Shown here piece by piece: positions 1-64,000 of a DNA stretch of 64,000 bases. Each line of letters begins with the position of its first letter. The stretch's first letter is position 1. A model generated the notes under the pieces. That model did not search any database. It was not told the DNA's origin and saw nothing but the letters and a program-made list of their open reading frames with translations. The stretch is from Xanthocytophaga flava (GTDB taxonomy: Bacteria; Bacteroidota; Bacteroidia; Cytophagales; 172606-1): NCBI GenBank assembly GCA_030068525.1, contig JASJOS010000006.1:372001-436000 (forward strand), read 5' to 3'. Position numbers and translations under genes: made by a program.

Positions 1-415
1 TGGTTTCAAACCGTTTCTTATCTGCATAATTTCCGGGATTGATACGTACCTTTTCTACCAGTCGGGCGGCTAATTCCGCAGCATTGGGTGTAAAGTGAAT
101 ATCTGCAACTAAAGGCACTGTGTATCCACGCAAACGAAGTTCACGTCGTATATTACCTAGATTTTCTGCCTCTTTAATACTGGGTGCTGTAATCCGGACA
201 TATTCACAACCAGATTCAATCATTCGTATCGTCTGTTCTACAGAACCCATTGTATCCATTGTATCAATAGTAGTCATAGATTGTACACGAATAGGATAAT
301 CGCTACCCATTGGCACATCTCCAATATTGACAGTGATAGTTTTGCGACGTTTATATTCTGTCAATGATTCGCAATACGAAGGATTAAGTATGATATGATT
401 TTGCTGTGATGTCAT
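1..415 (-). CDS. ispG: 4-hydroxy-3-methylbut-2-enyl diphosphate synthase (IspG/GcpE), N-terminal part, cut by window edge
   Basis: This is the first 138 residues of IspG, the iron-sulfur enzyme of the MEP isoprenoid pathway that reductively opens methylerythritol cyclodiphosphate. Translating the minus strand from the ATG at 415 gives the IspG N-terminus: the substrate-site stretch VQSMTTIDTMDT, then GCEYVRITAPS, then VPLVADIHF, and VRINPGNYAD near the edge. The C-terminal 4Fe-4S cysteines lie outside the window. The start is the first in-frame ATG before the conserved region, preceded by a short AT-rich leader. The divergence from the next gene is small, since both genes are on the minus strand. 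Family assignment is confident; the rest of the gene cannot be judged. Confidence 0.93.
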   Translation of the reverse strand, partial: MTSQQNHIILNPSYCESLTEYKRRKTITVNIGDVPMGSDYPIRVQSMTTIDTMDTMGSVEQTIRMIESGCEYVRITAPSIKEAENLGNIRRELRLRGYTVPLVADIHFTPNAAELAARLVEKVRINPGNYADKKRFET

Positions 416-508
416 AGATTATTGAAAATAGTCACACAAAAATACATAGGTTTTGTGTAAGTGCAGATACTTTTGTAAAACGAGTTTACCATTCAAAATG
501 TTCAGAAC

Positions 509-1219
509 TTAATTAATATCTCCCAGTTGAGGGCGAAGTACTATTTCTTCCACTACCGTATTTTTAGACAGGCAATGAGTGCTATATATTGCTTCTGCCA
601 CATCTTCGGATTTCATAAATCGATCTGGTGGGAGTGTAGTTCCTTCCCAACTGGCTGTAAGAGTGGCTCCTGGTAGTACTGCTGTAACGCGTATCCCTTT
701 ATCTTTTAATTCTTCACGTAATACTTTGGTCATGCCATACAACGCAAACTTACTGATGCTGTAGGAACCTCCATTGGGGTAAGCAATGATACTGGCGATA
801 GAGCACATAGTGAAAATATGTCCGTCCTGTCGTTTGATCATTGACGGAAGTAAGGCTCTGCTCAGATAATAGGCAGAGTAAAGATTGGCATCTATCTGAG
901 ATTCCAAGGCTCCTTCTGGTTCATTGTAAACTTGTCCCGGTACAAAAAAGCCACTGTTATTAACCAGTACATCCACAGGACGGTTTAACCAGTTAATAAA
1001 GTCTGCAAATTGTAGAACCTGTTCCTTTTTTGACAAATCTGCACATTGCCAGAATAATTCACTTTGCGTAAAAGTAGATTCAAACTCTTGTTGTAAGGAT
1101 AACAAATCTTTTTTTGTACGTGCACATGTAATTATATCAAAACCATTGGCTGCAAACTTCCAAACAATGGCTTTTCCAATACCTTTTGTGCCCCCTGTTA
1201 CAATTAATAATCTATTCAT
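509..1219 (-). CDS. SDR family NAD(P)-dependent oxidoreductase
   Basis: Classical short-chain dehydrogenase of 236 residues. The N-terminal Rossmann glycine motif TGGTKGIG is at residues 8-15, NNSG follows the fourth strand, and the catalytic S...YSISK (Tyr and Lys four apart) is near residues 140-157. A PGATLTASW stretch after the active site is typical of the family. The substrate cannot be read from sequence. The length is close to the minimum for the family, with no extra domains. It lies just upstream of ispG on the same strand, but the gap of about 90 bases does not prove an operon. One of four SDR genes in this window. Confidence 0.9.
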   Translation of the reverse strand: MNRLLIVTGGTKGIGKAIVWKFAANGFDIITCARTKKDLLSLQQEFESTFTQSELFWQCADLSKKEQVLQFADFINWLNRPVDVLVNNSGFFVPGQVYNEPEGALESQIDANLYSAYYLSRALLPSMIKRQDGHIFTMCSIASIIAYPNGGSYSISKFALYGMTKVLREELKDKGIRVTAVLPGATLTASWEGTTLPPDRFMKSEDVAEAIYSTHCLSKNTVVEEIVLRPQLGDIN

Positions 1220-1511
1220 AAAGTAAGAATATACCTATTTTAGGATCAGTACCCCAAAGATAGAATATAAAAATGCATAATCCGTTGTTGTAGTGGTTCA
1301 GTTATGCTTTGGTTTTCTTATTTTCTCTTTATTCCTTTGCTCTTGCATTTTATAAAGCAGAACCAGGAACAAAATAAAGGGTAAAAATTGTACTTTAGTT
1401 GCCGGAAGGTAAAGTATAAGTAACTAATTTAACTCTTGAGGTATTTTCATCAGAGTAATTTTTTCAATTTTACGTATCAATCATTTTTATTATTTCAAGA
1501 AACAGGTAGTT

Positions 1512-2249
1512 ATGTATCTTCTCTCTCAATTTGGTAAGTATTGTTTGTTTATTGCTTCCATGTTTAGGAATCGTGAAAAATTCGGAGTATATGTTTCCCG
1601 AATACTGGATGAGTGTATGTTGATTGGAATTGATTCCATTTTTATTGTGGTAATTGTTTCCACATTTATAGGGGCAGTAACTGCATTGCAAACAGTATAC
1701 AATCTGGTAAGTCCATTGATTCCTCTTACCATTGTGGGAGTACTAGTTCGGGATACTACTATTCTGGAATTGGCCTCCACCGTTATATGTATAGTTTTAT
1801 GTGGAAAAGTTGGCTCCAACATCGCTGGTGGTTTAGGTACCATGCGTATTACCGAACAGATTGATGCCTTAGAGGTAATGGGAATTAATTCGGCCAGTTA
1901 TCTGGTTTTACCAAAAATTATTGCTGCGTTGATCACATTCCCAATGTTGGTAATACTGGCTTCTTTTCTTTCCATCTATGGGGGTTATCTATCCAGCACT
2001 TTATCCGGATTAGTTACTAAGTCAGACTATATTTATGGTATCCGATCAGATTTTAATCCGGGTAACGTACGTTTTTCTTTAGTCAAATCATTTGTATTTG
2101 CCTTTCTGATTTCTTCTATTTCTGCTTTTCAAGGTTATTATACCAGAGGTGGTGCATTGGAAGTTGGACAGTCCAGTACTAAGGCTGTGACTAATAGCTG
2201 TATTGCTGTTCTGCTGGCAGATTATCTGCTTGCTCAATTACTATTATAA
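1512..2249 (+). CDS. mlaE: MlaE-family ABC transporter permease (lipid/organic solvent transport)
   Basis: Integral inner-membrane permease of the MlaE/YrbE family, 245 residues, with about five hydrophobic segments. The family landmarks are present: an amphipathic N-terminus, FIGAVTALQT in the first long helix, the LCGKVGSNIAGGLGTMRITEQIDALEVMG coupling region (residues about 97-125, the EQIDAL motif contacts the ATPase), and a final ALEVGQSSTKAV stretch. In other bacteria this permease works with MlaF (ATPase) and an MCE-domain lipid shuttle to move phospholipids between membranes. The ATPase gene follows 55 bases downstream, so the two are very probably one operon. No MCE gene is in the neighbourhood visible here. 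Confidence 0.9.
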   Translation: MYLLSQFGKYCLFIASMFRNREKFGVYVSRILDECMLIGIDSIFIVVIVSTFIGAVTALQTVYNLVSPLIPLTIVGVLVRDTTILELASTVICIVLCGKVGSNIAGGLGTMRITEQIDALEVMGINSASYLVLPKIIAALITFPMLVILASFLSIYGGYLSSTLSGLVTKSDYIYGIRSDFNPGNVRFSLVKSFVFAFLISSISAFQGYYTRGGALEVGQSSTKAVTNSCIAVLLADYLLAQLLL

Positions 2250-2304
2250 GCAGGTTTGAGAAAATATTTTTATGAGGTTATTCAAAACTATACTTTAAAG
2301 ATAA

Positions 2305-3069
2305 ATGATTGAAGTTGTTGATGTATCCAAGACATTTGGGGATAAAGTTGTACTAGATGGTATTAATGCCCGGTTTGATGATAGTAATACAAGTCTGATT
2401 ATCGGACAAAGTGGTCATGGAAAATCTGTATTACTCAAATGTATTGTGGGACTTATTCAGCCAGACAAAGGGAAAGTGTTGTATGATGGACGGGATTTTA
2501 TCAGTGGAGATGATGATACCAAGCGGGAAATTCGAAGAGAGATAGGCATGTTATTTCAGGGCAATGCTTTGTTTGACTCAAAAGATGTGGAAGGCAATGT
2601 GATGTTTCCGCTGGATATGCTTACCTCAATGTCCAGAGAAGAAAAGCTGGAGCGGGTCAATTTTTGTCTGAAGCGGGTAGGGCTGGAAAATGTGAATAAA
2701 CGTATGCCTTCGGAAATTAGTGGAGGTATGCAGAAGCGTGTAGGGATTGCAAGAGCTATTGTCTTAAATCCAAAATATTTATTTTGTGATGAACCCAATT
2801 CCGGTTTGGACCCTCTCACTGCCATAAAGATCGATGAACTGATAGGTGAGATAACGGACGAGTACAAGATAACGACCATTGTGGTAACACATGATATGAA
2901 TTCGGTAATGACTATTGGGGAGTATATTTTGTATATCCATCGGGGTCGAAAACTCTGGCAGGGAACCAGTCAGACTATTACAGATACTACGTCACCGGAA
3001 TTGCAGGAATTTATTTTTGCCAACCGATTATTGCGAGATGCCAATAACCAAAGAGCAAAAACCTCCTGA
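2305..3069 (+). CDS. mlaF: MlaF-like ABC transporter ATP-binding protein
   Basis: Cytoplasmic ABC ATPase of 254 residues, the motor for the permease encoded just upstream. Walker A reads GQSGHGKSV (about residues 35-43), the Q-loop is LFQGNALFDS, the signature is ISGGMQKRVGIARA in place of the usual LSGGQ, and Walker B is YLFCDEPNSGLDP followed by a VVTHD switch histidine. The SGGM signature and the GLDP tail are typical of the Mla/Ttg2A type. The stop codon sits inside the loop of an intrinsic terminator, so transcription probably ends here and the MATE gene downstream is a separate unit. Confidence 0.92.
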   Translation: MIEVVDVSKTFGDKVVLDGINARFDDSNTSLIIGQSGHGKSVLLKCIVGLIQPDKGKVLYDGRDFISGDDDTKREIRREIGMLFQGNALFDSKDVEGNVMFPLDMLTSMSREEKLERVNFCLKRVGLENVNKRMPSEISGGMQKRVGIARAIVLNPKYLFCDEPNSGLDPLTAIKIDELIGEITDEYKITTIVVTHDMNSVMTIGEYILYIHRGRKLWQGTSQTITDTTSPELQEFIFANRLLRDANNQRAKTS

Positions 3070-3083
3070 TTGGAGGTTTTTTT
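3057..3083 (+). terminator. intrinsic terminator of the mlaE-mlaF unit
   Basis: A ten-base stem (AAAAACCTCC at 3057-3066 pairing with GGAGGTTTTT at 3072-3081) has a five-base loop that contains the mlaF stop codon, and a T-rich tract follows. The overlap of stop codon and hairpin makes a compact 3' end. Confidence 0.85.
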
Positions 3084-3106
3084 CTTTTAGAATAAAGCTA
3101 TAAACT

Positions 3107-4480
3107 ATGAATTTGACTACTTACCGTAAAGAACTTAAAGAAACAATCTATTTAGGAGTACCCATTATTATAGGACAATTAGGGAATGTATTGATGGGAG
3201 TAGGGGATACTATTCAGGTTGGACGATTGGGAGCTTCCCCGGTTGCTGCTTCAGGATTTGCCAACTCCGTGTTCTGGCTTATTTCAATTATAGGGATTGG
3301 TTCATTAATGGTAGTAGGCCCACAGACGGCTACCGCAAAAGCCCAGGGTAATTATGCTGAATGCAGACGTATCCTATTATCTGGATTATATGTGGGTTTC
3401 TTCTGGGGAATTGTTGTGGCTGGACTATTCCTTCTTGTATCACAACATTTTGAATTGTTCAATCAAAAGCCAGATGTACAGGCATTAGCTACAGACTACA
3501 GTTTCTATGTAGCGTTTTCTGCCATTCCTTTGATGGTATATGCTGCTTTGCGTCAGTTCACAGATGGACTTTCCTTTACACGGGTTACTATGATTATTAC
3601 CCTATTGGGAACAGTACTGGACATTTTTCTGAACTGGGTGTTTATTAATGGTAAACTGGGAGTACCAGCCATGGGCTTGAATGGGGCTGGGATTACAACC
3701 ATAATCTCCAGAACTGTTATGGCTATAGGACTTGGTGTATATATTGTAAAGGATAACATTTTTAAACCCTTTATCTCGGTACAGTCTGAAAATTCGTTGA
3801 TACCCTTACTGGTCAAACTGATACGCTTAGGATTACCGGGTGGATTACAGTTGTTTTTCGAAATAGCTGCTTTTTCATCTGCTACTTTTTTTGCGGGTTG
3901 GTTAGGTACATTGCAACAGGCTGCACATAGTATTGCACTCAATATGGCATCTGTTACGTATATGGTGGCAGCCGGATTATCCTCAGCAGGTGCAATCAGA
4001 GTAGGGCAGGCTGTTGGACTTCGGGACCGGCATAAAATTATCCGTGCAGGAGCTATTACTGTATTTCTAGTTATTTTATTTATGGGTACAGCCTGTCTGA
4101 CTTTTTTGGTACTGGCTCGTTTCCTAACTTCATTGTATACAGATGATGTGGCATTGATGACCATCACTACTTCGTTGGTTATCATTGCAGGATTCTTCCA
4201 GCTTTCTGATGGACTTCAGGTAACAGGATTAGGTATACTACGTGGAATTTCAGATGTAAATATTCCAACTTATATCACATTGGTTGCCTACTGGATTGTT
4301 GGATTACCTATGGCATATGTATTTGCTTTTGTCTTGAAACTGGATATCCAGGGAGTTTGGTACGGCCTTTTTCTGGGGTTAACTACTTCTGCCTTGCTTT
4401 TACTCACACGTTTTTACAAACTAACATCCACAGCAGATTTTGAGTTTAAATCTGTACCTCAGGAAATACTACATGGATAG
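3107..4480 (+). CDS. MATE family efflux transporter
   Basis: Inner-membrane exporter of 457 residues with about twelve hydrophobic segments arranged as two MatE halves. The N-terminal half opens with VPIIIGQLGNVLMGVGDTIQVGRLG, the classic first-helix pattern with the Gln/Gly-rich turn. The second half starts near residue 235 with LGLPGGLQLFFEIAAFSSATFFAGWLG. These pumps use sodium or proton gradients to expel cationic drugs or metabolites; the substrate here is unknown. It begins 37 bases after the mlaF terminator and has no obvious partner genes. The length is normal for the NorM-like branch. Confidence 0.92.
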   Translation: MNLTTYRKELKETIYLGVPIIIGQLGNVLMGVGDTIQVGRLGASPVAASGFANSVFWLISIIGIGSLMVVGPQTATAKAQGNYAECRRILLSGLYVGFFWGIVVAGLFLLVSQHFELFNQKPDVQALATDYSFYVAFSAIPLMVYAALRQFTDGLSFTRVTMIITLLGTVLDIFLNWVFINGKLGVPAMGLNGAGITTIISRTVMAIGLGVYIVKDNIFKPFISVQSENSLIPLLVKLIRLGLPGGLQLFFEIAAFSSATFFAGWLGTLQQAAHSIALNMASVTYMVAAGLSSAGAIRVGQAVGLRDRHKIIRAGAITVFLVILFMGTACLTFLVLARFLTSLYTDDVALMTITTSLVIIAGFFQLSDGLQVTGLGILRGISDVNIPTYITLVAYWIVGLPMAYVFAFVLKLDIQGVWYGLFLGLTTSALLLLTRFYKLTSTADFEFKSVPQEILHG

Positions 4481-4624
4481 AAGTATAGGTCTATTTTAAA
4501 GATAATTATTGCATATTGAACACTTTTTGTGTTCATTCGGGTATTGATTTTCTGAACCATTTAGTGTAGGAGCAGGTTTACCAAGTAGTATATATTCATT
4601 TCTCCTTCCCAATCCTTTTGTGAT

Positions 4625-4801
4625 ATGAGTCGTTTAAAGCATTTGCTGGATCTAAGCCCTGTGGTATCTTACTGGTTTCGTAAGAAAGATCCAAATAATC
4701 GCCCAAACTTTAATCTTCGCATGATGCATGGTATTAACAAGATTTCTATGATCATGTTTTTGTTGGGCTTAATCTTTATGATTGTTAAAAAGTTTCTGTA
4801 A
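4625..4801 (+). CDS. small membrane-anchored protein, 58 residues (DUF6728-like)
   Basis: A short ORF starts at the ATG at 4625 and ends at TAA 4799-4801. Its N-terminal half is basic and polar (MSRLKHLLDLSPVVSYWFRK, then PNNRPNFNLRMMHGINK), and it ends with one hydrophobic helix (SMIMFLLGLIFMIVKKFL). It resembles a family of tiny Bacteroidota proteins that I recall as DUF6728; the recollection is not certain. The polar half would face the cytoplasm under the positive-inside rule. It sits 48 bases upstream of the YjbR-like gene on the same strand. No function is known to me. Confidence 0.7.
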   Translation: MSRLKHLLDLSPVVSYWFRKKDPNNRPNFNLRMMHGINKISMIMFLLGLIFMIVKKFL

Positions 4802-4849
4802 CAGATAGATCTTTAGTCTTGGCTGTCCTTCTTCTGTAATTTTCAGGTT

Positions 4850-5209
4850 ATGAATCTTGAGTCTTTTCGTGAGTATTGTCTTTCTAAAAAAGGAGTGACC
4901 GAGTCTTTACCTTTTGGTGAAGGTACTCTGGTGTTTAAAGTAATGGATAAGGTATTTGCTTTAACTGGATTTGATAGCCAACCTTTATCTTTTAATATCA
5001 AATGTGATCCTGAAAAGGCAATAGAATTACGGGAACAACATAGTTGTGTATTACCCGGATATCATATGAATAAAAAACACTGGAATACAATTATAGCTGA
5101 CGGATCAGTGAAAGACCAGTTATTGCAGGAATGGATTGACCATTCTTATGAACTGGTTGTAAAAGCTTTGACAAGAGCCAAAAAGGAGGAACTTGCTGCA
5201 GTTGAATGA
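4850..5209 (+). CDS. MmcQ/YjbR family protein
   Basis: A 119-residue single-domain protein of the YjbR/CyaY-like fold. Recognisable features are the N-terminal LESFREYCLSKKGVTESLPFGE, the central strand KVMDKVFALTGFD, then FNIKCDPEKAIELRE, and YHMNKKHWNTI followed by a C-terminal helix with LVVKAL. The family has a double-wing DNA-binding-like fold, but its role is not established; annotation as DNA-binding comes from structure, not from known targets. It is convergent with the small minus-strand gene that follows 10 bases later. Confidence 0.88.
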   Translation: MNLESFREYCLSKKGVTESLPFGEGTLVFKVMDKVFALTGFDSQPLSFNIKCDPEKAIELREQHSCVLPGYHMNKKHWNTIIADGSVKDQLLQEWIDHSYELVVKALTRAKKEELAAVE

Positions 5210-5219
5210 GATAAAAGTA

Positions 5220-5522
5220 TTAATGGGCTACATGTTTTGATACATGGATTTTGCTTGAATCGCTTTCTGTTGAATGAGAAATATGATGTTTAGGATGCTT
5301 TGGTTTTTTATCTTCTACAAATAACATTTTCTCATGTAATACATTGATAAAGCGATGATACATTCCTGGCTTATACTGTTTTAATTCTCTGTTTGTTGTA
5401 AGCATATGACGGTCAGTTGTATTGACAAAAAGAACACTGACTAAAAAATAAATAAACAGGAATACAAATGAAGGCCCTAATACCAGTAGCAGCTTTATTT
5501 GTCTTTTGGAAAAACTTTTCAT
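5220..5522 (-). CDS. hypothetical single-pass membrane protein, 100 residues
   Basis: The ORF is open back to 5612, but the ATG at 5522 (MKSFSKRQIKLLLVLG) is the better start: the longer form would overlap the degP stop and run through the degP terminator. The protein has a basic N-terminus, one strong transmembrane helix (LLLVLGPSFVFLFIYFLVSVLF, residues about 12-33), then a soluble tail ending in a His/Lys/Ser-rich stretch (KKPKHPKHHISHSTESDSS). The tail would lie in the periplasm if the N-terminus is inside. I do not recognise the family. It is downstream of degP but separated from it by a terminator. Confidence 0.65.
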   Translation of the reverse strand: MKSFSKRQIKLLLVLGPSFVFLFIYFLVSVLFVNTTDRHMLTTNRELKQYKPGMYHRFINVLHEKMLFVEDKKPKHPKHHISHSTESDSSKIHVSKHVAH

Positions 5523-5536
5523 AGAAGTATGGATTC

Positions 5537-5573
5537 TAAAAACAAAGCCTCTGTTGTTTCCAGCAGAGGCTTT
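5537..5573 (-). terminator. intrinsic terminator downstream of degP
   Basis: AAAGCCTCTG at 5544-5553 pairs with CAGAGGCTTT at 5564-5573 around a ten-base loop. On the minus strand the stem is followed by a run of U (complement of 5538-5542). It supports the later start of the small gene that follows. Confidence 0.8.
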
Positions 5574-5595
5574 AAAATTACAAATAAAATTCGGA

Positions 5596-7101
5596 TTATT
5601 TTTCAAATCCATAAATAAGCTTTTGTGAACTATTCGGATATTTTCCCATCAGATTGACCATATCATCTGACTGGTTAATAGCTTTTAATAGTTCATCTAC
5701 ATTTTTAACAGGCTGATTGTTCACTTTCATAATAATAAAACCTGGACGAACACCTGCTTCACGAAGTTTACCAGTATAAATGGAAGAAACTTTTACACCA
5801 AATTCAACTCCTGCCTTCTTCTTATCCTCTGCTGATAAATTGGCAAATTCAACTCCAAGAGATTCCACAGCTTCACTACGCTCTCTTTTTACGATTGCTG
5901 CGTTATTGGATAGACCTTTCAATGTAACCTTTACAGCGGTCTCACTACCTTTGCGGTTAACTAAAACATTGATCACATCTCCAGGACGATGACGAGCAAT
6001 CTTTTCTTTGATATCAGCAATAGTTCCGATTGAACTCTCATCAATTTTAAGAATCACATCATTTTCTTTCAGACCAGATGAAGCCGCAGAACCACCTGCA
6101 ATCAAGCTATCAAGGAATACACCAGATTGAACCTTCAGACCATTTTTCTCAATAGCTTCTTTGTCTACCTGACCCAGTACTACTCCTAAGTAAGCTTGTT
6201 GTACAGAACCATATTTCAGGATATCTTCTACTACCTTACTTACCAGGTTAGCTGGAATAGCAAATCCATAACCAGCATAGCTACCTGTAGGAGAGGCAAT
6301 AGCTGTGTTGATACCAATAAGGTCTCCGTTCAGATTAACCAGAGCCCCACCACTGTTACCAGGGTTAATAGCTGCGTCAGTCTGAATGAAAGATTCTACA
6401 GGAACACGGTTTGCCGCATCTCCTTGTAAGATACCAATGCTACGACCTTTTGCACTCACAATACCTGCTGTTACAGTAGATTCCAGTTGTAATGGGAATC
6501 CAACCGCCATTGCCCATGAGCCGATCTTAACATTGTCAGAGTTGGCAAAGGCTAGTTTAGGAAGGTTGTTTGCAGAGATTTTAATAAGTGCAAGATCTGT
6601 ATTTGGATCTGTACCAATCACTTTCGCTTTGAAGGAACGTTTGTCACTCAGGAAAACCTCCAGTTCATCTGCATTTTCAACTACGTGGTTGTTTGTTACA
6701 ATGTAACCGTCTGAACTGATAATTACGCCAGAACCAGATGCTTTTTGAGGTCCTTGTGGACGCATTTCGAAATCACGGAAACGGCGGCCAAAGAATTGTT
6801 CAAATGGATCCATACCTTCCTGATCTTCTCTCTCTCCACGAGAAGCTACCTGACTACCAACAGTAGAACGGATGTTTACAACCGCAGGAACAACCGCTTC
6901 TGCTGCTGCCGAAAAGTCTCCCTGTGGATTTTCATTACCAGAAACAACAGATGCATTATGATAGAAATCAGCTGCTTTCTCAATAAATACAGGTTTGTTT
7001 TCTCCACGATTAAAGCAGGCAAAACCGCCCAATGTTAACATGCTGCCAAGTATGGCAGCAACAAAGATTTTTGCATATTCTGCACTCAACAACTTTTTCA
7101 T
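5596..7101 (-). CDS. degP: Do/HtrA family periplasmic serine endopeptidase
   Basis: DegP-type protease/chaperone that degrades misfolded envelope proteins. It has 501 residues, with an N-terminal hydrophobic segment (FVAAILGSMLTLGGFACF, residues 13-30) serving as signal or anchor. The trypsin-like domain carries the triad His139 (TNNHVV), Asp169 (NTDLALIKI) and Ser250 (GNSGGALV). A first PDZ domain starts near residue 295 (AYLGVVLG...), and a second degenerate PDZ lies near 410-490 (VESLGVEF... GFIIMKVNNQPV). This order is the normal Do architecture. A regulatory LA-like loop rich in acidic and Arg residues (about 88-115) precedes the core. It is transcribed alone, ending at the hairpin at 5544-5573. 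Confidence 0.94.
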   Translation of the reverse strand: MKKLLSAEYAKIFVAAILGSMLTLGGFACFNRGENKPVFIEKAADFYHNASVVSGNENPQGDFSAAAEAVVPAVVNIRSTVGSQVASRGEREDQEGMDPFEQFFGRRFRDFEMRPQGPQKASGSGVIISSDGYIVTNNHVVENADELEVFLSDKRSFKAKVIGTDPNTDLALIKISANNLPKLAFANSDNVKIGSWAMAVGFPLQLESTVTAGIVSAKGRSIGILQGDAANRVPVESFIQTDAAINPGNSGGALVNLNGDLIGINTAIASPTGSYAGYGFAIPANLVSKVVEDILKYGSVQQAYLGVVLGQVDKEAIEKNGLKVQSGVFLDSLIAGGSAASSGLKENDVILKIDESSIGTIADIKEKIARHRPGDVINVLVNRKGSETAVKVTLKGLSNNAAIVKRERSEAVESLGVEFANLSAEDKKKAGVEFGVKVSSIYTGKLREAGVRPGFIIMKVNNQPVKNVDELLKAINQSDDMVNLMGKYPNSSQKLIYGFEK

Positions 7102-7426
7102 ACTTCGGGATTTTTAGACTATTTGAGTTTTGTTAAATAATGTTTTTTGCTGCTATAATAACAAATTTCATGCGTGTCGGATTGCGTTGTCAGTGTTTTT
7201 TAACACAATTTAACTAAGCTTAACAATTATTTAGAACTAAGGTTTTGTGATTGGGTTTCAATTGCAATTATTATAAAAATTAACTAAAAAACTATGCTAT
7301 ATGTTGTCTTAAATGATTGCAATTGTGACAAGTGGTAATTAATGCTATTTAAACTATCCGAGTCTTAACATAGAAAAACCTTATGAAGATTATCTTCATA
7401 AGGTTTTGACTGGAAGCAAAGCTTGA
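7102..7426. other. intergenic region between degP and hsp20
   Basis: No gene is seen. The left part must contain the degP promoter (minus strand) and is very AT-rich. The right end holds the hsp20 terminator, listed separately. A TTGCAATT-type motif occurs twice (about 7262 and 7317), without a clear meaning. Confidence 0.5.
7375..7407 (-). terminator. intrinsic terminator of hsp20
   Basis: A 15-bp perfect stem, 7375-7389 pairing with 7393-7407 (AAAACCTTATGAAGA and its complement), with a three-base loop. Both flanks are A/T runs, so it could act in both directions, but only hsp20 reads into it. Confidence 0.85.
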
Positions 7427-7855
7427 TTATTTAATAGCAATAGATTTAGGTTTTACTTCTTCTGCCTTTGGTACGACTACTACCAGAACACCATTTTCAT
7501 ATGTAGCTTCGATATTTTCTGCGTTCACATTTTCTGGTAAAGTGAAAGATCTTTTGAAAGAAGAATAGTTGAATTCTTTACGTGTCCATTTTCCGTTTTC
7601 TTCTTTCTTTTCTTCTTTTTGCTCAGAAGAAATTGTCAATACACGACCATCCAAATTGATATTGAAATTTTCTTTTTGTTGTCCAGGTGCCGCTACTTCC
7701 AATGTGTATCCTGTTTCATTTTCATGAACGTTTACAGCTGGAATGTTTGAGCGATAATCTTGTCCTACAGAAGTGTTGAAATCATTTAATAATTCGTTCA
7801 AAAGGTTTCTGTAAGGGAAAACACTGGATGGTTGGTTGAATCTAACGAGTGCCAT
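7427..7855 (-). CDS. Hsp20/alpha-crystallin family small heat-shock protein
   Basis: ATP-independent holdase chaperone of 142 residues. A short N-terminal arm (residues 1-35) precedes the alpha-crystallin domain, which runs from IPAVNVHENETGYTLEVAAPG through FNINLDGRVLTISSEQ to YENGVLVVVVPKAE. The arm ends at FNTSVGQDY. The C-terminal tail carries the short KSIAIK motif (I-x-I), the anchor used for oligomer assembly. It is monocistronic, with a terminator after it and a repeat-bearing leader upstream (about 7990-8055) that may regulate it. Confidence 0.93.
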   Translation of the reverse strand: MALVRFNQPSSVFPYRNLLNELLNDFNTSVGQDYRSNIPAVNVHENETGYTLEVAAPGQQKENFNINLDGRVLTISSEQKEEKKEENGKWTRKEFNYSSFKRSFTLPENVNAENIEATYENGVLVVVVPKAEEVKPKSIAIK

Positions 7856-7988
7856 AGTTTTACTAGTTTTAAGTTATTTAGTTGAATGTTTTTCGTTTTG
7901 TGTACCTTTTGTAATCAGGTACGCTATGAGTTATTCAACTTATGTACCAACCAGAAAAAATGATAATTTTTAACAGTTTGGGAAATAT

Positions 7989-8051
7989 TTTAATGACAAA
8001 AAGTCTTATATTGCGTCTTTTATGTCTTTTTTTAATGACATAATGTCTTTT
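7989..8051. promoter_or_regulatory. paired repeat TTAATGACAnnnnGTCTT upstream of hsp20
   Basis: The motif TTTTAATGACAAAAAGTCTT at 7989-8008 recurs as TTTAATGACATAATGTCTT near 8031-8049. Each copy is itself a partial inverted repeat (GAC...GTC; GACAT-A-ATGTC). Between them are further GTCTTTT units. The copies lie 130-195 bases upstream of hsp20 and could be binding sites for a heat-shock or stress regulator. This is inference from repetition only. Confidence 0.35.
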
Positions 8052-8103
8052 TTTTCTTTGTTTAGCTCGCACAAGTTTGGGCGTTAAGGTCCCTGGATAA
8101 AGA

Positions 8104-8134
8104 AACAGCCTGAAGTATGGTTCTTCAGGCTGTT
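8104..8134 (-). terminator. intrinsic terminator downstream of the SDR gene
   Basis: AACAGCCTGAAG at 8104-8115 pairs perfectly with CTTCAGGCTGTT at 8123-8134 around a seven-base loop. It lies just beyond the 3' end of the minus-strand SDR gene. Confidence 0.8.
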
Positions 8135-8182
8135 CCTTTATTTGGGTTATTCGTTTATAACTATAAACTTGTTGCTTATATT

Positions 8183-8920
8183 TTATCGGCCATTCATAGC
8201 TAATAAGGCATCTGCAGGAGAGGATTTGCTTAAATCGTAAATATATGCGGTTTGGCCAACATGAATTTCATATATATCATTCTTTAGAGAATGAATGAGT
8301 TCTTCCGCTACAGCTTGTGGAGAAATCCCATTCTCACCACCTATCTCTTTTGAAAAATCAGTATTTACTAGGGGAGGCATAAGCTCATATACTTTAACTG
8401 AAGTATTTTCGAGTGAAATCCGTATTGATTGAGAATAGGAATGCAAAGCAGCTTTGCTTGCTGAATAGGTACTCAATTTATGGTTGGGGACGAATGCTAC
8501 TACAGAAGAGACTTGTACAATTGCTGATTCTGGTTGGTTTTTTAATATTGGCAATAATTTTTCGTTCAGTCGTATGATAGATAGATAATTGGTAAGGATT
8601 TCTGCTTGGGCATAATCAAATGATTGAGTATTTTCAGAAAGATTATGTAGATAAGCTTTGCCTGCATTGTTAATTACGATGTTCAACTGAGGATATTCAC
8701 TATATAACTTCGAGACGAGGTTTTCTACATCCTCTTCATTGCTGATATCGCTTACAATAGGTATAACGCCAGGCAATTGTTCAGCTGCATATTTTAGTCT
8801 ATTTTCATCTCTACCTGTAATAATTACTTTGTTTGACTTTGATACAAATTGTTTGGCGATTTCAAATCCAATACCAGCACTTCCACCAGTAATAAGGATT
8901 GTATTGTTAGATGTTTTCAT
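8183..8920 (-). CDS. SDR family oxidoreductase (DltE-like)
   Basis: Short-chain dehydrogenase of 245 residues. It shows TGGSAGIGFEIA at residues 11-22 (cofactor binding), NNAGKAY after strand four, and the catalytic SSVVAFVPNHKLSTYSASKAAL (Ser, Tyr and Lys in correct spacing). The Gly-x-x-x-Gly-x-Gly and the following residues TGRDENRL suggest NADP preference through the Arg. The C-terminal PPLVNTDFSKEIGG part matches the DltE-like uncharacterised subgroup. The substrate is unknown. It stands alone between a terminator and a promoter region shared with the AAA+ operon. Confidence 0.9.
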   Translation of the reverse strand: MKTSNNTILITGGSAGIGFEIAKQFVSKSNKVIITGRDENRLKYAAEQLPGVIPIVSDISNEEDVENLVSKLYSEYPQLNIVINNAGKAYLHNLSENTQSFDYAQAEILTNYLSIIRLNEKLLPILKNQPESAIVQVSSVVAFVPNHKLSTYSASKAALHSYSQSIRISLENTSVKVYELMPPLVNTDFSKEIGGENGISPQAVAEELIHSLKNDIYEIHVGQTAYIYDLSKSSPADALLAMNGR

Positions 8921-9297
8921 TTTGTTAAGGGAAAGACTATTTGAATTGTTATACTGATTGGTTTATTATCTATTTTAATACATGGTGTTTTATTGCTTAA
9001 ATAATAATTTTTAGTGCAATTGTGTTTTCAAAAATACCTATTGGTATTTCTTATTAGTACAAATACATTTTGGATAAAGTTCGTGTAGCTTAATGAATTT
9101 TATAAAATCTGTATTTTTTTATAATGGGCGTGCTATTTGAGGAAATGGTAAATATACTTAATGGTATATAATATATGTTCATTGTAAGGTTTGTATTACT
9201 ATAGGTGACCAATAGAAAAGTAACATGGATTGAGAGTATAGATTTAGTAGATTTTAGGAAAAGATTTATCTTGCTGTCGTCTATTTACTTTTAATGA
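8921..9297. other. divergent promoter region of the SDR gene and the AAA+ operon
   Basis: A gene-free, strongly AT-rich stretch of 377 bases separates the SDR gene (minus) from the first AAA+ gene (plus). It must hold the promoter for the three-gene operon. I found no convincing inverted repeat or sigma-54 element here. Confidence 0.5.
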
Positions 9298-12200
9298 ATG
9301 AAAATTCTTCCATTACATTTACTTATTGGTGAATCTCTGCATCAATCTGGCAATAGAATGTTATTCCCACTGCATCTGCCAGGAGTTGTCCGATTTAATA
9401 CCTCACCACAACAACTAGCCAAACAGGTTGCCAAGGCGTTTCAGGAGAACGTGCTTAAGAAGGGGCTTTACGATCAGATTCTAAGCTATTTTAGTAATGA
9501 GGATCTGATACAGGATAGGTTGAATGTGAAGCTGGATGCCTCTATGGATCAGTTGTTCCCAGAGCTTGAGCTTCTATTTGATATTTTTTATTTTCAGAAT
9601 GAAAGTCTACAATTTATTGGATTTGTTCCCTTACTGAGTATTGAGTCTGTAGGAAAAACGCTTGATGAACTTTTTATAAATCTTTCGGAGAATATACGGT
9701 TAGAATTTATACGAAAGAAGCGTCTTCAGTCTGTTGCTACATTAATAACCACCCAGTGGTTTAGTGAGGTAAAGGTCCATCGTGTGCCAGTTGACCTGAC
9801 ATTCTATACCTTGGCAGAACTGGAAAAAATGGCAGAGGCTGGTAAGCAGCAGATTTTACCGGAAGTTGCACAAAAAATAGGTTCAGATATTGTCACGTTG
9901 GTAGGATTAACAAAAGAGTATGACCAATTAGCGTCTCTACTAAGTGGCTATTTGAGAAATAGTGTTGTAGTGGTAGGCAATTCAGGAAAAGGCAAAACTA
10001 CATTGATTCGCGAATTTTTTGGAAAAAGAAATCACCATGGATTGGGGAATGTAGCTGTCTGGGAAATTTCCGCGGCACAACTGCTTCATCGGCTTACCTC
10101 CTTGGGGAGCTGGGAAGAATACCTGGCATATATGTGTAATGAACTGAGGGCCAAAGGTGACCTTCTATATATTAGTAATCTGGCTGAATTATTTGAGGTT
10201 GGTCAGTATGTTGGAAACAGTATGTCGTTTGCAGATTATCTGCGCGATTATATTGCCAGAGGGGAAATTACTGTGATTAGTGAATGTACGCCTGAACAGA
10301 TAACTCAAATTGAGTTAAAGTCTCCTGGTTATACTGCACTATTTGCACAAGTAAAAATTGAAGAGATGCCTGGTCATGTAATCCAACAGATTGTATTGCA
10401 GAAAGTTGCACTGGCAAGTCAATCCAAGAATATCACTGTTGAAGAAATTGCTACAAAAGAAATTTTGCGTTTACAGCAGTGGTATAGCCCATATTCCGGA
10501 TTGCCAGGAAAAACCATTCGTTTTCTGGAAGCATTACTTTCAGAAAACGAAAAGTATTCAACCGTATCCAAATCAGATATTTATGCCCGTTTTTGTCAGG
10601 AGACCGGTATGCCTGAATTCATGATAAATCCGGATATTCCGTTGGATATTGACGCCATGAGCCAATTTTTTTATAAGAACATTTATGGTCAGGAAGATGC
10701 CATTCAGACAGTGCTGGATGTCTTGATTTCCATCAAAGCAGCTGTAATACGAAGAGGCAAACCATTGGCTTCACTATTATTTGTTGGACCCACAGGTGTA
10801 GGAAAGACAGAAATGGCAAAGGTGTTGGCAGAATTTGTGTTTGGCAATCGCCAGAAAATGATTCGCTTTGATATGAGTGAATATGCAGATTATCTATCCG
10901 TGTTACGACTTACAGGTGATCTATATGCCTCGGGTGAGGGCTTGCTGACAGCAGCTGTTAGACGTGAGCCTTTTTCTGTATTGTTGTTTGACGAACTTGA
11001 AAAAGTACATCCCTCTTTCTACGATCTGTTATTGCAGATTCTTGGAGAGGGTCGACTAACAGATTCAAAAGGTCGGGTGGCAGATTTTTGTAGTACAATT
11101 ATTATTCTGACCTCTAATATTGGGGCTCGCAGTTATCAGGTTGGGACGGTTGGTTTTATAGAAACCAAAGCTCAGAAAGACACTGCTATATCTCATTTTC
11201 AGAATGAAGTACAGAATTTCTTCCGGCCTGAATTATTCAATCGCCTGGATCGGATACTGGCATTTGCTCCTTTGGAGAGATCTGTAATCCGACATATTGT
11301 AGATCGAGAGATATCCATTCTGAAAAAACGAGAGGGTATCAATGGTCGTAACCTTGTGATCGATATAGCCAAAGATATACTGGACTATTTGGGTAGAGAA
11401 GGTTACAACTGGGCATACGGAGCACGTTTTCTGCAACGAACCATTCAGGACAAGATTGTAATTCCGCTTTCTGGTCACCTGAATACATATGAGTTTCATG
11501 TGCCTCTGGACATTACAATAGATCTGAAAGAAAACGAACCTCATTTTCGGATCAATCGAAGAAATGAAACACAACTCATTGAGCAGGTAGTTGAGGAAAA
11601 TTCAGAACTTACCATTATTGAATTTACAAATGAAGTTACTAAACAACGACGAAATGCCATTACTATTCGTAATGGTAGTTATTATGCACACTTTATTAGT
11701 CGTCTTGATCAGTTGAATCGGAAACTGGCAAAACTAAAAGACAAAAGACAGGAGCAGAAGTTCTGGCAGGATGATGTACAAAGTAAAGTGTATCATGAAC
11801 TGATGACAATCAGGGATGATTTTGATTTGATTACTCAGCAGATACAGTCTATTGAAAGCGAGAATTTCCTTTTATTGAATGGGATTGAAGGAAAAACTCC
11901 GGAATTGTATCGGCTTTTTAAATCATGGAAAACCCAATTTCAGAATTTGAAAATAAAGCTGGTACGACAGGAAAATCCTGAGTTTATGAAATGCATTATT
12001 GGCATTTATGGACATTCAGGGAGTGTAATGCAACTGGCTGATATCTACAGGAACCTGAGTATGGAGAGGGGATATATAGTCAATGCTTTCCAGATCTGGC
12101 ACAATAATCAGGAAATTGTATTCACAGGCGAAACCTGGCAACGGTTTAGGCCTTATAACTTGTATGCGGATCTTAAAAAGCAACCGTTAGTATACCTGCG

Positions 12201-12567
12201 ATTTTCGTATGATAAGCCAATAGATGATAACTATGCTTTGGTTGGCGTTGAGTTGGAAGTAACAGGGAACTTGCCTTTTCTGTTTTTTAAAAGTGAAACT
12301 GGAGGACATAATGTGACAACTGCTGCAGGTGAAATACGAAAATATCAGGTAATTGTCTCTACCCAACCTTTTGATAAGTTTAAGACTCCTGGAGGTATTC
12401 ATCGGAAAAACTTTTTTGAAGGTCATAAAGCCCGCCGTCAGTATACACCCAAGGGATTACAGGATACTACCTATGATTTACTTACAAGTACAAACCAATA
12501 TGAACAGTCTTTAAGTAAAGTTCTGCAACATCAGTTTAATACAGCTATTGACAGTTATCTGTTGTAA
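9298..12567 (+). CDS. Clp/Hsp100-like double AAA+ ATPase with C-terminal RF2-like domain (paralogue 1)
   Basis: 1089 residues. Residues 1-200 are an unfamiliar N-terminal region, not a Clp_N double repeat. AAA module 1 has Walker A GNSGKGKTT (227-235), but its Walker B position reads LLYISNLAEL (289-298), so the Asp-Glu pair is lost. AAA module 2 is complete: GPTGVGKTE (from 497), LLFDELEKVH (Asp565-Glu566), sensor TSNIGA, arginine finger FFRPELFNRLD and sensor 2 GAR. A VGF tripeptide at 618-620 sits where ClpC/ClpA have the ClpP-docking loop. From about 800 on, a coiled coil with KFWQDD (Trp823), then YGHSGSVMQLADIYR, VTGNLPFLFFKSETGGHNV (His1004) and a final VLQHQFNTAIDSYLL follow the RF2 order, but no GGQ motif is present. 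First gene of three; the next starts 38 bases later. Function is inferred only. Confidence 0.85.
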   Translation: MKILPLHLLIGESLHQSGNRMLFPLHLPGVVRFNTSPQQLAKQVAKAFQENVLKKGLYDQILSYFSNEDLIQDRLNVKLDASMDQLFPELELLFDIFYFQNESLQFIGFVPLLSIESVGKTLDELFINLSENIRLEFIRKKRLQSVATLITTQWFSEVKVHRVPVDLTFYTLAELEKMAEAGKQQILPEVAQKIGSDIVTLVGLTKEYDQLASLLSGYLRNSVVVVGNSGKGKTTLIREFFGKRNHHGLGNVAVWEISAAQLLHRLTSLGSWEEYLAYMCNELRAKGDLLYISNLAELFEVGQYVGNSMSFADYLRDYIARGEITVISECTPEQITQIELKSPGYTALFAQVKIEEMPGHVIQQIVLQKVALASQSKNITVEEIATKEILRLQQWYSPYSGLPGKTIRFLEALLSENEKYSTVSKSDIYARFCQETGMPEFMINPDIPLDIDAMSQFFYKNIYGQEDAIQTVLDVLISIKAAVIRRGKPLASLLFVGPTGVGKTEMAKVLAEFVFGNRQKMIRFDMSEYADYLSVLRLTGDLYASGEGLLTAAVRREPFSVLLFDELEKVHPSFYDLLLQILGEGRLTDSKGRVADFCSTIIILTSNIGARSYQVGTVGFIETKAQKDTAISHFQNEVQNFFRPELFNRLDRILAFAPLERSVIRHIVDREISILKKREGINGRNLVIDIAKDILDYLGREGYNWAYGARFLQRTIQDKIVIPLSGHLNTYEFHVPLDITIDLKENEPHFRINRRNETQLIEQVVEENSELTIIEFTNEVTKQRRNAITIRNGSYYAHFISRLDQLNRKLAKLKDKRQEQKFWQDDVQSKVYHELMTIRDDFDLITQQIQSIESENFLLLNGIEGKTPELYRLFKSWKTQFQNLKIKLVRQENPEFMKCIIGIYGHSGSVMQLADIYRNLSMERGYIVNAFQIWHNNQEIVFTGETWQRFRPYNLYADLKKQPLVYLRFSYDKPIDDNYALVGVELEVTGNLPFLFFKSETGGHNVTTAAGEIRKYQVIVSTQPFDKFKTPGGIHRKNFFEGHKARRQYTPKGLQDTTYDLLTSTNQYEQSLSKVLQHQFNTAIDSYLL

Positions 12568-12605
12568 AGACATTTTCTTGTACTCTCCAGTTTTGCAAAT
12601 TTTAT

Positions 12606-15600
12606 ATGGCCAATATTCATTTTGAAATACCTATCTGGGTTCAACATAAAAAAGAGCAATACATTATTCGTCCGCTGTTTCATTCGGAATGGTATGCAGC
12701 TGATGAACGGTATGAGAATGCTATTCGCAAACTTACTCAGCTTATCCGAAAGGAATTTTCACAATATAGAGTTGAGCGGGATAACTCGGATGAGTTGTTA
12801 TGGCTGTTGTTTAATCCGGAATTCAAGTTTGAATCCATAGATTTTGATTTTAATTATGGGCAACGCTTTTTTAATGGAAAGTTGTCTGTTGCTTGGTTTA
12901 TACAAGGAGAGTATACAGTAGTATTATTGCCAGCTTTTGGAAATTATCAGTTTATTTCCAGAAAACCCAATGCACGCAGATCTGATGTGGTCGAAGAAGT
13001 AATACAACAAGTCCAGATCTATGCTCGCAAGTATACAAAGAAGAAAGATGAAGAGTTTATACTGGATGGATTTGCATCAGGCAAAGGTGAGTTTTGTACA
13101 ACATTGGATCTGCACATGTTTGTGCCTGGAGAAAAAATCCTTGGAGATACTAACAACCTGTTTCAACAGTTTTTTCGTAGTGAAATATCATTTGATGGCA
13201 GACGGGAAATTGTACGCGTAGGACACGATCTCAATGACTGGTATCCTACACAACTCAGCAGAGCATATTTTTCAGATTTGATAGTGGAACAGCTGAAAAC
13301 TTTACTCTATAACCGGGAGAATATCCCTGTTGTACTGATAGGAGATCGTAAAGTAGGAAAAACAACGATTCTGCATGAAGTAGTATACCGACATGTGGAA
13401 GAACATGCCGACAAGCAATTATCTAAACTAGATAATGTGTGGAATGTAGATCCTTCCCGAATTATTGCAGGGATGAGTATTGTAGGGGCCTGGCAACGAC
13501 GCTTTGAAGCAATCATTCGCTTTGTTATGCATCCGCTCGAAAAGAATCCTCGTCAGGATAAACTATATTTTACAAATATTGTGTCCTTGTTCCGGATTGG
13601 GAAGTCATCTCAGAACAGCATGACGTTAAGCGATGTCTTAAAACCTTATCTTCAGGGACGGAGATTGCAGGTCATTCTGGAGGCTACTCCCGAAGAGTGG
13701 GCAGTTGTCAGTGAAATTGATCGTGGGTTTACGGATTTATTTAAGGTTATTCGTTTGTATGAACCAGATGAGACCACAGGATTGAAGATTATAAGCAAGC
13801 TTCGTAATCAGCTTGAACAGGAACATCAGTTTGGAATCAGCAATCTGGCTTTAGTTAGATTAATCGAACTTCAGAAACGCTTTCATATTTCCAGAGGTCT
13901 GGTTGGAGTAGTAGCGGAAAGTTTGCATCAATTGGCAACTAAATATGCTAAAAAAGAGATTGATGTACAGACGATCATAAGCGAATTTAGTAGTCAGACA
14001 CATTTGAATGAAAGATTGGCAAATCAGGATATTCGTATTGGTCGTACTGAATTTGCTGATTATCTGGCTGAACGCCTTATCGGGCAACCGGAAGCTGTAG
14101 ATTGCCTTACAGATGTTTTGAATGTAATCAAAGCACAACTGAATAATCCTGAGCGTCCGTTTGGAGCGTTTTTGTTTATTGGACCCACAGGGGTAGGCAA
14201 GACACAGGCAGCGAAAATTCTGGCTAGATATTTATTCACACACGATGAAAGCCTGGTTCGTTTTGATATGAATGAATTCATCGATGATGACGCTGTAAAC
14301 CGATTGGTAGGCGATTTTACCAATCCAGAAGGCCAACTTACTACTAAAATTCGTTACAACTCCTTTTGTGTTCTTCTATTTGACGAAATTGAGAAAGCAC
14401 ATCCGGATGTACACAACCTGTTGTTGCAGATATTAGGTGAAGGGCGTCTGACAGATGCCTTGGGACGGACTGTCAGCTTTTGTAATACTGTTATTATCAT
14501 GACGTCTAATCTGGGTGCCGAACGTGTTGGAAAAGAAATCAATCTGCAACGTAGAGAGGATATCACAACGCGGACATATGAAAAGGCCGTGCGTGATTTC
14601 TTCCGACCGGAATTCATCAATCGGATTGACAGAATTGTCTTTTTTCAAAAGCTTACCTCTCAACACATTGGGCTTATTGCCTGGCTTCAGATCAAAGAAC
14701 TACTTAAACGGCATGGTTTTCTGCGTCGTCATACCATTTTAAATGTTTCACCGGAAGTACTGGAAGCGATTGCTCAAAAAGGATTTGATCCGGAAATGGG
14801 AGGGAGAGCACTAAAACGTCAGATTGAGAAAGAACTCACCGTATTGATTGCCGATAAGCTGGTACTGATTGCCCCTGACAAACCTGTTATTTTTAGTTTG
14901 TTTCACCGGGATGGTCAGTTTATGCCACATCTTACTCTGTTGGAACATATACCAAGAAACGAAACATCGGAACTGCCTAACCTGGAAAATCTTGAAATTA
15001 CATTTGATTTGTTTGCTGAATTGTTGGAAACTGTAGAGGATATTAAAGAAGAGTTGCTGGAAATGGATCAGGAGAATAGTAGTCTGGTATATTCAACGGA
15101 AACGAACAAGGAAGCTTCCCAACTGATGTATTTTAAGGAATCGTTAACAGAGATAGAAGCAAAGCTTACGAATATTCTTTGGGAGTATCAGGCTGGTAAG
15201 AAAATGAATATTGCAAAGACGGTTCTTCCTTTAAAGAGTGTTTCGGGAGTAAAAAGAATACGTAACTATGGTTGGAATGGCGAAGGGAAAGTATTCTTGA
15301 CAGAATTGTATAGTCAGCTGGAAATATCAGATTACTTTAATGAGATTCATGAATCTGCTGCTCGAATAGTAAACGAAACGAATGCTTTGTACTTCTATCT
15401 GTCACAGGACATAGCATGGCTTGATTTCAACCTTACTTGTTATGTAGAGCAACGACCTGGGCAGATTTTACTTCGTATAGCGTCTGCCGTTGGAAACTCA
15501 GGAAGTAATGAGATAGAATATATGGAGAAGATGTATAGGACAGTATTTGGACTTACTACAAAAGTAAAGCAGGAAAAAGGCTATATCTACCTACATATTC

Positions 15601-15941
15601 ATGCTACAGGTGTATACCATCTGTTTCAGCAGGAAGTTGGATTTCACATGTTTTTTTCTTCTCATGAAACCTCTGTTCCGGTGGAAGTTTCTGTGTATCC
15701 AGTTGAGACTGGCTCAGATATAAATACCCTCATTTATGAGATTGAAAAAGGAAGGAAATCTCCTGTTGATAGTGATGAACAATCTGTAAGTCACATTGTA
15801 CGCCTATACGTGCTGGGAGATGGTAAAATCAAACGTACACTCATTACGGATTTAAGGTCTGGTATTGTTCATAATAAAGACCTGACTTATCAGGAACTCA
15901 AATGGTTGTTTTATGCCAATACCATTACTCAGGATGAGTAA
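12606..15941 (+). CDS. Clp/Hsp100-like double AAA+ ATPase with C-terminal RF2-like domain (paralogue 2)
   Basis: 1111 residues with the same plan as the gene before it. The N-terminal region is about 230 residues. AAA module 1 has Walker A GDRKVGKTT (246-254) but LYFTNIVSL at the Walker B place, without Asp-Glu. AAA module 2 is intact: GPTGVGKTQ (from 526), LLFDEIEKAH (Asp593-Glu594), MTSNLGAE, FFRPEFINRID, GGR at sensor 2. The ClpP-loop place reads EINL, unlike the VGF of its neighbours. The C-terminal 290 residues look like a class I release factor without its GGQ domain: ILLRIASAVGNSGSNEIEYMEKMYR (PCRF-like), IHATGVYHLFQQEVGFHMF (His1014), then HIVRLYVLGDGKIK and ITDLRSGIVHNKDLT, matching the QIRSYVL...KDLRTG tail of RF2. 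Probable subunit of a mixed complex. Confidence 0.85.
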   Translation: MANIHFEIPIWVQHKKEQYIIRPLFHSEWYAADERYENAIRKLTQLIRKEFSQYRVERDNSDELLWLLFNPEFKFESIDFDFNYGQRFFNGKLSVAWFIQGEYTVVLLPAFGNYQFISRKPNARRSDVVEEVIQQVQIYARKYTKKKDEEFILDGFASGKGEFCTTLDLHMFVPGEKILGDTNNLFQQFFRSEISFDGRREIVRVGHDLNDWYPTQLSRAYFSDLIVEQLKTLLYNRENIPVVLIGDRKVGKTTILHEVVYRHVEEHADKQLSKLDNVWNVDPSRIIAGMSIVGAWQRRFEAIIRFVMHPLEKNPRQDKLYFTNIVSLFRIGKSSQNSMTLSDVLKPYLQGRRLQVILEATPEEWAVVSEIDRGFTDLFKVIRLYEPDETTGLKIISKLRNQLEQEHQFGISNLALVRLIELQKRFHISRGLVGVVAESLHQLATKYAKKEIDVQTIISEFSSQTHLNERLANQDIRIGRTEFADYLAERLIGQPEAVDCLTDVLNVIKAQLNNPERPFGAFLFIGPTGVGKTQAAKILARYLFTHDESLVRFDMNEFIDDDAVNRLVGDFTNPEGQLTTKIRYNSFCVLLFDEIEKAHPDVHNLLLQILGEGRLTDALGRTVSFCNTVIIMTSNLGAERVGKEINLQRREDITTRTYEKAVRDFFRPEFINRIDRIVFFQKLTSQHIGLIAWLQIKELLKRHGFLRRHTILNVSPEVLEAIAQKGFDPEMGGRALKRQIEKELTVLIADKLVLIAPDKPVIFSLFHRDGQFMPHLTLLEHIPRNETSELPNLENLEITFDLFAELLETVEDIKEELLEMDQENSSLVYSTETNKEASQLMYFKESLTEIEAKLTNILWEYQAGKKMNIAKTVLPLKSVSGVKRIRNYGWNGEGKVFLTELYSQLEISDYFNEIHESAARIVNETNALYFYLSQDIAWLDFNLTCYVEQRPGQILLRIASAVGNSGSNEIEYMEKMYRTVFGLTTKVKQEKGYIYLHIHATGVYHLFQQEVGFHMFFSSHETSVPVEVSVYPVETGSDINTLIYEIEKGRKSPVDSDEQSVSHIVRLYVLGDGKIKRTLITDLRSGIVHNKDLTYQELKWLFYANTITQDE

Positions 15942-16017
15942 AGAGAACATATATATATGAAAGATTTATTGCTGATTTTGTTTCAATTATCTTTTAGCGG
16001 ATGCGCTACTACATTTT

Positions 16018-18258
16018 ATGAAAATACTGGAGTTTCCATTACTGTGTCGTCGAATAGATGAAAATACCATACTGGGGCAGATTATAGGCCTGGATAAACA
16101 ACTGGTGTCTGATGATATTCGTGGCCTTACAGGTGATTTTTCTGAATATATTGAAAAGCAACTTCAGCGGGGAGCATACTACGAACCAGAGATTCTGCAA
16201 CCAAGGATTAAAACACTCAAACTTATTATACGTCCTCACTACCAGGAAAAACAGCGAATTTATCCTGTAAAAGAATCTATTGAGTTTCCGGTTTATGCTG
16301 TATATGGAGGCAATGAACAGGGGTTTTTCGAGTGCTTTCTACCATTGCTTGATAAAAGTTTTTATTTCTATTCTGAAAAAGATCTGGATAAACTCATAGA
16401 GCACTTTGCCAAAGATGTACTTCACAACATGGATCCTGGCAAAATCTATAGTTTATTGCAAAGTTCTGCTCCATGGTTGGAGAGTGTTACTGTGAAAGTA
16501 CCTAGGGTCGAACAGCCCAAAACTAAGGCAGATGATTTCTCACATCTCCAGATGCTGAACAGTGTAGCTGAGAGACTTCCTTATGCCAGAAAAAGTACCA
16601 GGTTAGTCCTGGATGCGGCTTGGGAGAGGGGAGAATTTGTTGATAAGCTGATTTCTTTTCTGTTGACAGGAAAAAACAATGTTCTGCTTGTGGGTAATTC
16701 AGGTGTTGGTAAAAGTACAATTATCCATGAAGCTATTCGAAAAATACATCAGCAGGAGAAGTCACAGGAAGATTTCGAGCGTCATTCATTCTGGCGTACA
16801 ACTCCTGCCCGTATTACTGCCAAAGCAAAATATCTGGGTGAATGGCAGGAAAACTGTGAAGAACTGGTCAGTGATCTGGTACATGCAAATGGTATTGTCT
16901 GGATTGAGAATTTTGTGATGCTGGCTCTGACTGGTGGAGAAGGACCCGAAGATTCTGTAGCTGCTTTTCTAACCTCATTTATCCGGCAAAAACAATTGCA
17001 GATGATAAGTGAAGTAACTCCTGAGCAATTAGATGTAATGCGTAAGCTTTTGCCTGGCTTTGTCGATCATTTCCAGATCTTGCCCGTGCAGGAGATGAAT
17101 ACGGCTACAATGTTAAAAATATTCGATTACTTTACAGCACATGCTGAAAAACATCAAAAGGTTTCTTTTTCACATCAGGCTCTGGAAACAGTGTATATGC
17201 TTCTGGATCGATTTGTCCGTTATGAAAGATTCCCAGGTAAGGCCATTCGCTTTCTGAATCAGTGTGTGAATAAAGCGCTTCAGACCCAACAGTCGATTAT
17301 TGATCCGCAGGTGGTTATCAAAAATTTTTCTCGCCAAACTGGTTTGCCCGATATCTTGCTTCGGGATGACTTGCTATTGGATAATAAGGTGCTAAGAAAG
17401 CATTTCAGTGATCGCATTAAAGGGCAGGATCATATACTAGATAAAATTATTTCAGTGATCAAAGTATTTAAGGCCGGTTTAAATGATCCCAATAAGCCCA
17501 TTGCTTCCATGATCTTTGCTGGGCCTACCGGAGTAGGGAAAACGGCTACTGCTCAGACCCTGGCCGATTATTTCTTTGGTATTAGTCAAACCTATCAACC
17601 TCTGATACGGCTTGATATGAGTGAGTTTCAGCACCCTGGACAAATTTATCGATTGATTGGAGCTGAAGGCAAGCTGGTACAGTTTGTCAGAGAAAAGCCG
17701 TTTTGTGTAGTTTTATTGGATGAAATTGAAAAGGCGCACCCATTGATTTTCGATGCCTTGCTTACTGTGTTAGATGAAGGGATCTTAATTGATTCAACAG
17801 GACGTGTAACAGATTTCCGGAATTCGATCATTATTATGACATCCAATCTGGGTGCTTCGCAGCGAGGTTCTGTAGGATTTCGTACTTATCAGACAAATGA
17901 TTTTGAGGCTGGTATCAAAGCCTTTTTCCGTCCTGAGTTTTTTAACCGGATTGATCTCATACTGCCATTCTATGCATTAGATCAGGATACCATCCGTGAA
18001 ATTACTTTATATGAACTGAGTCATATTGGGACGCGGGATGGTATTAAGAATCGTGGATTAAAGCTTTCCTATACAGATGAGTTAGTTTATTATATAGCAG
18101 AGAAAGGATTTGATAAAAAATATGGGGCTCGTCCTCTCCAGCGGGAAATTGAACGGTTGATCGTCGCCCCATTGGCTCGCTTGATTTTGCAGCGTCCAGA
18201 ATTATACAATCAGGAGGTCTTGATCGGGTATGAGAAGGATTCAGTTGTATTTGTCTGA
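16018..18258 (+). CDS. Clp/Hsp100-like double AAA+ ATPase without RF-like tail (paralogue 3)
   Basis: 746 residues; third gene of the set, 76 bases after the second. It has the same N-terminal region of about 200 residues (opening MKIL like paralogue 1). AAA module 1 has Walker A GNSGVGKST (226-234) and a ruined Walker B (IVWIENFVML, Glu297-Asn298). AAA module 2 is complete: GPTGVGKTA (from 502), VVLLDEIEKAH (Asp568-Glu569), MTSNLGAS, FFRPEFFNRIDL and sensor 2 YGARPLQREIE. VGF at 619-621 matches the ClpC-type ClpP loop. It stops right after the D2 small domain, so it lacks the coiled coil and RF-like extension of its neighbours. No ClpB-type middle domain is inserted. It may be the motor subunit that oligomerises with the two RF-like paralogues. 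Confidence 0.87.
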   Translation: MKILEFPLLCRRIDENTILGQIIGLDKQLVSDDIRGLTGDFSEYIEKQLQRGAYYEPEILQPRIKTLKLIIRPHYQEKQRIYPVKESIEFPVYAVYGGNEQGFFECFLPLLDKSFYFYSEKDLDKLIEHFAKDVLHNMDPGKIYSLLQSSAPWLESVTVKVPRVEQPKTKADDFSHLQMLNSVAERLPYARKSTRLVLDAAWERGEFVDKLISFLLTGKNNVLLVGNSGVGKSTIIHEAIRKIHQQEKSQEDFERHSFWRTTPARITAKAKYLGEWQENCEELVSDLVHANGIVWIENFVMLALTGGEGPEDSVAAFLTSFIRQKQLQMISEVTPEQLDVMRKLLPGFVDHFQILPVQEMNTATMLKIFDYFTAHAEKHQKVSFSHQALETVYMLLDRFVRYERFPGKAIRFLNQCVNKALQTQQSIIDPQVVIKNFSRQTGLPDILLRDDLLLDNKVLRKHFSDRIKGQDHILDKIISVIKVFKAGLNDPNKPIASMIFAGPTGVGKTATAQTLADYFFGISQTYQPLIRLDMSEFQHPGQIYRLIGAEGKLVQFVREKPFCVVLLDEIEKAHPLIFDALLTVLDEGILIDSTGRVTDFRNSIIIMTSNLGASQRGSVGFRTYQTNDFEAGIKAFFRPEFFNRIDLILPFYALDQDTIREITLYELSHIGTRDGIKNRGLKLSYTDELVYYIAEKGFDKKYGARPLQREIERLIVAPLARLILQRPELYNQEVLIGYEKDSVVFV

Positions 18259-18268
18259 TAGTTTATGA

Positions 18269-18308
18269 TTTTTTCTTTGACGTCTTTTAAACAACTTCAA
18301 AGAAAAAA
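18269..18308. terminator. bidirectional AT-rich hairpin between the AAA+ operon and the P1 peptidase gene
   Basis: TTTTTTCTTTGA at 18269-18280 pairs with TCAAAGAAAAAA at 18297-18308. It lies exactly between two convergent genes, touching the stop of the peptidase gene, and has T or A runs on both sides. The stem has few G-C pairs, so its strength is uncertain. Confidence 0.55.
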
Positions 18309-19538
18309 TTACTCAAGTCGATTATATTCTTTCAGGATTTTGACCACTTTGTCCATAGGTAACGCTTCAATTACATGTTGTTCTTTACCTGTTGTGGTTT
18401 CGGCTTTAGTCATTGAGTTGATAATAGCTTCCTCTGTGGCTTCAATTACTGCCATAAATAGGGAAGACATGTAATCGTTGTGTAACAATGTAACAGTTTG
18501 GGTTGGTTGAGAGGGTTCATAGGGTATCCGAAGTGCTGGATCTGTAGAAAATGCTATGACATAATCGCCACTACCGTTGGCTGCAATTCCTCCGGTTTTT
18601 GCAAGTCCAAACATAGCACGTTTTGCCAGACGTTCCAGATTACGGGCATCCAGTGGTGCATCTGTTGCTACGATGATCATACAGGAGCCATCTGCGTCCT
18701 CTGTTTTTTTCGTGTTTTGAGACTTGCTGTCACCAGGAGCTTTTCTGGATTCTTTCTCTTTTTTCAATTGTGGACTTAAGTAATATTGGTCAAGGCGCTC
18801 TCCTACAGGTGCACCTGCTATCTGTAATACGCCACCAAAGTTGGTTTGGACAAGGACGCCTACTGTATATCCTCCAACCGCTTGTGGCAGCATTCTGGAG
18901 GAGGTGCCAATACCTCCTTTGAATCCAAAGCAAACAGTACCCGTGCCAGCTCCAACATTACCTTCCTGAACAGGTCCGTGTGTGGCTTTTTGAATTGCTT
19001 CCAGTACATGTGCTTTGTTGACATGTCTTCCACGAATATCATTCAGATAGCCATCATTCGTTTCTCCTATTACTGCATTTACTGATTGTACTTTCTCATT
19101 GCCAGCCTGGTCCACTGTATACTGAACAGTTGCTTCCATTGCTGTACCAACACTGAGGGTATTGGTGAGAATAATTGGTGTTTCCAGATTGCCCAATTCT
19201 GTTACCTGTGTACTGCCACTTAATTTTCCAAAACCATTGCCGACATAGACTGCTGCAGGTACTTTTTGCTGGAAAATGTTGCCATCATGTGGTGAAATAG
19301 CCGTAACACCCGTCCGGATTGAGTTGCCTATATGTAAAGTCACATGTCCAACTTTAACTCCTTGTACATCCGTTATTGCGTTGTGGGTGCCTGTTGGTAG
19401 TACTCCAATCCGGATACCATATTCTCTTGCTCTTTTTCGTCCAGAAGAAGTTTGTTTGGTTTGGCTGTGCACTTGAATCAGGAATAGATGGGTAATCAGG
19501 ATGGCAAAACAAAGTTGCCTGGAAGATAGGCTATACAC
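18309..19538 (-). CDS. P1 family peptidase (DmpA/BapA-type aminopeptidase), secreted
   Basis: Self-processing N-terminal nucleophile hydrolase of 409 residues with a signal peptide (residues 1-25, ending VHSQ). Family marks are REYGIRIGVLPTGTHNAITDVQGVKVGH near the start, GNVGAGTGTVCFGFKGGIGTSSR in the middle, and GSCMIIVATDAPLDARNLERLA. By comparison with DmpA, autocleavage is expected between Gly284 and Ser285, giving a beta chain of 125 residues, the family size; Ser285 would be the nucleophile. Such enzymes release D- or beta-amino acids from peptide N-termini. A charged Lys/Ser-rich insert (residues 258-284) precedes the cleavage point. It is transcribed convergently with the AAA+ operon, and nothing links the two functionally. 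Confidence 0.9.
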   Translation of the reverse strand: MYSLSSRQLCFAILITHLFLIQVHSQTKQTSSGRKRAREYGIRIGVLPTGTHNAITDVQGVKVGHVTLHIGNSIRTGVTAISPHDGNIFQQKVPAAVYVGNGFGKLSGSTQVTELGNLETPIILTNTLSVGTAMEATVQYTVDQAGNEKVQSVNAVIGETNDGYLNDIRGRHVNKAHVLEAIQKATHGPVQEGNVGAGTGTVCFGFKGGIGTSSRMLPQAVGGYTVGVLVQTNFGGVLQIAGAPVGERLDQYYLSPQLKKEKESRKAPGDSKSQNTKKTEDADGSCMIIVATDAPLDARNLERLAKRAMFGLAKTGGIAANGSGDYVIAFSTDPALRIPYEPSQPTQTVTLLHNDYMSSLFMAVIEATEEAIINSMTKAETTTGKEQHVIEALPMDKVVKILKEYNRLE

Positions 19539-19592
19539 TATAAAATGAGAGTTGATGAAAATGGAAGAAGATGCTATAATCTAAAAATAAAA

Positions 19593-19631
19593 GTTGCCCT
19601 TTCTGAGTATATTGTAATCAAAAAGGGCAAC
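19593..19631 (-). terminator. intrinsic terminator of the molybdenum hydroxylase unit
   Basis: GTTGCCCTTT at 19593-19602 pairs with AAAGGGCAAC at 19622-19631. On the minus strand the stem is followed by a U-rich tract. It lies directly after the large-subunit gene. Confidence 0.75.
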
Positions 19632-19639
19632 AAAACAAA

Positions 19640-21784
19640 TTATGAAATTCCTTTCATTCCTTCCTGTTCTGCAAAAGGCTGGTTACGGAGTCGTTTGCCT
19701 GTAGCTTTGAAAAGGGCATTAGCAACTGCGGCTCCGGTAGGAGGCAAGGCCGGCTCACCCAACCCAGTAGGGTCAATAGTATTTTCAACAAAATGCACTT
19801 CTACTTCCGGAATCTCATTCATACGGATCAGCCGATAGGTATTGAAATTAGATTGTTGGGGTGCACCATCTTTGAATGTCAGATTAGCGTACATAGCATG
19901 TCCTAGTCCGTCTACAATACCCCCCATTATTTGCTGACGTGCTCCACTTTTATTGATGACTACTCCACAATCAGCGGCTGCATAGATTTTCGTTAGTACT
20001 GGTTTCCCTTTTTGCATGACTACTTCACCTACCTGTGCAACATAGGAGAAGTGTGAAAAATAAACACTAAATCCTTGAGATACCCCTTTCTTTTTACCCC
20101 AACCTGATTTATCAACTGCCAGCTGAATAACAGATTTCATACGGTCAATATCGTACTTAATGGCACCTGTCGGAGATTTTTTTGCTTTGTCTAGTAACTC
20201 AAGCCGGAATTGTACCGGATCTTTTTTGGCAGCAGAAGCTACTTCATCCATAAAAGCTTGTTCTGCAAAGGCTAGAAAGTTGGTAATAGGAGCCCTCCAC
20301 GGACCTGTTGTGATTGGAGATTTATGTTCTACTGTATCAATGAGCAGATTCTCAACAGCTCCTGAGGGGAAGTTATCTTCACGGGTACAGTTGCCTGAAT
20401 TCATCCCTACACCTCGTAATTTGTAGCCAACCAGATTGCCTTGTTTGTCTAATGCTGCTTCAAAACGATAACGTACTGCCGGACGGTAACTGCCGCCTGT
20501 CATATCATCTTCCCGTGTCCAGATCACTTTTACAGGTGCTTTTACAAGATTGGATACTTCTACTGCTTCCAGTACATAGTCTGTTTTTAGCCGACGACCA
20601 AAACCACCTCCCATACGCGTCATTTCAACAGAGACTTTTTCAGGAGCAATATTCAGTAGTTTGGCTGTTTCGTTGCGTGCGGCCTCGGGGGTTTGGGTTG
20701 AACCTATGAGCTCTACGCTATCTGGTTTGACATGCGCAAAGAAGTTCATAGGTTCCAGTGGACTATGCGAAATAAAAGGACACTGATATTCGCTTTTGAT
20801 TACCTTGGCTGCATTCTTAAACGCCATCTCTACGTCTCCATCTTTTCTGCGAACAGTTGTATTGGTACTATTTAATAATTCTTCGAAAATACGATTGTGA
20901 TCCGTAGTACTTTCCAGATCACTTTCTTTTTCATACTCTATTTTCAGCAAATCAATAGCTTTCTTCACCTGCCAGGTTGATTTACCTACCACAGCCACAT
21001 TGTTTTTAAAGGTAATTACATCGGTAATACCAGACATAGATTTGGCTGCTGTGGAATCTACAGATTTTAATTTCAATCCAAAAGCTGAAGGGCGTTTGAT
21101 CATTGCAAACAGCATTCCTTCCCGATAAAAGTCTATTCCATAGAGTGGCTGACCTGTGAGAATTTTAGGATTATCAACATTTTTAGCTACCTGTCCAATG
21201 AGTTGAAAGTCTTTGACTTCTTTAAGCTTTACATCTGAAGGTACGGATAACTTAGCTGCTTCTGAAGCCAGTTCTCCATAACTTAGCTTACGCCCTGAGG
21301 TAGTATGAATAACCATCCCTTTTTCCGTCTTACATTCAGCTACTGGTACTTTCCATTGTTTTGCCCCAGCTTCGAGAAGCATCTGGCGGGCTGTAGCTCC
21401 TGCTTTACGTAGTCTTTGCCATGAATGTCTGATAGAACCACTGCCACCCGCGACCTGCCGTTCAAATTTTTGGGTGTCGAGAGGTGCCTGCATTACGTTT
21501 ACATTTTTCCAGTCCACATCCAGTTCTTCGGCAACAATCATAGGAAAGGCTGTTTTGATGCCTTGTCCTACTTCCGGATTAGGGGAGAAAATAGTCACAA
21601 TGCCATTGGGGGCAATAGAGAGATAACTGTTGAAATCAATAGCCCCAGCAAGAGTGCCTTCAGTTAGAATAGCTTGTGTATCTGCGCTGGCAGTGTTCCA
21701 GTTAAATCCCAGAAATAGCCCTCCACTCGTTGCTATTGCTAGTTTTAAGAAATTTCTTCGGCTAGGGTTAGGTAGAGTAGACAT
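19640..21784 (-). CDS. molybdopterin-binding large subunit of an IorB-like aldehyde/isoquinoline oxidoreductase
   Basis: Xanthine-dehydrogenase-family catalytic subunit of 714 residues. The N-terminus has a twin-arginine signal (PSRRNFLKLAIATSGG, residues 7-22), so it is exported folded with its cofactor. Molybdopterin-site stretches include GSGSIRHSW, VEMTRMGGGFGRRLKTDYV, GPWRAP and the C-terminal GLGEPALPPTGAAVANALF, whose GEP(A) Glu is the expected catalytic base. The arrangement (single long subunit with Tat signal plus a separate 2Fe-2S subunit) is that of isoquinoline 1-oxidoreductase beta subunits rather than cytosolic xanthine dehydrogenase. The substrate is unknown. It follows the iron-sulfur subunit gene by 2 bases, so they are co-transcribed. 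Confidence 0.9.
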   Translation of the reverse strand: MSTLPNPSRRNFLKLAIATSGGLFLGFNWNTASADTQAILTEGTLAGAIDFNSYLSIAPNGIVTIFSPNPEVGQGIKTAFPMIVAEELDVDWKNVNVMQAPLDTQKFERQVAGGSGSIRHSWQRLRKAGATARQMLLEAGAKQWKVPVAECKTEKGMVIHTTSGRKLSYGELASEAAKLSVPSDVKLKEVKDFQLIGQVAKNVDNPKILTGQPLYGIDFYREGMLFAMIKRPSAFGLKLKSVDSTAAKSMSGITDVITFKNNVAVVGKSTWQVKKAIDLLKIEYEKESDLESTTDHNRIFEELLNSTNTTVRRKDGDVEMAFKNAAKVIKSEYQCPFISHSPLEPMNFFAHVKPDSVELIGSTQTPEAARNETAKLLNIAPEKVSVEMTRMGGGFGRRLKTDYVLEAVEVSNLVKAPVKVIWTREDDMTGGSYRPAVRYRFEAALDKQGNLVGYKLRGVGMNSGNCTREDNFPSGAVENLLIDTVEHKSPITTGPWRAPITNFLAFAEQAFMDEVASAAKKDPVQFRLELLDKAKKSPTGAIKYDIDRMKSVIQLAVDKSGWGKKKGVSQGFSVYFSHFSYVAQVGEVVMQKGKPVLTKIYAAADCGVVINKSGARQQIMGGIVDGLGHAMYANLTFKDGAPQQSNFNTYRLIRMNEIPEVEVHFVENTIDPTGLGEPALPPTGAAVANALFKATGKRLRNQPFAEQEGMKGIS

Positions 21785-21786
21785 AG

Positions 21787-22248
21787 CTATTTGAGTTTAG
21801 TAGAGGCAAGTTTTACAGCTTCACGAATACGATGGTAGGTTCCACAGCGACAGAGGTTACCTGACATTGCTACTTCTATTTCTTCCTCTGTAGGTTTAGT
21901 ATTATGTTTGAGAAAGGAAGCCGCTGTCATTATCTGACCAGCCTGACAATATCCACATTGGGGTACATCTACTTCATCCCATGCTAACTGTACCGGATGG
22001 TCACCAGTAGAGGAAAGTCCTTCTATGGTTGTTACCTTTGCTGTACCGATAGCGGATACAGGTAATACACATGAACGGGTTGCCTCTCCATCCAGATGAA
22101 TAGTACAGGCTCCACATTGAGCTATACCACAACCATATTTAGTACCTACTAGTCCTAAATGGTCTCTCAAGACCCATAAAAGAGGAGTTTCTGGATCAAC
22201 ATCTGCTTCATAATTGCGTCCGTTGACAAGTAGTTTGAAAAGTGCCAT
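21787..22248 (-). CDS. 2Fe-2S iron-sulfur subunit of the molybdenum hydroxylase (IorA-like)
   Basis: 153 residues from the preferred start at 22248 (MALFKLLVNGRNYEAD); the reading frame stays open to 22308, but the extra 20 residues do not resemble the family. The N-terminal plant-ferredoxin-like cluster is bound by GCGIAQCGACTIHLDG, followed by a CVLPV cysteine. The C-terminal helical domain binds the second cluster with CGYCQAGQIM and GNLCRCGTYHRI. It passes electrons from the molybdenum centre to an outside acceptor. It sits immediately upstream of its large subunit. There is no cytochrome or XdhC-like maturation gene next to the pair. Confidence 0.93.
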   Translation of the reverse strand: MALFKLLVNGRNYEADVDPETPLLWVLRDHLGLVGTKYGCGIAQCGACTIHLDGEATRSCVLPVSAIGTAKVTTIEGLSSTGDHPVQLAWDEVDVPQCGYCQAGQIMTAASFLKHNTKPTEEEIEVAMSGNLCRCGTYHRIREAVKLASTKLK

Positions 22249-22455
22249 TGGTATAGTTAGGAGGTTAGTATAAACTAAATTACAAAAATTAGTGGATGGC
22301 TTATACAAATCTGGAGAGAAATTTATACAATTAAGTGCAAAGATGCTTTTGCTATAAGGTATTTGACTAAAGGAGGCATATCGGAGTTTGGTATTTAGAT
22401 GTGAGCAATAATGAAACAGCAGTTACTTAGCATCTTGTTAATTTACCCTTTATCA

Positions 22456-22511
22456 GTTTTTTGGTACATGTGTTCCCTCCTATAAGGGAGGGAACACATG
22501 TACCAAAAAAC
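22456..22511. repeat. perfect 25-bp inverted repeat with 6-base loop
   Basis: 22456-22480 (GTTTTTTGGTACATGTGTTC then CCTCC) is exactly complementary to 22487-22511, around the loop TATAAG. The T run at one foot and the A run at the other would let it work as a terminator in either direction, but the nearest gene on the left points away and the nearest on the right ends 580 bases further. It is longer than the terminators elsewhere in this window. Confidence 0.85.
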
Positions 22512-22523
22512 AAAAAATGTAAA

Positions 22524-22710
22524 GTAAGCTAAAAAGTACTAAAAAATAAGCTGAAAAATATATTGCAAACATCTTGTTATACAGTTAGTTGGTAAATAAA
22601 ATAAAACGAGTGAGCTAAAAATAGGTTACTGATGATCCAAAAAACACCGTTTTTTTTAGCTCATTTTTTAGTTTTTCCACATATATCAAATCTAAAAAAT
22701 GAGCTAAAAA
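22524..22710. repeat. cluster of AGCTAAAAA / TTTTTAGCT repeats with a 19-bp inverted pair
   Basis: The word AGCTAAAAA (or AGCTGAAAAA) recurs near 22527, 22550 and 22613. 22653-22671 (TTTTTAGCTCATTTTTTAG) is perfectly complementary to 22692-22710, with a 20-base loop. The same GAGCTAAAAA core in direct and inverted copies suggests a degenerate repeat family rather than chance. Confidence 0.55.
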
Positions 22711-23088
22711 CTAATATGATTTTTGTTGAAAAAGTGCAGTTTTTGCTAAGGGGCTGCCTTTGTTTCTATGGAATAAATCTATTTTTAATGATAAACCTCC
22801 CTAGTCAGACTGCTTCATCCTGAACTCACTACTTAACCTAACGAGAAGTCTTAGCTGATACCTAAAAGAGTGATGAACTGAGTTCAAATCAAAATTTAAT
22901 TTGCTGTGAGTTATGCACATAGAAAAAAAAGATCGGAACTCTGATTAAAATCAAAAGTGATTGAAGTTATTTTGAGAATCAAAACTGTTGTGTATAATGA
23001 GTAATCTCTCTGCCAATCAGTGTGGCGGCCTTGTCTTTGCAAAAACAGTTTTTGCTATGAATTATACATATATAGATTGATTGTCCTC

Positions 23089-24948
23089 TCATTGTTTGAG
23101 TTCCAGTACCAAAGATGATTTTGCCGAGATCTTTAGTGTAGTCAAATCAGAGATGTTTTCTCCAGAAATAATATCCCTGGCTTGTTTAAAGGATTGCAAC
23201 CGCTCTGAAAATCGTTTTGTTGAAAGGTTTTTTTCCTGAGAACTACCATTGAGGATTACCATAACAGATTCATTTGCTGTATAGCGGAAGTATACATATA
23301 CATTGTCTTCCGGTAAATAATGCATCAGCTTGCCTGTATGAATAACGGATTGTGTTTTGCGCCAGTCCAGTAACTTTTTTATATGCTCATAGGCTTCATT
23401 TTGACTGGCATTACGTCCCTGACTGGTAAACGCATTAACCAGATCTCCAGGCCAGCCTCCGGGAAAATCTTTGCGTACATCAGGATGCACAGCTCCATCT
23501 CCATCCATTAACAGCTCAGTGCCATAATAAAGTTGAGGAATACCACGTGTAGTTAACAGTAATGTAATGCCAAGTTTAAACTTCTGAATATCTCGTCCAA
23601 TACTTAAGAAAAAGCGTGTCAGATCATGATTATCGAGAAAGATTACATTGTTATTCGGATTGGGATAAATAAAGTCCTGCCCCAACAACATATAAAGCCT
23701 AACCAGGCCAGTGTCCCAGCTTCCTTCTTCCTGTAGAGCCTGTATCACTGTACCATAAAACGGAAAGTCTGTCACTGAAGGAAGTTGAGTTACATATCCA
23801 TCTGTGCCTTTAAAGCCTTTTTGCCAGTAAGCAGTCATTGGTACAGAGTTAATCCATGCCTCACCCACCAGGTTAAATTTGGGGTATTCGTTTTGTAAGG
23901 CTGCTGCATAGTGAGCCATAAATTCTTTATCAGGGTAGGGGTAGGTATCCATACGTATCCCATCAATCCCTGCATATTCAATCCACCAGAGGGAGTTTTG
24001 AATCAGGTAAGTTGCAAATCTTGGATTGGTTTGATTGATATCAGGCATAGAGGGAACAAACCATCCATCCGTCATTTTATGTAAGTCAGATTGCGAGGCA
24101 TAGGGATCTGATGGCGTGCCAGTTCTATAACTTGTAAGCATAGGTTCTTTTGCCTGTGAGTCATGTATCCAGTCTTTTTCCGGTAAGTCTTTCATTAGCC
24201 AGTGTTCAATTCCTATATGATTGGCTACCATATCCTGAATAACCTTCAATCCTGATTGATGGCTCTGATTTACAAAGCTGACATATTCCTCATTACTTCC
24301 GAACCGACGATCTACCTGATAAAGATCCGTAATAGCATACCCATGATAGCTTTCTCTGCGTTGGTTGTTTTCCAAAACCGGGTTTAACCAGATGGCTGTA
24401 ACTCCAAGATTTTTAATATAGTCAAGATGATTGGAAATTCCTTTTAAGTCGCCTCCATGTCTGCCAAAAGGCTTGTTTCGGTGAGTTCCTTCATACATAC
24501 CAGCTATGGTATCGTTTTGCTGATTTCCATTAGAAAAGCGATCCGGCATGATAAGATACATCACATCTGCCGGACTAAATCCCTGGATACGATTGGTGGA
24601 TGAAGACTTTGTTCGCAGTTCATACTGATGGGTAAATGTTTTTTTGCCTATTTTAAAGACTATAGGTACTTTACCAGCTATAGCATCCGGGGAGATCTGG
24701 AGATTTAAAAAAAGATAATTGGGACTCTCAACTTTTTCAATGCCAGATAAGTTTACACCTTTATAAGATAATGAAACTTGTGCCTGACCTATTCCAGGGC
24801 CATGTACTAAAATCTTCAGTTCAGGATTTTTCATTCCTACCCACCAGAAGGCAGGTTCAACGTGCGACAGGGTTATTTTTTGTGCAAAGGCGGATGATGA
24901 AAAAATGACCCAGATAAAATAAAAACTCAAATGAGTAATAGTTTTCAT
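23089..24948 (-). CDS. GH13 alpha-glucan hydrolase (cyclomaltodextrinase/neopullulanase-like), exported
   Basis: 619 residues with a signal peptide (1-22, ending AFAQ). An N-terminal beta-sandwich (about 25-115, EPAFWWVGMKNPELKILVHG) is the module seen in cyclomaltodextrinases. The catalytic TIM barrel follows, with the four classic regions: DMVANHIG, GIDGIRMDTY (nucleophile Asp334), LVGEAW (acid/base Glu363) and FLDNHD (Asp442). A short all-beta domain ends the protein. It should cleave alpha-1,4 links of maltodextrins, cyclodextrins or pullulan in the periplasm, like SusA. No SusC/SusD pair or sugar regulator is next to it, so it is not part of a full polysaccharide locus here. Confidence 0.92.
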   Translation of the reverse strand: MKTITHLSFYFIWVIFSSSAFAQKITLSHVEPAFWWVGMKNPELKILVHGPGIGQAQVSLSYKGVNLSGIEKVESPNYLFLNLQISPDAIAGKVPIVFKIGKKTFTHQYELRTKSSSTNRIQGFSPADVMYLIMPDRFSNGNQQNDTIAGMYEGTHRNKPFGRHGGDLKGISNHLDYIKNLGVTAIWLNPVLENNQRRESYHGYAITDLYQVDRRFGSNEEYVSFVNQSHQSGLKVIQDMVANHIGIEHWLMKDLPEKDWIHDSQAKEPMLTSYRTGTPSDPYASQSDLHKMTDGWFVPSMPDINQTNPRFATYLIQNSLWWIEYAGIDGIRMDTYPYPDKEFMAHYAAALQNEYPKFNLVGEAWINSVPMTAYWQKGFKGTDGYVTQLPSVTDFPFYGTVIQALQEEGSWDTGLVRLYMLLGQDFIYPNPNNNVIFLDNHDLTRFFLSIGRDIQKFKLGITLLLTTRGIPQLYYGTELLMDGDGAVHPDVRKDFPGGWPGDLVNAFTSQGRNASQNEAYEHIKKLLDWRKTQSVIHTGKLMHYLPEDNVYVYFRYTANESVMVILNGSSQEKNLSTKRFSERLQSFKQARDIISGENISDLTTLKISAKSSLVLELKQ

Positions 24949-25181
24949 ATGTAAATATTTCTGGATAATAAATATAGGTTCAAAAGTACAAACAATTAGT
25001 ACGAAAGCAAGAAGTTTAGTACAATTGGAAAGTGAATTGATAATATGTTGATTTAGTTGAAATGTAAGGGTGAAAGGGTATTTCTGTGAAGAAGCTAATA
25101 TGTAAGAATTTACGTGTAGAATGGTGGAAATAAAATAATGAAAGGTCTGTATTTGGATAGGAAAAATTAATATTATATAAA

Positions 25182-26837
25182 GTGTTGATTATGAACGTAG
25201 AACAGGAGTTTAAACAGTTTGTGGAGTTCGGACATATTTTTGATAAGTCCACACGTAGAGAGTTGGTCCGCTATCTGAAAACAAAATTGTATGAACCGTC
25301 ATCTTTGAAAGACAATGAGTTAGCTGTTACGGATTCTCAGGAAGGATGGATAACTGTTCTGGACAAAATTTTTACAGAAGACAAGCTTCTTCGGGTTACA
25401 GTAGGGAATGAAGCACTCGCTACCCAGATTATTCATGATACACTTCTATGGATGCGTAGATCACAGAATGAGATCAACAAAAACAATCCGTGTCAGGAGG
25501 AGTTTGGGATGTTCCAATCCTGGAGAGATCGTCCTTTACGACTATGGGCTGAAACCTGGTATCATCTTACAAACTTTCTGAAAGAGGCTTATACAAGAGA
25601 ACAACTGGATGTTAGTTTTTATGAATATCATTTTGATCCGGTTTTCAGAGATAGGGAACGATTCTATAAAGAGATTGAAGGTGAAGGCGAAGATACTCAT
25701 CCTGTTAACCGTTTGGTGAATGATTTACTCCGACAATGGGAGATACTATTGGTTCAGAAAAGTCTTCAATATGAAATGCAGGAGATACAGGAAAAAATGC
25801 AGGCGTATAGTGAACTTTTATATGCCAAAGCCTCCGAATATGAAAAGATGGTTGACTTACTGGAACCCTTTGCTCAGGAAGTAGGGCGATTCTGGAATAT
25901 GTCAAGAGGTTTATGGAAACAGACCAACTTTGATGTATTACAAAAGTATCGGGAGCTTTTGAAAAATGAAGATTCTATCAGGGAACTAGCTGATTTGTTA
26001 GGACGTATGCGAGAGGCTCAGATTGAAATCGAACATGAACAATATGAATATGCTATTGCTAAGGCTACCTACAGGCCTAGTCTGGAAGAGTCAACTGAGA
26101 TTGGTGGGGTTTATGAGAGTAATAATCTGAATTATCTCCTGCCTGCAGAGACTGTTTTGTTAGGTGATACAGAGACAGAAATGGCTTTTTACAAAAAATA
26201 CATAGACAACGGATTATTAACTTTTCAGTTTCAGGGAAGAGAAATTGTAAAAGGAGAGGGCAGCGCTTCCGGAAACCGTGAACTGATACGTCGCAAACAC
26301 AAAGGTCCGTTTATTATTTGTGTAGATGCGAGCGCCTCTATGGAGGGGACACCGGAATATGTGGCTAAAGTCTGTTGTTTTGCTATTTTGCAAATGGCTG
26401 CACGGGAAAAACGAAGCTGTTATCTGATATCGTTTTCTACGGGCTTGCATACCATTAACTTACTGGAGTTGGAAAATTCCATGGACCAACTGGTCAAGTT
26501 TCTATCTATGACTTTTAATGGCGGTACTGACATCCATCCACCTATGTATGAGGCATTGACTATGTTGCAGACTCACAACTACAAAGAGGCGGATGTGCTA
26601 ATGATTTCTGATTTTATTATGTATGAAATGCAAGACCCTCTGTTAAAGCGTATTCGTCAGGAACAACAAAAGGGGACGCACTTTCATAGTCTTACTGTAC
26701 ATACTGGTACTGATCCCAATATTCGGGTAGTGGAAGTATTTGATAATTATTGGATTTACAATCCGGAAAGTAAGGAGATTGGCCGGCAACTGGCTGTAGA
26801 TTTACAAAAGATTAATGTGGGGATACCTCAGATATAA
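25182..26837 (+). CDS. VWA domain protein of the ViaA type
   Basis: 551 residues (an alternative ATG at 25191 is equally possible). Residues 1-300 are helical and match the ViaA N-terminal part in pattern, including FWNMSRGLWKQTNFDVLQKYRELL and ELADLLGRMREAQ. The C-terminal von Willebrand A domain has the MIDAS motif DASAS (382-386) in PFIICVDASASMEG, then FNGGTDIHPP and ADVLMISDF. ViaA in enterobacteria partners the MoxR-family ATPase RavA and modulates respiratory complexes and aminoglycoside sensitivity. No RavA gene is adjacent here, which is unusual. A 17-bp hairpin spans its 3' end, and the next gene is convergent. Confidence 0.88.
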   Translation: MLIMNVEQEFKQFVEFGHIFDKSTRRELVRYLKTKLYEPSSLKDNELAVTDSQEGWITVLDKIFTEDKLLRVTVGNEALATQIIHDTLLWMRRSQNEINKNNPCQEEFGMFQSWRDRPLRLWAETWYHLTNFLKEAYTREQLDVSFYEYHFDPVFRDRERFYKEIEGEGEDTHPVNRLVNDLLRQWEILLVQKSLQYEMQEIQEKMQAYSELLYAKASEYEKMVDLLEPFAQEVGRFWNMSRGLWKQTNFDVLQKYRELLKNEDSIRELADLLGRMREAQIEIEHEQYEYAIAKATYRPSLEESTEIGGVYESNNLNYLLPAETVLLGDTETEMAFYKKYIDNGLLTFQFQGREIVKGEGSASGNRELIRRKHKGPFIICVDASASMEGTPEYVAKVCCFAILQMAAREKRSCYLISFSTGLHTINLLELENSMDQLVKFLSMTFNGGTDIHPPMYEALTMLQTHNYKEADVLMISDFIMYEMQDPLLKRIRQEQQKGTHFHSLTVHTGTDPNIRVVEVFDNYWIYNPESKEIGRQLAVDLQKINVGIPQI

Positions 26838-26870
26838 GTATTCTTTGGAAAAGATACTTATATCTGAGGT
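26825..26870 (+). terminator. 17-bp hairpin spanning the end of the viaA-like gene
   Basis: ACCTCAGATATAAGTAT at 26825-26841 is perfectly complementary to 26854-26870. The left arm contains the last codons and the stop. No U run follows, so it may protect the 3' end or stop ribosome-free transcription only weakly. Confidence 0.6.
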
Positions 26871-26919
26871 AATCTGTTGTTTGCCAGATAAGTAGTAAAA
26901 AAACTGTGTCGAAGGGTTC

Positions 26920-28035
26920 TTAAAAAGAAAAAGGATTACGAGCCATGCGTTTTTGTTCCTGTTTAAACGCTTTCAACAATTCCCGTACGTATACTGGGTC
27001 CTGCAATGTTTGTACTTCTTCTTTTAATTGTTTGATATACTTCTTGAGTGCGTTGACTTCCCGTTTAACATTGGCATCCAGGCGTTCCGGAGGCATACAT
27101 AATTGAGAGTAAAGGGAAGGTGCAAACGGATTATCACCCATTTGCAGAGAATATAATTCTGCTTCCAGTTCATCAATTTGTTCCTTTAATAACTTGTTGT
27201 AATATTTCAATTGTTCATCTGGAAGAAGCTCAAAATCTCCATGATCTTTTTGTTTGTATTCTAATTGCAGGCGTAAAAGTTCAAAGAGGTCATCATTTTC
27301 ATATGCTTGAGTGATTCGTTGCATAATCAACGTTTTTCTTTCCTTTTCAAGTGCATCAGGTTCTCTGTCGGGATGAAATTCTTTAACCAGTTGCATATAC
27401 ACAGAGCGTACAGTCTTAGTTATGTTTTGTGCTTCCTGGCGTATTTTTTCTTCTTTGGCTATTTGTTTGGCTGTCTTCTTTTTGTTTGCCTTTCGTTCTT
27501 CTTCCTTCGCAGCTTCCTGTTCTACTTTGCGCTCATAGGCTTCCTTAAAGGTATTGACATCGCTAAAGTCTGCATCTTCATCCATATCAATTCCCATATT
27601 GGCAAACATTTCTTTCATCATTCCACCCGTTTCCTCATTGGCCTGCTGATTGTATTCGTCAAATGATTGTCCTTCATATTTTTCGAACAGGGGCTTCAGA
27701 TCTTCATAACCTAAGTCTGCAATTAAGGGGTATACCTGCGTGACTATAAACTCTGCCAGTGTTTCATTGTCACGCTTCTTTAATGCGCCTGAGTCATGTA
27801 CTTTATCCAGTGCCCAAAGGGATTGAATCTTGAGTTCTATTTTTTGTTTTTCCAGAGGTAATAATAGTTGGTTAACTTTTTGCTGAGCTTTTTCCAGAAC
27901 AGTTTGTGTACTGGTAAGAGCTTGCTTAAGTCTGTCAACTTTTTGTGAATAGTTGTTAAACTGTTTCTGGAGTTTGGATAATTGCTTTCCTTCTTTTGTC
28001 TGAATAGCAATTATATGTTGATTTTCTTTATCCAT
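26920..28035 (-). CDS. coiled-coil protein with an embedded J-domain
   Basis: 371 residues. A long N-terminal coiled coil (about 15-70) is followed by an acidic linker, a Lys/Glu-rich helix (165-205) and a J-domain-like segment: VRSVYMQLVKEFHPDREPDALEKE with the diagnostic HPD at 221-223, then MQRITQAYENDDLFELLRLQ. A C-terminal coiled region (270-371) ends in MARNPFSF. A J-domain in the middle, without Gly/Phe or zinc regions, marks a type III J-protein, which would bring a specific client or site to DnaK. It is convergent with the viaA-like gene. Its client is unknown. Confidence 0.82.
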   Translation of the reverse strand: MDKENQHIIAIQTKEGKQLSKLQKQFNNYSQKVDRLKQALTSTQTVLEKAQQKVNQLLLPLEKQKIELKIQSLWALDKVHDSGALKKRDNETLAEFIVTQVYPLIADLGYEDLKPLFEKYEGQSFDEYNQQANEETGGMMKEMFANMGIDMDEDADFSDVNTFKEAYERKVEQEAAKEEERKANKKKTAKQIAKEEKIRQEAQNITKTVRSVYMQLVKEFHPDREPDALEKERKTLIMQRITQAYENDDLFELLRLQLEYKQKDHGDFELLPDEQLKYYNKLLKEQIDELEAELYSLQMGDNPFAPSLYSQLCMPPERLDANVKREVNALKKYIKQLKEEVQTLQDPVYVRELLKAFKQEQKRMARNPFSF

Positions 28036-28112
28036 AGTTTTGTAAGTAGTCTGTACAAAAATAAAGCTTATGAAGTTACTTAATTAGTTCTACTATTTCT
28101 TTACGACATACT

Positions 28113-29216
28113 TTATAGTTTAAGAGCTAGTTGCTCGAATACCTGTTCCCATCTGACATTTTTTCCGGGTTGTTTGCCCAGGCGGACAATAATCAGATTT
28201 TTGGCAGGATTGACATAAATGTATTGCCCGTGAAATCCATTGGCTTCAAAATTACCTTTTTTTGTATTGGTAAACCACCACTGATACTGATAATAGGGTA
28301 CACTTCCCTGAGTTGTGTCTATTTGAGTAGATTCTTCAACCCATTTTGCAGGTATCAACTGTTTACCATTCCAGTTGCCTTTATGAAGATAGAGTCTTCC
28401 GAATTTAGCAAAGTCTCTTGCTTTTGCATTAATACAACAAAATGTTTTTTCAAGTCCGTTCTTCTTTTTATCAATACTCCAGGTGGCATCATATTCCATT
28501 CCAATAGGTTGCCACAGTTTTTCATTTAGGTAGTCTGTTACATTTTTATGTGTAGCCCGTTCCAGTATTAATCCAAGTAGTTGAGTGTTAATGCTCCGAT
28601 AGGCAAATTGGGTTCCCGGCTCATAATCCATTTTCAGACGGGAGATATACTTACGCAGATTGCGACCATAATAGATCTTAGCAGCCATACCGAATGGTGA
28701 GTAATAGCTTTCATTGGCTTTGATACCGGATGTCATTTGTAGTAAATGACGGATGGTTACCTTATCAAAGGCTTTTCTGCCTTTAAACTCAGGTATATAG
28801 TCTATGATTTTATCATTTACACTATGAATGTGACCTTCAGAGATAGCAATTCCGATCAACGCCGAAGTGTAGGACTTTGCCATAGAGAATGACGCCACAG
28901 TTGAGTTTTTTTCATAGTTATTATAGTATTTTTCAAACAGAATAGAATCATTTCGGATAATCAGAAAAGCTACTGTTGGTGTGTTTTCAAGCAGACTATC
29001 CAGTGTCTGAATCTTCATGTGTTGGAATGTTTTCTGACTTAGATGTTGAGCTTCAGTAAAATGAAATGGGGTAGAGCTGGCAGGAAGGGGACGGGAAGGA
29101 AATATCTTATAATCAGTGATATTAGAAAAGTTGTACCAGACAAATCTGCCAACCAGGCAGGAAGTACAAGTAAGGAATATAACAAGCAGCAGAGTAGTTT
29201 TAATCAGGTGGTGCAT
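28113..29216 (-). CDS. serine hydrolase, beta-lactamase/PBP-like (class C fold), probable lipoprotein
   Basis: 367 residues with an N-terminal hydrophobic stretch ending in LTCTSC, so Cys20 could be a lipobox cysteine. The active-site motif is S111-M-A-K (SFSMAKS), the second element is YRS (FAYRSINTQ) in place of YxN, and the third is FHGQYIYV near the C-terminus in place of KTG. These are the marks of the penicillin-binding-protein-like esterase/peptidase group (EstB/AmpC relatives), not of an efficient beta-lactamase. It is probably anchored in the envelope. It is followed downstream by the J-protein gene on the same strand, about 77 bases away. Confidence 0.88.
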   Translation of the reverse strand: MHHLIKTTLLLVIFLTCTSCLVGRFVWYNFSNITDYKIFPSRPLPASSTPFHFTEAQHLSQKTFQHMKIQTLDSLLENTPTVAFLIIRNDSILFEKYYNNYEKNSTVASFSMAKSYTSALIGIAISEGHIHSVNDKIIDYIPEFKGRKAFDKVTIRHLLQMTSGIKANESYYSPFGMAAKIYYGRNLRKYISRLKMDYEPGTQFAYRSINTQLLGLILERATHKNVTDYLNEKLWQPIGMEYDATWSIDKKKNGLEKTFCCINAKARDFAKFGRLYLHKGNWNGKQLIPAKWVEESTQIDTTQGSVPYYQYQWWFTNTKKGNFEANGFHGQYIYVNPAKNLIIVRLGKQPGKNVRWEQVFEQLALKL

Positions 29217-29297
29217 GGACGGGTGAATAGAAAATACTAAGATTGGAGAATAAGTGCAATCAGTTGAGTTGCAAAAAATGAAATTTACTAAAAAAAT

Positions 29298-29331
29298 ATC
29301 CCTCTTCCGAAACTTAATTCAGAAGAGGGAT
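29298..29331 (-). terminator. intrinsic terminator of the secreted protease gene
   Basis: ATCCCTCTTC at 29298-29307 pairs with GAAGAGGGAT at 29322-29331; on the minus strand a run of U follows the stem (complement of 29289-29296). Confidence 0.8.
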
Positions 29332-29354
29332 AGTGATACATACTAAGCTTTTGC

Positions 29355-31802
29355 CTATTGTTTTACAATTTTCAATGTTTGTCTTTTCTCTCCCTGAGCT
29401 ACCTGCATCAGATACAAACCATTTGGCAGACGGCTGGTATCTACAGGTAACAGACTATTATTTACTTCAGGTGTATATTGATGTGTATATACTTGTTGTC
29501 CCTTCACATCATACATTTTTACACTTACTTTTGCTTGGTCACTTCCTAAAAACAGCAGATTGAATTTGCCATCAGATGGGTTTGGATAAGCTGTAAGAAT
29601 TTCAAAGGCATCGGCTTTGTTTGCCAGAATCTCTGAGCTTTCACGAGCTGCACCACAAGCTGCACTCGTAGATGCTTTACTGTTGAATTTGACTACACCT
29701 GCACCATCTTTCCAGGAGATAGTCGTAGTGTTTGATCCAGCTACTGTGGTTGTCGTAAAGTAGCTATATCCTGGAGGAGCGATAACACTACCTTTCTGAT
29801 TAGTTTGATATACTGACCAATCTACACGAACATTGAATCCATTTGGGTTATTGATCCGCCAGCGACGTGATGAATCCGGAGCCTCAGAACAAACTGCTGC
29901 AAATCCAAGAGAGCTAACGTAATTAGGTACTAGTGCAACAGTAGCTATTGCTGCTTGTGCATTTATAAGTCCGTGTCCTGTACGATAGTCAAATCCTTCA
30001 TCAAAACCTGTAGAGTTAGGATCATCCATATCTACTGCTGTATAGGCTATAGTGCCTGCAATATGTTCAGGTGTAAGTCCTTGTGGGCTACGGCTTGCTT
30101 CAATCATCAATGCTGCTACGGCTGCTGCATGTGGGGCTGCAGCTGAAGTTCCAAAGAAATTAGGCAGCGTATCACTATCCTGAGCAATATCTTCTGTAAA
30201 AAATGTAGTATTGGTACCATCAACAGCAGTAATTTCTGGCTTATTACGCACTACGTATCCAATTCTATTACCGTCAGTATCAAAAAAAGTAGGTGTACCA
30301 CCTAAGGAAGAAAAGCTATTGATATAAGGTGGATTAACACCAAAAGCAGGAGTATTATAATAGGCGGATGCTCCTACTGCTACTGCACCAGATGCATTGG
30401 CATGTCCTACCAGAGTAGAACTTAAGATACCTGGAATTTCAGGAGTTGTTAAATAAAAAGCACCATCACCAAAATTGACATATTTCAGTCTGTTAGGGTC
30501 AGGACCCGCATATTTTACGATATATAGGTAAAATGTTTCTGTCGTAGTAGTATTTAAAGGGTTGTTAAAGTAACTGAATACCTCAACGGGATTTCCACTG
30601 GCAATATTATCACTTGCAGCACCTGCTATAATAGTACCTTGTGCATTTAACAGATAAATATCCATATCTGACTCCGCACCTACTCCTGAAGCTGAATAAA
30701 ACGAGTCATCCCACTGAAAAGAACAAAGATAAGTACCTCCTTTAGGAATAAAGATTGGTTGATAATATCTGGCAGGATTTGTATACGCACCAAAGTTATG
30801 TGCTTCACCCAAATCACTTCCCAGTGGAGATTCACCTGTGTTACGGAAATCGCTTTCATATGATGCACGTCCCTGATTACCGGCAGAAGAGAAATAGCTC
30901 ACACCTTGAGCAGCGACTATATCAACAGCCTGAGCAATGATACCATCCTGAAAGAAAGGCTCGGCATAATAAATAACGTCATCTGTGATTACTTTGCAGC
31001 CACTATTTGCCAGACGAATAATACCTTGAGCAAAATCTGCCTGACCATTGAAAGCTGTGTGGAATGCTAGTTCTGATCCTGGAGCTACATCATGGATTAA
31101 TTCTATCATAGCTCGTCCTTCGTCTGACCCTCCTGATGTCATATCAGACAATACCTGAACTGGCTTGGTATGGTTGTATGGATTTCCTGGGCCTGGAAGG
31201 TCACCTGTCAGGACACCTTGTGCAGCTCCTTTCAGATTATTATAGCTGTCAGATAGGACACCAATTTTTACTCCCAAACCGTCAACTCCGTAGGTTTTCT
31301 TAGCAAGTGTACTGCGCATTGCTGAATCTGCCTGGCTGGTAGCAAGACCGACATTTTTCCAGGGTTTATAGGCAGGCATTACAAATTGTACGGAAGAAAT
31401 TTGTTGCATTTCAGAGATAGCACTTATTGGAAGCAATCCTGAAATTACCCTGCCAAACATGCCTTTTATTATCATTCCTTTGGATTCAAGAATTGACTTT
31501 AAGGCTGCGGCATCTCCTTTGACCGTAATATCAACCACTACCTTGTTATCTACAACCTGTAAAAGCTGCTCGTTGGAAGGTATGGAAGTGCGTGCACTAC
31601 TTTTACGTGCTGAAGAAGAGTAGGATTGCTCAAGCTCCAACAGATCAGATGTAACTTTTGTTTTTACTGGTTTAATGTTGGTTTTTACAGGCGTTTGTAA
31701 TGTAGGATTACCTACAATTTGAGCTGATAATACGGATGGGGTTAATAGCCCAACCAACGCCAAACAAAAAAATGCAAAGCGGTTTAGTAGTCTGTGTTTC
31801 AT
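29355..31802 (-). CDS. secreted S8/S53-like serine protease with type IX secretion sorting domain
   Basis: 815 residues from the ATG at 31802 (MKHRLLNRFAFFCL, a proper signal peptide ending LSAQ); the frame is open 20 codons further, but that extension spoils the signal. The protease core has VKIGVLSDSYNN for the Asp, GGSDEGRAMIELIHDVAPG where subtilisins carry their His, and FFGTSAAAPHAAAVAALM for the nucleophile Ser. Glu in DEGRAM replacing His points to the sedolisin-like (Glu-Asp-Ser) subgroup. The last 80 residues (AYPNPSDGKFNLLF ... GLYLMQVAQGEKRQTLKIVKQ) are a type A C-terminal sorting signal of the gliding-associated secretion system. It has its own terminator. Confidence 0.9.
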   Translation of the reverse strand: MKHRLLNRFAFFCLALVGLLTPSVLSAQIVGNPTLQTPVKTNIKPVKTKVTSDLLELEQSYSSSARKSSARTSIPSNEQLLQVVDNKVVVDITVKGDAAALKSILESKGMIIKGMFGRVISGLLPISAISEMQQISSVQFVMPAYKPWKNVGLATSQADSAMRSTLAKKTYGVDGLGVKIGVLSDSYNNLKGAAQGVLTGDLPGPGNPYNHTKPVQVLSDMTSGGSDEGRAMIELIHDVAPGSELAFHTAFNGQADFAQGIIRLANSGCKVITDDVIYYAEPFFQDGIIAQAVDIVAAQGVSYFSSAGNQGRASYESDFRNTGESPLGSDLGEAHNFGAYTNPARYYQPIFIPKGGTYLCSFQWDDSFYSASGVGAESDMDIYLLNAQGTIIAGAASDNIASGNPVEVFSYFNNPLNTTTTETFYLYIVKYAGPDPNRLKYVNFGDGAFYLTTPEIPGILSSTLVGHANASGAVAVGASAYYNTPAFGVNPPYINSFSSLGGTPTFFDTDGNRIGYVVRNKPEITAVDGTNTTFFTEDIAQDSDTLPNFFGTSAAAPHAAAVAALMIEASRSPQGLTPEHIAGTIAYTAVDMDDPNSTGFDEGFDYRTGHGLINAQAAIATVALVPNYVSSLGFAAVCSEAPDSSRRWRINNPNGFNVRVDWSVYQTNQKGSVIAPPGYSYFTTTTVAGSNTTTISWKDGAGVVKFNSKASTSAACGAARESSEILANKADAFEILTAYPNPSDGKFNLLFLGSDQAKVSVKMYDVKGQQVYTHQYTPEVNNSLLPVDTSRLPNGLYLMQVAQGEKRQTLKIVKQ

Positions 31803-32214
31803 AAAAAAATAAGGATTTGTGATTCTTGTATATGAAAAAAGTTTAAATAATGGGGTTTTCAAAATTATTGCTCCGATTTTCGATGAATTTTTTATATTAA
31901 TTACTGTATTTGGTTGATATACTGAAGTTGCTTGTCTCTTTTTGAATGGGGTCTGTGAGTTAATTGGTTGATTATCTGTTGTATAGTAGGTAGAAGAGGT
32001 TTTTTGGCTGAGAGATGTAAGTTCTTTGGGAAAATCTCACTGATTTTTGAAGAGGTAGTTATCTATATTTCTTTTACTTGAAAGGGACAGTGTCTTTATA
32101 TGTATCATAGCTATGATTTTGTAGTGCTTTTCTCTGAGGAAATATTTTTACTTCTCTGATTTCCTCCTATTTTTGCCCCGTCTTCATTATTCAACCTTAA
32201 CTCAGCCGAATCTC
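31803..32214. other. divergent promoter region between the protease gene and sucD
   Basis: 412 bases without a credible gene. It should contain both promoters. No strong repeat or palindrome was seen. Confidence 0.45.
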
Positions 32215-33090
32215 ATGAGTGTATTAGTCAATAAAAACTCCAAAATTATTGTACAAGGCTTTACTGGTTCTGAGGGTAGTTTTCATGCCCAGCAAATGAT
32301 AGAATATGGTACTAACGTAGTAGGAGGAGTAACACCAGGTAAAGGTGGTTCGACTCATCTGGAGCGTCCGGTATTCAATACAGTCAGCGATGCAGTAACT
32401 TCTACAGGTGCTGATGTTTCAATTATTTTTGTTCCTCCTGCATTTGCAGCAGATGCTATTATGGAAGCTGCTGAAGCAGGAATAAAAGTAATCATCACTA
32501 TTACTGAAGGAATTCCTGTTAAAGATATGATCCCTGTAAAAGAATTCGTGAAAAAGAAAGGAATAACATTGATTGGACCTAACTGTCCAGGTGTTATCAC
32601 TCCGGGAGAAGCTAAGGTAGGAATCATGCCTGGATTCGTTTTTAAATCAGGAAAAGTAGGCATCGTTTCAAAATCAGGTACATTAACATATGAGGCTGCA
32701 GATCAGATCGTGAAGGCTGGTTATGGTATTTCCACTGCCATTGGTATTGGCGGAGATCCTATAATTGGTACTTCAACCAAACAAGCAGTTGAATTATTGA
32801 TGAATGATCCTGATACAGATGCTATTGTTATGATTGGTGAGATTGGTGGTAGCTATGAGCCTGAAGCTGCTCGCTGGATTCGCGAAAATGGAAATCGCAA
32901 ACCTGTGATTGGATTTATTGCCGGACAAACTGCCCCTAAAGGTCGTCGTATGGGTCATGCTGGTGCCATCATTGGTGGAGCAGATGACACGGCTGAAGCA
33001 AAAATGCGTATTATGAGTGAATGTGGCTTGCATGTTGTTCAATCTCCTGCTTTGATTGGAGATACAGTGGCAAAAGTATTAGGTGCATAA
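32215..33090 (+). CDS. sucD: succinate-CoA ligase (ADP-forming) subunit alpha
   Basis: 291 residues from the ATG at 32215 ([24 protein letters not shown]). The frame is open upstream to 32173, but the start used here gives the normal SucD length. The CoA-binding Rossmann part has GFTGSEGS and [10 protein letters not shown]; the centre has [10 protein letters not shown]; the phosphorylated His lies in GHAGAIIGG (residue about 245). It catalyses succinyl-CoA to succinate with ATP formation in the TCA cycle. The beta subunit gene sucC is not adjacent, so the two subunits come from different loci. A strong terminator follows. Confidence 0.95.
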
Positions 33091-33121
33091 TCTTGTATTC
33101 ATAAAGTAAATTGACTGCTTA

Positions 33122-33158
33122 AAACCTGCTTGTGGTATGCCCGCAAGCAGGTTTTTTT
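33122..33158 (+). terminator. intrinsic terminator of sucD
   Basis: AAACCTGCTTG at 33122-33132 pairs with CAAGCAGGTTT at 33144-33154, followed by a T tract. Confidence 0.88.
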
Positions 33159-33460
33159 ATGGATATACCCAATAAATAATTCGATTGGGTATTAAATTCT
33201 ACACAATTCCACAAAATAGTGAATGTAAAGGCTGATTTTAGCCTGAAAACTGCTGGCATGAGGTTTTTAAATTACTAGGCATACAGAACATAGGAGGAGA
33301 CTGAAAAGAGGGGGAGCGATTCAATCAACATAACAGCTGTTTACCATTTATTAGGTGGTGAACTAACAATTAGTAAGACATATAAGAGTTCTTTTTAAGA
33401 ACCTCAAAGATAATAAAGATTAGAGTGGGTTAGATTAAAAATAGACGGTGGTTTCGCTGA

Positions 33461-33494
33461 AAATAGTTGGTAACATTTACCAACTATTTTTTTT
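33461..33494 (+). terminator. orphan intrinsic terminator
   Basis: AAATAGTTGGTAA at 33461-33473 pairs perfectly with TTACCAACTATTT at 33477-33489 around a three-base loop, and a run of T follows. No protein gene ends nearby on this strand, since sucD already has its own terminator. Confidence 0.75.
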
Positions 33495-33703
33495 TGCCTT
33501 CCCTTTTCAAAATATGTGGTTTGCTATATAGTAATTTGAGTAGTCAATTCTACAATTACCTGCCAAATCACTTGCTGAAAAGCTTTTTATTCTGAGGTAT
33601 GTATTTTTCAATTATGTAAGAAATCTCAGAAAGAGGTTAGAAGATACATTAACCTTTTCTGTTTGATTTTCGTATAAAAAATAGTCATATAACAGATAAG
33701 ACA

Positions 33704-33889
33704 ATGGTACGCAGGCGATTACTTATATTATCAGCAATTCTACTTTTGATCTGGATAGCAGGGATGTTTGTATTTCATACTACTCTGGAAGGATATTTAC
33801 ATATGTTTTTACTACTGGCTACAAATAGTGCCCTATTTTGTATAGTGCGAGAAGAGAAAGAGAAACGTGCAGATGAGCAAATTGGGTAG
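33704..33889 (+). CDS. small two-helix membrane protein (lmo0937/DUF5670-like)
   Basis: 61 residues: a basic start (MVRRRLL), two hydrophobic helices (about 6-24 and 31-49) separated by HTTLEGYLH, and a charged tail (REEKEKRADEQIG). The layout of helix, Gly/His-containing turn and helix is that of the tiny stress-induced membrane proteins related to lmo0937; a closer member is at 58952. Its role is unknown. It stands alone, with long gene-free flanks on both sides. Confidence 0.65.
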   Translation: MVRRRLLILSAILLLIWIAGMFVFHTTLEGYLHMFLLLATNSALFCIVREEKEKRADEQIG

Positions 33890-34038
33890 TACTTTGTATA
33901 GGAGTTATATTTTAGCTTCAGTTTTAAAAATATAAAAAAGCTCACAAGACAAATTGTATTTTTTCTGTATTTTGACTTACTTGCGAGCCATTAATCTAAA
34001 GATTAAACCCTTTACTATAACAAACCACTTTTTAGCAC

Positions 34039-34074
34039 AAAAAAGCTGATCTTCTGTAAGATCAGCTTTTTTTT
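34039..34074 (-). terminator. intrinsic terminator of the SDR gene
   Basis: AAAAAGCTGATCTT pairs with AAGATCAGCTTTTT around the loop CTGT (34054-34057). A run of A on the left gives a U run on the minus strand, and a run of T on the right would serve the plus strand. Confidence 0.85.
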
Positions 34075-34093
34075 ATCTAAGGATAACGTAATA

Positions 34094-34960
34094 TTAGCTA
34101 TTTACTACAGTTCCTCCATTTACATGGATTGTCTGACCACTAATATAACTGCTGTCCTTGGAAGCAAGGAACACATAAGCTGGTGCTACTTCTGATGGCT
34201 GACCTGCTCGACCTAATGGCGTATCCTGACCAAATTTGCTCACTTTCTCTTTATCAAAGGTAGCAGGAATGAGAGGTGTCCATATCGGACCTGGCGCTAC
34301 GGCATTAACCCTAATTCCTTTAGAGGCCAGATTTTGGGAGAGAGCTCTTGTAAATGATATAATCGCTCCTTTGGTTGAAGAGTAATCCAACAAAGTAGGA
34401 TTGCCTTTAAATGCTGTTACTGAAGCCGTATTGATAATGGTGGCATTTTCAGACATAACGTTCAGAGCCGCTTTGGTGAAATAGAACATGGAAAATATAT
34501 TCGTTTCAAATGTTGCACTCAATTGCTCTTTCGTAATTGTCTGTATATCTTCCTGTGGATGTTGTTCGGCTGCATTGTTAACCAGAACGTGTAATTTTCC
34601 GAATCTTTCCACTGTCTGTTGAACTGCATTACGACAAAAGATCTCATCTCTGATATCACCTTGAATCAACAGGCATTGCTGACCTTCCTCTTCTATCATT
34701 TGCTGGGTGATATGGGCATCTTCGTTTTCTGTTAGATAAACAATGGCTACATGAGCGCCTTCACGGGCATAGTGTACAGCTACTGCACGACCAATGCCAC
34801 TGTCGCCACCTGTTATCAAAGCTACTTTGTTAGACAGTTTACCACTTCCTTTGTAATCATCACGAATAACTTCAGGCTGTGGCTGCATCTCAGTTTCCAA
34901 CCCAGGCTGGAAACTTTGTTCCTGTTTAGGAAAATGATTGGGATATTGATCAGTTGGCAT
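34094..34960 (-). CDS. SDR family oxidoreductase with N-terminal extension (YghA/general-stress type)
   Basis: 288 residues. A polar N-terminal extension of about 42 residues rich in Pro, Gln and Glu (PNHFPKQEQSF...) precedes the Rossmann core, which has ITGGDSGIGRAVA, NNAAEQ and S-x12-YSSTKGA. The C-terminus VNGGTVVNS closes the fold. The extension plus GGDSGIGRA is typical of the YghA/GsiB-adjacent stress dehydrogenases. The upstream neighbour CsbD is also a stress-type gene, divergently placed, which fits a shared stress response. The substrate is unknown. Confidence 0.9.
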   Translation of the reverse strand: MPTDQYPNHFPKQEQSFQPGLETEMQPQPEVIRDDYKGSGKLSNKVALITGGDSGIGRAVAVHYAREGAHVAIVYLTENEDAHITQQMIEEEGQQCLLIQGDIRDEIFCRNAVQQTVERFGKLHVLVNNAAEQHPQEDIQTITKEQLSATFETNIFSMFYFTKAALNVMSENATIINTASVTAFKGNPTLLDYSSTKGAIISFTRALSQNLASKGIRVNAVAPGPIWTPLIPATFDKEKVSKFGQDTPLGRAGQPSEVAPAYVFLASKDSSYISGQTIHVNGGTVVNS

Positions 34961-35304
34961 AATATAAAAGTAAATTGGTTATATATATAGAAAGTACTTA
35001 ATTCTAATAGGAGAGACGATAGTGTTGGACAAAGAATGGATTACTATTAACTGCTTTGTTATGTAGTTAAGTGGGGCTGATATCTGCAGTTAAAAACTTA
35101 TGCCTTTTACCAGTTAGTTATTGATGTTTTTGGGTGTGCAAAAAAGGCAACAGAAGCATGACCTTTTGGGGAGTAGATCATAGAAAAAAACAGTTTGAAA
35201 AGTAAGAAAGGGCTTTTAATCAGAGGCATGATTCTGGATATATCTGTCCTATAAGCAGTGATTTTAACACTGTATTTTGCTTATCAACTTAAAGTTATAT
35301 CGTT
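34961..35304. other. divergent region between the SDR and CsbD genes
   Basis: 344 bases without a gene; both promoters should be here. I saw no clear operator or sigma-54 element. Confidence 0.45.
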
Positions 35305-35490
35305 ATGAATAAGCTAACAATGAAAGGCAACTGGAACGAAGTTAAAGGAAAATTAAAGCAGAAATATGGTCAATTGACAGATGATGATCTAATATTTGCT
35401 GAAGGAAAAGATGATGAATTGCTGGGTCGTCTGCAACAGAAACTTGGTAAAACCAAAGATGAGATCCGCAAAGAAATCGCAGAGTTTTGA
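35305..35490 (+). CDS. CsbD family stress protein
   Basis: 61 residues with the full CsbD pattern: [53 protein letters not shown]. The family is a small helical bundle induced by general stress in many bacteria; its biochemical role is not known. The two-residue-shifted start (MNKLT before MKGNW) is normal. A hairpin terminator follows at once, so it is monocistronic. Confidence 0.93.
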
Positions 35491-35510
35491 TAGGGGAGAT
35501 CTAGTAGCTG

Positions 35511-35544
35511 AAAAGGGCATGTTCATATAATGAGCATGCCTTTT
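35511..35544 (+). terminator. terminator of the csbD-like gene
   Basis: AAAAGGGCATG at 35511-35521 pairs with CATGCCTTTT at 35535-35544 with one bulged G, and T follows. Confidence 0.7.
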
Positions 35545-36046
35545 GGTTTATAAAACTTATACATTCTTTCGCTTGTGCTGTTTATTCGCTTTAGAACCAT
35601 GTATACAAGATTTCTTTCTTGGACGTCAAGCCAGAAACAAGCAATCGCATTGCTTATGGTTGATTCTGAAGCCAGATTTTGGCAACCTCGTAAGATGCGA
35701 ATGATTTGATAATATCCGAACTAGGCATTGCTTTCTTTGCTGATAACGCAGCAAAAATATTTGGTGAAAATATCCAGGCAAAATGCTTTAAGCCTGCACT
35801 AGAAAATGTGTTGTTTTGTAAGTTATTAACTATAGCTATTCTTGCTTTTATTTTGAGTTATTCCTTACATTTTTGTCAAAATCGACATACTTACAGGTTG
35901 ATCTCAGTGGGGATGGAAAAAAGTGAACATAGCATTTAGATAAGAAGAATATATATCTCTATCCTTATATGTGAGATTAGTTAGGTAAAAAACAGAAAGG
36001 GAACCAATATATCGGTTCCCTTTCTGCTGATGATAATAACGATTTT
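35545..36046. other. gene-poor stretch with weak ORF fragments
   Basis: A 36-codon ORF (from 35599) and a 77-codon ORF (35706-35939) lie in tandem, but neither resembles a protein family I know, and their residue use is odd (Cys, Phe and Ile scattered). They may be remains of a decayed gene. The right end holds the terminator of the OmpA-like gene. Confidence 0.35.
35993..36026 (-). terminator. intrinsic terminator of the OmpA-like gene
   Basis: CAGAAAGGGAACC at 35993-36005 pairs perfectly with GGTTCCCTTTCTG at 36014-36026. On the minus strand it is followed by a U-containing tract. Confidence 0.82.
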
Positions 36047-36742
36047 TTATTTTAGACTTAAACTACCGTCTTTTGCATCCTTTTTAAGGTCATCATTGGC
36101 AAACACTGCTACTTCTACACGTCGGTTTTGCTGACGTCCATTATCAGTGTCATTTGACGCAACGGGTTCAGTTTCTCCAAAGCCTCTAGTTCCCAAACGA
36201 TCAGTATCAACATTTAGTGATTTTAGATACTTACTTACTGCTTTAGCTCGTTTTTCAGATAGTTTCAGGTTATAATCATCTGAACCAACATTATCCGTAT
36301 ATCCATCTATTAGAATATTGGTGTCTTTGTATTTCTTTAATACATCAGCCATCTTCTGAATATTCTTCTTAGATTCGTCACTTAGTTCATCTGAGTTAAA
36401 TGCGAACAGAATACCTGAATTGAAGGTGATTTTTATACCTTCTCCAACCCGTTCTATTTTGGCATTGTCAACCTCTTTGTTCAACTCTGCCGCTTGTTTA
36501 TCCATATAGCGTCCTATAGCACCGCCTGCAACGCCACCAATTGCAGCCCCAATTATTACTCCGCCTGCAGTATTGCCTGCTTTGTTGCCAAGTATACCAC
36601 CTACAGCACCGCCTACAGCTACACCAGCACCAGTTCCTATGGCAGTTCTTTTATTGTTACGAATTGTATTACAACTAAATAATAGAGATGCACCTAGTGC
36701 AATGGTTACAATCGAGTTTACATTAAGAGTTTGTCTTTTCAT
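36047..36742 (-). CDS. OmpA family lipoprotein with glycine-zipper segment
   Basis: 231 residues. The signal ends in LLFSC, so Cys24 should be lipidated. Residues about 33-80 form a glycine-zipper (AIGTGAGVAVGGAVGGILG, then GGVIIGAAIGGVAGGAIG) able to insert in membrane. The C-terminal OmpA domain (about 105-215) has LIDGYTDNVGSDDYNLKLSEKRAKAVSKYL and GFGETEPVASNDTDNGRQQNRRVEV, whose Asp and Arg bind diaminopimelate of peptidoglycan. It thus tethers the outer membrane to the cell wall. It is monocistronic. Confidence 0.92.
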   Translation of the reverse strand: MKRQTLNVNSIVTIALGASLLFSCNTIRNNKRTAIGTGAGVAVGGAVGGILGNKAGNTAGGVIIGAAIGGVAGGAIGRYMDKQAAELNKEVDNAKIERVGEGIKITFNSGILFAFNSDELSDESKKNIQKMADVLKKYKDTNILIDGYTDNVGSDDYNLKLSEKRAKAVSKYLKSLNVDTDRLGTRGFGETEPVASNDTDNGRQQNRRVEVAVFANDDLKKDAKDGSLSLK

Positions 36743-37365
36743 AGTTATAAATTTTTAGTACTGCATATCTTTTTACAAAAAATATGCCTTTTTGTCTTAT
36801 TGAAACAATCGTTGATACAAGAATGTAGACCAATCATGTCTAAAATGTGGAGATTTCGGGACGAGCAAAACAAAAAAGAGGTACTTATACAATGGAATGC
36901 CTTTTTCATGTAGATAGTACGAAAGAGGGTAGATTTTACTGCCAGATGTATTACCTAAACTGATGAGTTATGGACTCCATTTTTGTGAATTCTATTGCAC
37001 TTATGTATTGTGTATCAGGGTTGTTGATTTGTATATACAATTACAAAGATGTGAAGAGTAATGTAACACGACAAGACTAAGTAGAATAGAAAATAGTTAC
37101 TACTAAACTAATCATTAAGTGAACTACTTTACTCAATATACTAAGGCGAATGAGAGCATACTTTCATTCGCCTTTTTATTTTTAAAGCTCAGTTATTTGA
37201 AATTTATAGTATGTGTAGAGATCAGCGGGCAAAAAGTGGAGGATTTTCTGCAATCATAGTGCTCCTTGTATTTTTTACTATCTATATATGCTGGGAATAG
37301 TATTTGAGACTATGTGTATAGAATAAATTCAATTTACTTAATTTTTTATCTCAATTGTATTAACT
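36743..37365. other. 623-base stretch without recognised gene, containing an orphan terminator
   Basis: Short ORFs here have no family resemblance. It holds the promoter of the OmpA-like gene on the left, a terminator at 37143-37178 with no gene ending before it, and the promoter of the barrel gene on the right. Confidence 0.45.
37143..37178 (+). terminator. orphan intrinsic terminator
   Basis: AAGGCGAATGA at 37143-37153 pairs with TCATTCGCCTT at 37164-37174, followed by T-rich sequence. The preceding 400 bases have no plausible plus-strand gene. Confidence 0.75.
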
Positions 37366-37995
37366 ATGAAAAAGGTACACTATGTAGGAGTAGTCGCTCT
37401 ATTACTTCTATTTTTTGCAACATCAACAAGCTATGCACAAGCTAAATTTGGTATCAAAGGCGGAGTGAATTTATCTAATTTTTATTCCGGAGATGATGTT
37501 AGTGACAACAACCTAAAACCAGGATTTCAAGCGGGTTTATATGTGAAGGCTCCAATTATTGAAGATGTATTATTTATTCAGCCTGAGTTGTTATATACTC
37601 GTAAAGGTGCTCAATCAACCTATAGTAATTTTATTCAGGGAAGTGGTAAGTACCAGTTTGGATTAGGATATGCCCAATTACCTGTTTTATTAGGAGTTGA
37701 CCTGGGAATATTTAATATTCATGCAGGTCCCTATGTGGCTTATCTGACAGATGCTAAAGTAAAAGATGTCGATAATGATGGTAGTATTAATGGAGTTACA
37801 GATTTGAACCGGGACAATTTCAATTCGTTGGATTATGGGTTATCAGGCGGAATCGGACTGGATTTTGAAGCCGCCCAGATTGGATTGCGCTATGATCTAG
37901 GACTACGTGAAGTAGGAGCTTCAGGGCTAGCAGGTGAACTAACTAAAAATTATAAAAACAGTGCTATACAACTATATGTAGGCTTCCATTTTTAA
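37366..37995 (+). CDS. PorT-like outer membrane beta-barrel protein
   Basis: 209 residues with a signal peptide (1-24, ending SYAQ). The mature part opens with KFGIKGGVNLSNFYSGDD and alternates short amphipathic strands: PGFQAGLYVKAPI, LFIQPELLYTRKGA, YAQLPVLLGVDLGIFNIHAGPYVAYL, LDYGLSGGIGLDFEAAQIGLRYDLGL, and it ends in IQLYVGFHF with the terminal aromatic typical of BAM substrates. It belongs to the eight-stranded outer-membrane beta-barrel domain (PorT/OMP_b-brl) so common in Bacteroidota. No specific function can be given. A terminator follows. Confidence 0.88.
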   Translation: MKKVHYVGVVALLLLFFATSTSYAQAKFGIKGGVNLSNFYSGDDVSDNNLKPGFQAGLYVKAPIIEDVLFIQPELLYTRKGAQSTYSNFIQGSGKYQFGLGYAQLPVLLGVDLGIFNIHAGPYVAYLTDAKVKDVDNDGSINGVTDLNRDNFNSLDYGLSGGIGLDFEAAQIGLRYDLGLREVGASGLAGELTKNYKNSAIQLYVGFHF

Positions 37996-38022
37996 GCGTT
38001 TAACAAGTACTGAATTTTTAAT

Positions 38023-38058
38023 AAACAGCCCTAGGTTTTCCAAAATCGAGGGCTGTTT
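38023..38058 (+). terminator. terminator of the PorT-like gene
   Basis: AAACAGCCCT at 38023-38032 pairs with AGGGCTGTTT at 38049-38058; the 16-base loop can add GTTTT/AAAAT pairs. Confidence 0.7.
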
Positions 38059-38365
38059 GCCATTTATATCATATAACACTGATATAAATTAATAATCTAT
38101 CATTGATAGTATTTACATAAGGTTAATTAAAATAGGATTGAACTAAAAAATCATATGGTACTTTTTCATTGTTGTTTGCAATAGTTTACACTACATAGAT
38201 TCTGTAAGTTTGGTTTTATGCCATAATTTTCATTGAAAGTATTGGATTATTAGAAACATAGTTACATATTTGAGCAAGAGACAGTGGATAGTGCAATCCA
38301 AAGAACCTTGCAATCTGATTGATGTATCGTCAATCGTGTTTAGAGTTTATCCACGCATCACGAGC

Positions 38366-38466
38366 TTGTTCTTGACTAAGCGTACACTGCCTACCGGTCC
38401 AAATTGCAGTTTGATTTAAGAAAATCAATGTAGGACCGGTAGGCGTGTACGCATCGAGTTGAACAA
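38366..38466. repeat. large nested inverted repeat / structured element
   Basis: Four concentric arm pairs lie in register: TTGTTC 38366-38371 with GAACAA 38461-38466; GCGTACAC 38380-38387 with GTGTACGC 38445-38452; GCCTACCGGTCC 38389-38400 with GGACCGGTAGGC 38433-38444; TTGATTT 38411-38417 with AAATCAA 38422-38428. The two middle pairs form a 20-bp stem with one bulged T. The region is richer in G and C than its surroundings. It could be a structured RNA or a mobile-element relic. Confidence 0.7.
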
Positions 38467-38539
38467 TCCCGTCCTAAGTATTGTACGAAGGTGATTGCAT
38501 ACTCTGTCTTTTTCACTGATTCTGATAGCCTATAAATAC

Positions 38540-38567
38540 AAACGCCTGACATTGTGCCAGGCGTTTT
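38540..38567 (-). terminator. intrinsic terminator of the tamB-tamL operon
   Basis: AAACGCCTG at 38540-38548 pairs with CAGGCGTTT at 38558-38566. It lies 22 bases past the tamL stop on the minus strand. Confidence 0.75.
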
Positions 38568-38588
38568 GCTTTTGGATAAAAGACAGAC

Positions 38589-40970
38589 TCAGAATGGATA
38601 TCCAATCGCTATATTAAAAATCAGGTTGTTACTACGCCATCTGGAATTGAAGATATTCACATTTTGGATCACCCAGCGATTGTTTTCCGGCAAATAAGGT
38701 ATTCTCAATGGGAATGCAGCATCCAGGCGTAGGACAAAAAAGCTGGCATCAAGCCGTAATCCCAAACCAGTACCTACAGCGATTTCTTTATAAAATCGAT
38801 TCCAGGCAAATTCTCCACCTGGACGTGCCGTATCACTTCTGACCAACCATATATTTCCTGCATCTGCAAAGATCGCACCTTTCAGATAGCCAATAATACC
38901 AAAACGATATTCAACATTTGTTTCTAGCTTTATATCACCTGTCTGATCTATGAAGTAGTTAGTATTGGTGTTTTGTAAGGTGCGAATATCAAAAGATCCA
39001 GGGCCAACAGACCGTGCTCTGAATGCCCGAATACTATTGGAACCACCCGAACTGAATTGCTTTACGTATGGCATCGTTGTCGCATTGCCATAAGCAAAAC
39101 CTGCTCCTGCAATAAAACGGACTGCATACTGATTCTTGGAATCTATATCGTGATAATATCGCAGATCAACATCTGCTCTGGAGTATTGAGAATAAGGGCG
39201 ACCAGCAATCTCGTAAGCTTTGTCGGAGGCATTTTCCTTTGATTTAGCCAATCTTTGAGTTAGGTAAGCAAGGTTACCTGAGAAGTCCAGACTTCCGGCA
39301 AAATAGATGTTATCTTTTTTGCGTTCATCCTGTTCTCCTGTCTGTGAGTTATAAGTGAAAGTGTAACGAGATCCTAATATAAACTGATTACGTAAACTAC
39401 GTTGTAAGTATGGATCATTTTGCAGCCGGCTTTCAAACAACTCAGATATGTTTCCTAATTGGAAAAAGGTAATATCTGCTGGGTAAAGTGTGTGGTTTTT
39501 TTTAGCTGTCTCTCTCCATGAATAACCATACGCAATATTTAACGAGTTAAGGAGAAAATAATCTACCCTGTTTTGCAGTTTGAATCCTACCTTCATAGTC
39601 GTTTGGGGCATATATCTGTGTGAAGAGTAGGGGATATGGAATGGCGAAATAAAACGAGGTATAGTAAGGCTGGCCTCACTACCTAGCTCGTACGCATTGA
39701 CAGGACTTTGTTGTTTGGCATTGGCTTGTACTTCATAAGCTCCATTAATCTGAAACTGGAAAAGCTCTGCCCCTTTTAAAAAATTGCGGTTGATGAATGA
39801 GGCTGTTACTGCCGGCCCGACAAAGTTGTTGGATTTGGAATTAATCTGTACTTCAAATCGCAGTGATTTTTTTAACAACGGTGTAAGTAATATACGCACC
39901 CGAAGCAAGCTGTCTCCTTTGGGTGTAAACCGAATATTAACAAATTTAAAAACACCCAAATCTGTGAGGCGGCTTAAGGTAAGTTCATGATCTATACGCC
40001 GATACAAACTGTCTTTGTGCAAATTGACAGAGTTGAGAATAATTTCCGGGCGGAAATCATTGCGACGATAACGATATTTATATCCCTCAATAGTATCCGT
40101 TGCATACTTCCCACGTGTAGTAGAATCACGTGTGAGTTGGTACTGGTTAACGATTGTAATAGTATCGAGGCGATACACTTTTTTCGCTTGATCGGGTATA
40201 TTTTCAAATCCGAGATATAAATCAACCTGTCGTTTGCCTACACTACTGTCAGCATTGAAAATCAGATAATTACTGCTAAAATAATAAAAGCCACTATCAC
40301 GTACTGTTTCAGCCACCCGTTTAATTTCTTTTTCCAATGTAGCTAACTTATAAATGTCATTGGTTTTGAGAAGACTTTCTTTGGGGAGACCTGTTGATAA
40401 ATTACCATATACAGAGTCCAATCTTTCATAATGTATATCACGAATTCGATAGGGTGGAGTTATTATATAAGCTGTATAGTCAACCGCTGCTGTTTTTGAT
40501 TTTTTTGTAACCGCAAATTCTACATTGGCTTCAAAATATCCATTGTTTTGAAGCACAGTTTTAAGATTAAGAGAAGTTCGTTCTGGTGAAACATCGCTTA
40601 AGAAAACAGGGGGACGTCCTAGTTTTGTCTTTATAAAATTGCGAAGACCTTTTTTTTTCTTGGGGGTACCTGCAATGTAGTAAAACCATACTGTAGGCCT
40701 CATACCCAGAAAGCTTTTATTAGGAGCAGGTTTCATTACTGCTTCTATCTCCGTTTCCAGCTGACTTCTGTTAGGTATGCCTCCATTGTGTTTAAACTTC
40801 AGGTCAGCGCCGGTATATAAATATTTGCCTTCTGGAATAAAGCGTGTACCTGTACAGGCTGTAATAGTTATTATCCATACTAGCAAACAAGAACGACTAC
40901 ATAAAAATTTACATAGACCTAAGTAAACAGAATCCTTTTGATGATGAGTTGTATGAGGTTTGGATTTCAT
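38589..40970 (-). CDS. tamL: translocation and assembly module lipoprotein TamL (BamA/TamA family)
   Basis: 793 residues. The N-terminus has a hydrophobic stretch ending in ITACTGT, a lipobox (Cys about 39), which distinguishes the Bacteroidota TamL from proteobacterial TamA. POTRA-like repeats follow (for example LKTVLQNNGYFEANVEFAV and LTLSRLTDLGVFKFVNIRFTP), then a 16-strand surface-antigen barrel from about residue 390 to the C-terminus, with FSSGGSNSIRAFRARSVGPG as the conserved L6-type loop (RxR in RAFRAR) and a terminal aromatic (IAIGYPF). With TamB it is thought to assist outer-membrane assembly or lipid transport. It begins 4 bases after tamB ends. Confidence 0.92.
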   Translation of the reverse strand: MKSKPHTTHHQKDSVYLGLCKFLCSRSCLLVWIITITACTGTRFIPEGKYLYTGADLKFKHNGGIPNRSQLETEIEAVMKPAPNKSFLGMRPTVWFYYIAGTPKKKKGLRNFIKTKLGRPPVFLSDVSPERTSLNLKTVLQNNGYFEANVEFAVTKKSKTAAVDYTAYIITPPYRIRDIHYERLDSVYGNLSTGLPKESLLKTNDIYKLATLEKEIKRVAETVRDSGFYYFSSNYLIFNADSSVGKRQVDLYLGFENIPDQAKKVYRLDTITIVNQYQLTRDSTTRGKYATDTIEGYKYRYRRNDFRPEIILNSVNLHKDSLYRRIDHELTLSRLTDLGVFKFVNIRFTPKGDSLLRVRILLTPLLKKSLRFEVQINSKSNNFVGPAVTASFINRNFLKGAELFQFQINGAYEVQANAKQQSPVNAYELGSEASLTIPRFISPFHIPYSSHRYMPQTTMKVGFKLQNRVDYFLLNSLNIAYGYSWRETAKKNHTLYPADITFFQLGNISELFESRLQNDPYLQRSLRNQFILGSRYTFTYNSQTGEQDERKKDNIYFAGSLDFSGNLAYLTQRLAKSKENASDKAYEIAGRPYSQYSRADVDLRYYHDIDSKNQYAVRFIAGAGFAYGNATTMPYVKQFSSGGSNSIRAFRARSVGPGSFDIRTLQNTNTNYFIDQTGDIKLETNVEYRFGIIGYLKGAIFADAGNIWLVRSDTARPGGEFAWNRFYKEIAVGTGLGLRLDASFFVLRLDAAFPLRIPYLPENNRWVIQNVNIFNSRWRSNNLIFNIAIGYPF

Positions 40971-40974
40971 TCGT

Positions 40975-43900
40975 TTATTCTGCTAAAGCTTTGGAAAACA
41001 ATTCTTTGAATGAATTGTAGTCTCTTACAAAAATAACTCCGGCTCCAGTTTTATATATCTGACCACTGACGATGTCAAAATCGCGTTTACGAAAGCCTAG
41101 TAATCGCAATCTGCCATCTTCTGTCAGTTTATATTCAAGTTGCAGGTCTCCCAAAAAGTTTGATAGATCTTGCTGGCTGGATGCTGGACTGCCTTCCAGG
41201 TTAACATTGCCTGTTACTTTTACTACTATGCGATCATTTAACAGATTTTTAGATACACCCAATTCTAGTTGGGTACGTCCTTGTCCAGACCCGGTCGTAT
41301 AATCCTGGTATGAATTAACATCAAGTTCCAGTTCTACGCCCTGAATCCTGTTTGCTAATTGATTAAGTTGATCAGTAAGGATTTTGCTGACACTACTTCG
41401 TACATTCTCTTCAATTCCAGATGAGGAGCTTTCAAACGGATTGTCAGAAATAAATCGTTGTAAAATAAAGAGCGCAAACACCTGTTTATTTAAATCAGAT
41501 TCACGGGTATTTATCTCCTGAAGGGTTGAGTATACAATACCGCCGATGGCATTTTGTTTATCCTGAGGCATGTCCAGTTTAAAACTGATTTCAGGTTTGA
41601 GTAAAACGCCTTTCAAATTTAGAATGACATAAAATGGCATGCGTTGTTTGGCCTGACTTAACCGCTGATCTGACACCTGGTTCTTTATTAGATCTGCTGC
41701 AGGGGCTTCCACAGTATAAGTTGCCTGAATATCCAGAGCAGCGTTCAATGGATCTCCTGTCCAGGTAATGCTACTATTCTTGTTAAGGGCAAACTCTCGT
41801 TTTACCAGACCATAAAAGGATAAGGAGTATGTTCCGCTAAACACTTGATAACGCCCTGTCAGGTCCATATTGCCACTTGGGTCCATTGTATAGCTAAGTG
41901 TAGTTTCTCCTTTTACTGAAAGCTTATCACCCGCTACTGGATCTATAATTACATTTAAAGTACTTGATGTATCTATTTCTATATTGGTAGTAAGTTCGTA
42001 GCCTCTCAATTCGCTTTTAGTTGTATCCTTTACAGCTTTTGATTTCATGCTTTGTATAAAAGGATCTTGCTCTGTTCCTATATCTACAAAGCGAACAATC
42101 CCTTCACGTCCAGCGACTACGTCATCTGACTGAGGAACTATATAGGTTAAATTGCTTCCACCTTCTACTTTAATATTAGCATTCACAACAGGCTTATACG
42201 AATCTCCTCTGATATTTATAGTTGTACTGGTTATAAGTTTACCATAGTACATATTATTATCTTCAGGCTTTGTATTTAAAACCTGAAATTTATCAGCATT
42301 AATACGCAACTGAAGCTTGTAATAGGAGTAATCCTGAGTGAGGATATCACCATTGATAGAAATGTTATGGTTAGCCTGGTCCTGAATGGTAAACTTTTGA
42401 AAGTGTATTCCTTCTTCATCGAGCTGCATTGCTTGATTGGTAAGTTTAAATGGACTGTCCAGCATTTTGAGGTTAAAGGAAGTATTCTGAAAGACAAGCT
42501 CACCCTGTATAGCAGGCTTGGCTGTACTACCTTGAAGCTTAAACTGACCTGTTGCATTTCCAGAAAGCTCTTTCAGTTGACTTTGAGCAAATGGATAAAA
42601 TGATTTAAGGTTTAACTCTGTAATAGTGGCAGTGAAATCAATGTTATTTTCTGTAGCATTGGATAAATAAAATCCTGTTACATCCATTTTATTACCATTG
42701 CCAGTTAGATTTAAAGCAACATCAAATCTTCCTTTCTCTTTTTGTTGAGCTAGTAAGTGTATATCTCCAACCCGCTGTCCGGTATAGGAAAAGTTATCAA
42801 TATCTAAATCGGCGGTTATTTCACTAGTTTGTGCCTGATTTACAACACTTGCCTGTCCATTTAGTACACCACTTACAAAACTTGTATCCGAACGTACAAT
42901 TTCTCCAAGAGTTTCCATACGAAAGTTGGTAAATGCAGCCTGCAAACTTGAGACTTGGTTGTTCACATTGGCAATAGAAAACTTTTGACCATTTTCTGTA
43001 AAGATCAGGTCTTTAAATAGTACCCCTGATTTACTGATTATGATATCATTGGACTCTGCCACTTGCCAAGGACGATAGTTAAGTTTTACACTGTCGGGAA
43101 AGAAGTGAAACGAGTACGAATTATTAGGGAGGCTATGAAAGTTGCCACCTAAAAGATACTTCTGTTTATTGACTGAATCCCGAATGATGAGTTGAGTCAG
43201 CAGGTTATTTTCTGCTGCCTTGGTTAATAGCGATACATTTCTGATCAGAATGCTCGATTGTTTAATTTGCTCAACAGTGAAAATGGCTTTCAGTTGTTTG
43301 GGAGTAGACTCTACCAGAAAAAGTGCCGTGTCTATTTTGATCTCGCCATACTTCACGCTATACACCTGTGCTTTGAGGTCTAGTTGTCCTTTACGGCTAT
43401 CAAATTCTCCACGAATTTCACCAGGCCGAAGTGAATCTACATCAGGAAGTAAAATTTCCGTAAGGGCTGCTGTATTTCGGAGGTTAAGTGCAAACTCAAA
43501 ATTTTGAGGTTCAGATTCACTATAGGCAGGTGCATTAGGTAGTGCATAATAACGGGTAAGATGTTTTTCAAGTGCACCATACAAACCACTCCAGTTAATA
43601 TTGCCTTTGAAATACCCTGATAAAACATCTGAGTTGAATTTTATATCTGTTTTAGCTTTTGACTGGACAGAAACATATAAAAGCGAATCAATAGTATAGA
43701 TCTTACCTTTACTGGCTACTGCAACCTGACGTATATCTACATTACCATTAATATAATCTGCTGACTTAAAGTTGAGATCGGCTGTAATTCTGGCTCTTGT
43801 ACTTAAATCCCGGTTTGTAAAATTTAACTTTTGCCAGTTGGCTGTTTTCATATCTATGACAGCGACATAATTTGGGATTTCCTTTCGAAAGTCAGCGCTT

Positions 43901-45990
43901 CCTATAAGACTGAAATTAAGGTTGGTATCTGCCAGTGAAATATTTGCTGCAAATTGGGATGGATACGCCAAACCGTCGATAGCTATATTGCGATAGGTAT
44001 ATTTCTTATATTCTACAGATTGAATCCGGGTAATTATTTGAGTTTTCATATCTTTTAATGAAAACCCTGATCCGTCTATGGTTGCTGATGCTGTCAGATT
44101 GCCAATATCTTTATCCTGTTTGATGAGTTTGCCCAGAGCTATATTGCGAGCTTTTACGCGTGCCTGATAGGTTCCATTTGAGAAGCTTTTATTTGTAGTA
44201 AGATGAGCATTCGCAATAATGTCACCTAATGTAGTTTGAATCTGTGTTTTCGTTGAAATATTATGTACTGCTCCACTGATCGTTGATGTTAACTGAATAT
44301 GTTGGGGTATTCGGACGCTTGAAGGAAGCATAGAAGGAGGGAGCAAAGTTCGAATATCCAGAGCTGATGTTTCAAATGGAAGAATGGCTAATTGAAAGGT
44401 AGCCCGGTCAATATCTGGAAGATTTCGTATATGACCACTGATATTCAGTCTGGTAGTGGAAAATGTACTTGCCTGAAATTCTTTGATTGCTAAATTTTTA
44501 ACCTGTCCTTTTAGTGTTGTTTTTACGTGTAGTGTTTTGTTGTCTGTAATACGTACAGGGATACTTTTAAGCAAGTTTGGCTGAAAATAAAGCAAATCCT
44601 TGACACTTAGTTTGCTTTCAGGAATTTGAATATCGAGACCCATATCAGGGTATGTTTGACTTAAGGTCGAAAGTGACTGAAAGGTTGATCGGATATCACC
44701 TTTTAGTACACTATTATCTGTTTGAACAAATAGATTTGCAGCTTCTGCCTGGGTGTCAGTAAGAAGAACTTTTGTTTTTAGGTTATGCAGTTTAAACCCA
44801 CTCTTTTCCTGAAACTTAAGTGTGTTGATAGTAGCAGCTATTGTATTTTTGTCATATGCTACATCCTCTGCCTCTATCTGAATATAGGACAGTAACATAT
44901 GAGCAAAATCAAATCCTTTGGTTTGTTGTAGAGAATTAAAGTCATCATAGATGATATGATTATCTGCCAGAGACAGATCTGCCAGTGTAACCTTCCAGCC
45001 ACTTGCTGTATCTTTCAGGGATGTATTATTAATAGTAGTTTTTGCTTCAGATTTTACTAATTCCTGTTTTCGGGCTTCCTGCTGATAACGAACAACAGAG
45101 TTTTTTAATGAAAAGTTATTCAGATCTAATTTCTGTGTTGGAAGATCAATAGCATTTGCGTCAATTTCCGATGTACCTATGTCAGCTTTTAGGTTTAGGC
45201 CACTAGGCTGATCATAGTATTTAATATGAAGATCTTCTAATGAAATTGTTTTAAAGCTAAGAGCTGGTAATGCGGATGAACTAGCTGTATCAACGGGTTG
45301 AGTGTTCTTTGTTTCAGAAGGCTTTTCAAGACTACCCGACTCAAATAGTACAGAGGTGTGTTGGATGGCTAGTTTGTCAACAGCATAAATTGATTTGTTC
45401 AGATCCAATTCCTTGAACGATAAGTCAAGGTTTCCCAGGTTGAGTACAAGATTTTGCTTACTTATATCATCTTTATAGGTTGCATATATATCCTTTAGAT
45501 TTACATCATCGATTGAAAATTGCCACGGTTTACCTGTTGTGTCTTCTTTCGCTACAGTAACGGAGTCAGAAAAAGCATTGATGATAAAATCATAATTAAA
45601 ACTACTATCTGGTAAAGTACGATTAATATGCCCTGTAAATGTTTCAAGTTCTACACCATTTATAGCAATGCTATGACGGGTTAGTCCCAGCATGTCAATG
45701 TTTACTGCCAATCTGTGACTGAATAACAGAGTATCCTTTTTTTGGTCTTCTACATAAATATCTTCCAGAACAATCTTTTTGGGAAATGCAACGTTAACTC
45801 CACCTACTTCCACACGTGTCTTAATTTTTTTCTGCAGATATTCTGCAATCTGTGAGGTCAGATAAGTTTGAACAGATGGAATTTGTAAAACCAATACTAA
45901 AAGCAGGAGTATGACCAACAATCCTGAAATTGTCCATACTCCTGCTTTTAGTATTTTCTTAGCGATTCTGGATGCAGATAAGTTTGTCAT
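40975..45990 (-). CDS. tamB: translocation/assembly module protein TamB (AsmA-like bridge protein)
   Basis: 1671 residues. One N-terminal transmembrane helix (VWTISGLLVILLLLVLVLQ, about residues 18-36) anchors it in the inner membrane. An AsmA-like start (VEVGGVNVAFPKKIVLEDIYVEDQKKDTLL) follows, then a very long series of beta-strand repeats forming a periplasm-spanning hydrophobic groove, and the C-terminal DUF490/TamB domain (about 1250-1670) with TGRYQVFSGTYSLSFYGLVKREF and a final GAGVIFVRDYNSF. It bridges to TamL and probably conducts lipids. It lies between a small upstream gene and tamL on one transcript. Confidence 0.93.
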   Translation of the reverse strand: MTNLSASRIAKKILKAGVWTISGLLVILLLLVLVLQIPSVQTYLTSQIAEYLQKKIKTRVEVGGVNVAFPKKIVLEDIYVEDQKKDTLLFSHRLAVNIDMLGLTRHSIAINGVELETFTGHINRTLPDSSFNYDFIINAFSDSVTVAKEDTTGKPWQFSIDDVNLKDIYATYKDDISKQNLVLNLGNLDLSFKELDLNKSIYAVDKLAIQHTSVLFESGSLEKPSETKNTQPVDTASSSALPALSFKTISLEDLHIKYYDQPSGLNLKADIGTSEIDANAIDLPTQKLDLNNFSLKNSVVRYQQEARKQELVKSEAKTTINNTSLKDTASGWKVTLADLSLADNHIIYDDFNSLQQTKGFDFAHMLLSYIQIEAEDVAYDKNTIAATINTLKFQEKSGFKLHNLKTKVLLTDTQAEAANLFVQTDNSVLKGDIRSTFQSLSTLSQTYPDMGLDIQIPESKLSVKDLLYFQPNLLKSIPVRITDNKTLHVKTTLKGQVKNLAIKEFQASTFSTTRLNISGHIRNLPDIDRATFQLAILPFETSALDIRTLLPPSMLPSSVRIPQHIQLTSTISGAVHNISTKTQIQTTLGDIIANAHLTTNKSFSNGTYQARVKARNIALGKLIKQDKDIGNLTASATIDGSGFSLKDMKTQIITRIQSVEYKKYTYRNIAIDGLAYPSQFAANISLADTNLNFSLIGSADFRKEIPNYVAVIDMKTANWQKLNFTNRDLSTRARITADLNFKSADYINGNVDIRQVAVASKGKIYTIDSLLYVSVQSKAKTDIKFNSDVLSGYFKGNINWSGLYGALEKHLTRYYALPNAPAYSESEPQNFEFALNLRNTAALTEILLPDVDSLRPGEIRGEFDSRKGQLDLKAQVYSVKYGEIKIDTALFLVESTPKQLKAIFTVEQIKQSSILIRNVSLLTKAAENNLLTQLIIRDSVNKQKYLLGGNFHSLPNNSYSFHFFPDSVKLNYRPWQVAESNDIIISKSGVLFKDLIFTENGQKFSIANVNNQVSSLQAAFTNFRMETLGEIVRSDTSFVSGVLNGQASVVNQAQTSEITADLDIDNFSYTGQRVGDIHLLAQQKEKGRFDVALNLTGNGNKMDVTGFYLSNATENNIDFTATITELNLKSFYPFAQSQLKELSGNATGQFKLQGSTAKPAIQGELVFQNTSFNLKMLDSPFKLTNQAMQLDEEGIHFQKFTIQDQANHNISINGDILTQDYSYYKLQLRINADKFQVLNTKPEDNNMYYGKLITSTTINIRGDSYKPVVNANIKVEGGSNLTYIVPQSDDVVAGREGIVRFVDIGTEQDPFIQSMKSKAVKDTTKSELRGYELTTNIEIDTSSTLNVIIDPVAGDKLSVKGETTLSYTMDPSGNMDLTGRYQVFSGTYSLSFYGLVKREFALNKNSSITWTGDPLNAALDIQATYTVEAPAADLIKNQVSDQRLSQAKQRMPFYVILNLKGVLLKPEISFKLDMPQDKQNAIGGIVYSTLQEINTRESDLNKQVFALFILQRFISDNPFESSSSGIEENVRSSVSKILTDQLNQLANRIQGVELELDVNSYQDYTTGSGQGRTQLELGVSKNLLNDRIVVKVTGNVNLEGSPASSQQDLSNFLGDLQLEYKLTEDGRLRLLGFRKRDFDIVSGQIYKTGAGVIFVRDYNSFKELFSKALAE

Positions 45991-46000
45991 TATTTATGTT

Positions 46001-46183
46001 TCACTCCGAGGGTAATTGGTTTTTTAATTCTTTGGCTTTCTTCTTTTGCGTTTGATCTGGATTTACAGGAGCATCTTCGTTTGTTTCGTTATATCCTTTC
46101 TTTCCATTCATATTTACTTCTTCTGAGTGTGCAACGGCTTTCTTTTGAGAAGTTTTGGGAATATCCTTTCCTGTCTTTTTCAT
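46001..46183 (-). CDS. small hydrophilic protein upstream of tamB, 60 residues
   Basis: Start chosen at 46183 (MKKTGKDIPKTSQKKA); the frame is open to 46228, but those residues are hydrophobic and unlike the rest. The product is very polar (Lys, Asn, Glu, Gln), without hydrophobic core, ending KKAKELKNQLPSE, and is likely disordered. It ends 10 bases before tamB starts, so it would be co-transcribed. I do not recognise it; it might be spurious, though the composition resembles other short polar proteins of this phylum (compare 48073). Confidence 0.5.
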   Translation of the reverse strand: MKKTGKDIPKTSQKKAVAHSEEVNMNGKKGYNETNEDAPVNPDQTQKKKAKELKNQLPSE

Positions 46184-46516
46184 AAAGGTAATTGAAGTGA
46201 TGATAAAAGAAACTAGCTGATTTGACACAACAGCCTAAAAGTCTGTATCAAAAGAACTGTGCCTGATTGCTTTATAATATGACAGACCCATTATTGTATT
46301 GTGCTGTATGCTGTCTACAAAGTAGCTGGATGTGGAAGAATCGAAACAAACTTGAGGTGAAATAACAACAGGGGGGAGCATGAATCCAAGAATTAAGCTT
46401 TTTATTCATACCGGAACATTATTTTAAGCTACCATTTTACCTGCATTGTCAGTGAGCAAAGAATTATTTTATATTTATCTTCTTATTTCTCAATACTTTA
46501 TTGGTAAAACTTCCCC
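46184..46516. other. divergent promoter region of the tam operon and the DUF2383-like gene
   Basis: 333 bases with no credible gene and no strong repeat. Confidence 0.45.
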
Positions 46517-47035
46517 ATGGACAATTTACGCAAATACCACACATCTCTCAATCGTTTATTGCTGGCTCAGATGTATCGAACCGAAGCCTACAAAAAAGCC
46601 TCAGAAGGTACTATCGATATAAAGCTAAAGCGCCTTTTTAAAGATAATGCAAGAATTGGAAAAAAGTTTATTGAAGATATTTCTTTGATGATCAATCCAT
46701 TAATGATAGCTGAGACGGAAGATACTGATTTACCGACTCATTATCAACGTACATGGGAAGCTTTACCGGATATATTATTTGGAGAAAGTAAAAATACTGT
46801 TCTGGATCAATATCTGGCAGGAGAGAACCTATCATTCCAGTTATATACAGAAGTATTGAATTCAGAAACAGAGTTTCCTGAGCTTGTTAGAGATGTGCTG
46901 CTGAGTCAAAAGGAAATTATACGTTATACAATAGAAGAAATGAAAGAGATGAAAGTAAGTAAGTTGAATCTTTTCTTTCGTAAATTTACTCAACTCAGAC
47001 GCTTCTTTATTCAGCGAAGAATTCAATTTCAATAA
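46517..47035 (+). CDS. four-helix-bundle protein (DUF2383/PA2169-like)
   Basis: 172 residues, almost entirely helical: LRKYHTSLNRLLLAQMYRTEAYKKASEG, then LKRLFKDNARIGKKFIEDISLMI, then LDQYLAGENLSFQLYTEVLNS and LVRDVLLSQKEIIRYTIEEMKEM. The order and length match the ferritin-like DUF2383 family (a bundle of unknown role, often stress-linked), but the metal-ligand Glu/His pattern of true ferritins is not obvious. A basic C-terminal tail (FRKFTQLRRFFIQRR) is an addition. The match is by pattern, so moderate confidence only. Confidence 0.6.
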   Translation: MDNLRKYHTSLNRLLLAQMYRTEAYKKASEGTIDIKLKRLFKDNARIGKKFIEDISLMINPLMIAETEDTDLPTHYQRTWEALPDILFGESKNTVLDQYLAGENLSFQLYTEVLNSETEFPELVRDVLLSQKEIIRYTIEEMKEMKVSKLNLFFRKFTQLRRFFIQRRIQFQ

Positions 47036-47123
47036 AATACCTGTAAAGATCTATTCATTAGCCTAAATTATAACTTTCGTTTAGAGAGTATCGTTTGGCA
47101 ATTTCACTATAAGTGTTCAATCA

Positions 47124-47930
47124 ATGACATCCATAACATTAAAAGGACAGACTGCTATTGTAACAGGTAGTAGTTCTGGTATTGGTAAGGCTATAGCGTT
47201 AGCTTTGGGAAAGGCGGGTGCTAATGTACTTGTAAATTATCACGGACATGCAGAAGAAGGGGATAAAGTGGCTGAGGATATACGGGCAATGGGGGTGAAC
47301 TCTATAGCTATCAAAGCAGATGTTAGTCAGGAAAATGATGTCAATGAGATGTTTGATCAGGCATTGAAAACTTTTGGGCGGATTGATATTGTGATTAGTA
47401 ACTCCGGAATCCAAAAAGATAGTCCATTGGTGGATATGACATTAGATCAATGGAATCAGGTGATAAATGTAAATCTTACAGGCGCTTTCTTGTGTGCTCG
47501 CAGGGCTGCGCAGGAATTTCGTCGTCAGGGAATAGATACATCCATTTCAAAGGCTGCTGGCAAACTGATATTTATGAGTTCTGTTCATGAGGTTATTCCC
47601 TGGGGTGGACATTGCAATTATGCCGCCTCAAAAGGTGGTATGATGTTATTTATGAAGTCTATCTCTCAAGAACTCGCTCCACATAAAATACGAGTAAATA
47701 GTATTGGACCAGGTGCTATTCAGACTTCAATAAATAAAGAAGTATGGACTGACAATGAATCCAAAGAAAAACTGCTCGAATTAATTCCTTATGGGCGAAT
47801 CGGTTTACCTGAAGATGTAGGAAAAGTAGCTGTCTGGCTAGCTTCCGATGAAGCCGATTATGTAAATGGCACCACCATTTTTGTTGATGGAGGAATGACC
47901 CTTTACCCTGAATTTGCTGATAATGGGTAA
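47124..47930 (+). CDS. SDR family oxidoreductase, glucose 1-dehydrogenase type
   Basis: 268 residues. The cofactor motif TGSSSGIGKAIA (about 14-25), the Asn-Tyr-His after strand two (VNYHGHAEEG, suggesting NADP), SNSGIQ, and the active site SSVHEVIPWGGHCNYAASKGG (Ser, Tyr, Lys) are present. Its C-terminus ATTIFVDGGMTLYPEFADNG-like ending, here NGTTIFVDGGMTLYPEF, is exactly that of glucose 1-dehydrogenases of the Bacillus GdhII type. It would oxidise D-glucose to gluconolactone, though related stress SDRs share this look. It stands 88 bases after the four-helix gene. Confidence 0.9.
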   Translation: MTSITLKGQTAIVTGSSSGIGKAIALALGKAGANVLVNYHGHAEEGDKVAEDIRAMGVNSIAIKADVSQENDVNEMFDQALKTFGRIDIVISNSGIQKDSPLVDMTLDQWNQVINVNLTGAFLCARRAAQEFRRQGIDTSISKAAGKLIFMSSVHEVIPWGGHCNYAASKGGMMLFMKSISQELAPHKIRVNSIGPGAIQTSINKEVWTDNESKEKLLELIPYGRIGLPEDVGKVAVWLASDEADYVNGTTIFVDGGMTLYPEFADNG

Positions 47931-48026
47931 TACTATATACATTTTAAATCCTCTGTAACTTAAATTAAAAAAACAATGCCTTTCTCCGTAGTGGCATGTT
48001 GTTTTACTAAAGTATAAAGTAAGAAT

Positions 48027-48042
48027 TGGATGTTTTATTGCC
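48027..48042 (+). promoter_or_regulatory. candidate sigma-54 promoter (-24/-12)
   Basis: TGGATGTTTTATTGCC has GG and TTGC at the exact spacing of the consensus TGGCAC-N5-TTGCA. It lies 31 bases before the start codon at 48073, which leaves a leader of about 20 bases. RpoN is encoded 3 kb downstream. The -24 half matches only TGG of TGGCA. Confidence 0.4.
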
Positions 48043-48072
48043 AATTCATTTTATTAATCTAAAACTACGTTT

Positions 48073-48321
48073 ATGGAAACCAATAAAGAAGCACAGAAAA
48101 ATCCTGAGAATAAAAAATCTGTATTAACAGATAATAAGGACGGAGTAGAATTTAAAAAAGGGGATGACAGACCCGTTCAGAATTCTACACAGCAAGGTTT
48201 TGGCTTAGATGATGGTCCTAATCAACCATTAAGCAAAGAAATGCTTCATGATTTACAGGATGCTGGCCAGAGCGATTTGCAACGACAACGTGAAGAAGAA
48301 AAAGCAGAAAAGAAAAAGTAA
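48073..48321 (+). CDS. hypothetical highly polar protein, 82 residues
   Basis: A polar protein, almost free of hydrophobic residues: METNKEAQKNPENKKSV, a central GDDRPVQNSTQQGFGLDDGPNQPLSKE, and a Lys/Glu tail REEEKAEKKK. It looks intrinsically disordered. I know no family. It has a good terminator after it and a candidate sigma-54 promoter before it, so it is probably a real, separately regulated gene. Its place amid stress-type genes suggests a stress role, which is inference. Confidence 0.6.
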   Translation: METNKEAQKNPENKKSVLTDNKDGVEFKKGDDRPVQNSTQQGFGLDDGPNQPLSKEMLHDLQDAGQSDLQRQREEEKAEKKK

Positions 48322-48344
48322 AACATATAGATATGGAAGAAAAT

Positions 48345-48380
48345 AAAAAGAAAGCAGAATACCTATTCTGCTTTCTTTTT
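48345..48380. terminator. bidirectional intrinsic terminator
   Basis: AAAAAGAAAGCAGAAT at 48345-48360 pairs perfectly with ATTCTGCTTTCTTTTT at 48365-48380 around a four-base loop. It serves both the polar-protein gene (plus) and the convergent response regulator (minus). Confidence 0.85.
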
Positions 48381-48420
48381 ATTAAAACAAGAACTTTATT
48401 ATATGTTATGAGATTATAGC

Positions 48421-48759
48421 TTATTTAAGCAAGTTCCGAATAGTCATAATGTTAATTGGCTTTTCAATAAACCAGTCAACACCAGCCTCTATTGCTTTTT
48501 CACGTAGATTATGCATGGCGCTTATCATAATAACTTTTCTATTTGCACCATTTTTAAATTTGTTTATATAGTCTACTCCCTGTCCATCAGGGAGATTATT
48601 GTCAAGCAAAACTACATCTGGCTTTAAAGAAGATACCTTCTCTATCCCTTCATTTAGGGAGAATGCGCATTCTACTGCATTAGAATCATTAACCAAAAGC
48701 TTCTGTAGTAATAGACAGATTTCTTTTTCGTCCTCTATGATTAAAACTTTCTTTTCCAT
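48421..48759 (-). CDS. single-domain response regulator
   Basis: 112 residues that form only a receiver domain. The acidic pair is in LIIEDEKE, the phosphoacceptor is Asp53 in VVLLDNNLPDG, the switch Ser is in MISAMHN, and the Lys is in FIEKPI. There is no output domain, so it must act by contact with another protein. The end is truncated after the fifth helix begins (MTIRNLLK), slightly shorter than CheY. No kinase gene is next to it; the kinases at 54290 and 56282 are candidates. Confidence 0.9.
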   Translation of the reverse strand: MEKKVLIIEDEKEICLLLQKLLVNDSNAVECAFSLNEGIEKVSSLKPDVVLLDNNLPDGQGVDYINKFKNGANRKVIMISAMHNLREKAIEAGVDWFIEKPINIMTIRNLLK

Positions 48760-49207
48760 TCGTGCATAATTTCATTCTTTTCTATCTAAGTAAAAATCAT
48801 GCCAGTTGCAGGATCAATAAAATGTAAGGGCTTAAAGTTAGAAAAAATAAGACTGTTAGAGTTAAATAGTGTGAAAATGAATGAAGAAAGAGACTACAGA
48901 TATGACTCGGAGAGAGAAGTATGCAATACTTTTTTGGGTAATTTTTAATTCCGCTGTATTGAGAATGGCCCAAATGTAGAAACGTTTCTACATTTTCATC
49001 TATCAACTTTTCACCGTTAAATAATGTTTATTGATCATTACATCCAAACATATAAAACACTCACAAAATCTACTGTAAAAATGTTTGTAGAAATGTTTTT
49101 GTCTATTAATAGTTATAATTCGAATAGGTTAATAAGACTTTAAAGTGCAAAGTGGCATCTTTTTTTTACTTCTGCAGTTATTTATAACCTAAAAAACAAA
49201 TAAGATT
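48760..49207. other. divergent region between the response regulator and the YtxH gene
   Basis: 448 bases without a gene. It contains a perfect 24-bp palindrome (48972-48995) and a second TGTAGAAA half-site near 49086. Several weak ORFs on the minus strand are discounted. Confidence 0.5.
48972..48995. promoter_or_regulatory. perfect 24-bp palindrome, candidate operator
   Basis: AAATGTAGAAAC at 48972-48983 is followed directly by its exact reverse complement at 48984-48995. There is no loop, so a protein-binding site is likelier than a hairpin. The central AAACGTTT with a CG centre is like LacI-family operators. A half-site TGTAGAAATG recurs near 49086. It could control the YtxH operon, the response regulator, or both. 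Confidence 0.6.
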
Positions 49208-49480
49208 ATGTCAAATAACGGTAAAATTTTCTTGGGAATTGTAGCAGCAGCAGCTTCAGGAGCCATCATCGGAATGTTATTCGCACCAGATAAAGGAAGC
49301 GGTCTTCGTAAAAAGATCAGCGAATCATTAAGTGACTGGACAGATGAAGTAGTAAAAGCTGTAGCCAAAAGCAAAGATACAATAAACTCTACAGTAGATA
49401 AAGCTAGCACAAAAGTGAAATCTGCCGTTGAAGAAGGTGCAAACTATGCAAATCACGCAAAATCCTCTTCAAACGTATAG
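49208..49480 (+). CDS. YtxH domain-containing protein
   Basis: 90 residues. An N-terminal hydrophobic, Gly/Ala-rich helix (FLGIVAAAASGAIIGMLFAPDKGSGLRKKI) is the YtxH hallmark, followed by a soluble helix (LSDWTDEVVKAVAKSKDTINSTVDKASTKVK) with coiled-coil periodicity. Members are small stress-linked membrane proteins; in Bacillus YtxH is under general stress control. First gene of a compact three-gene operon (next start 12 bases later). Confidence 0.88.
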   Translation: MSNNGKIFLGIVAAAASGAIIGMLFAPDKGSGLRKKISESLSDWTDEVVKAVAKSKDTINSTVDKASTKVKSAVEEGANYANHAKSSSNV

Positions 49481-49492
49481 GAAGAAATTTCA

Positions 49493-49843
49493 ATGAGTGT
49501 CAAAGACAAACTCGAAGATTCAATGGAGCACATCGAAGCGTATGTACAAACACGTTTCGAGCTTGTGCTCCTGAATACTTCTGACAAGATCGCCCATCTT
49601 ATCACTGATATTGTACTCTTATTTATCGTAGGTATCGTATCCTTGTGTATTGCACTTTTTGTGGGAATAGGATTAGCCTGGTGGATTGGAGATAGGCTTC
49701 AGAATATGCCGGCTGGTTTTTTTATCGTTTCCGGAATTTACATTCTTTTGGGAATTATCTTATACATAGTGTCTAAAAAGACCATCAAAACTACATTTGT
49801 AAAGCAACTATTAAACTTGTGGAATCATGATAGGAAACATTGA
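49493..49843 (+). CDS. phage-holin-superfamily (Hol_Tyr/DUF1469-like) membrane protein
   Basis: 116 residues. An amphipathic N-terminal helix (DKLEDSMEHIEAYVQTRFELVLLNTSDKIAHLITDI) leads into two long transmembrane helices (VLLFIVGIVSLCIALFVGIGLAWWIGD and FFIVSGIYILLGIILYIV). This is the pattern of the holin-like family paired with YtxH/YqjD-type proteins in many Gram-negatives; despite the name, it is a chromosomal envelope protein and no phage genes are near. Its end overlaps the next gene by 17 bases, indicating translational coupling. Confidence 0.82.
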   Translation: MSVKDKLEDSMEHIEAYVQTRFELVLLNTSDKIAHLITDIVLLFIVGIVSLCIALFVGIGLAWWIGDRLQNMPAGFFIVSGIYILLGIILYIVSKKTIKTTFVKQLLNLWNHDRKH

Positions 49844-50222
49844 AACAGATCAGGACTTTCTTAGTGAGAAAGAACGATTGGTCGCAGAAGCAGAAATGCA
49901 CAAAGGCCAGATTAAACAGACTATAAAAACTTTAAAAGATGAAGTAAAACCCTCCAATCTTGCTAAAGATGTACTTGGAAGCAGTTTTACCCCTGAATTA
50001 TTAAAGTATGGCGCGTGTATAGGATCTTTCGTCCTGGTAAATGCTTTGTTGCCACGTCGTACTTCCTGGCTGATCAAAGCTGTTGTTCCATTTATAGCAA
50101 ATCGTTATTTAAGTAAATATATAGATCAGAACTACTATACATGGTCAAATCAGATTGTTGATCAGATTGATCATGCCGAAACTGAACGAAAGCTAAACAA
50201 GTCAATTGCTTATAATGATTGA
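49827..50222 (+). CDS. hypothetical membrane-associated protein, third gene of the YtxH operon
   Basis: 131 residues. A charged N-terminal helix (LSEKERLVAEAEMHKGQIKQTIKTLKDEVK) is followed by two weakly hydrophobic segments (LLKYGACIGSFVLVNALL and AVVPFIANRYL) and a polar C-terminus. I recognise no named family, but the layout resembles the third partner of YqjD-YqjE-YqjK-like sets. Its start overlaps the gene before it. Its last 13 bases overlap the convergent response-regulator gene, a tight tail-to-tail arrangement. Confidence 0.7.
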   Translation: MIGNIETDQDFLSEKERLVAEAEMHKGQIKQTIKTLKDEVKPSNLAKDVLGSSFTPELLKYGACIGSFVLVNALLPRRTSWLIKAVVPFIANRYLSKYIDQNYYTWSNQIVDQIDHAETERKLNKSIAYND

Positions 50223-50653
50223 TTAATCATGGACCTTCTTGGTAATGTTACAGAGCCCAGCCAAAAATCACGGATAGATCTGATAAGATCTGTTAGTTTT
50301 GTATAGTCGCTGGGCTTTACTATGTAACTGTTGGCACCTAACTGATAGGATTCCTCAATATCCTTTTCTGCTTCTGATGTAGTAAAAACCAACACTGGAA
50401 TAAAACGCCATTCCGGATTACTTTTTATCTCTTTTAAAGCCTGCCTTCCATCTTTTCGTGGCATATTCAAATCCAGAATAATCAATCCTGGAGTGAGTGA
50501 TTCGTCATTTTGTTGCTTATGGAGATGATCCACCAACTCTACGCCATCTCGAAAGTAGATAACAGGATTAGGTATTTTCTCTTCCTGAAACGCGTTCTGC
50601 AATAAAAATCTATCATCTGCATCATCATCAGCAACAAGGATATAAGGATTCAT
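50210..50653 (-). CDS. single-domain response regulator (Rcp1-like)
   Basis: 147 residues. LVADDDADDRFLLQNAFQEE near the start, LIILDLNMPRKDGRQALKEIK with the phosphoacceptor Asp, VLVFTTSEAEKDI with the switch Thr, and SYIVKPSDY with the Lys. The long PDVIYF-like loop and the spacing are those of the cyanobacterial phytochrome regulator Rcp1 type, abundant in Bacteroidota. No output domain. It overlaps the convergent membrane-protein gene by 13 bases at its 3' end. The nearest kinases are 4-6 kb away. Confidence 0.92.
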   Translation of the reverse strand: MNPYILVADDDADDRFLLQNAFQEEKIPNPVIYFRDGVELVDHLHKQQNDESLTPGLIILDLNMPRKDGRQALKEIKSNPEWRFIPVLVFTTSEAEKDIEESYQLGANSYIVKPSDYTKLTDLIRSIRDFWLGSVTLPRRSMINQSL

Positions 50654-51130
50654 AGAAACTAAATTTTGTAGAGGAATCTGCTCAAAATCTACACAATAAT
50701 CTTACAAATAACTAAAGCCTCTACAAAATGGTTCTGTATACCTTTAATTATTGGGCTTTTACATTTACACATCCTGATTCTTTTATAGTCAGGTTATGTT
50801 TTGAGAATCGATATATTCCAGAAGGACTGAAAGTAAATACATCCGAACAATAGTGCTTTACTAAGTTAAACTCCTGGAATAGTGTGGAAATAGTAATGAA
50901 AATGTTGTCAAAATCCAGTTAATACACGGATGTTGTGGAATTTTTTCTACAGCGTATATTGTTTCTTTATTTGCTGATCGAATATAATATTTTTTTATTT
51001 TACAGGTAAGTGTCACATTTTCAGGAGTTTATATTTAAGGTTATTGGTTTTGTAAATACGATATGGCATTCTGGCCCAAGAGTTGGTAATATAAGATGAC
51101 ATTCTCTTACTGACCTAATTTTTTATTACT
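50654..51130. other. promoter region of rpoN and the response regulator
   Basis: 477 bases with no gene, no strong hairpin and no repeat that I could recognise. Confidence 0.45.
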
Positions 51131-52600
51131 ATGCTAAAGCAAACTCAAGTTCAGAAACAGGGACTTCGCATTGCTCCTACACACATACAAATGCTAAACC
51201 TTTTGCATCTGTCAACTGATGAACTTGTTCAGCAGATTCAGAAAGAACTGGAGGAGAATCCAGCTTTAGAAGAAGGTGGAACTATTGCTGAAGAAACAGA
51301 AAGTGATGTGGTTACAGATGAATTTGAAGGTGATGATATGTATGAAGATACCCCCGTAACTGAGGAACTGTATGATTGGGATAGCTTGGTGGATGATGAT
51401 ATGCCTAACTACAAAACTCAGGTTAATAATTATGCAGATCAGGAAGAATATTCCCGTCCCATACCTCAGGCCAAATCATTCAGAGAAGAGTTAAAAGATC
51501 AGATACATTTTTTACCATTAACAGAAAGACAGCAACAAATTGCTGAGTTTATCCTGGACTCCATAGATGATGATGGGTATCTACGTTATTCTGCTGAAGA
51601 TCTTGCCGATGATATTTCTTTTTCATTAAATGTTTTTATTGATGAAGAAGAAATCGAATCAATCCGAAAACTTATTCAGCATCTTGATCCTCCTGGAATT
51701 GGTGCACGTGATTTACAGGAATGCCTTCTTTTACAGTTATCAAGACGCGAAACAGATGAAAATGTTCTTCTTGCTTGTACAATTGTAGAGGATTATATGC
51801 ACGAGATCGAAACAGGTAATTATGATCGGATTGTGCGTTTGCTCGGATTGGATTATGAACGAATGCAGGAAGTTCTGAAACTTATTTCCTCGTTACAGCC
51901 AAAACCTATTTATAGTGATGCTGCTACTGCCACAGTAAATGAATATATTGTACCAGACTTTATTCTTCAGTATGAGAATGGTTCAATTCGTGTAATTCTC
52001 AACAGCAAAAATGCACCAGAACTTCGTTTAAGCCGGGCAATGCTGGATATTGCTCAGGGCAAAGCTAAAACAGATAAAAGTACTTATCAGTTTGTCAAAA
52101 ATAAGGTTGACTCAGCCAGATGGTTTATAGATGCTATTCAGCAACGTGAGAATACAATGCTCAGTACGATGAACGCAATTTTGCAATTACAATACGATTA
52201 TTTTGCGTCGGGAGAAATTGTAGATCTGAAGCCCATGATTTTAAAAGATATAGCAGATATGATTGGGATGGATATCTCTACTATATCCCGGGTTACAAGT
52301 ACAAGATATGTACAGACACCCTTTGGAATAATACCTCTGAAACAGTTATTTACAGAAAAAACAATTCGTGAAGATGGGGAGGAAGTTTCTACAATGGAGG
52401 TAAAAGAACTAATTGCAGATATAATCGAGAACGAAGACAAAAACCACACATTATCCGATAAAGAGATTGTAGATTTGCTGGTATCACGTGGATATAGTAT
52501 CGCTCGACGGACAGTAGTAAAATATCGGGATCAGTTAAATATTCCATCTGCTAAATTACGTAAATGGACAGATGTCGGTAAACATAAACTGAGGATATAG
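51131..52600 (+). CDS. rpoN: RNA polymerase sigma-54 factor
   Basis: 489 residues. Region I is Gln/Leu-rich (TQVQKQGLRIAPTHIQMLNLLHLSTDELVQQIQKELEENPALEE); region II is acidic (about 50-95). The core-binding domain follows (FREELKDQIHFLPLTERQQQIAEFILDSIDDDGYL and HLDPPGIGARDLQECLLLQL), then the helix-turn-helix (LKDIADMIGMDISTISRV) and the RpoN box ARRTVVKYRDQLNIPSAKLRK. It directs RNA polymerase to -24/-12 promoters and needs an AAA+ activator. Two such activators are encoded within 9 kb, and the first starts 108 bases after this gene. Confidence 0.96.
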   Translation: MLKQTQVQKQGLRIAPTHIQMLNLLHLSTDELVQQIQKELEENPALEEGGTIAEETESDVVTDEFEGDDMYEDTPVTEELYDWDSLVDDDMPNYKTQVNNYADQEEYSRPIPQAKSFREELKDQIHFLPLTERQQQIAEFILDSIDDDGYLRYSAEDLADDISFSLNVFIDEEEIESIRKLIQHLDPPGIGARDLQECLLLQLSRRETDENVLLACTIVEDYMHEIETGNYDRIVRLLGLDYERMQEVLKLISSLQPKPIYSDAATATVNEYIVPDFILQYENGSIRVILNSKNAPELRLSRAMLDIAQGKAKTDKSTYQFVKNKVDSARWFIDAIQQRENTMLSTMNAILQLQYDYFASGEIVDLKPMILKDIADMIGMDISTISRVTSTRYVQTPFGIIPLKQLFTEKTIREDGEEVSTMEVKELIADIIENEDKNHTLSDKEIVDLLVSRGYSIARRTVVKYRDQLNIPSAKLRKWTDVGKHKLRI

Positions 52601-52708
52601 ATTACCTGTCGGCAATATGTTGTATTTCAGATAAGTTGCCGATTCAGTATTTTTAAATAGTATAGAGATACACAAAATAACCAATCAACCTTTTTAACCT
52701 ATTCTTGT

Positions 52709-54190
52709 ATGAGCAAAATTCTGGTAATTGATGATGATTTAGACATTTGTTTGTTGTTAAAACGCTTTCTAACAAAACATCAGTTTGATGTTCAGGTAGC
52801 GAACAATGGAAAAGACAGTCTTCATATTTTGCAAGAATTTAAACCGGATCTGGTGTTGACTGATTTCAAACTTGGAGATATGACTGGTGGGGAAATCTTA
52901 ACAAAGATTAAAGAAAAATATCCACATGTTCCCGTTATTGTTATTACGGGATATTCTGATATCAAAATAGCAGTTGACGTGATGCGTTTGGGTGCATTTG
53001 ATTATGTCACCAAACCGCTTTTCCCGGATGAAATTCTCCTTACTGTCCGAAAAGCATTGGAGGACTCTCAGGAAAAGGCTACCCAGCAAGTAACTACACC
53101 AGTTGTTGAATCTGGTAAAGCAGAAATAAATGGAGATAGTCTTGCAGAAAGTAACAAAAAGACAAAGACGTTTCGTTTTAACAGCGAATATATTTTTGGA
53201 AACGACCCTGCATCCAAGGAACTTTACAGACAGATAGATCTGGTTGCTCCGACTAATTATAGTGTCATCATTTATGGTGAAAGTGGGTCTGGTAAAGAGG
53301 CTATTGCACGTGAAATCCATAAACGAAGCAAAAGACGTGATCAGCCTTTTGTAGCAATGGATTGTGGCGCCATTCCCCGGGACCTTGCAAACAGTGAATT
53401 GTTTGGTCACGAAAAAGGATCATTTACAGGTGCCTTAAATACTAAAATAGGTCATTTTGAACAGGCAAACGGAGGAACACTGTTTCTGGATGAAGTTGCC
53501 AATTTATCCTATGATGTACAGGTATCCTTATTACGTGTAGTACAAGAGCGAAAAGTGAAACGAATCGGTAGTACTAAAGAGATACCGTTGGATGTTCGCA
53601 TTGTGGTGGCAAGTAATGAAAAGCTGATGGATGCTTTTCGTCAGGGTAAGTTCAGAGAAGATCTATTTTATCGCTTTAATGAATTTAGCATTGATGTTCC
53701 ACCTTTACGGGATAGAAAAGAAGATGTTATGACATTTGCAAGCCATTTTCTCCAAACTACCAATTCGGAACTGGGTAAAAATGTAAAAGGATTTAGTGAT
53801 GATGTAATCGCGCATTTTATGAGATATCCTTGGCCAGGCAATCTTAGAGAATTGAAAAATGTCATAAAACGGGCTACGCTTCTTACAGATGGAGATTATA
53901 TTGAGGCTATAACTCTACCGTTTGAGATTTCGAATTATTCAAAGCTACAGTTTATTGATGATAGTCCAGTTACCTTACCAATGCCTGAGATAGAGATACA
54001 TTCTGAAGTTAATTCTGCTGCGGCCACTTTGTCAAGAAAGAATAGTCTTAAGGATGTTGCACATGGAGCTGAATATGAAATGATTCTTAATGTATTGAAA
54101 CAGGTAAATTTTAACAAAAGCAAGGCTGCCAAAATACTGGATATTGATCGGAAAACATTATATAATAAACTTAAAATATATAACCTATAA
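52709..54190 (+). CDS. sigma-54-dependent response regulator (NtrC family)
   Basis: 493 residues: receiver domain (1-120, phosphoacceptor Asp52), a linker of about 50 residues, AAA+ domain (about 165-405) with Walker A GESGSGKEA, GAFTGA loop as GSFTGA (in HEKGSFTGALN), Walker B GTLFLDEV, and a C-terminal Fis-type helix-turn-helix (KSKAAKILDIDRKTLYNKLKIYNL). The Ala-to-Ser change in the sigma-54-contacting loop is uncommon. Placed directly after rpoN and before two histidine kinases, it is probably their partner. A terminator follows. Confidence 0.94.
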   Translation: MSKILVIDDDLDICLLLKRFLTKHQFDVQVANNGKDSLHILQEFKPDLVLTDFKLGDMTGGEILTKIKEKYPHVPVIVITGYSDIKIAVDVMRLGAFDYVTKPLFPDEILLTVRKALEDSQEKATQQVTTPVVESGKAEINGDSLAESNKKTKTFRFNSEYIFGNDPASKELYRQIDLVAPTNYSVIIYGESGSGKEAIAREIHKRSKRRDQPFVAMDCGAIPRDLANSELFGHEKGSFTGALNTKIGHFEQANGGTLFLDEVANLSYDVQVSLLRVVQERKVKRIGSTKEIPLDVRIVVASNEKLMDAFRQGKFREDLFYRFNEFSIDVPPLRDRKEDVMTFASHFLQTTNSELGKNVKGFSDDVIAHFMRYPWPGNLRELKNVIKRATLLTDGDYIEAITLPFEISNYSKLQFIDDSPVTLPMPEIEIHSEVNSAAATLSRKNSLKDVAHGAEYEMILNVLKQVNFNKSKAAKILDIDRKTLYNKLKIYNL

Positions 54191-54198
54191 AAATTTTT

Positions 54199-54243
54199 GT
54201 GCACTAACAGTATTGCTATGATATGTAATTGCTGTTAGTGCAC
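54199..54243 (+). terminator. hairpin after the NtrC-type regulator
   Basis: GTGCACTAACAG at 54199-54210 pairs perfectly with CTGTTAGTGCAC at 54232-54243; the 21-base loop contains further ATT/AAT pairing. T follows only weakly. Confidence 0.7.
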
Positions 54244-54289
54244 TTCTTTATATGCAGAGTTAGGATATCTGCTCAATCTTTTACAGTCC

Positions 54290-56209
54290 ATGCGTCTCTC
54301 ATCGATTATTCCTGGTCCTCAGCTTGATTCTGAAATCCTTACAGAAGATACTTTCCAGAGAATTATTGGACTCTCATCTGTTATTATCCATATTCATAGA
54401 ATCTCAGATTTAAAGATTATTTTTATCAATAAAGAGATAAATGATTTGTTAGGGTATAGTCTGGTAGATCTGGAGGAAATGAACAGGTCGTTGCCTGGGA
54501 TATCTGATAATTTGTTTCCTGAAGGCTTCACAGGTGTTTATGATGGACTTCCGAAGGTGTGGCTTAAAGAAAGCACTGTAAAACATAAGGATGGAAGCGT
54601 AAGATACATAAAAACCAGATATACAGTTCTAAAAAAGGGACAGAAACAAGCTACCGAGATATTGGGATATTCAGAGGATATTACCGAGGAGAAGATACTG
54701 GTAGAACAACTCAGACAACAGGAGTTGATTATGACACAGGCAGAAGTAGCCCTGAAATTTGGTAGTTGGGAGTGGGATATTAGTACAAATAAGATTGTAT
54801 GGTCCAAAGGGCTCTGGGAAATATTTGGTCAGGATTCTCAATTATTCGAGTTAAACTATGACTCATTTCTCAGTTTGATAGATTTCAAGGATCAGAAAAG
54901 AATGAATGATTGCATTGCAAAATGCACAAAGGATCATGTTCCATATGAAATAGAACACAGGATAATAAGGCCTGACGGTGAACAACGAATTTTACTGGGT
55001 AAAGGACAAACCATTTGTGATGAGGCAGGTAATACAATAAAACTTCGCGGAAGTGCAGCTGATATAACTGAAATAAGAAATACTACGCTCCAGTTAATCA
55101 ATAGTGAGGCTTTGTTGAAAGAAGCGGAATCTATTATGGGATATGGTAGTTGGGAACTGTGTCTGGATACTGGAAAGATGAGTTGGTCGAAAGGGATGTT
55201 TCAACTGCATGAGGTAGCTGAAAATGCTTTTCAGACAATATCTTTTGATGAGTATCTAAACTATTTTATCAAGAAAGAATATAGAGACATTGTCAAAAAC
55301 GCTTCTTTTGAGGCAATTGCTAATCAGCAAACCTTTCATATAGAAGCACAGTTGGTTACTTCAAAGAAACAATCCCGGATAGTAATTATTCATGGACGTA
55401 TAGGCGAAGATGGGAGTGAGTATCCACGTAGAATGGTAGGTAGTATAAATGACATTACTCAATTACGTAAATACGAAGAGGAACTGGAATCAAAAATTCA
55501 GGAACTTAATCATTCCAACCAGGAACTGGAGCAGTTTGCCTATGTTGCTTCTCATGATTTACAGGAACCTTTGCGCAAAATTAGAGCTTTTGCTGAGTTT
55601 TTGCAGCAACGTCTTGGTTCTAAACTTACGGAAAGTGAGTTTGATTCACTGGAAAGGATGAGAGAATCTGCCAAACGTATGCAGGAAATGATTCATACCT
55701 TACTTGAATTTTCACGAATTGGAAGGTCCCAGCAAACCTTTATCGAATTGGACTTATCTCAAACTTTGCAAAAAGTATTGGAAGATCTGGAAGAGATGAT
55801 AAATGAAAGGCAAGCTATAATCCAAATTGGGAATTTGCCTAAGATTATGGGGGTCAGCACACAAATGCACCAGCTGTTTCTAAATCTGATTGGTAATGCC
55901 TTAAAGTTTAATACCCATCAGCCAGTAGTTGTTGTTTCTGCCAGTTTAAATCAGCAAATAGATACTAAAAAATACTGGAAAATATCTGTTTCGGATAATG
56001 GAATAGGCTTTGATGCTGAGTACGCTGAGCAAATATTTATCTTATTTAGACGATTAAATGCACGTTTTGAATATTCTGGAACAGGCATAGGTTTATCTAT
56101 TTGTAAAAGGATTGTTGAAGGACATGGAGGCACTATATGGGCAGAAAGTATTCCTGGAAATGGGGCTACCTTTACTTTTACCTTACCTTTCTCTGAGTCA
56201 TTGCTTTAA
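54290..56209 (+). CDS. PAS-domain sensor histidine kinase
   Basis: 639 residues with no transmembrane helix, hence cytoplasmic. Three PAS/PAC units come first (about 20-150, 150-275, 275-395; PAC signatures LGYSEDITEEK, LRGSAADITEI and VGSINDITQL). A short coiled coil leads to HisKA with His422 (VASHDLQEPLRKI), then HATPase with NLIGNALKF, DNGIGFD and GTGIGLSI. The DLQEPLRK H-box is that of the phytochrome-like kinases common in Bacteroidota. It probably senses a soluble signal. It follows the NtrC regulator gene by 99 bases, with a hairpin between. Confidence 0.93.
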   Translation: MRLSSIIPGPQLDSEILTEDTFQRIIGLSSVIIHIHRISDLKIIFINKEINDLLGYSLVDLEEMNRSLPGISDNLFPEGFTGVYDGLPKVWLKESTVKHKDGSVRYIKTRYTVLKKGQKQATEILGYSEDITEEKILVEQLRQQELIMTQAEVALKFGSWEWDISTNKIVWSKGLWEIFGQDSQLFELNYDSFLSLIDFKDQKRMNDCIAKCTKDHVPYEIEHRIIRPDGEQRILLGKGQTICDEAGNTIKLRGSAADITEIRNTTLQLINSEALLKEAESIMGYGSWELCLDTGKMSWSKGMFQLHEVAENAFQTISFDEYLNYFIKKEYRDIVKNASFEAIANQQTFHIEAQLVTSKKQSRIVIIHGRIGEDGSEYPRRMVGSINDITQLRKYEEELESKIQELNHSNQELEQFAYVASHDLQEPLRKIRAFAEFLQQRLGSKLTESEFDSLERMRESAKRMQEMIHTLLEFSRIGRSQQTFIELDLSQTLQKVLEDLEEMINERQAIIQIGNLPKIMGVSTQMHQLFLNLIGNALKFNTHQPVVVVSASLNQQIDTKKYWKISVSDNGIGFDAEYAEQIFILFRRLNARFEYSGTGIGLSICKRIVEGHGGTIWAESIPGNGATFTFTLPFSESLL

Positions 56210-56281
56210 GTACATAAACAGATATTTTATTAATTACCTGTAAAAAAATCCTTTAAGAAAAATAAAGGTACCGCTCTACAA

Positions 56282-57721
56282 ATGGAAACTATTCGTGTGC
56301 TGTTAGTTGATGATGATGAAGATGATTATTTATTAATGAAAAACTATCTGAGTGGCATACCAGATAAAGACTTTATGGTCAGTTGGGCCTATCGTTATCA
56401 GGATGCCATTCAAAAAATTGCAGAAAAGAATCATGATATTTATATCTATGATTTCTTTCTTGGTGCAAAGAACGGGTTGGACCTTATTCGGGAAACCAAA
56501 GAAATTGATGAAGATGCGGCTATTATACTACTGACAGGTAAAGGCAATTCGGATATTGACAGAAAAGCGACAGAACTTGGAGCTATGGACTATCTGATCA
56601 AGAGTGAATTAGATAGTGAGAAAGTTGAAAGAAGTATCCGGTATTCCATTGAACGTATGTCTGCAATTCGCGCGTTACGTGAAAGTGAGCGTAAATACCG
56701 TAATATCTTTGATCAGTCTCAAGACTTTATTTTTTTGATGGATGATAAAGGAACGATCTTGGATGTCAACTCAGCAGGAAGCCAGATTCTGGGATATAAG
56801 AGAGACGAGTTCTTACAGATGCAACTTCAGGATCTAATGGAAGAAACTGCACATAAGCGACAACTAAACGAGTTGCTCCAGAATAAAAAAGAGGTAAGTG
56901 AGTGGGAAGCTGTTTTTCTATCCAAAAGTCAGAAAAAGCTTTATTGCCTTCTTTCGCTGGGCCGCCCGTCTAATGAGGATAACAGTTACTATCAGGGCAC
57001 ACTGCATGATGTAACTGAAAAGAAAAGACTGGAACGCAATGCTACTCTGGCTGAAAAAATGGCTGCCAGTGGACGTCTGGTACGTACAATGGGTCATGAA
57101 ATTCGTAATCCTCTGACAAATATTAATTTGGCTTTGGACCAACTGGAAGCTGAGTTAGTGGATGACTCCTTTTCTTTGTATACGGATATTATCAAACGTA
57201 ATGTGAATAGGGTAAATGGTCTGATTACTGATTTGTTGAATTCGCTGAAACCTACGGAAGTAAGGCGTACATTTTACCCTGTCCATCAACTATTGGATGA
57301 AACTATTGATCTGGCAAAAGATCGGGCTCATCTGAAGAAAGTGACTGTGGTGAAACAATACGAAAAAACTGAGTGTGATTTAAATCTGGATAAATCACTG
57401 GTATCAATAGCTTTACTGAATATCATTATTAATGCTATTGAGGCAATGTCAGAAGATATAGGTACACTAACTATCGGAACAGAAATTACAGATACCTATT
57501 GTCTTACATTCATAGAAGATAATGGAGTGGGTATAAAAGAGGAAGAACTGCAACACCTGTTTGAACCTTACTTTACAACAAAACAGGATGGTATGGGGCT
57601 TGGGCTTGCAGCAACACTGAATATTCTCCAATCACATGGAGCAACAGTAGATGTAGAGTCTGAAGTAGGGATAGGTACCAAATTTACTATCCGTTTTCCG
57701 AGAAATGAAAACCTGAATTAA
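56282..57721 (+). CDS. hybrid receiver-PAS-histidine kinase
   Basis: 479 residues in reverse order from a classic hybrid kinase: an N-terminal receiver (1-125; acidic VDDDEDD, phosphoacceptor Asp57 in YIYDFFLGAKNG, Lys in YLIKSE), a PAS domain (about 135-255, ending GTLHDVTEKKR), then HisKA with His272 (MGHEIRNPLTNI), and HATPase with NIIINAIEAM, EDNGVGIKEEEL and GMGLGLAA. The receiver likely controls the kinase in response to another protein, for example the single-domain regulators nearby. It starts 72 bases after the previous kinase gene. Confidence 0.92.
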   Translation: METIRVLLVDDDEDDYLLMKNYLSGIPDKDFMVSWAYRYQDAIQKIAEKNHDIYIYDFFLGAKNGLDLIRETKEIDEDAAIILLTGKGNSDIDRKATELGAMDYLIKSELDSEKVERSIRYSIERMSAIRALRESERKYRNIFDQSQDFIFLMDDKGTILDVNSAGSQILGYKRDEFLQMQLQDLMEETAHKRQLNELLQNKKEVSEWEAVFLSKSQKKLYCLLSLGRPSNEDNSYYQGTLHDVTEKKRLERNATLAEKMAASGRLVRTMGHEIRNPLTNINLALDQLEAELVDDSFSLYTDIIKRNVNRVNGLITDLLNSLKPTEVRRTFYPVHQLLDETIDLAKDRAHLKKVTVVKQYEKTECDLNLDKSLVSIALLNIIINAIEAMSEDIGTLTIGTEITDTYCLTFIEDNGVGIKEEELQHLFEPYFTTKQDGMGLGLAATLNILQSHGATVDVESEVGIGTKFTIRFPRNENLN

Positions 57722-57742
57722 GGTTAAAACTAACCTTTTAAG

Positions 57743-57779
57743 AAAATCCTCATTTCTCAGCCAGAAGTGAGGATTTTTT
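57743..57779. terminator. bidirectional terminator between hybrid kinase and BrkB genes
   Basis: AAAATCCTCA at 57743-57752 pairs with TGAGGATTTT at 57768-57777, with an added TTCT/AGAA inner pair. The left arm overlaps the stop of the BrkB gene, and a T run follows on the plus strand. Confidence 0.82.
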
Positions 57780-58721
57780 GTTTTCATGATTAATGGTCTT
57801 CATCTCATTTGCTGAATGTTCTGTTTCTTCTTTTACAATAAAGACTGCATGCTTAGACGGCTCTATAGGTGTCCCAAAACATTGTGAGTAAACCTTTGTA
57901 AACTCTGCACCAAAATAGAGAATAATAGAGGAGTAATATACCCATAACAGAATCACAATAATAGAACCGGCCGCCCCATATGTGCTACCAACATCAGATT
58001 GACCGAGATAAAAACTTATCAGAAATTTACCTAACGTAAATAATACAGCTGTAAATGCTGCACCAATTAATGTGTCTTTCCAGCGAGGGTTACCATCCGG
58101 AAGTACTTTAAATATTATTGCAAATAGTGCTGTAATGACACAGATTATAAGAATGTAATTTAGAGCATATGCAATATAGAGTGTGTAATCAGAGAATAGA
58201 CGTTCTAACTGTTGGCTGAGAATATCTAAAAAAGCACTGACTATAAGAGATACCAATAGTAAAAAGCCTAATGTAATAATAAGAGAGAAGGATAACAGGC
58301 GATTTTGAATAAACTTAAACCACCCTTGTTTGGGTTTAGCCTTGATAGACCAGACAGAATTTATAGAATCCTGAATTTCAATAAATACACCAGTCGCACT
58401 GAATATTAATGTCGCAATACCTATGATAGCCCCCATATGACTATCTCCGGATATCTGTACATTTTTAATTATTTCCTGTATTTGCAACGCTGCACTTTTA
58501 CCAATTACCGAATCTATCTGACCGTAGATACGACCTTGTATAGCTTCCCTTCCATAGAATACCCCTAAGAGTGAGATCACAACAATTAGTAGAGGAGCTA
58601 GTGAGAAAACTGTATAGTAAGATAAAGAGGCACTAAGCTTCATCGCATTATCATTTATAAAAGCATTGAAGCTACCTTTTAATACTGTCCAGAAGTTTTG
58701 AAAAAATTTTTTTACACGCAT
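57750..58721 (-). CDS. YihY/BrkB family inner-membrane protein
   Basis: 323 residues with about six transmembrane helices. Family marks are AMKLSASLSYYTVFSLAPLLIVVISLLGVFYG near the start, ATLIFSATGVFIEIQDSINSVWSIKAKP in the middle, and AGSIIVILLWVYYSSIILYFGAEFTKVYSQ near the end. The family was once called ribonuclease BN by mistake, and its true role is unknown. A cytoplasmic polar tail of about 45 residues (SKHAVFIVKEETEHSANE...) ends it. It is convergent with the kinase gene and shares its terminator. Confidence 0.92.
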   Translation of the reverse strand: MRVKKFFQNFWTVLKGSFNAFINDNAMKLSASLSYYTVFSLAPLLIVVISLLGVFYGREAIQGRIYGQIDSVIGKSAALQIQEIIKNVQISGDSHMGAIIGIATLIFSATGVFIEIQDSINSVWSIKAKPKQGWFKFIQNRLLSFSLIITLGFLLLVSLIVSAFLDILSQQLERLFSDYTLYIAYALNYILIICVITALFAIIFKVLPDGNPRWKDTLIGAAFTAVLFTLGKFLISFYLGQSDVGSTYGAAGSIIVILLWVYYSSIILYFGAEFTKVYSQCFGTPIEPSKHAVFIVKEETEHSANEMKTINHENKKSSLLAEK

Positions 58722-58858
58722 AGTTGTACTAGTAAGGTCATTCGGAATCTCAACTAATGCAAAGAAAAATTTCGTAACTTCTGGAAATGGTTGATTTTGC
58801 TTGCGGATTGTAGAAAAACAGTCACAATTGTACCCTATCTACTGAATGGTTGAGTACT

Positions 58859-58886
58859 ATACTAAGAGAGTTTATACTAAGAGAGT
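58859..58886. promoter_or_regulatory. tandem 13-bp direct repeat upstream of the lmo0937-like gene
   Basis: ATACTAAGAGAGT occurs at 58859-58871 and 58874-58886, a 15-base spacing, about 70-90 bases before the small gene at 58952. It looks like two binding sites for one regulator on almost the same DNA face every 1.5 turns. Confidence 0.4.
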
Positions 58887-58951
58887 AATGGCATGATTCT
58901 TTGAAAATCTATGGTAGTAAAACAAACTGAATATACTAAACCTTATCAACC

Positions 58952-59107
58952 ATGAGAAATTTATTGTATATTGTTGCCGTCATTTTATTGATTGGATGGC
59001 TTTTGGGATTTTTTGCATTTAGCCTGGGTGGATTAATCCATATTCTATTAGTAATAGCTGTAATCGCATTGATTCTGGCGGTTATTAGAGGTGCTGCCAG
59101 TGTGTAG
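58952..59107 (+). CDS. lmo0937 family small membrane protein
   Basis: 51 residues: MRNLLYIVAVILLIGWLLGF, then a turn with Phe/Ser/Gly (FAFSLGGLIH), then ILLVIAVIALILAVIRG. Two transmembrane helices with a Gly-Gly turn and His are the family pattern, so I am confident of the family, not of the role. Tandem 13-bp repeats precede it and a terminator follows, so it is an independent gene. Compare the similar small gene at 33704. Confidence 0.85.
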   Translation: MRNLLYIVAVILLIGWLLGFFAFSLGGLIHILLVIAVIALILAVIRGAASV

Positions 59108-59200
59108 CTGAGGTATATTTGTATTGAATCTTTTGGAATTACATATAAGGAAGATGTGAGAATTGAATGGAGTAACAGTAAGAAAATCTTTCTTTTGGCA

Positions 59201-59230
59201 AACAGCTTATATCACATAAGCTGTTTTTTG
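59201..59230 (+). terminator. intrinsic terminator of the lmo0937-like gene
   Basis: AACAGCTTAT at 59201-59210 pairs with ATAAGCTGTT at 59216-59225 around a five-base loop, and a T run follows. Confidence 0.85.
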
Positions 59231-59322
59231 TTTTTAGAAATATAATACGTTGTTGGGCTTTTTAGAAAAGTTTGCTGAGCAAATAGTATACTTGCAGGCT
59301 TTTACTGAAATAAAGCTGTTGA

Positions 59323-60672
59323 ATGACAAAGCCATCCCTATTAATTATTGATGATGAAGTAAAGCTGAGATCGTTATTGACACGTATTCTTGAGCTTGAA
59401 GGATATACTATCTGGCAAGTATCTACTGTACGCCAGGGTTTACAAGAACTGGAAAAACACACAGATGTTTTACTGATTTTAACTGATGTTCGATTACCTG
59501 ATGGGGATGGAATAGATCTGTTACAAAAAGTAAAATCAAAATACCCAGATATAGAAGTTATTGTAATGACTGCCTATGGTACCATTTCTGACGGAGTGAA
59601 GGCCATGAAACTAGGTGCGTTTGATTATATCACAAAAGGTGATCAGGATGAACAAATGCTTCTCACCATAGAAAAGGCTGTGGAAAAGGCTCAACTTAGA
59701 AAAAAAGTCTCAGAGTTGGAGAGTAAGGTGAATACGCAAAGTGGTTTTGATACCATTATTGGCAATGCACCTGCTATAGCTAATGCAATTAATATGGCCA
59801 GAAGGGTCGCTACAGCTGATACTTCTGTTTTATTGGAGGGTGAAACAGGAACAGGAAAAGAATTATTTGCACAGGCCATTCATCAAGCTAGCACACGAAA
59901 GGGAAAACCCTTTGTAGCTGTAAATTGTAGTGCTTTTCCCAAAGATTTGTTGGAGTCCGAGATGTTTGGCTACCGGAAAGGAGCATTTAGTGGGGCTGTA
60001 TCTGATAAAAAAGGTTTATTTGAAGAAGCAGATACTGGAACTTTATTTCTGGATGAAATTGGAGAAATGCATACAGATTTACAGTCTAAACTTTTGCGGG
60101 TACTGGAAACACAGACATTTACCAAATTAGGCGATACCAAACCTACTAAAGTGAATGTTCGGATTGTGGCTGCAACAAATCGTGATCTCAATAAAGAAGC
60201 AGAAAAAGATCATTTTCGTTTGGATTTATATTATCGGTTATCGGTCTTTAAAATCCAGATTCCAGCTTTACGTGAACGCAAGGAGGATATACCCGCTCTA
60301 GCTTTGCATTTTTGTCAGTATTATGCTTTAAAAACTAATAAAAGAATCGATTCCTTGGCCCCTGAATTTATCAAACAATTGCTGGAATACAGTTGGAAAG
60401 GAAATATACGTGAATTAAAAAACATTATTGAACGAGCTGTTATTCTTTGTGACTCTGACCAACTTACAGAAGATCTGTTACCTATTGAAATTCTGTCTGC
60501 TAAAATAGATAAAGCTATCAACCATTTTGAAACATCTATTTCTGCAATTGAGAAGATCCATATACAGAAAATTTTGTCCTTAACAGGAGGTAATAAACCG
60601 GAAGCAGCCAATTTACTCGGTATAGGTCTTACTACACTTTACCGAAAGATGCACGAATATGGTTTAGAATAA
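59323..60672 (+). CDS. sigma-54-dependent response regulator upstream of kdp
   Basis: 449 residues. The receiver domain (1-120) has Asp55 as phosphoacceptor (LILTDVRLPDGDG). The AAA+ domain (about 140-375) has Walker A EGETGTGKE, the sigma-54 loop as GAFSGA (YRKGAFSGAVSD) and Walker B GTLFLDEIGEM, then a C-terminal Fis-type helix-turn-helix (GNKPEAANLLGIGLTTLYRKMHEYGLE). It ends 300 bases before the kdp small ORFs. Between lie a terminator, a perfect inverted repeat and a sigma-54-like element, so it is the obvious candidate regulator of potassium-pump expression, replacing the KdpDE system. Confidence 0.94.
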   Translation: MTKPSLLIIDDEVKLRSLLTRILELEGYTIWQVSTVRQGLQELEKHTDVLLILTDVRLPDGDGIDLLQKVKSKYPDIEVIVMTAYGTISDGVKAMKLGAFDYITKGDQDEQMLLTIEKAVEKAQLRKKVSELESKVNTQSGFDTIIGNAPAIANAINMARRVATADTSVLLEGETGTGKELFAQAIHQASTRKGKPFVAVNCSAFPKDLLESEMFGYRKGAFSGAVSDKKGLFEEADTGTLFLDEIGEMHTDLQSKLLRVLETQTFTKLGDTKPTKVNVRIVAATNRDLNKEAEKDHFRLDLYYRLSVFKIQIPALRERKEDIPALALHFCQYYALKTNKRIDSLAPEFIKQLLEYSWKGNIRELKNIIERAVILCDSDQLTEDLLPIEILSAKIDKAINHFETSISAIEKIHIQKILSLTGGNKPEAANLLGIGLTTLYRKMHEYGLE

Positions 60673-60690
60673 CTAAACTACTTTTCTTAA

Positions 60691-60727
60691 GAAAGCCCTG
60701 TAGATTGCTAGTATCTACAGGGCTTTC
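60691..60727 (+). terminator. intrinsic terminator after the NtrC-type regulator
   Basis: GAAAGCCCTGTAGAT at 60691-60705 pairs perfectly with ATCTACAGGGCTTTC at 60713-60727 around a seven-base loop. It separates the regulator gene from the kdp operon. Confidence 0.85.
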
Positions 60728-60771
60728 ATATTTTAAATAATCTTGATGAAATTCAATTTTAATAAACTCAT

Positions 60772-60810
60772 TTTTTCATTTTGAAAAAATCTCATTTTCA
60801 AAATGAAAAA
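60772..60810. promoter_or_regulatory. perfect inverted repeat, candidate enhancer site for the NtrC-type regulator
   Basis: TTTTTCATTTTGAAAA at 60772-60787 is exactly complementary to 60795-60810, with a seven-base spacer. It lies about 90-120 bases upstream of the -24/-12-like element at 60896, which is the usual place for an upstream activator site of a sigma-54 activator. Confidence 0.5.
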
Positions 60811-60895
60811 GTTAAAGCTCTTTAATTATTTCCTGTTTGTGGTAAGTGATTGATTTTTAGAAAGTTGTTGTTTATGTCTAATCCTTTTAGATAGA

Positions 60896-60911
60896 TGGCA
60901 TTTCATTTGGC
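60896..60911 (+). promoter_or_regulatory. candidate sigma-54 promoter of the kdp operon
   Basis: TGGCATTTCATTTGGC has a perfect TGGCA at -24, and TTG in the -12 frame; the C of the -12 GC is displaced by one base. The first small kdp ORF starts at 60972, so a start site about 12 bases after the element would leave a leader of about 50 bases. Confidence 0.45.
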
Positions 60912-60971
60912 ATTAGTGAGGAAACGATTCGATAAAACCAAATCGAAATTAACTCTTAACAATACTCTTTT

Positions 60972-61094
60972 ATGTCGCTTCCAATTCTGCTTTTCATTGT
61001 CTTTTTGCTTTGCTTGATAGGATTCTTCTTGTCCTATAATTTATCAAAGAAGAAGACTTCAAAAGTTTCTGTTTCTAAAAATTATAAATCATAA
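60972..61094 (+). CDS. tiny single-helix membrane protein upstream of kdpF, 40 residues
   Basis: ATG at 60972 to TAA at 61092: MSLPILLFIVFLLCLIGFFL is one hydrophobic helix and SYNLSKKKTSKVSVSKNYKS a basic tail. It is too small for a family call. It is the first of three tiny membrane ORFs in a row (gaps of 12 and 21 bases), all co-oriented with kdpA, which argues it is real. Confidence 0.5.
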   Translation: MSLPILLFIVFLLCLIGFFLSYNLSKKKTSKVSVSKNYKS

Positions 61095-61106
61095 TCGGTT
61101 ACTACT

Positions 61107-61202
61107 ATGTCTGATGTTCTGATAATCATTCTACTTGTTCTTGCTGGTCTGATCTGCTTCTGGCTATTCTTTAAATCTGTTGACTTTTTTGAAAATGTTT
61201 AA
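61107..61202 (+). CDS. tiny single-helix membrane protein upstream of kdpF, 31 residues
   Basis: ATG at 61107 to TAA at 61200: MSDVLIIILLVLAGLICFWLFFK followed by a short acidic end SVDFFENV. A single transmembrane helix with almost no soluble part. Its size, place and composition resemble KdpF, but the next ORF fits better. Confidence 0.45.
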   Translation: MSDVLIIILLVLAGLICFWLFFKSVDFFENV

Positions 61203-61223
61203 TCTGTCAACCCTCTCTACTTT

Positions 61224-61301
61224 ATGATTGCCTTACTAATTATTTCTATTGTGGTTTTTGGGTATCTGTGTTATGTACTCATCAAGCCTGAAAAATTCTG
61301 A
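61224..61301 (+). CDS. kdpF: KdpF-like stabilising peptide of the potassium pump
   Basis: 25 residues (MIALLIISIVVFGYLCYVLIKPEKF). This is the KdpF signature: one helix, then YLCYVLIKPEKF, where the Y-V-L-x-x-P-E-K/R-F ending is widely shared among KdpF peptides. KdpF stabilises the KdpABC complex. It ends 37 bases before kdpA. Confidence 0.85.
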   Translation: MIALLIISIVVFGYLCYVLIKPEKF

Positions 61302-61338
61302 GAATATTTGTTTACGCTTATAAAATTTATACTATTCT

Positions 61339-63051
61339 ATGATAAATGAATTGGCAGGAGTTGTAGTCATTTTCGCTGTTATTATTCTGACAGGCTACAT
61401 CCTGGGTAAATATATAGCCAAAGTTTATGCAGGAGAGAAGTCTCTGCTGGACTTTATGTCACCACTGGAGAATGTATTTTACCGTCTGTCGGGTATTGAT
61501 CCAATACGGGAAATGACATTGAAGCAAAACCTGTTTGCTTTACTATCAATTAATCTTGTTTGGTTTTTGTTGGGTATGCTGGTATTGATGACACAAGCTT
61601 GGTTACCTCTTAATCCGGATGGTATCCCGAATATGTCTCCTCATTTGGCTTTTAATACTACTATCAGTTTTATCGTAAACTGCAATCTACAACACTATTA
61701 TGGCGAGTCAGGGGTATCATACTTTTCACAGTTGTTTGTTCTGACGTTTTTTCAGTTTGTTTCTGCTGCGACCGGTATGGCTGCTTTTGCCATTCTCATC
61801 AATGGGCTACGTGATCGGACAACAAGTGATCTGGGGAATTTCTGGAATTTCTTTATAAAAAGCATTACTCGTATCCTGTTGCCTATTTGTGTTGTGCTGG
61901 CTATTGTCTTTGTGATTAATGGTATGCCTGCCACATATGAAGGAAAGGAAACCATTCATACACTAGAAGGAGCCACTTTACCTGTGTATAGAGGACCTGT
62001 AGCTGCTATGCTACCCATCAAACACCTGGGAACTAATGGAGGTGGTTACTTTGGAGCAAACTCAGCCCATCCATTGGAAAACCCAAACTATTTTACCAAC
62101 TCTGTTGAGTTGATTGCACAAATGATCATCCCTGTGGCATTGGTATTTGCCCTGGGTTTTTACCTAAAAAGACGAAAACTTTCCTGGATGATATTTGGTG
62201 TGATGACGGTTGGCTTCCTGGCACTGGCCATTCCAACTATGATTGCAGAAACACAAGGCAACCCTGCTATTGCAGGTATGGGAATTGACCAGTCTCATGG
62301 TAATATGGAGGGAAAAGAAGTGCGCTTTGGTCCGGTTATTTCCGGATTCTGGTCTATCGCAACAACCGTAATTTCAACCGGATCAGTAAATGGTATGCAG
62401 GATAGCTTAACCCCACTTTCTGGTCTAAATGCATTGCTAGCTATGATGATTAATGCTTTTTATGGTGGAGTAGGTGTAGGCTTCGAAAACTTCTTTATAT
62501 ACCTGATTATCGCAGTATTTATATCTGGTCTGATGGTTGGACGTACTCCTGAAATGCTTGGGAAGAAGATTGACGCACGGGAAGTAAAGATTGCTATGAT
62601 CGTAGCTTTGTTATCTCCATTTCTGATTCTGGTTGGTACAGCTATGACAGCTTGGTTTGCGGCAAATAATGCAGCCTTAGTAGGATATGGTGGCAAAGAA
62701 TCCTGGTTGTACAATCCTGGCTTCCACGGATTTTCGGATATACTCTATGAATTTACATCCTCTAATGCCAATAATGGATCTGGTTTTGAAAGTCTGGGTG
62801 ACAATACTCCCTGGTGGAATATTACTACTGGTTTTGTCCTGATCTTGGGGCGCTATATACCATTGATCGGGCCTGTAGTTATAGGAGGATTGATGGCTCG
62901 CAAGAAATTTATTCCAGAATCATCAGGTACTTTACGTATTGACACAGTAACCTTTGGTGTAATGATCATGGCTGTTGCAGTGGTGATTACAGCACTTTCA
63001 TTCTTTCCCGCACTGGCATTAGGACCTTTAGCAGAGTATTTCTCAATGTAA
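61339..63051 (+). CDS. kdpA: potassium-transporting ATPase subunit KdpA
   Basis: 570 residues with about ten transmembrane helices, the channel-like potassium-binding subunit of the P-type KdpFABC pump. Selectivity-filter loops are visible as FNTTISFIVNCNLQHYYGE, LGTNGGGYFGANSAHPLENP, TTVISTGSVNGMQDSLTPLSG and TSSNANNGSGFESLGDNTPWWN; all four P-loops are present, so the ion path looks intact. The length is normal. The gene lies between kdpF and kdpB. Confidence 0.96.
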   Translation: MINELAGVVVIFAVIILTGYILGKYIAKVYAGEKSLLDFMSPLENVFYRLSGIDPIREMTLKQNLFALLSINLVWFLLGMLVLMTQAWLPLNPDGIPNMSPHLAFNTTISFIVNCNLQHYYGESGVSYFSQLFVLTFFQFVSAATGMAAFAILINGLRDRTTSDLGNFWNFFIKSITRILLPICVVLAIVFVINGMPATYEGKETIHTLEGATLPVYRGPVAAMLPIKHLGTNGGGYFGANSAHPLENPNYFTNSVELIAQMIIPVALVFALGFYLKRRKLSWMIFGVMTVGFLALAIPTMIAETQGNPAIAGMGIDQSHGNMEGKEVRFGPVISGFWSIATTVISTGSVNGMQDSLTPLSGLNALLAMMINAFYGGVGVGFENFFIYLIIAVFISGLMVGRTPEMLGKKIDAREVKIAMIVALLSPFLILVGTAMTAWFAANNAALVGYGGKESWLYNPGFHGFSDILYEFTSSNANNGSGFESLGDNTPWWNITTGFVLILGRYIPLIGPVVIGGLMARKKFIPESSGTLRIDTVTFGVMIMAVAVVITALSFFPALALGPLAEYFSM

Positions 63052-63113
63052 TTGATTTTGTGAGAAATATATAACATATGTTCTGTTTGTAACTTATTGT
63101 TTATCAACAAAAA

Positions 63114-64000
63114 ATGGCAACTAAAAATAAATCCGGATTATTCCGGAAAGAATTTATGGCAGATGCATTGAAAGAATCATTTGTCAAACTCAATCCTGTT
63201 ACAATGATTAAGAATCCAGTCATGTTTACTGTAGAAATTGGAACAGTAATTATGCTGGCTGTGTGCCTCAATATTCTATTGACAGGTAAGGTAAGCCAGG
63301 GATCTCTGGGATATAATCTGAGTATCTTTGTTATTCTTTTACTTACACTCTTGTTTGCCAACTTTGCAGAGGCATTAGCCGAAGCAAGAGGCAAGGCTCA
63401 GGCAGAATCCTTACGAAAAACCCGTTCAGAAACCCCGGCTAAGCGTGTCCTTTTGGTTGGAGACATTAAACTGAATGAAATTCAGGTAGTGAGTTCTTCT
63501 CAGCTTAAGAAAGGAGATATATTTGTATGTGATGCTGGAGATGTAATTCCTGCTGATGGTGAAATCATAGAAGGATTAGCTACGATTGATGAATCAGCTA
63601 TTACAGGTGAATCCGCACCTGTAATTCGGGAAGCAGGTGGAGACCGTTCAAGTGTAACAGGCGGTACACTGGTGTTATCTGATCATATCAAGGTGAAGGT
63701 AACAACTCAACCCGGTGAAAGCTTTCTGGATAAAATGATCGCGTTAGTAGAAGGTGCAAGCCGCCAGAAAACTCCTAATGAGATTGCACTTACTATTCTG
63801 CTGGTTGGTTTTACACTTACCTTTTTACTGGTAACAGTTACACTCAAACCGTTTGCTGATTATGCACAGACTCCTATCACCATTGCTGCATTGGTATCTT
63901 TGTTTGTATGTCTGATTCCAACTACCATTGGAGGACTATTATCTGCTATTGGGATTGCTGGTATGGACCGAGCTTTACAGGCCAATGTAATTACCAAGTC
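63114..64000 (+). CDS. kdpB: potassium-transporting ATPase subunit KdpB, N-terminal part, cut by window edge
   Basis: The ATG at 63114 opens a frame running to the window end (295 codons): N-terminal KSGLFRKEFMADALKESFVKLNP, helices with MFTVEIGTVIMLAVCLNILL, then LTLLFANFAEALAEARGKAQAE. The actuator domain has DEIIEG-like strands and TIDESAITGESAPVIREAGG, whose TGES is the phosphatase loop of P-type ATPases, followed by LIPTTIGGLLSAIGIAGMDRA of the transmembrane core. The phosphorylated Asp (DKTGT) lies beyond the edge. It begins 62 bases after kdpA. Confidence 0.96.
   Translation, partial: MATKNKSGLFRKEFMADALKESFVKLNPVTMIKNPVMFTVEIGTVIMLAVCLNILLTGKVSQGSLGYNLSIFVILLLTLLFANFAEALAEARGKAQAESLRKTRSETPAKRVLLVGDIKLNEIQVVSSSQLKKGDIFVCDAGDVIPADGEIIEGLATIDESAITGESAPVIREAGGDRSSVTGGTLVLSDHIKVKVTTQPGESFLDKMIALVEGASRQKTPNEIALTILLVGFTLTFLLVTVTLKPFADYAQTPITIAALVSLFVCLIPTTIGGLLSAIGIAGMDRALQANVITK

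Follow-up and report, generated by a model that had tools for sequence, protein, structure and literature searches.

The C-terminal module of ORF1, a Clp-type ATPase from a bacterium of the order Cytophagales, is almost certainly derived from the release factor RF2, with domain 1 and domains 2/4 retained in order. ORF1 is the first of three adjoining Clp-type ATPase genes in the window (the whole 64,000-nucleotide stretch of DNA analyzed here), and all features given below lie on its + strand. ORF1 itself (P0001, family A; 9298..12567) encodes 1089 aa with an N-domain of its own, two AAA modules, and the RF2-like C-terminus. ORF2 (P0002, family B; 12606..15941; 1111 aa) is a two-AAA Clp protein with a probable, more diverged RF2-like C-terminus and without an IGF loop, and ORF3 (P0003, family C; 16018..18258; 746 aa) is a two-AAA Clp protein without a C-terminal module that retains the D1 pore KYLG and the VGF loop. 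The N-domain of ORF1 (residues ~1 to 190; 9298..9867) fell below every Pfam cut-off, and Clp_N in particular gave no Pfam match there at E<=1. The N-domain of ORF3 was found in 1 of 345 genomes of the phylum, namely the window's own, and had no plasmid match.

The RF2-like module of ORF1 spans residues 795 to 1089 (11680..12564), of which residues 803 to 1010 are supported by hhalign, and is made up of a domain 1 coiled coil and domains 2/4 without the GGQ domain. On re-reading, the ORF, its coordinates, and the motifs quoted in the original prediction (KFWQDD, FKSETGGHN, and the C-terminal end) were as described there. KFWQDD (residues 821 to 826; 11758..11775) is the domain 1 equivalent of the FW(N/D) motif of RF2. 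The domain 2/4-like part (residues 896 to 1089; 11983..12564) contains IIGIYGHSG at residues 900 to 908 and FKSETGGHN at residues 997 to 1005 (12286..12312), the latter aligned by hhalign to LKGENGVHR of RF2, and it ends in a helix, VLQHQFNTAIDSYLL (residues 1075 to 1089; 12520..12564), that aligns weakly to the RF2 C-terminal helix TEAVLNGEIDEFLKAWLM (1 of 200 shuffles equally good). The SPF codon-reading triplet is absent behind the ExGxH segment in both ORF1 and ORF2, the RF2 helix tip is gone or remodelled in the ORF1 module, and the GGQ catalytic domain is absent from ORF1, ORF2, alignments A2 and A3, and the related protein L067 described below.

Taken as a single sequence, ORF1 scored below the cut-offs of both PCRF (PF03462; E=0.022, 15 bits, cut-off 24) and NCBIfam prfB (TIGR00020; E=0.00099, 18.2 bits, cut-off 370). 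Among five ORF1 homologues, prfB was matched by four (best 1.7e-4) and PCRF by two (best 1.2e-3). When a profile of seven ORF1 homologues was compared with 10 RF2 by hhalign, the probability was 95 and the score 63.3, with a match that stops just past the ExGxH segment; none of 100 column shuffles was as good (best 24.3), and the reversed profile gave 21.2. Domains 2/4 without the coiled coil still scored 37.1 against RF2 (0/100 shuffles as good, best 19.6), and the ORF1 profile matched RF2 (95) better than a set of 21 release factors without SPF (52). The best AlphaFold model of the module had a pLDDT of 76.8 and was the one confident model of five, the remaining four lying at 53.7 to 65.8. 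A Foldseek search of the PDB gave 27 hits at E<=0.001, all counted as release-factor structures; the titles of 25 name RF1, RF2, mtRF1, or release factor, and two (4v63 and 4v4s) were inferred to belong here as ribosome entries with release-factor-length chains. The TM-scores to RF2 were low (TMq 0.22 to 0.36), and hmmsearch of PDB sequences with the ORF1 family profiles matched no release factor.

A fourth Clp-RF2 fusion, L067, is encoded in the genome of a member of a different Cytophagales family (G154). Profile comparisons show the RF2 ancestry of this separate Clp protein, whose C-terminal RF2 body is easier to recognize and likewise lacks GGQ. Its single sequence had prfB as its sole NCBIfam match (E=6.3e-9, 35.3 bits, cut-off 370) and matched PCRF at 0.003 (17.8 bits, cut-off 24), RF2 accounted for 10 of its 11 matches among PDB sequences (E 0.017 to 0.032), and hhalign scored 58.2 over 222 columns reaching the end of RF2 (0/100 shuffles as good). 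The match between the ORF1 module and L067 was weak, with 2/100 shuffles equally good. Read as a fourth fusion, L067 raises the odds for RF2 ancestry, and since it occurs by itself, the trio being absent from the 13.8 kb read, the trio is unnecessary for the fusion. Together, the profiles, the fold, and the prfB match of L067 as an independent relative uphold the core of the original prediction, a degenerate RF2-like factor that lacks GGQ and SPF and is fused to a Clp-type ATPase.

The C-terminal module of ORF2 (residues 800 to 1111; 15003..15938), which the original prediction does not mention, is probably a second, more diverged copy of RF2. The whole C-terminus scored 31.5 against RF2 and the module 36.4 against L067, in each case with 0/100 shuffles as good, and domains 2/4 alone gave no significant match to RF2 (12/100 shuffles as good). 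The low-confidence model of this module (pLDDT 51.9) had no hit at E<=0.001, and ranks 1 to 5 were RF2 or RF1 structures. No release factor family was matched by any of the six ORF2 members, and hhalign gave a mutual match of just 2% between the ORF1 and ORF2 modules. There may have been a single RF2 fusion or at least two, since the trees disagree on the order of the families: the whole AAA region pairs A with C, D2 alone pairs A with B, and the tree that includes L067 has an A-B grouping at 68 and a C-L067 grouping at 57. Two members with broken frames, family A in G001 and family B in G160, were left out of these trees, which used 7 of the 13 canonical ORFs, plus three own-genome Clp ORFs in the trees without L067.

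The Clp core is evident in all three proteins, with PF07724 and PF10431 above cut-off in each (two AAA modules, ClpB D2-small) and matches to TIGR02639 at E 1.9e-94 to 3.6e-87; the NCBIfam equivalog cut-offs were missed, the best scores per protein being 293, 328, and 310 bits versus 993 (ClpA) and 1232 (ClpB). ORF1 has kept Walker A of D1 (GNSGKGKT; 9976..9999) and both Walker A (GPTGVGKT; 10786..10809) and Walker B (LLFDELEK; 10981..11004) of D2. At the D1 Walker B position (LLYISN; 10162..10179) both acidic residues are replaced, and the D2 pore-loop 1 region (RLTGDLYASGEG; 10906..10941) has a shortened loop in which GYVG is missing, with a single tyrosine left in ORF1 and in G002. Across families A to C, the D1 Walker B glutamate is replaced by N or S in 18/18 readable rows (B of G160, being unreadable, is left out), and the aspartate is replaced in A and B and exchanged for glutamate in C, while 13/13 canonical Clp ORFs have Asp-Glu in D1. 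Likewise, the D2 GYVG loop is absent from 19/19 members of the three families and from L067 but present in all 13 canonical Clp ORFs read, the 14th locus being L067. Since the Walker B glutamate of D1 and the GYVG pore loop of D2 are both lost, it is doubtful, judging from these motifs, that ORFs 1 to 3 act as an ordinary unfoldase, and the proposed attachment to an unfoldase is weakened. ORF1 has VGF (in GTVGFIE; 11143..11163) at the position of the ClpP-docking IGF loop of ClpC, and its orthologues in family f14 have IGF there. An IGF-type loop is found in 6/6 readable rows of A (VGF or IGF), 6/6 of C (VGF or LGF), and 0/6 of B, in A and C at the same place as the IGF of the ClpC-type ORFs L061, L065, L070, and L104.

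In the genomes tested, each of ORFs 1 to 3 was present in one and the same set of six, including genomes where the genes are unlinked. In the neighbourhoods read, no translation gene was seen by eye directly adjoining the ORF1-3 orthologues, the nearest being that of peptide deformylase, two genes from the ORF3 orthologue in G036. Promoter and terminator scans returned about as many sites as in shuffles, an Rfam search of positions 7000 to 20000 of the window gave no match, and a single scan of genome contigs, made with ORF1 and forming the little coverage here of phyla beyond Bacteroidota, gave the same-genus L008 as the sole match. The idea that the genes stand in for missing termination or rescue functions was rejected because RF1 and RF2 with GGQ are present in the genome and tmRNA was present in 12/12 genomes checked. 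A link to contractile injection was also rejected: CIS_TMP lies directly before the ORF1 orthologue only in G160, which we judge a coincidence, it was found neither in the window's genome nor in G002, and it occurs without ORF1-3 family genes in 6 of 23 genomes. Nor did the module searches support an origin from plasmids, phages, or viruses, the ORF1 module having no match to plasmids or phages at E<=1 and none to viral contigs, and the L067 module none to plasmids or phages at E<=0.1. Net charge was uninformative as evidence of ribosome binding (ORF1 modules -2 to +5, ORF2 -11 to -30, true RF2 -7 to -21).

We favor, at slightly less than an even chance, a Clp-derived AAA+ assembly that docks on the translation apparatus via pseudo-RF2 modules. 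ORFs 1 to 3 would be three subunit types of this one assembly and would form a mixed ring, which the pseudo-RF2 modules would dock at the A-site region, the stalk base, or an RF2 partner, without codon reading and without peptide release; ATP use by D2 would then remodel or clear the bound target, possibly with ClpP as a partner. The docking of the modules on the ribosome or a termination factor, in keeping with the recruitment to ribosomes or an RF-like site suggested in the original prediction, is itself a plausible but tentative prediction that we hold with somewhat less confidence. Ordinary codon-dependent binding is unlikely since the stop-codon-reading parts of RF2 are gone. The C-terminus of Clp rings is on the ClpP side, and the module might therefore clash with ClpP docking. 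It is possible but unlikely that a single ring bears two different pseudo-release factors, seizes ribosomes (or attackers of release factors) in the absence of a stop codon, and links translation surveillance directly to a ClpP-type outlet, that simpler L067-like relatives do so with one subunit, and that the module is a cassette exchanged between lineages.

The RF2 fold could instead be an exapted scaffold, retained for oligomerization or adaptor binding with its translation role gone, and we consider this rather less probable than the docking assembly. Such a role would agree with the loss of GGQ and SPF, with the variable-length segment within domain 2, and with the faster divergence of the modules than of the AAA core (compared with f14, 61 to 65% for the core and 31 to 40% for the module of ORF1, and 68 to 73% and 29 to 34%, respectively, for ORF2). 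However, domain 1 and domain 2/4 are retained jointly in ORF1, L067, and probably ORF2, a pairing that a simple scaffold would not need.

It is still less probable that the modules form an integrated decoy or sensor, serving as bait for a phage or competitor factor that attacks or binds release factors, with the AAA+ assembly as a switch that would signal or act upon binding and not a translation factor. In favor of a decoy, the synonymous divergence (pS in 50-codon bins) from the nearest relative, another species of the genus, steps up at the border of the ORF1 module, as if a cassette had been exchanged, from 0.02 to 0.33 in the sixteen bins before codon 801 to 0.41 to 0.76 in the six after, but similar pS peaks within the AAA part of ORF2 indicate that mosaicism is not peculiar to the RF2-like module. 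The patchy distribution of the ORF1-3 families across genomes and the loss of the D2 threading loop are in line with a decoy, as is the proposal in PMC7159879 that enzyme domains without activity serve as decoys next to NTPase chaperones. Against it, purifying selection acts on the ORF1 module (dN/dS 0.07 to 0.18), which does not display an arms-race excess, A, B, and C are on separate contigs in three of four f14 genomes, and the PADLOC matches (DolB, PDC-M37B, and weaker ones) all fall inside the AAA region, with no model of a known anti-phage system matching beyond the AAA core. A chance likeness to RF2 of a coiled coil and an alpha/beta domain, as the ORF1 single-sequence hits under curated cut-offs, the ORF1-family PDB sequence searches, and the low TM-scores might suggest, is extremely improbable given the shuffles (0/100 with or without the coiled coil), the release-factor structures (25 named, two inferred) that make up the best 27 fold hits, and the match of L067 to prfB.

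Returning to the docking assembly and its closest known counterparts, the ORF1 module has in common with RF2 the domain 1 coiled coil with its FW motif, the domain 2/4 fold, the E-x-G-(V)-H segment, and the C-terminal helix, but it has no GGQ domain, no SPF, a remodelled helix tip, and a place behind a Clp-type ATPase. The D1-D2 order, the intact D2 ATPase motifs, and, in A and C, the IGF-type loop are common to ORFs 1 to 3 and ClpC/ClpA/ClpB (Hsp100). ORFs 1 to 3 differ from these in lacking GYVG in D2 and the Walker B glutamate in D1, in having another N-domain, in the pseudo-RF2 C-terminus that A and probably also B carry, and in the co-occurrence of three paralogues. ArfB/ICT1 and PrfH are GGQ-bearing rescue factors derived from class I release factors. 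ArfB has kept GGQ and lacks the reading domain, whereas the arrangement in ORF1 is the reverse, with the body of the reading domain retained and the catalytic domain lost. For Vms1/bVLRF-1 with Cdc48, PMC6514570 describes a domain resembling a release factor that is coupled to an AAA+ chaperone, but there the domain is of the archaeo-eukaryotic release factor type (RNase H fold) and is linked by a VIM motif, in contrast to the fusion in ORF1. The NTPase-chaperone conflict systems similarly have an AAA+ chaperone and inactive enzyme modules as possible decoys but are MoxR-vWA based, and the term "release factor" has no occurrence in PMC7159879.

Clp cores with a natural loss of the D2 threading loop and with ATPase motifs kept are a test case for non-threading motors. 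In well-known bacteria, tags such as tmRNA join translation surveillance to Clp proteolysis. Joined in one chain, a Clp-type ATPase and a catalytically empty RF2 body would link the two directly and physically, and this combination, as read from the sequences, may couple a Clp machine to the ribosome.

The C-terminus of ORF1, the first of three neighbouring Clp-type ATPase genes (family A; plus strand, 9298-12567, 1089 aa), is of RF2 ancestry and has lost both the catalytic domain and the codon-reading motif. Taken as a single sequence, ORF1 gave E=0.022 with PCRF and E=0.00099 with prfB, both far under the curated cut-offs, and prfB was matched by four of five homologues and PCRF by two of five. 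The profile of the module from seven homologues, however, aligned by hhalign to 10 Bacteroidota RF2 sequences, the SPF-bearing members among 31 release factors, with a probability of 95 and a score of 63.3, compared to a probability of 52 for the remaining 21, which lack SPF. Column shuffles reached at most 24.3 in 100 trials and the reversed query 21.2, and the module stripped of its coiled coil scored 37.1 (shuffles, ≤19.6). The original prediction of a degenerate RF2-like C-terminus fused to a Clp-type ATPase is thereby upheld, with the expected release factor match coming from the family profile but not, at curated cut-offs, from the single protein. The alignment spans residues 803-1010 and sets the FW motif (KFWQDD) and the ExGxH segment (ETGGH), both of which had been likened to RF2, on their RF2 counterparts. 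The RF2-like end that had also been proposed lies beyond this alignment, but the register expected from RF2 is weakly supported for the C-terminal helix (1 of 200 shuffles was equally good).

Structure prediction points the same way. From the seven-row alignment, AlphaFold gave a best model with a pLDDT of 76.8 and a pTM of 0.74 (the other four, pLDDT 53.7-65.8), and Foldseek matched it to 27 PDB chains at E<=0.001, with RF2 at the top (E=2.7e-8). The titles of 25 name RF1, RF2, mtRF1, or release factor; the other two are chains of 354 and 365 residues in the ribosome entries 4v63 and 4v4s, which we took for release factors. The TM-scores were low (0.22-0.36), for which the way domain 1 is oriented and the absence of one domain are putative causes. 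HMM searches in which the family profiles were run against PDB sequences did not find a release factor.

That fusions of this kind derive from RF2 is made firm by a fourth protein, L067, from genome G154 in another Cytophagales family, f18 (L117:10164-12806), an 880-residue Clp protein with an RF2-like end. Its C-terminal 301 residues matched prfB as the sole NCBIfam family (E=6.3e-9) and PCRF in Pfam (E=0.003), and 10 of 11 PDB sequence matches were RF2 (E, 0.017-0.032). With the GGQ columns removed from RF2, the single sequence scored 58.2 over 222 columns reaching the RF2 end, and none of 100 shuffles did as well. GGQ is absent from the protein, and its RF2 body is a less degenerate one. 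The protein lacks an N-domain, and the 13.8 kb read around its gene contained no other Clp gene. Immediately before the gene lies a 389-residue open reading frame (L117 8915-10084) that, by eye, we take to resemble Pycsar-type effector membrane proteins.

The C-terminus of ORF2 (family B; plus strand, 12606-15941, 1111 aa) is probably RF2 derived as well. It scored 31.5 against RF2 without the GGQ columns (0/100 shuffles; reversed, 20.6) and 36.4 against the L067 module (0/100 shuffles), the latter over just 17 columns at ExGxH. The domain 2/4 part alone was nonsignificant, with 12/100 shuffles as good, none of six family B members matched a Pfam or NCBIfam release factor family, and the probability of the match between the A and B modules was 2%. 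The low-confidence model (pLDDT, 51.9) had no PDB match at E<=0.001, and its five best matches were RF2 or RF1 structures.

ORF3 (family C; plus strand, 16018-18258, 746 aa) completes the cluster in the order ORF1, ORF2, ORF3, the genes being 38 and 76 bases apart. Each protein combines a pair of AAA modules with a ClpB D2-small domain. No Pfam family was above the cut-off for the N-domains. The motor differs from ordinary Clp, judging by motifs in the family alignments (19 rows). Walker A, Walker B, sensor 1, the arginine finger, and sensor 2 of D2 are retained wherever readable, so D2 should hydrolyse ATP. In D1, Walker A is retained in all three families, but N or S stands for the glutamate of Walker B in 18/18 readable rows, and the aspartate has given way to glutamate in C and to other residues in A and B, so D1 should bind ATP without hydrolysis. 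GYVG of D2 is absent from 19/19 rows, and the D1 pore tyrosine is lost in A and B and retained in C ([KR]YLG) and L067, making ClpA- or ClpB-like threading doubtful. The original description of the motor as an unfoldase is thereby weakened. Where ClpC has its IGF loop, A and C have VGF, IGF, or LGF and L067 has IGF, and the loop is not kept in B. Among 14 other Clp loci, 13 were canonical, with GAPPGYVG and the D1 Asp-Glu; the 14th was L067, which shares the losses of the D1 Walker B glutamate and GYVG. A diverged, long-branched Clp elsewhere in the same genome (L106, G000:C20:24671-24910; pore loop GAPPGYTGY) is possibly ClpV-like.

The ORF1 module was found in 7 of 390 order genomes, three of the genus of the window and four of the 15 in family f14, and in the phylum sample only in the window's own 9.5-Mb genome, G000, of which the window is C60:372001-436000 (1/395). 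Since the family A profile search of the order missed L067, these counts hold for family A alone, and the fusion kind is probably wider. With three best candidates scored per genome, family B occurred in 6/241 order genomes (five matches at full length and, in G160, a fragmented one), and family C occurred in the identical six (of 23); beyond these, family C was sought by its N-domain, which was found in 1/345 phylum genomes. A, B, and C co-occur. They are adjacent in the window's genome and in G002. The f14 genomes have A on a different contig from B and C, which adjoin in G160 and are split between contigs in G051, G102, and G036. In G001 (72% complete), family A alone was found. Two orthologues are split into overlapping frames, by assembly error or in reality: that of ORF1 in G001 (L008 2636-4543 and 4272-5915) and that of ORF2 in G160 (L078 3652-6999).

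No recurrent neighbour gene was seen by eye around the trio in the two families. In the genus of the window, the trio lies in a proteostasis neighbourhood, where genes for an HtrA/DegP-type protease and Hsp20 precede it on the opposite strand (5596-7855), also present in G002. A peptide deformylase gene is two genes from C in G036. In G160, a CIS_TMP tape-measure gene (PF19268; L022 4592-7608, two frames) immediately precedes the ORF1 orthologue; matches in G036, G051, and G102 are not on that orthologue's contig. Flavin oxidoreductase-like genes, 53% identical, precede A in G001 (L008 1092-2450) and lie two genes before the L067 fusion (L117 7630-8910), possibly reflecting an old common locus or chance.

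The ORF1 module is subject to purifying selection. Between the window (9298-12567) and G002 (L013:4333-7599), dN/dS was 0.18 in the coil and 0.07 in domain 2/4. In 50-codon bins of ORF1, pS was 0.02-0.33 upstream of codon 801 and 0.41-0.76 downstream. By region, dS was lowest in the N, D1, and D2 parts (0.15-0.19) and rose to 0.55 in the coil and to 1.22 in domain 2/4. The step at codon ~800 coincides with the module border, and its simplest reading, for this one species pair, is a cassette-type replacement in which one lineage acquired a diverged allele. ORF2 (12606-15941) has pS peaks of 0.57 and 0.60 at codons ~301-350 and ~651-700, inside the AAA part, similar in height to the ORF1 module and with almost no amino acid change.

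No title or abstract start among the full-text matches listed described a fusion between a release factor and a Clp ATPase, and because most subscription papers are outside that coverage, novelty is provisional. The word "Clp" does not appear in the main text of a release factor survey (PMC6514570); inactive modules beside NTPase chaperones are described in PMC7159879. The pseudo-RF2 module could be an integrated decoy, or the RF2 fold a plain scaffold. Substitution for a missing basic translation function is ruled out, since tmRNA (12/12 genomes checked), RF1, and RF2 are all present and the fusion assembly thus replaces no such function. We propose that A, B, and C subunits may form a mixed ring that would dock on the translation apparatus and would remodel or clear a target, perhaps with ClpP.
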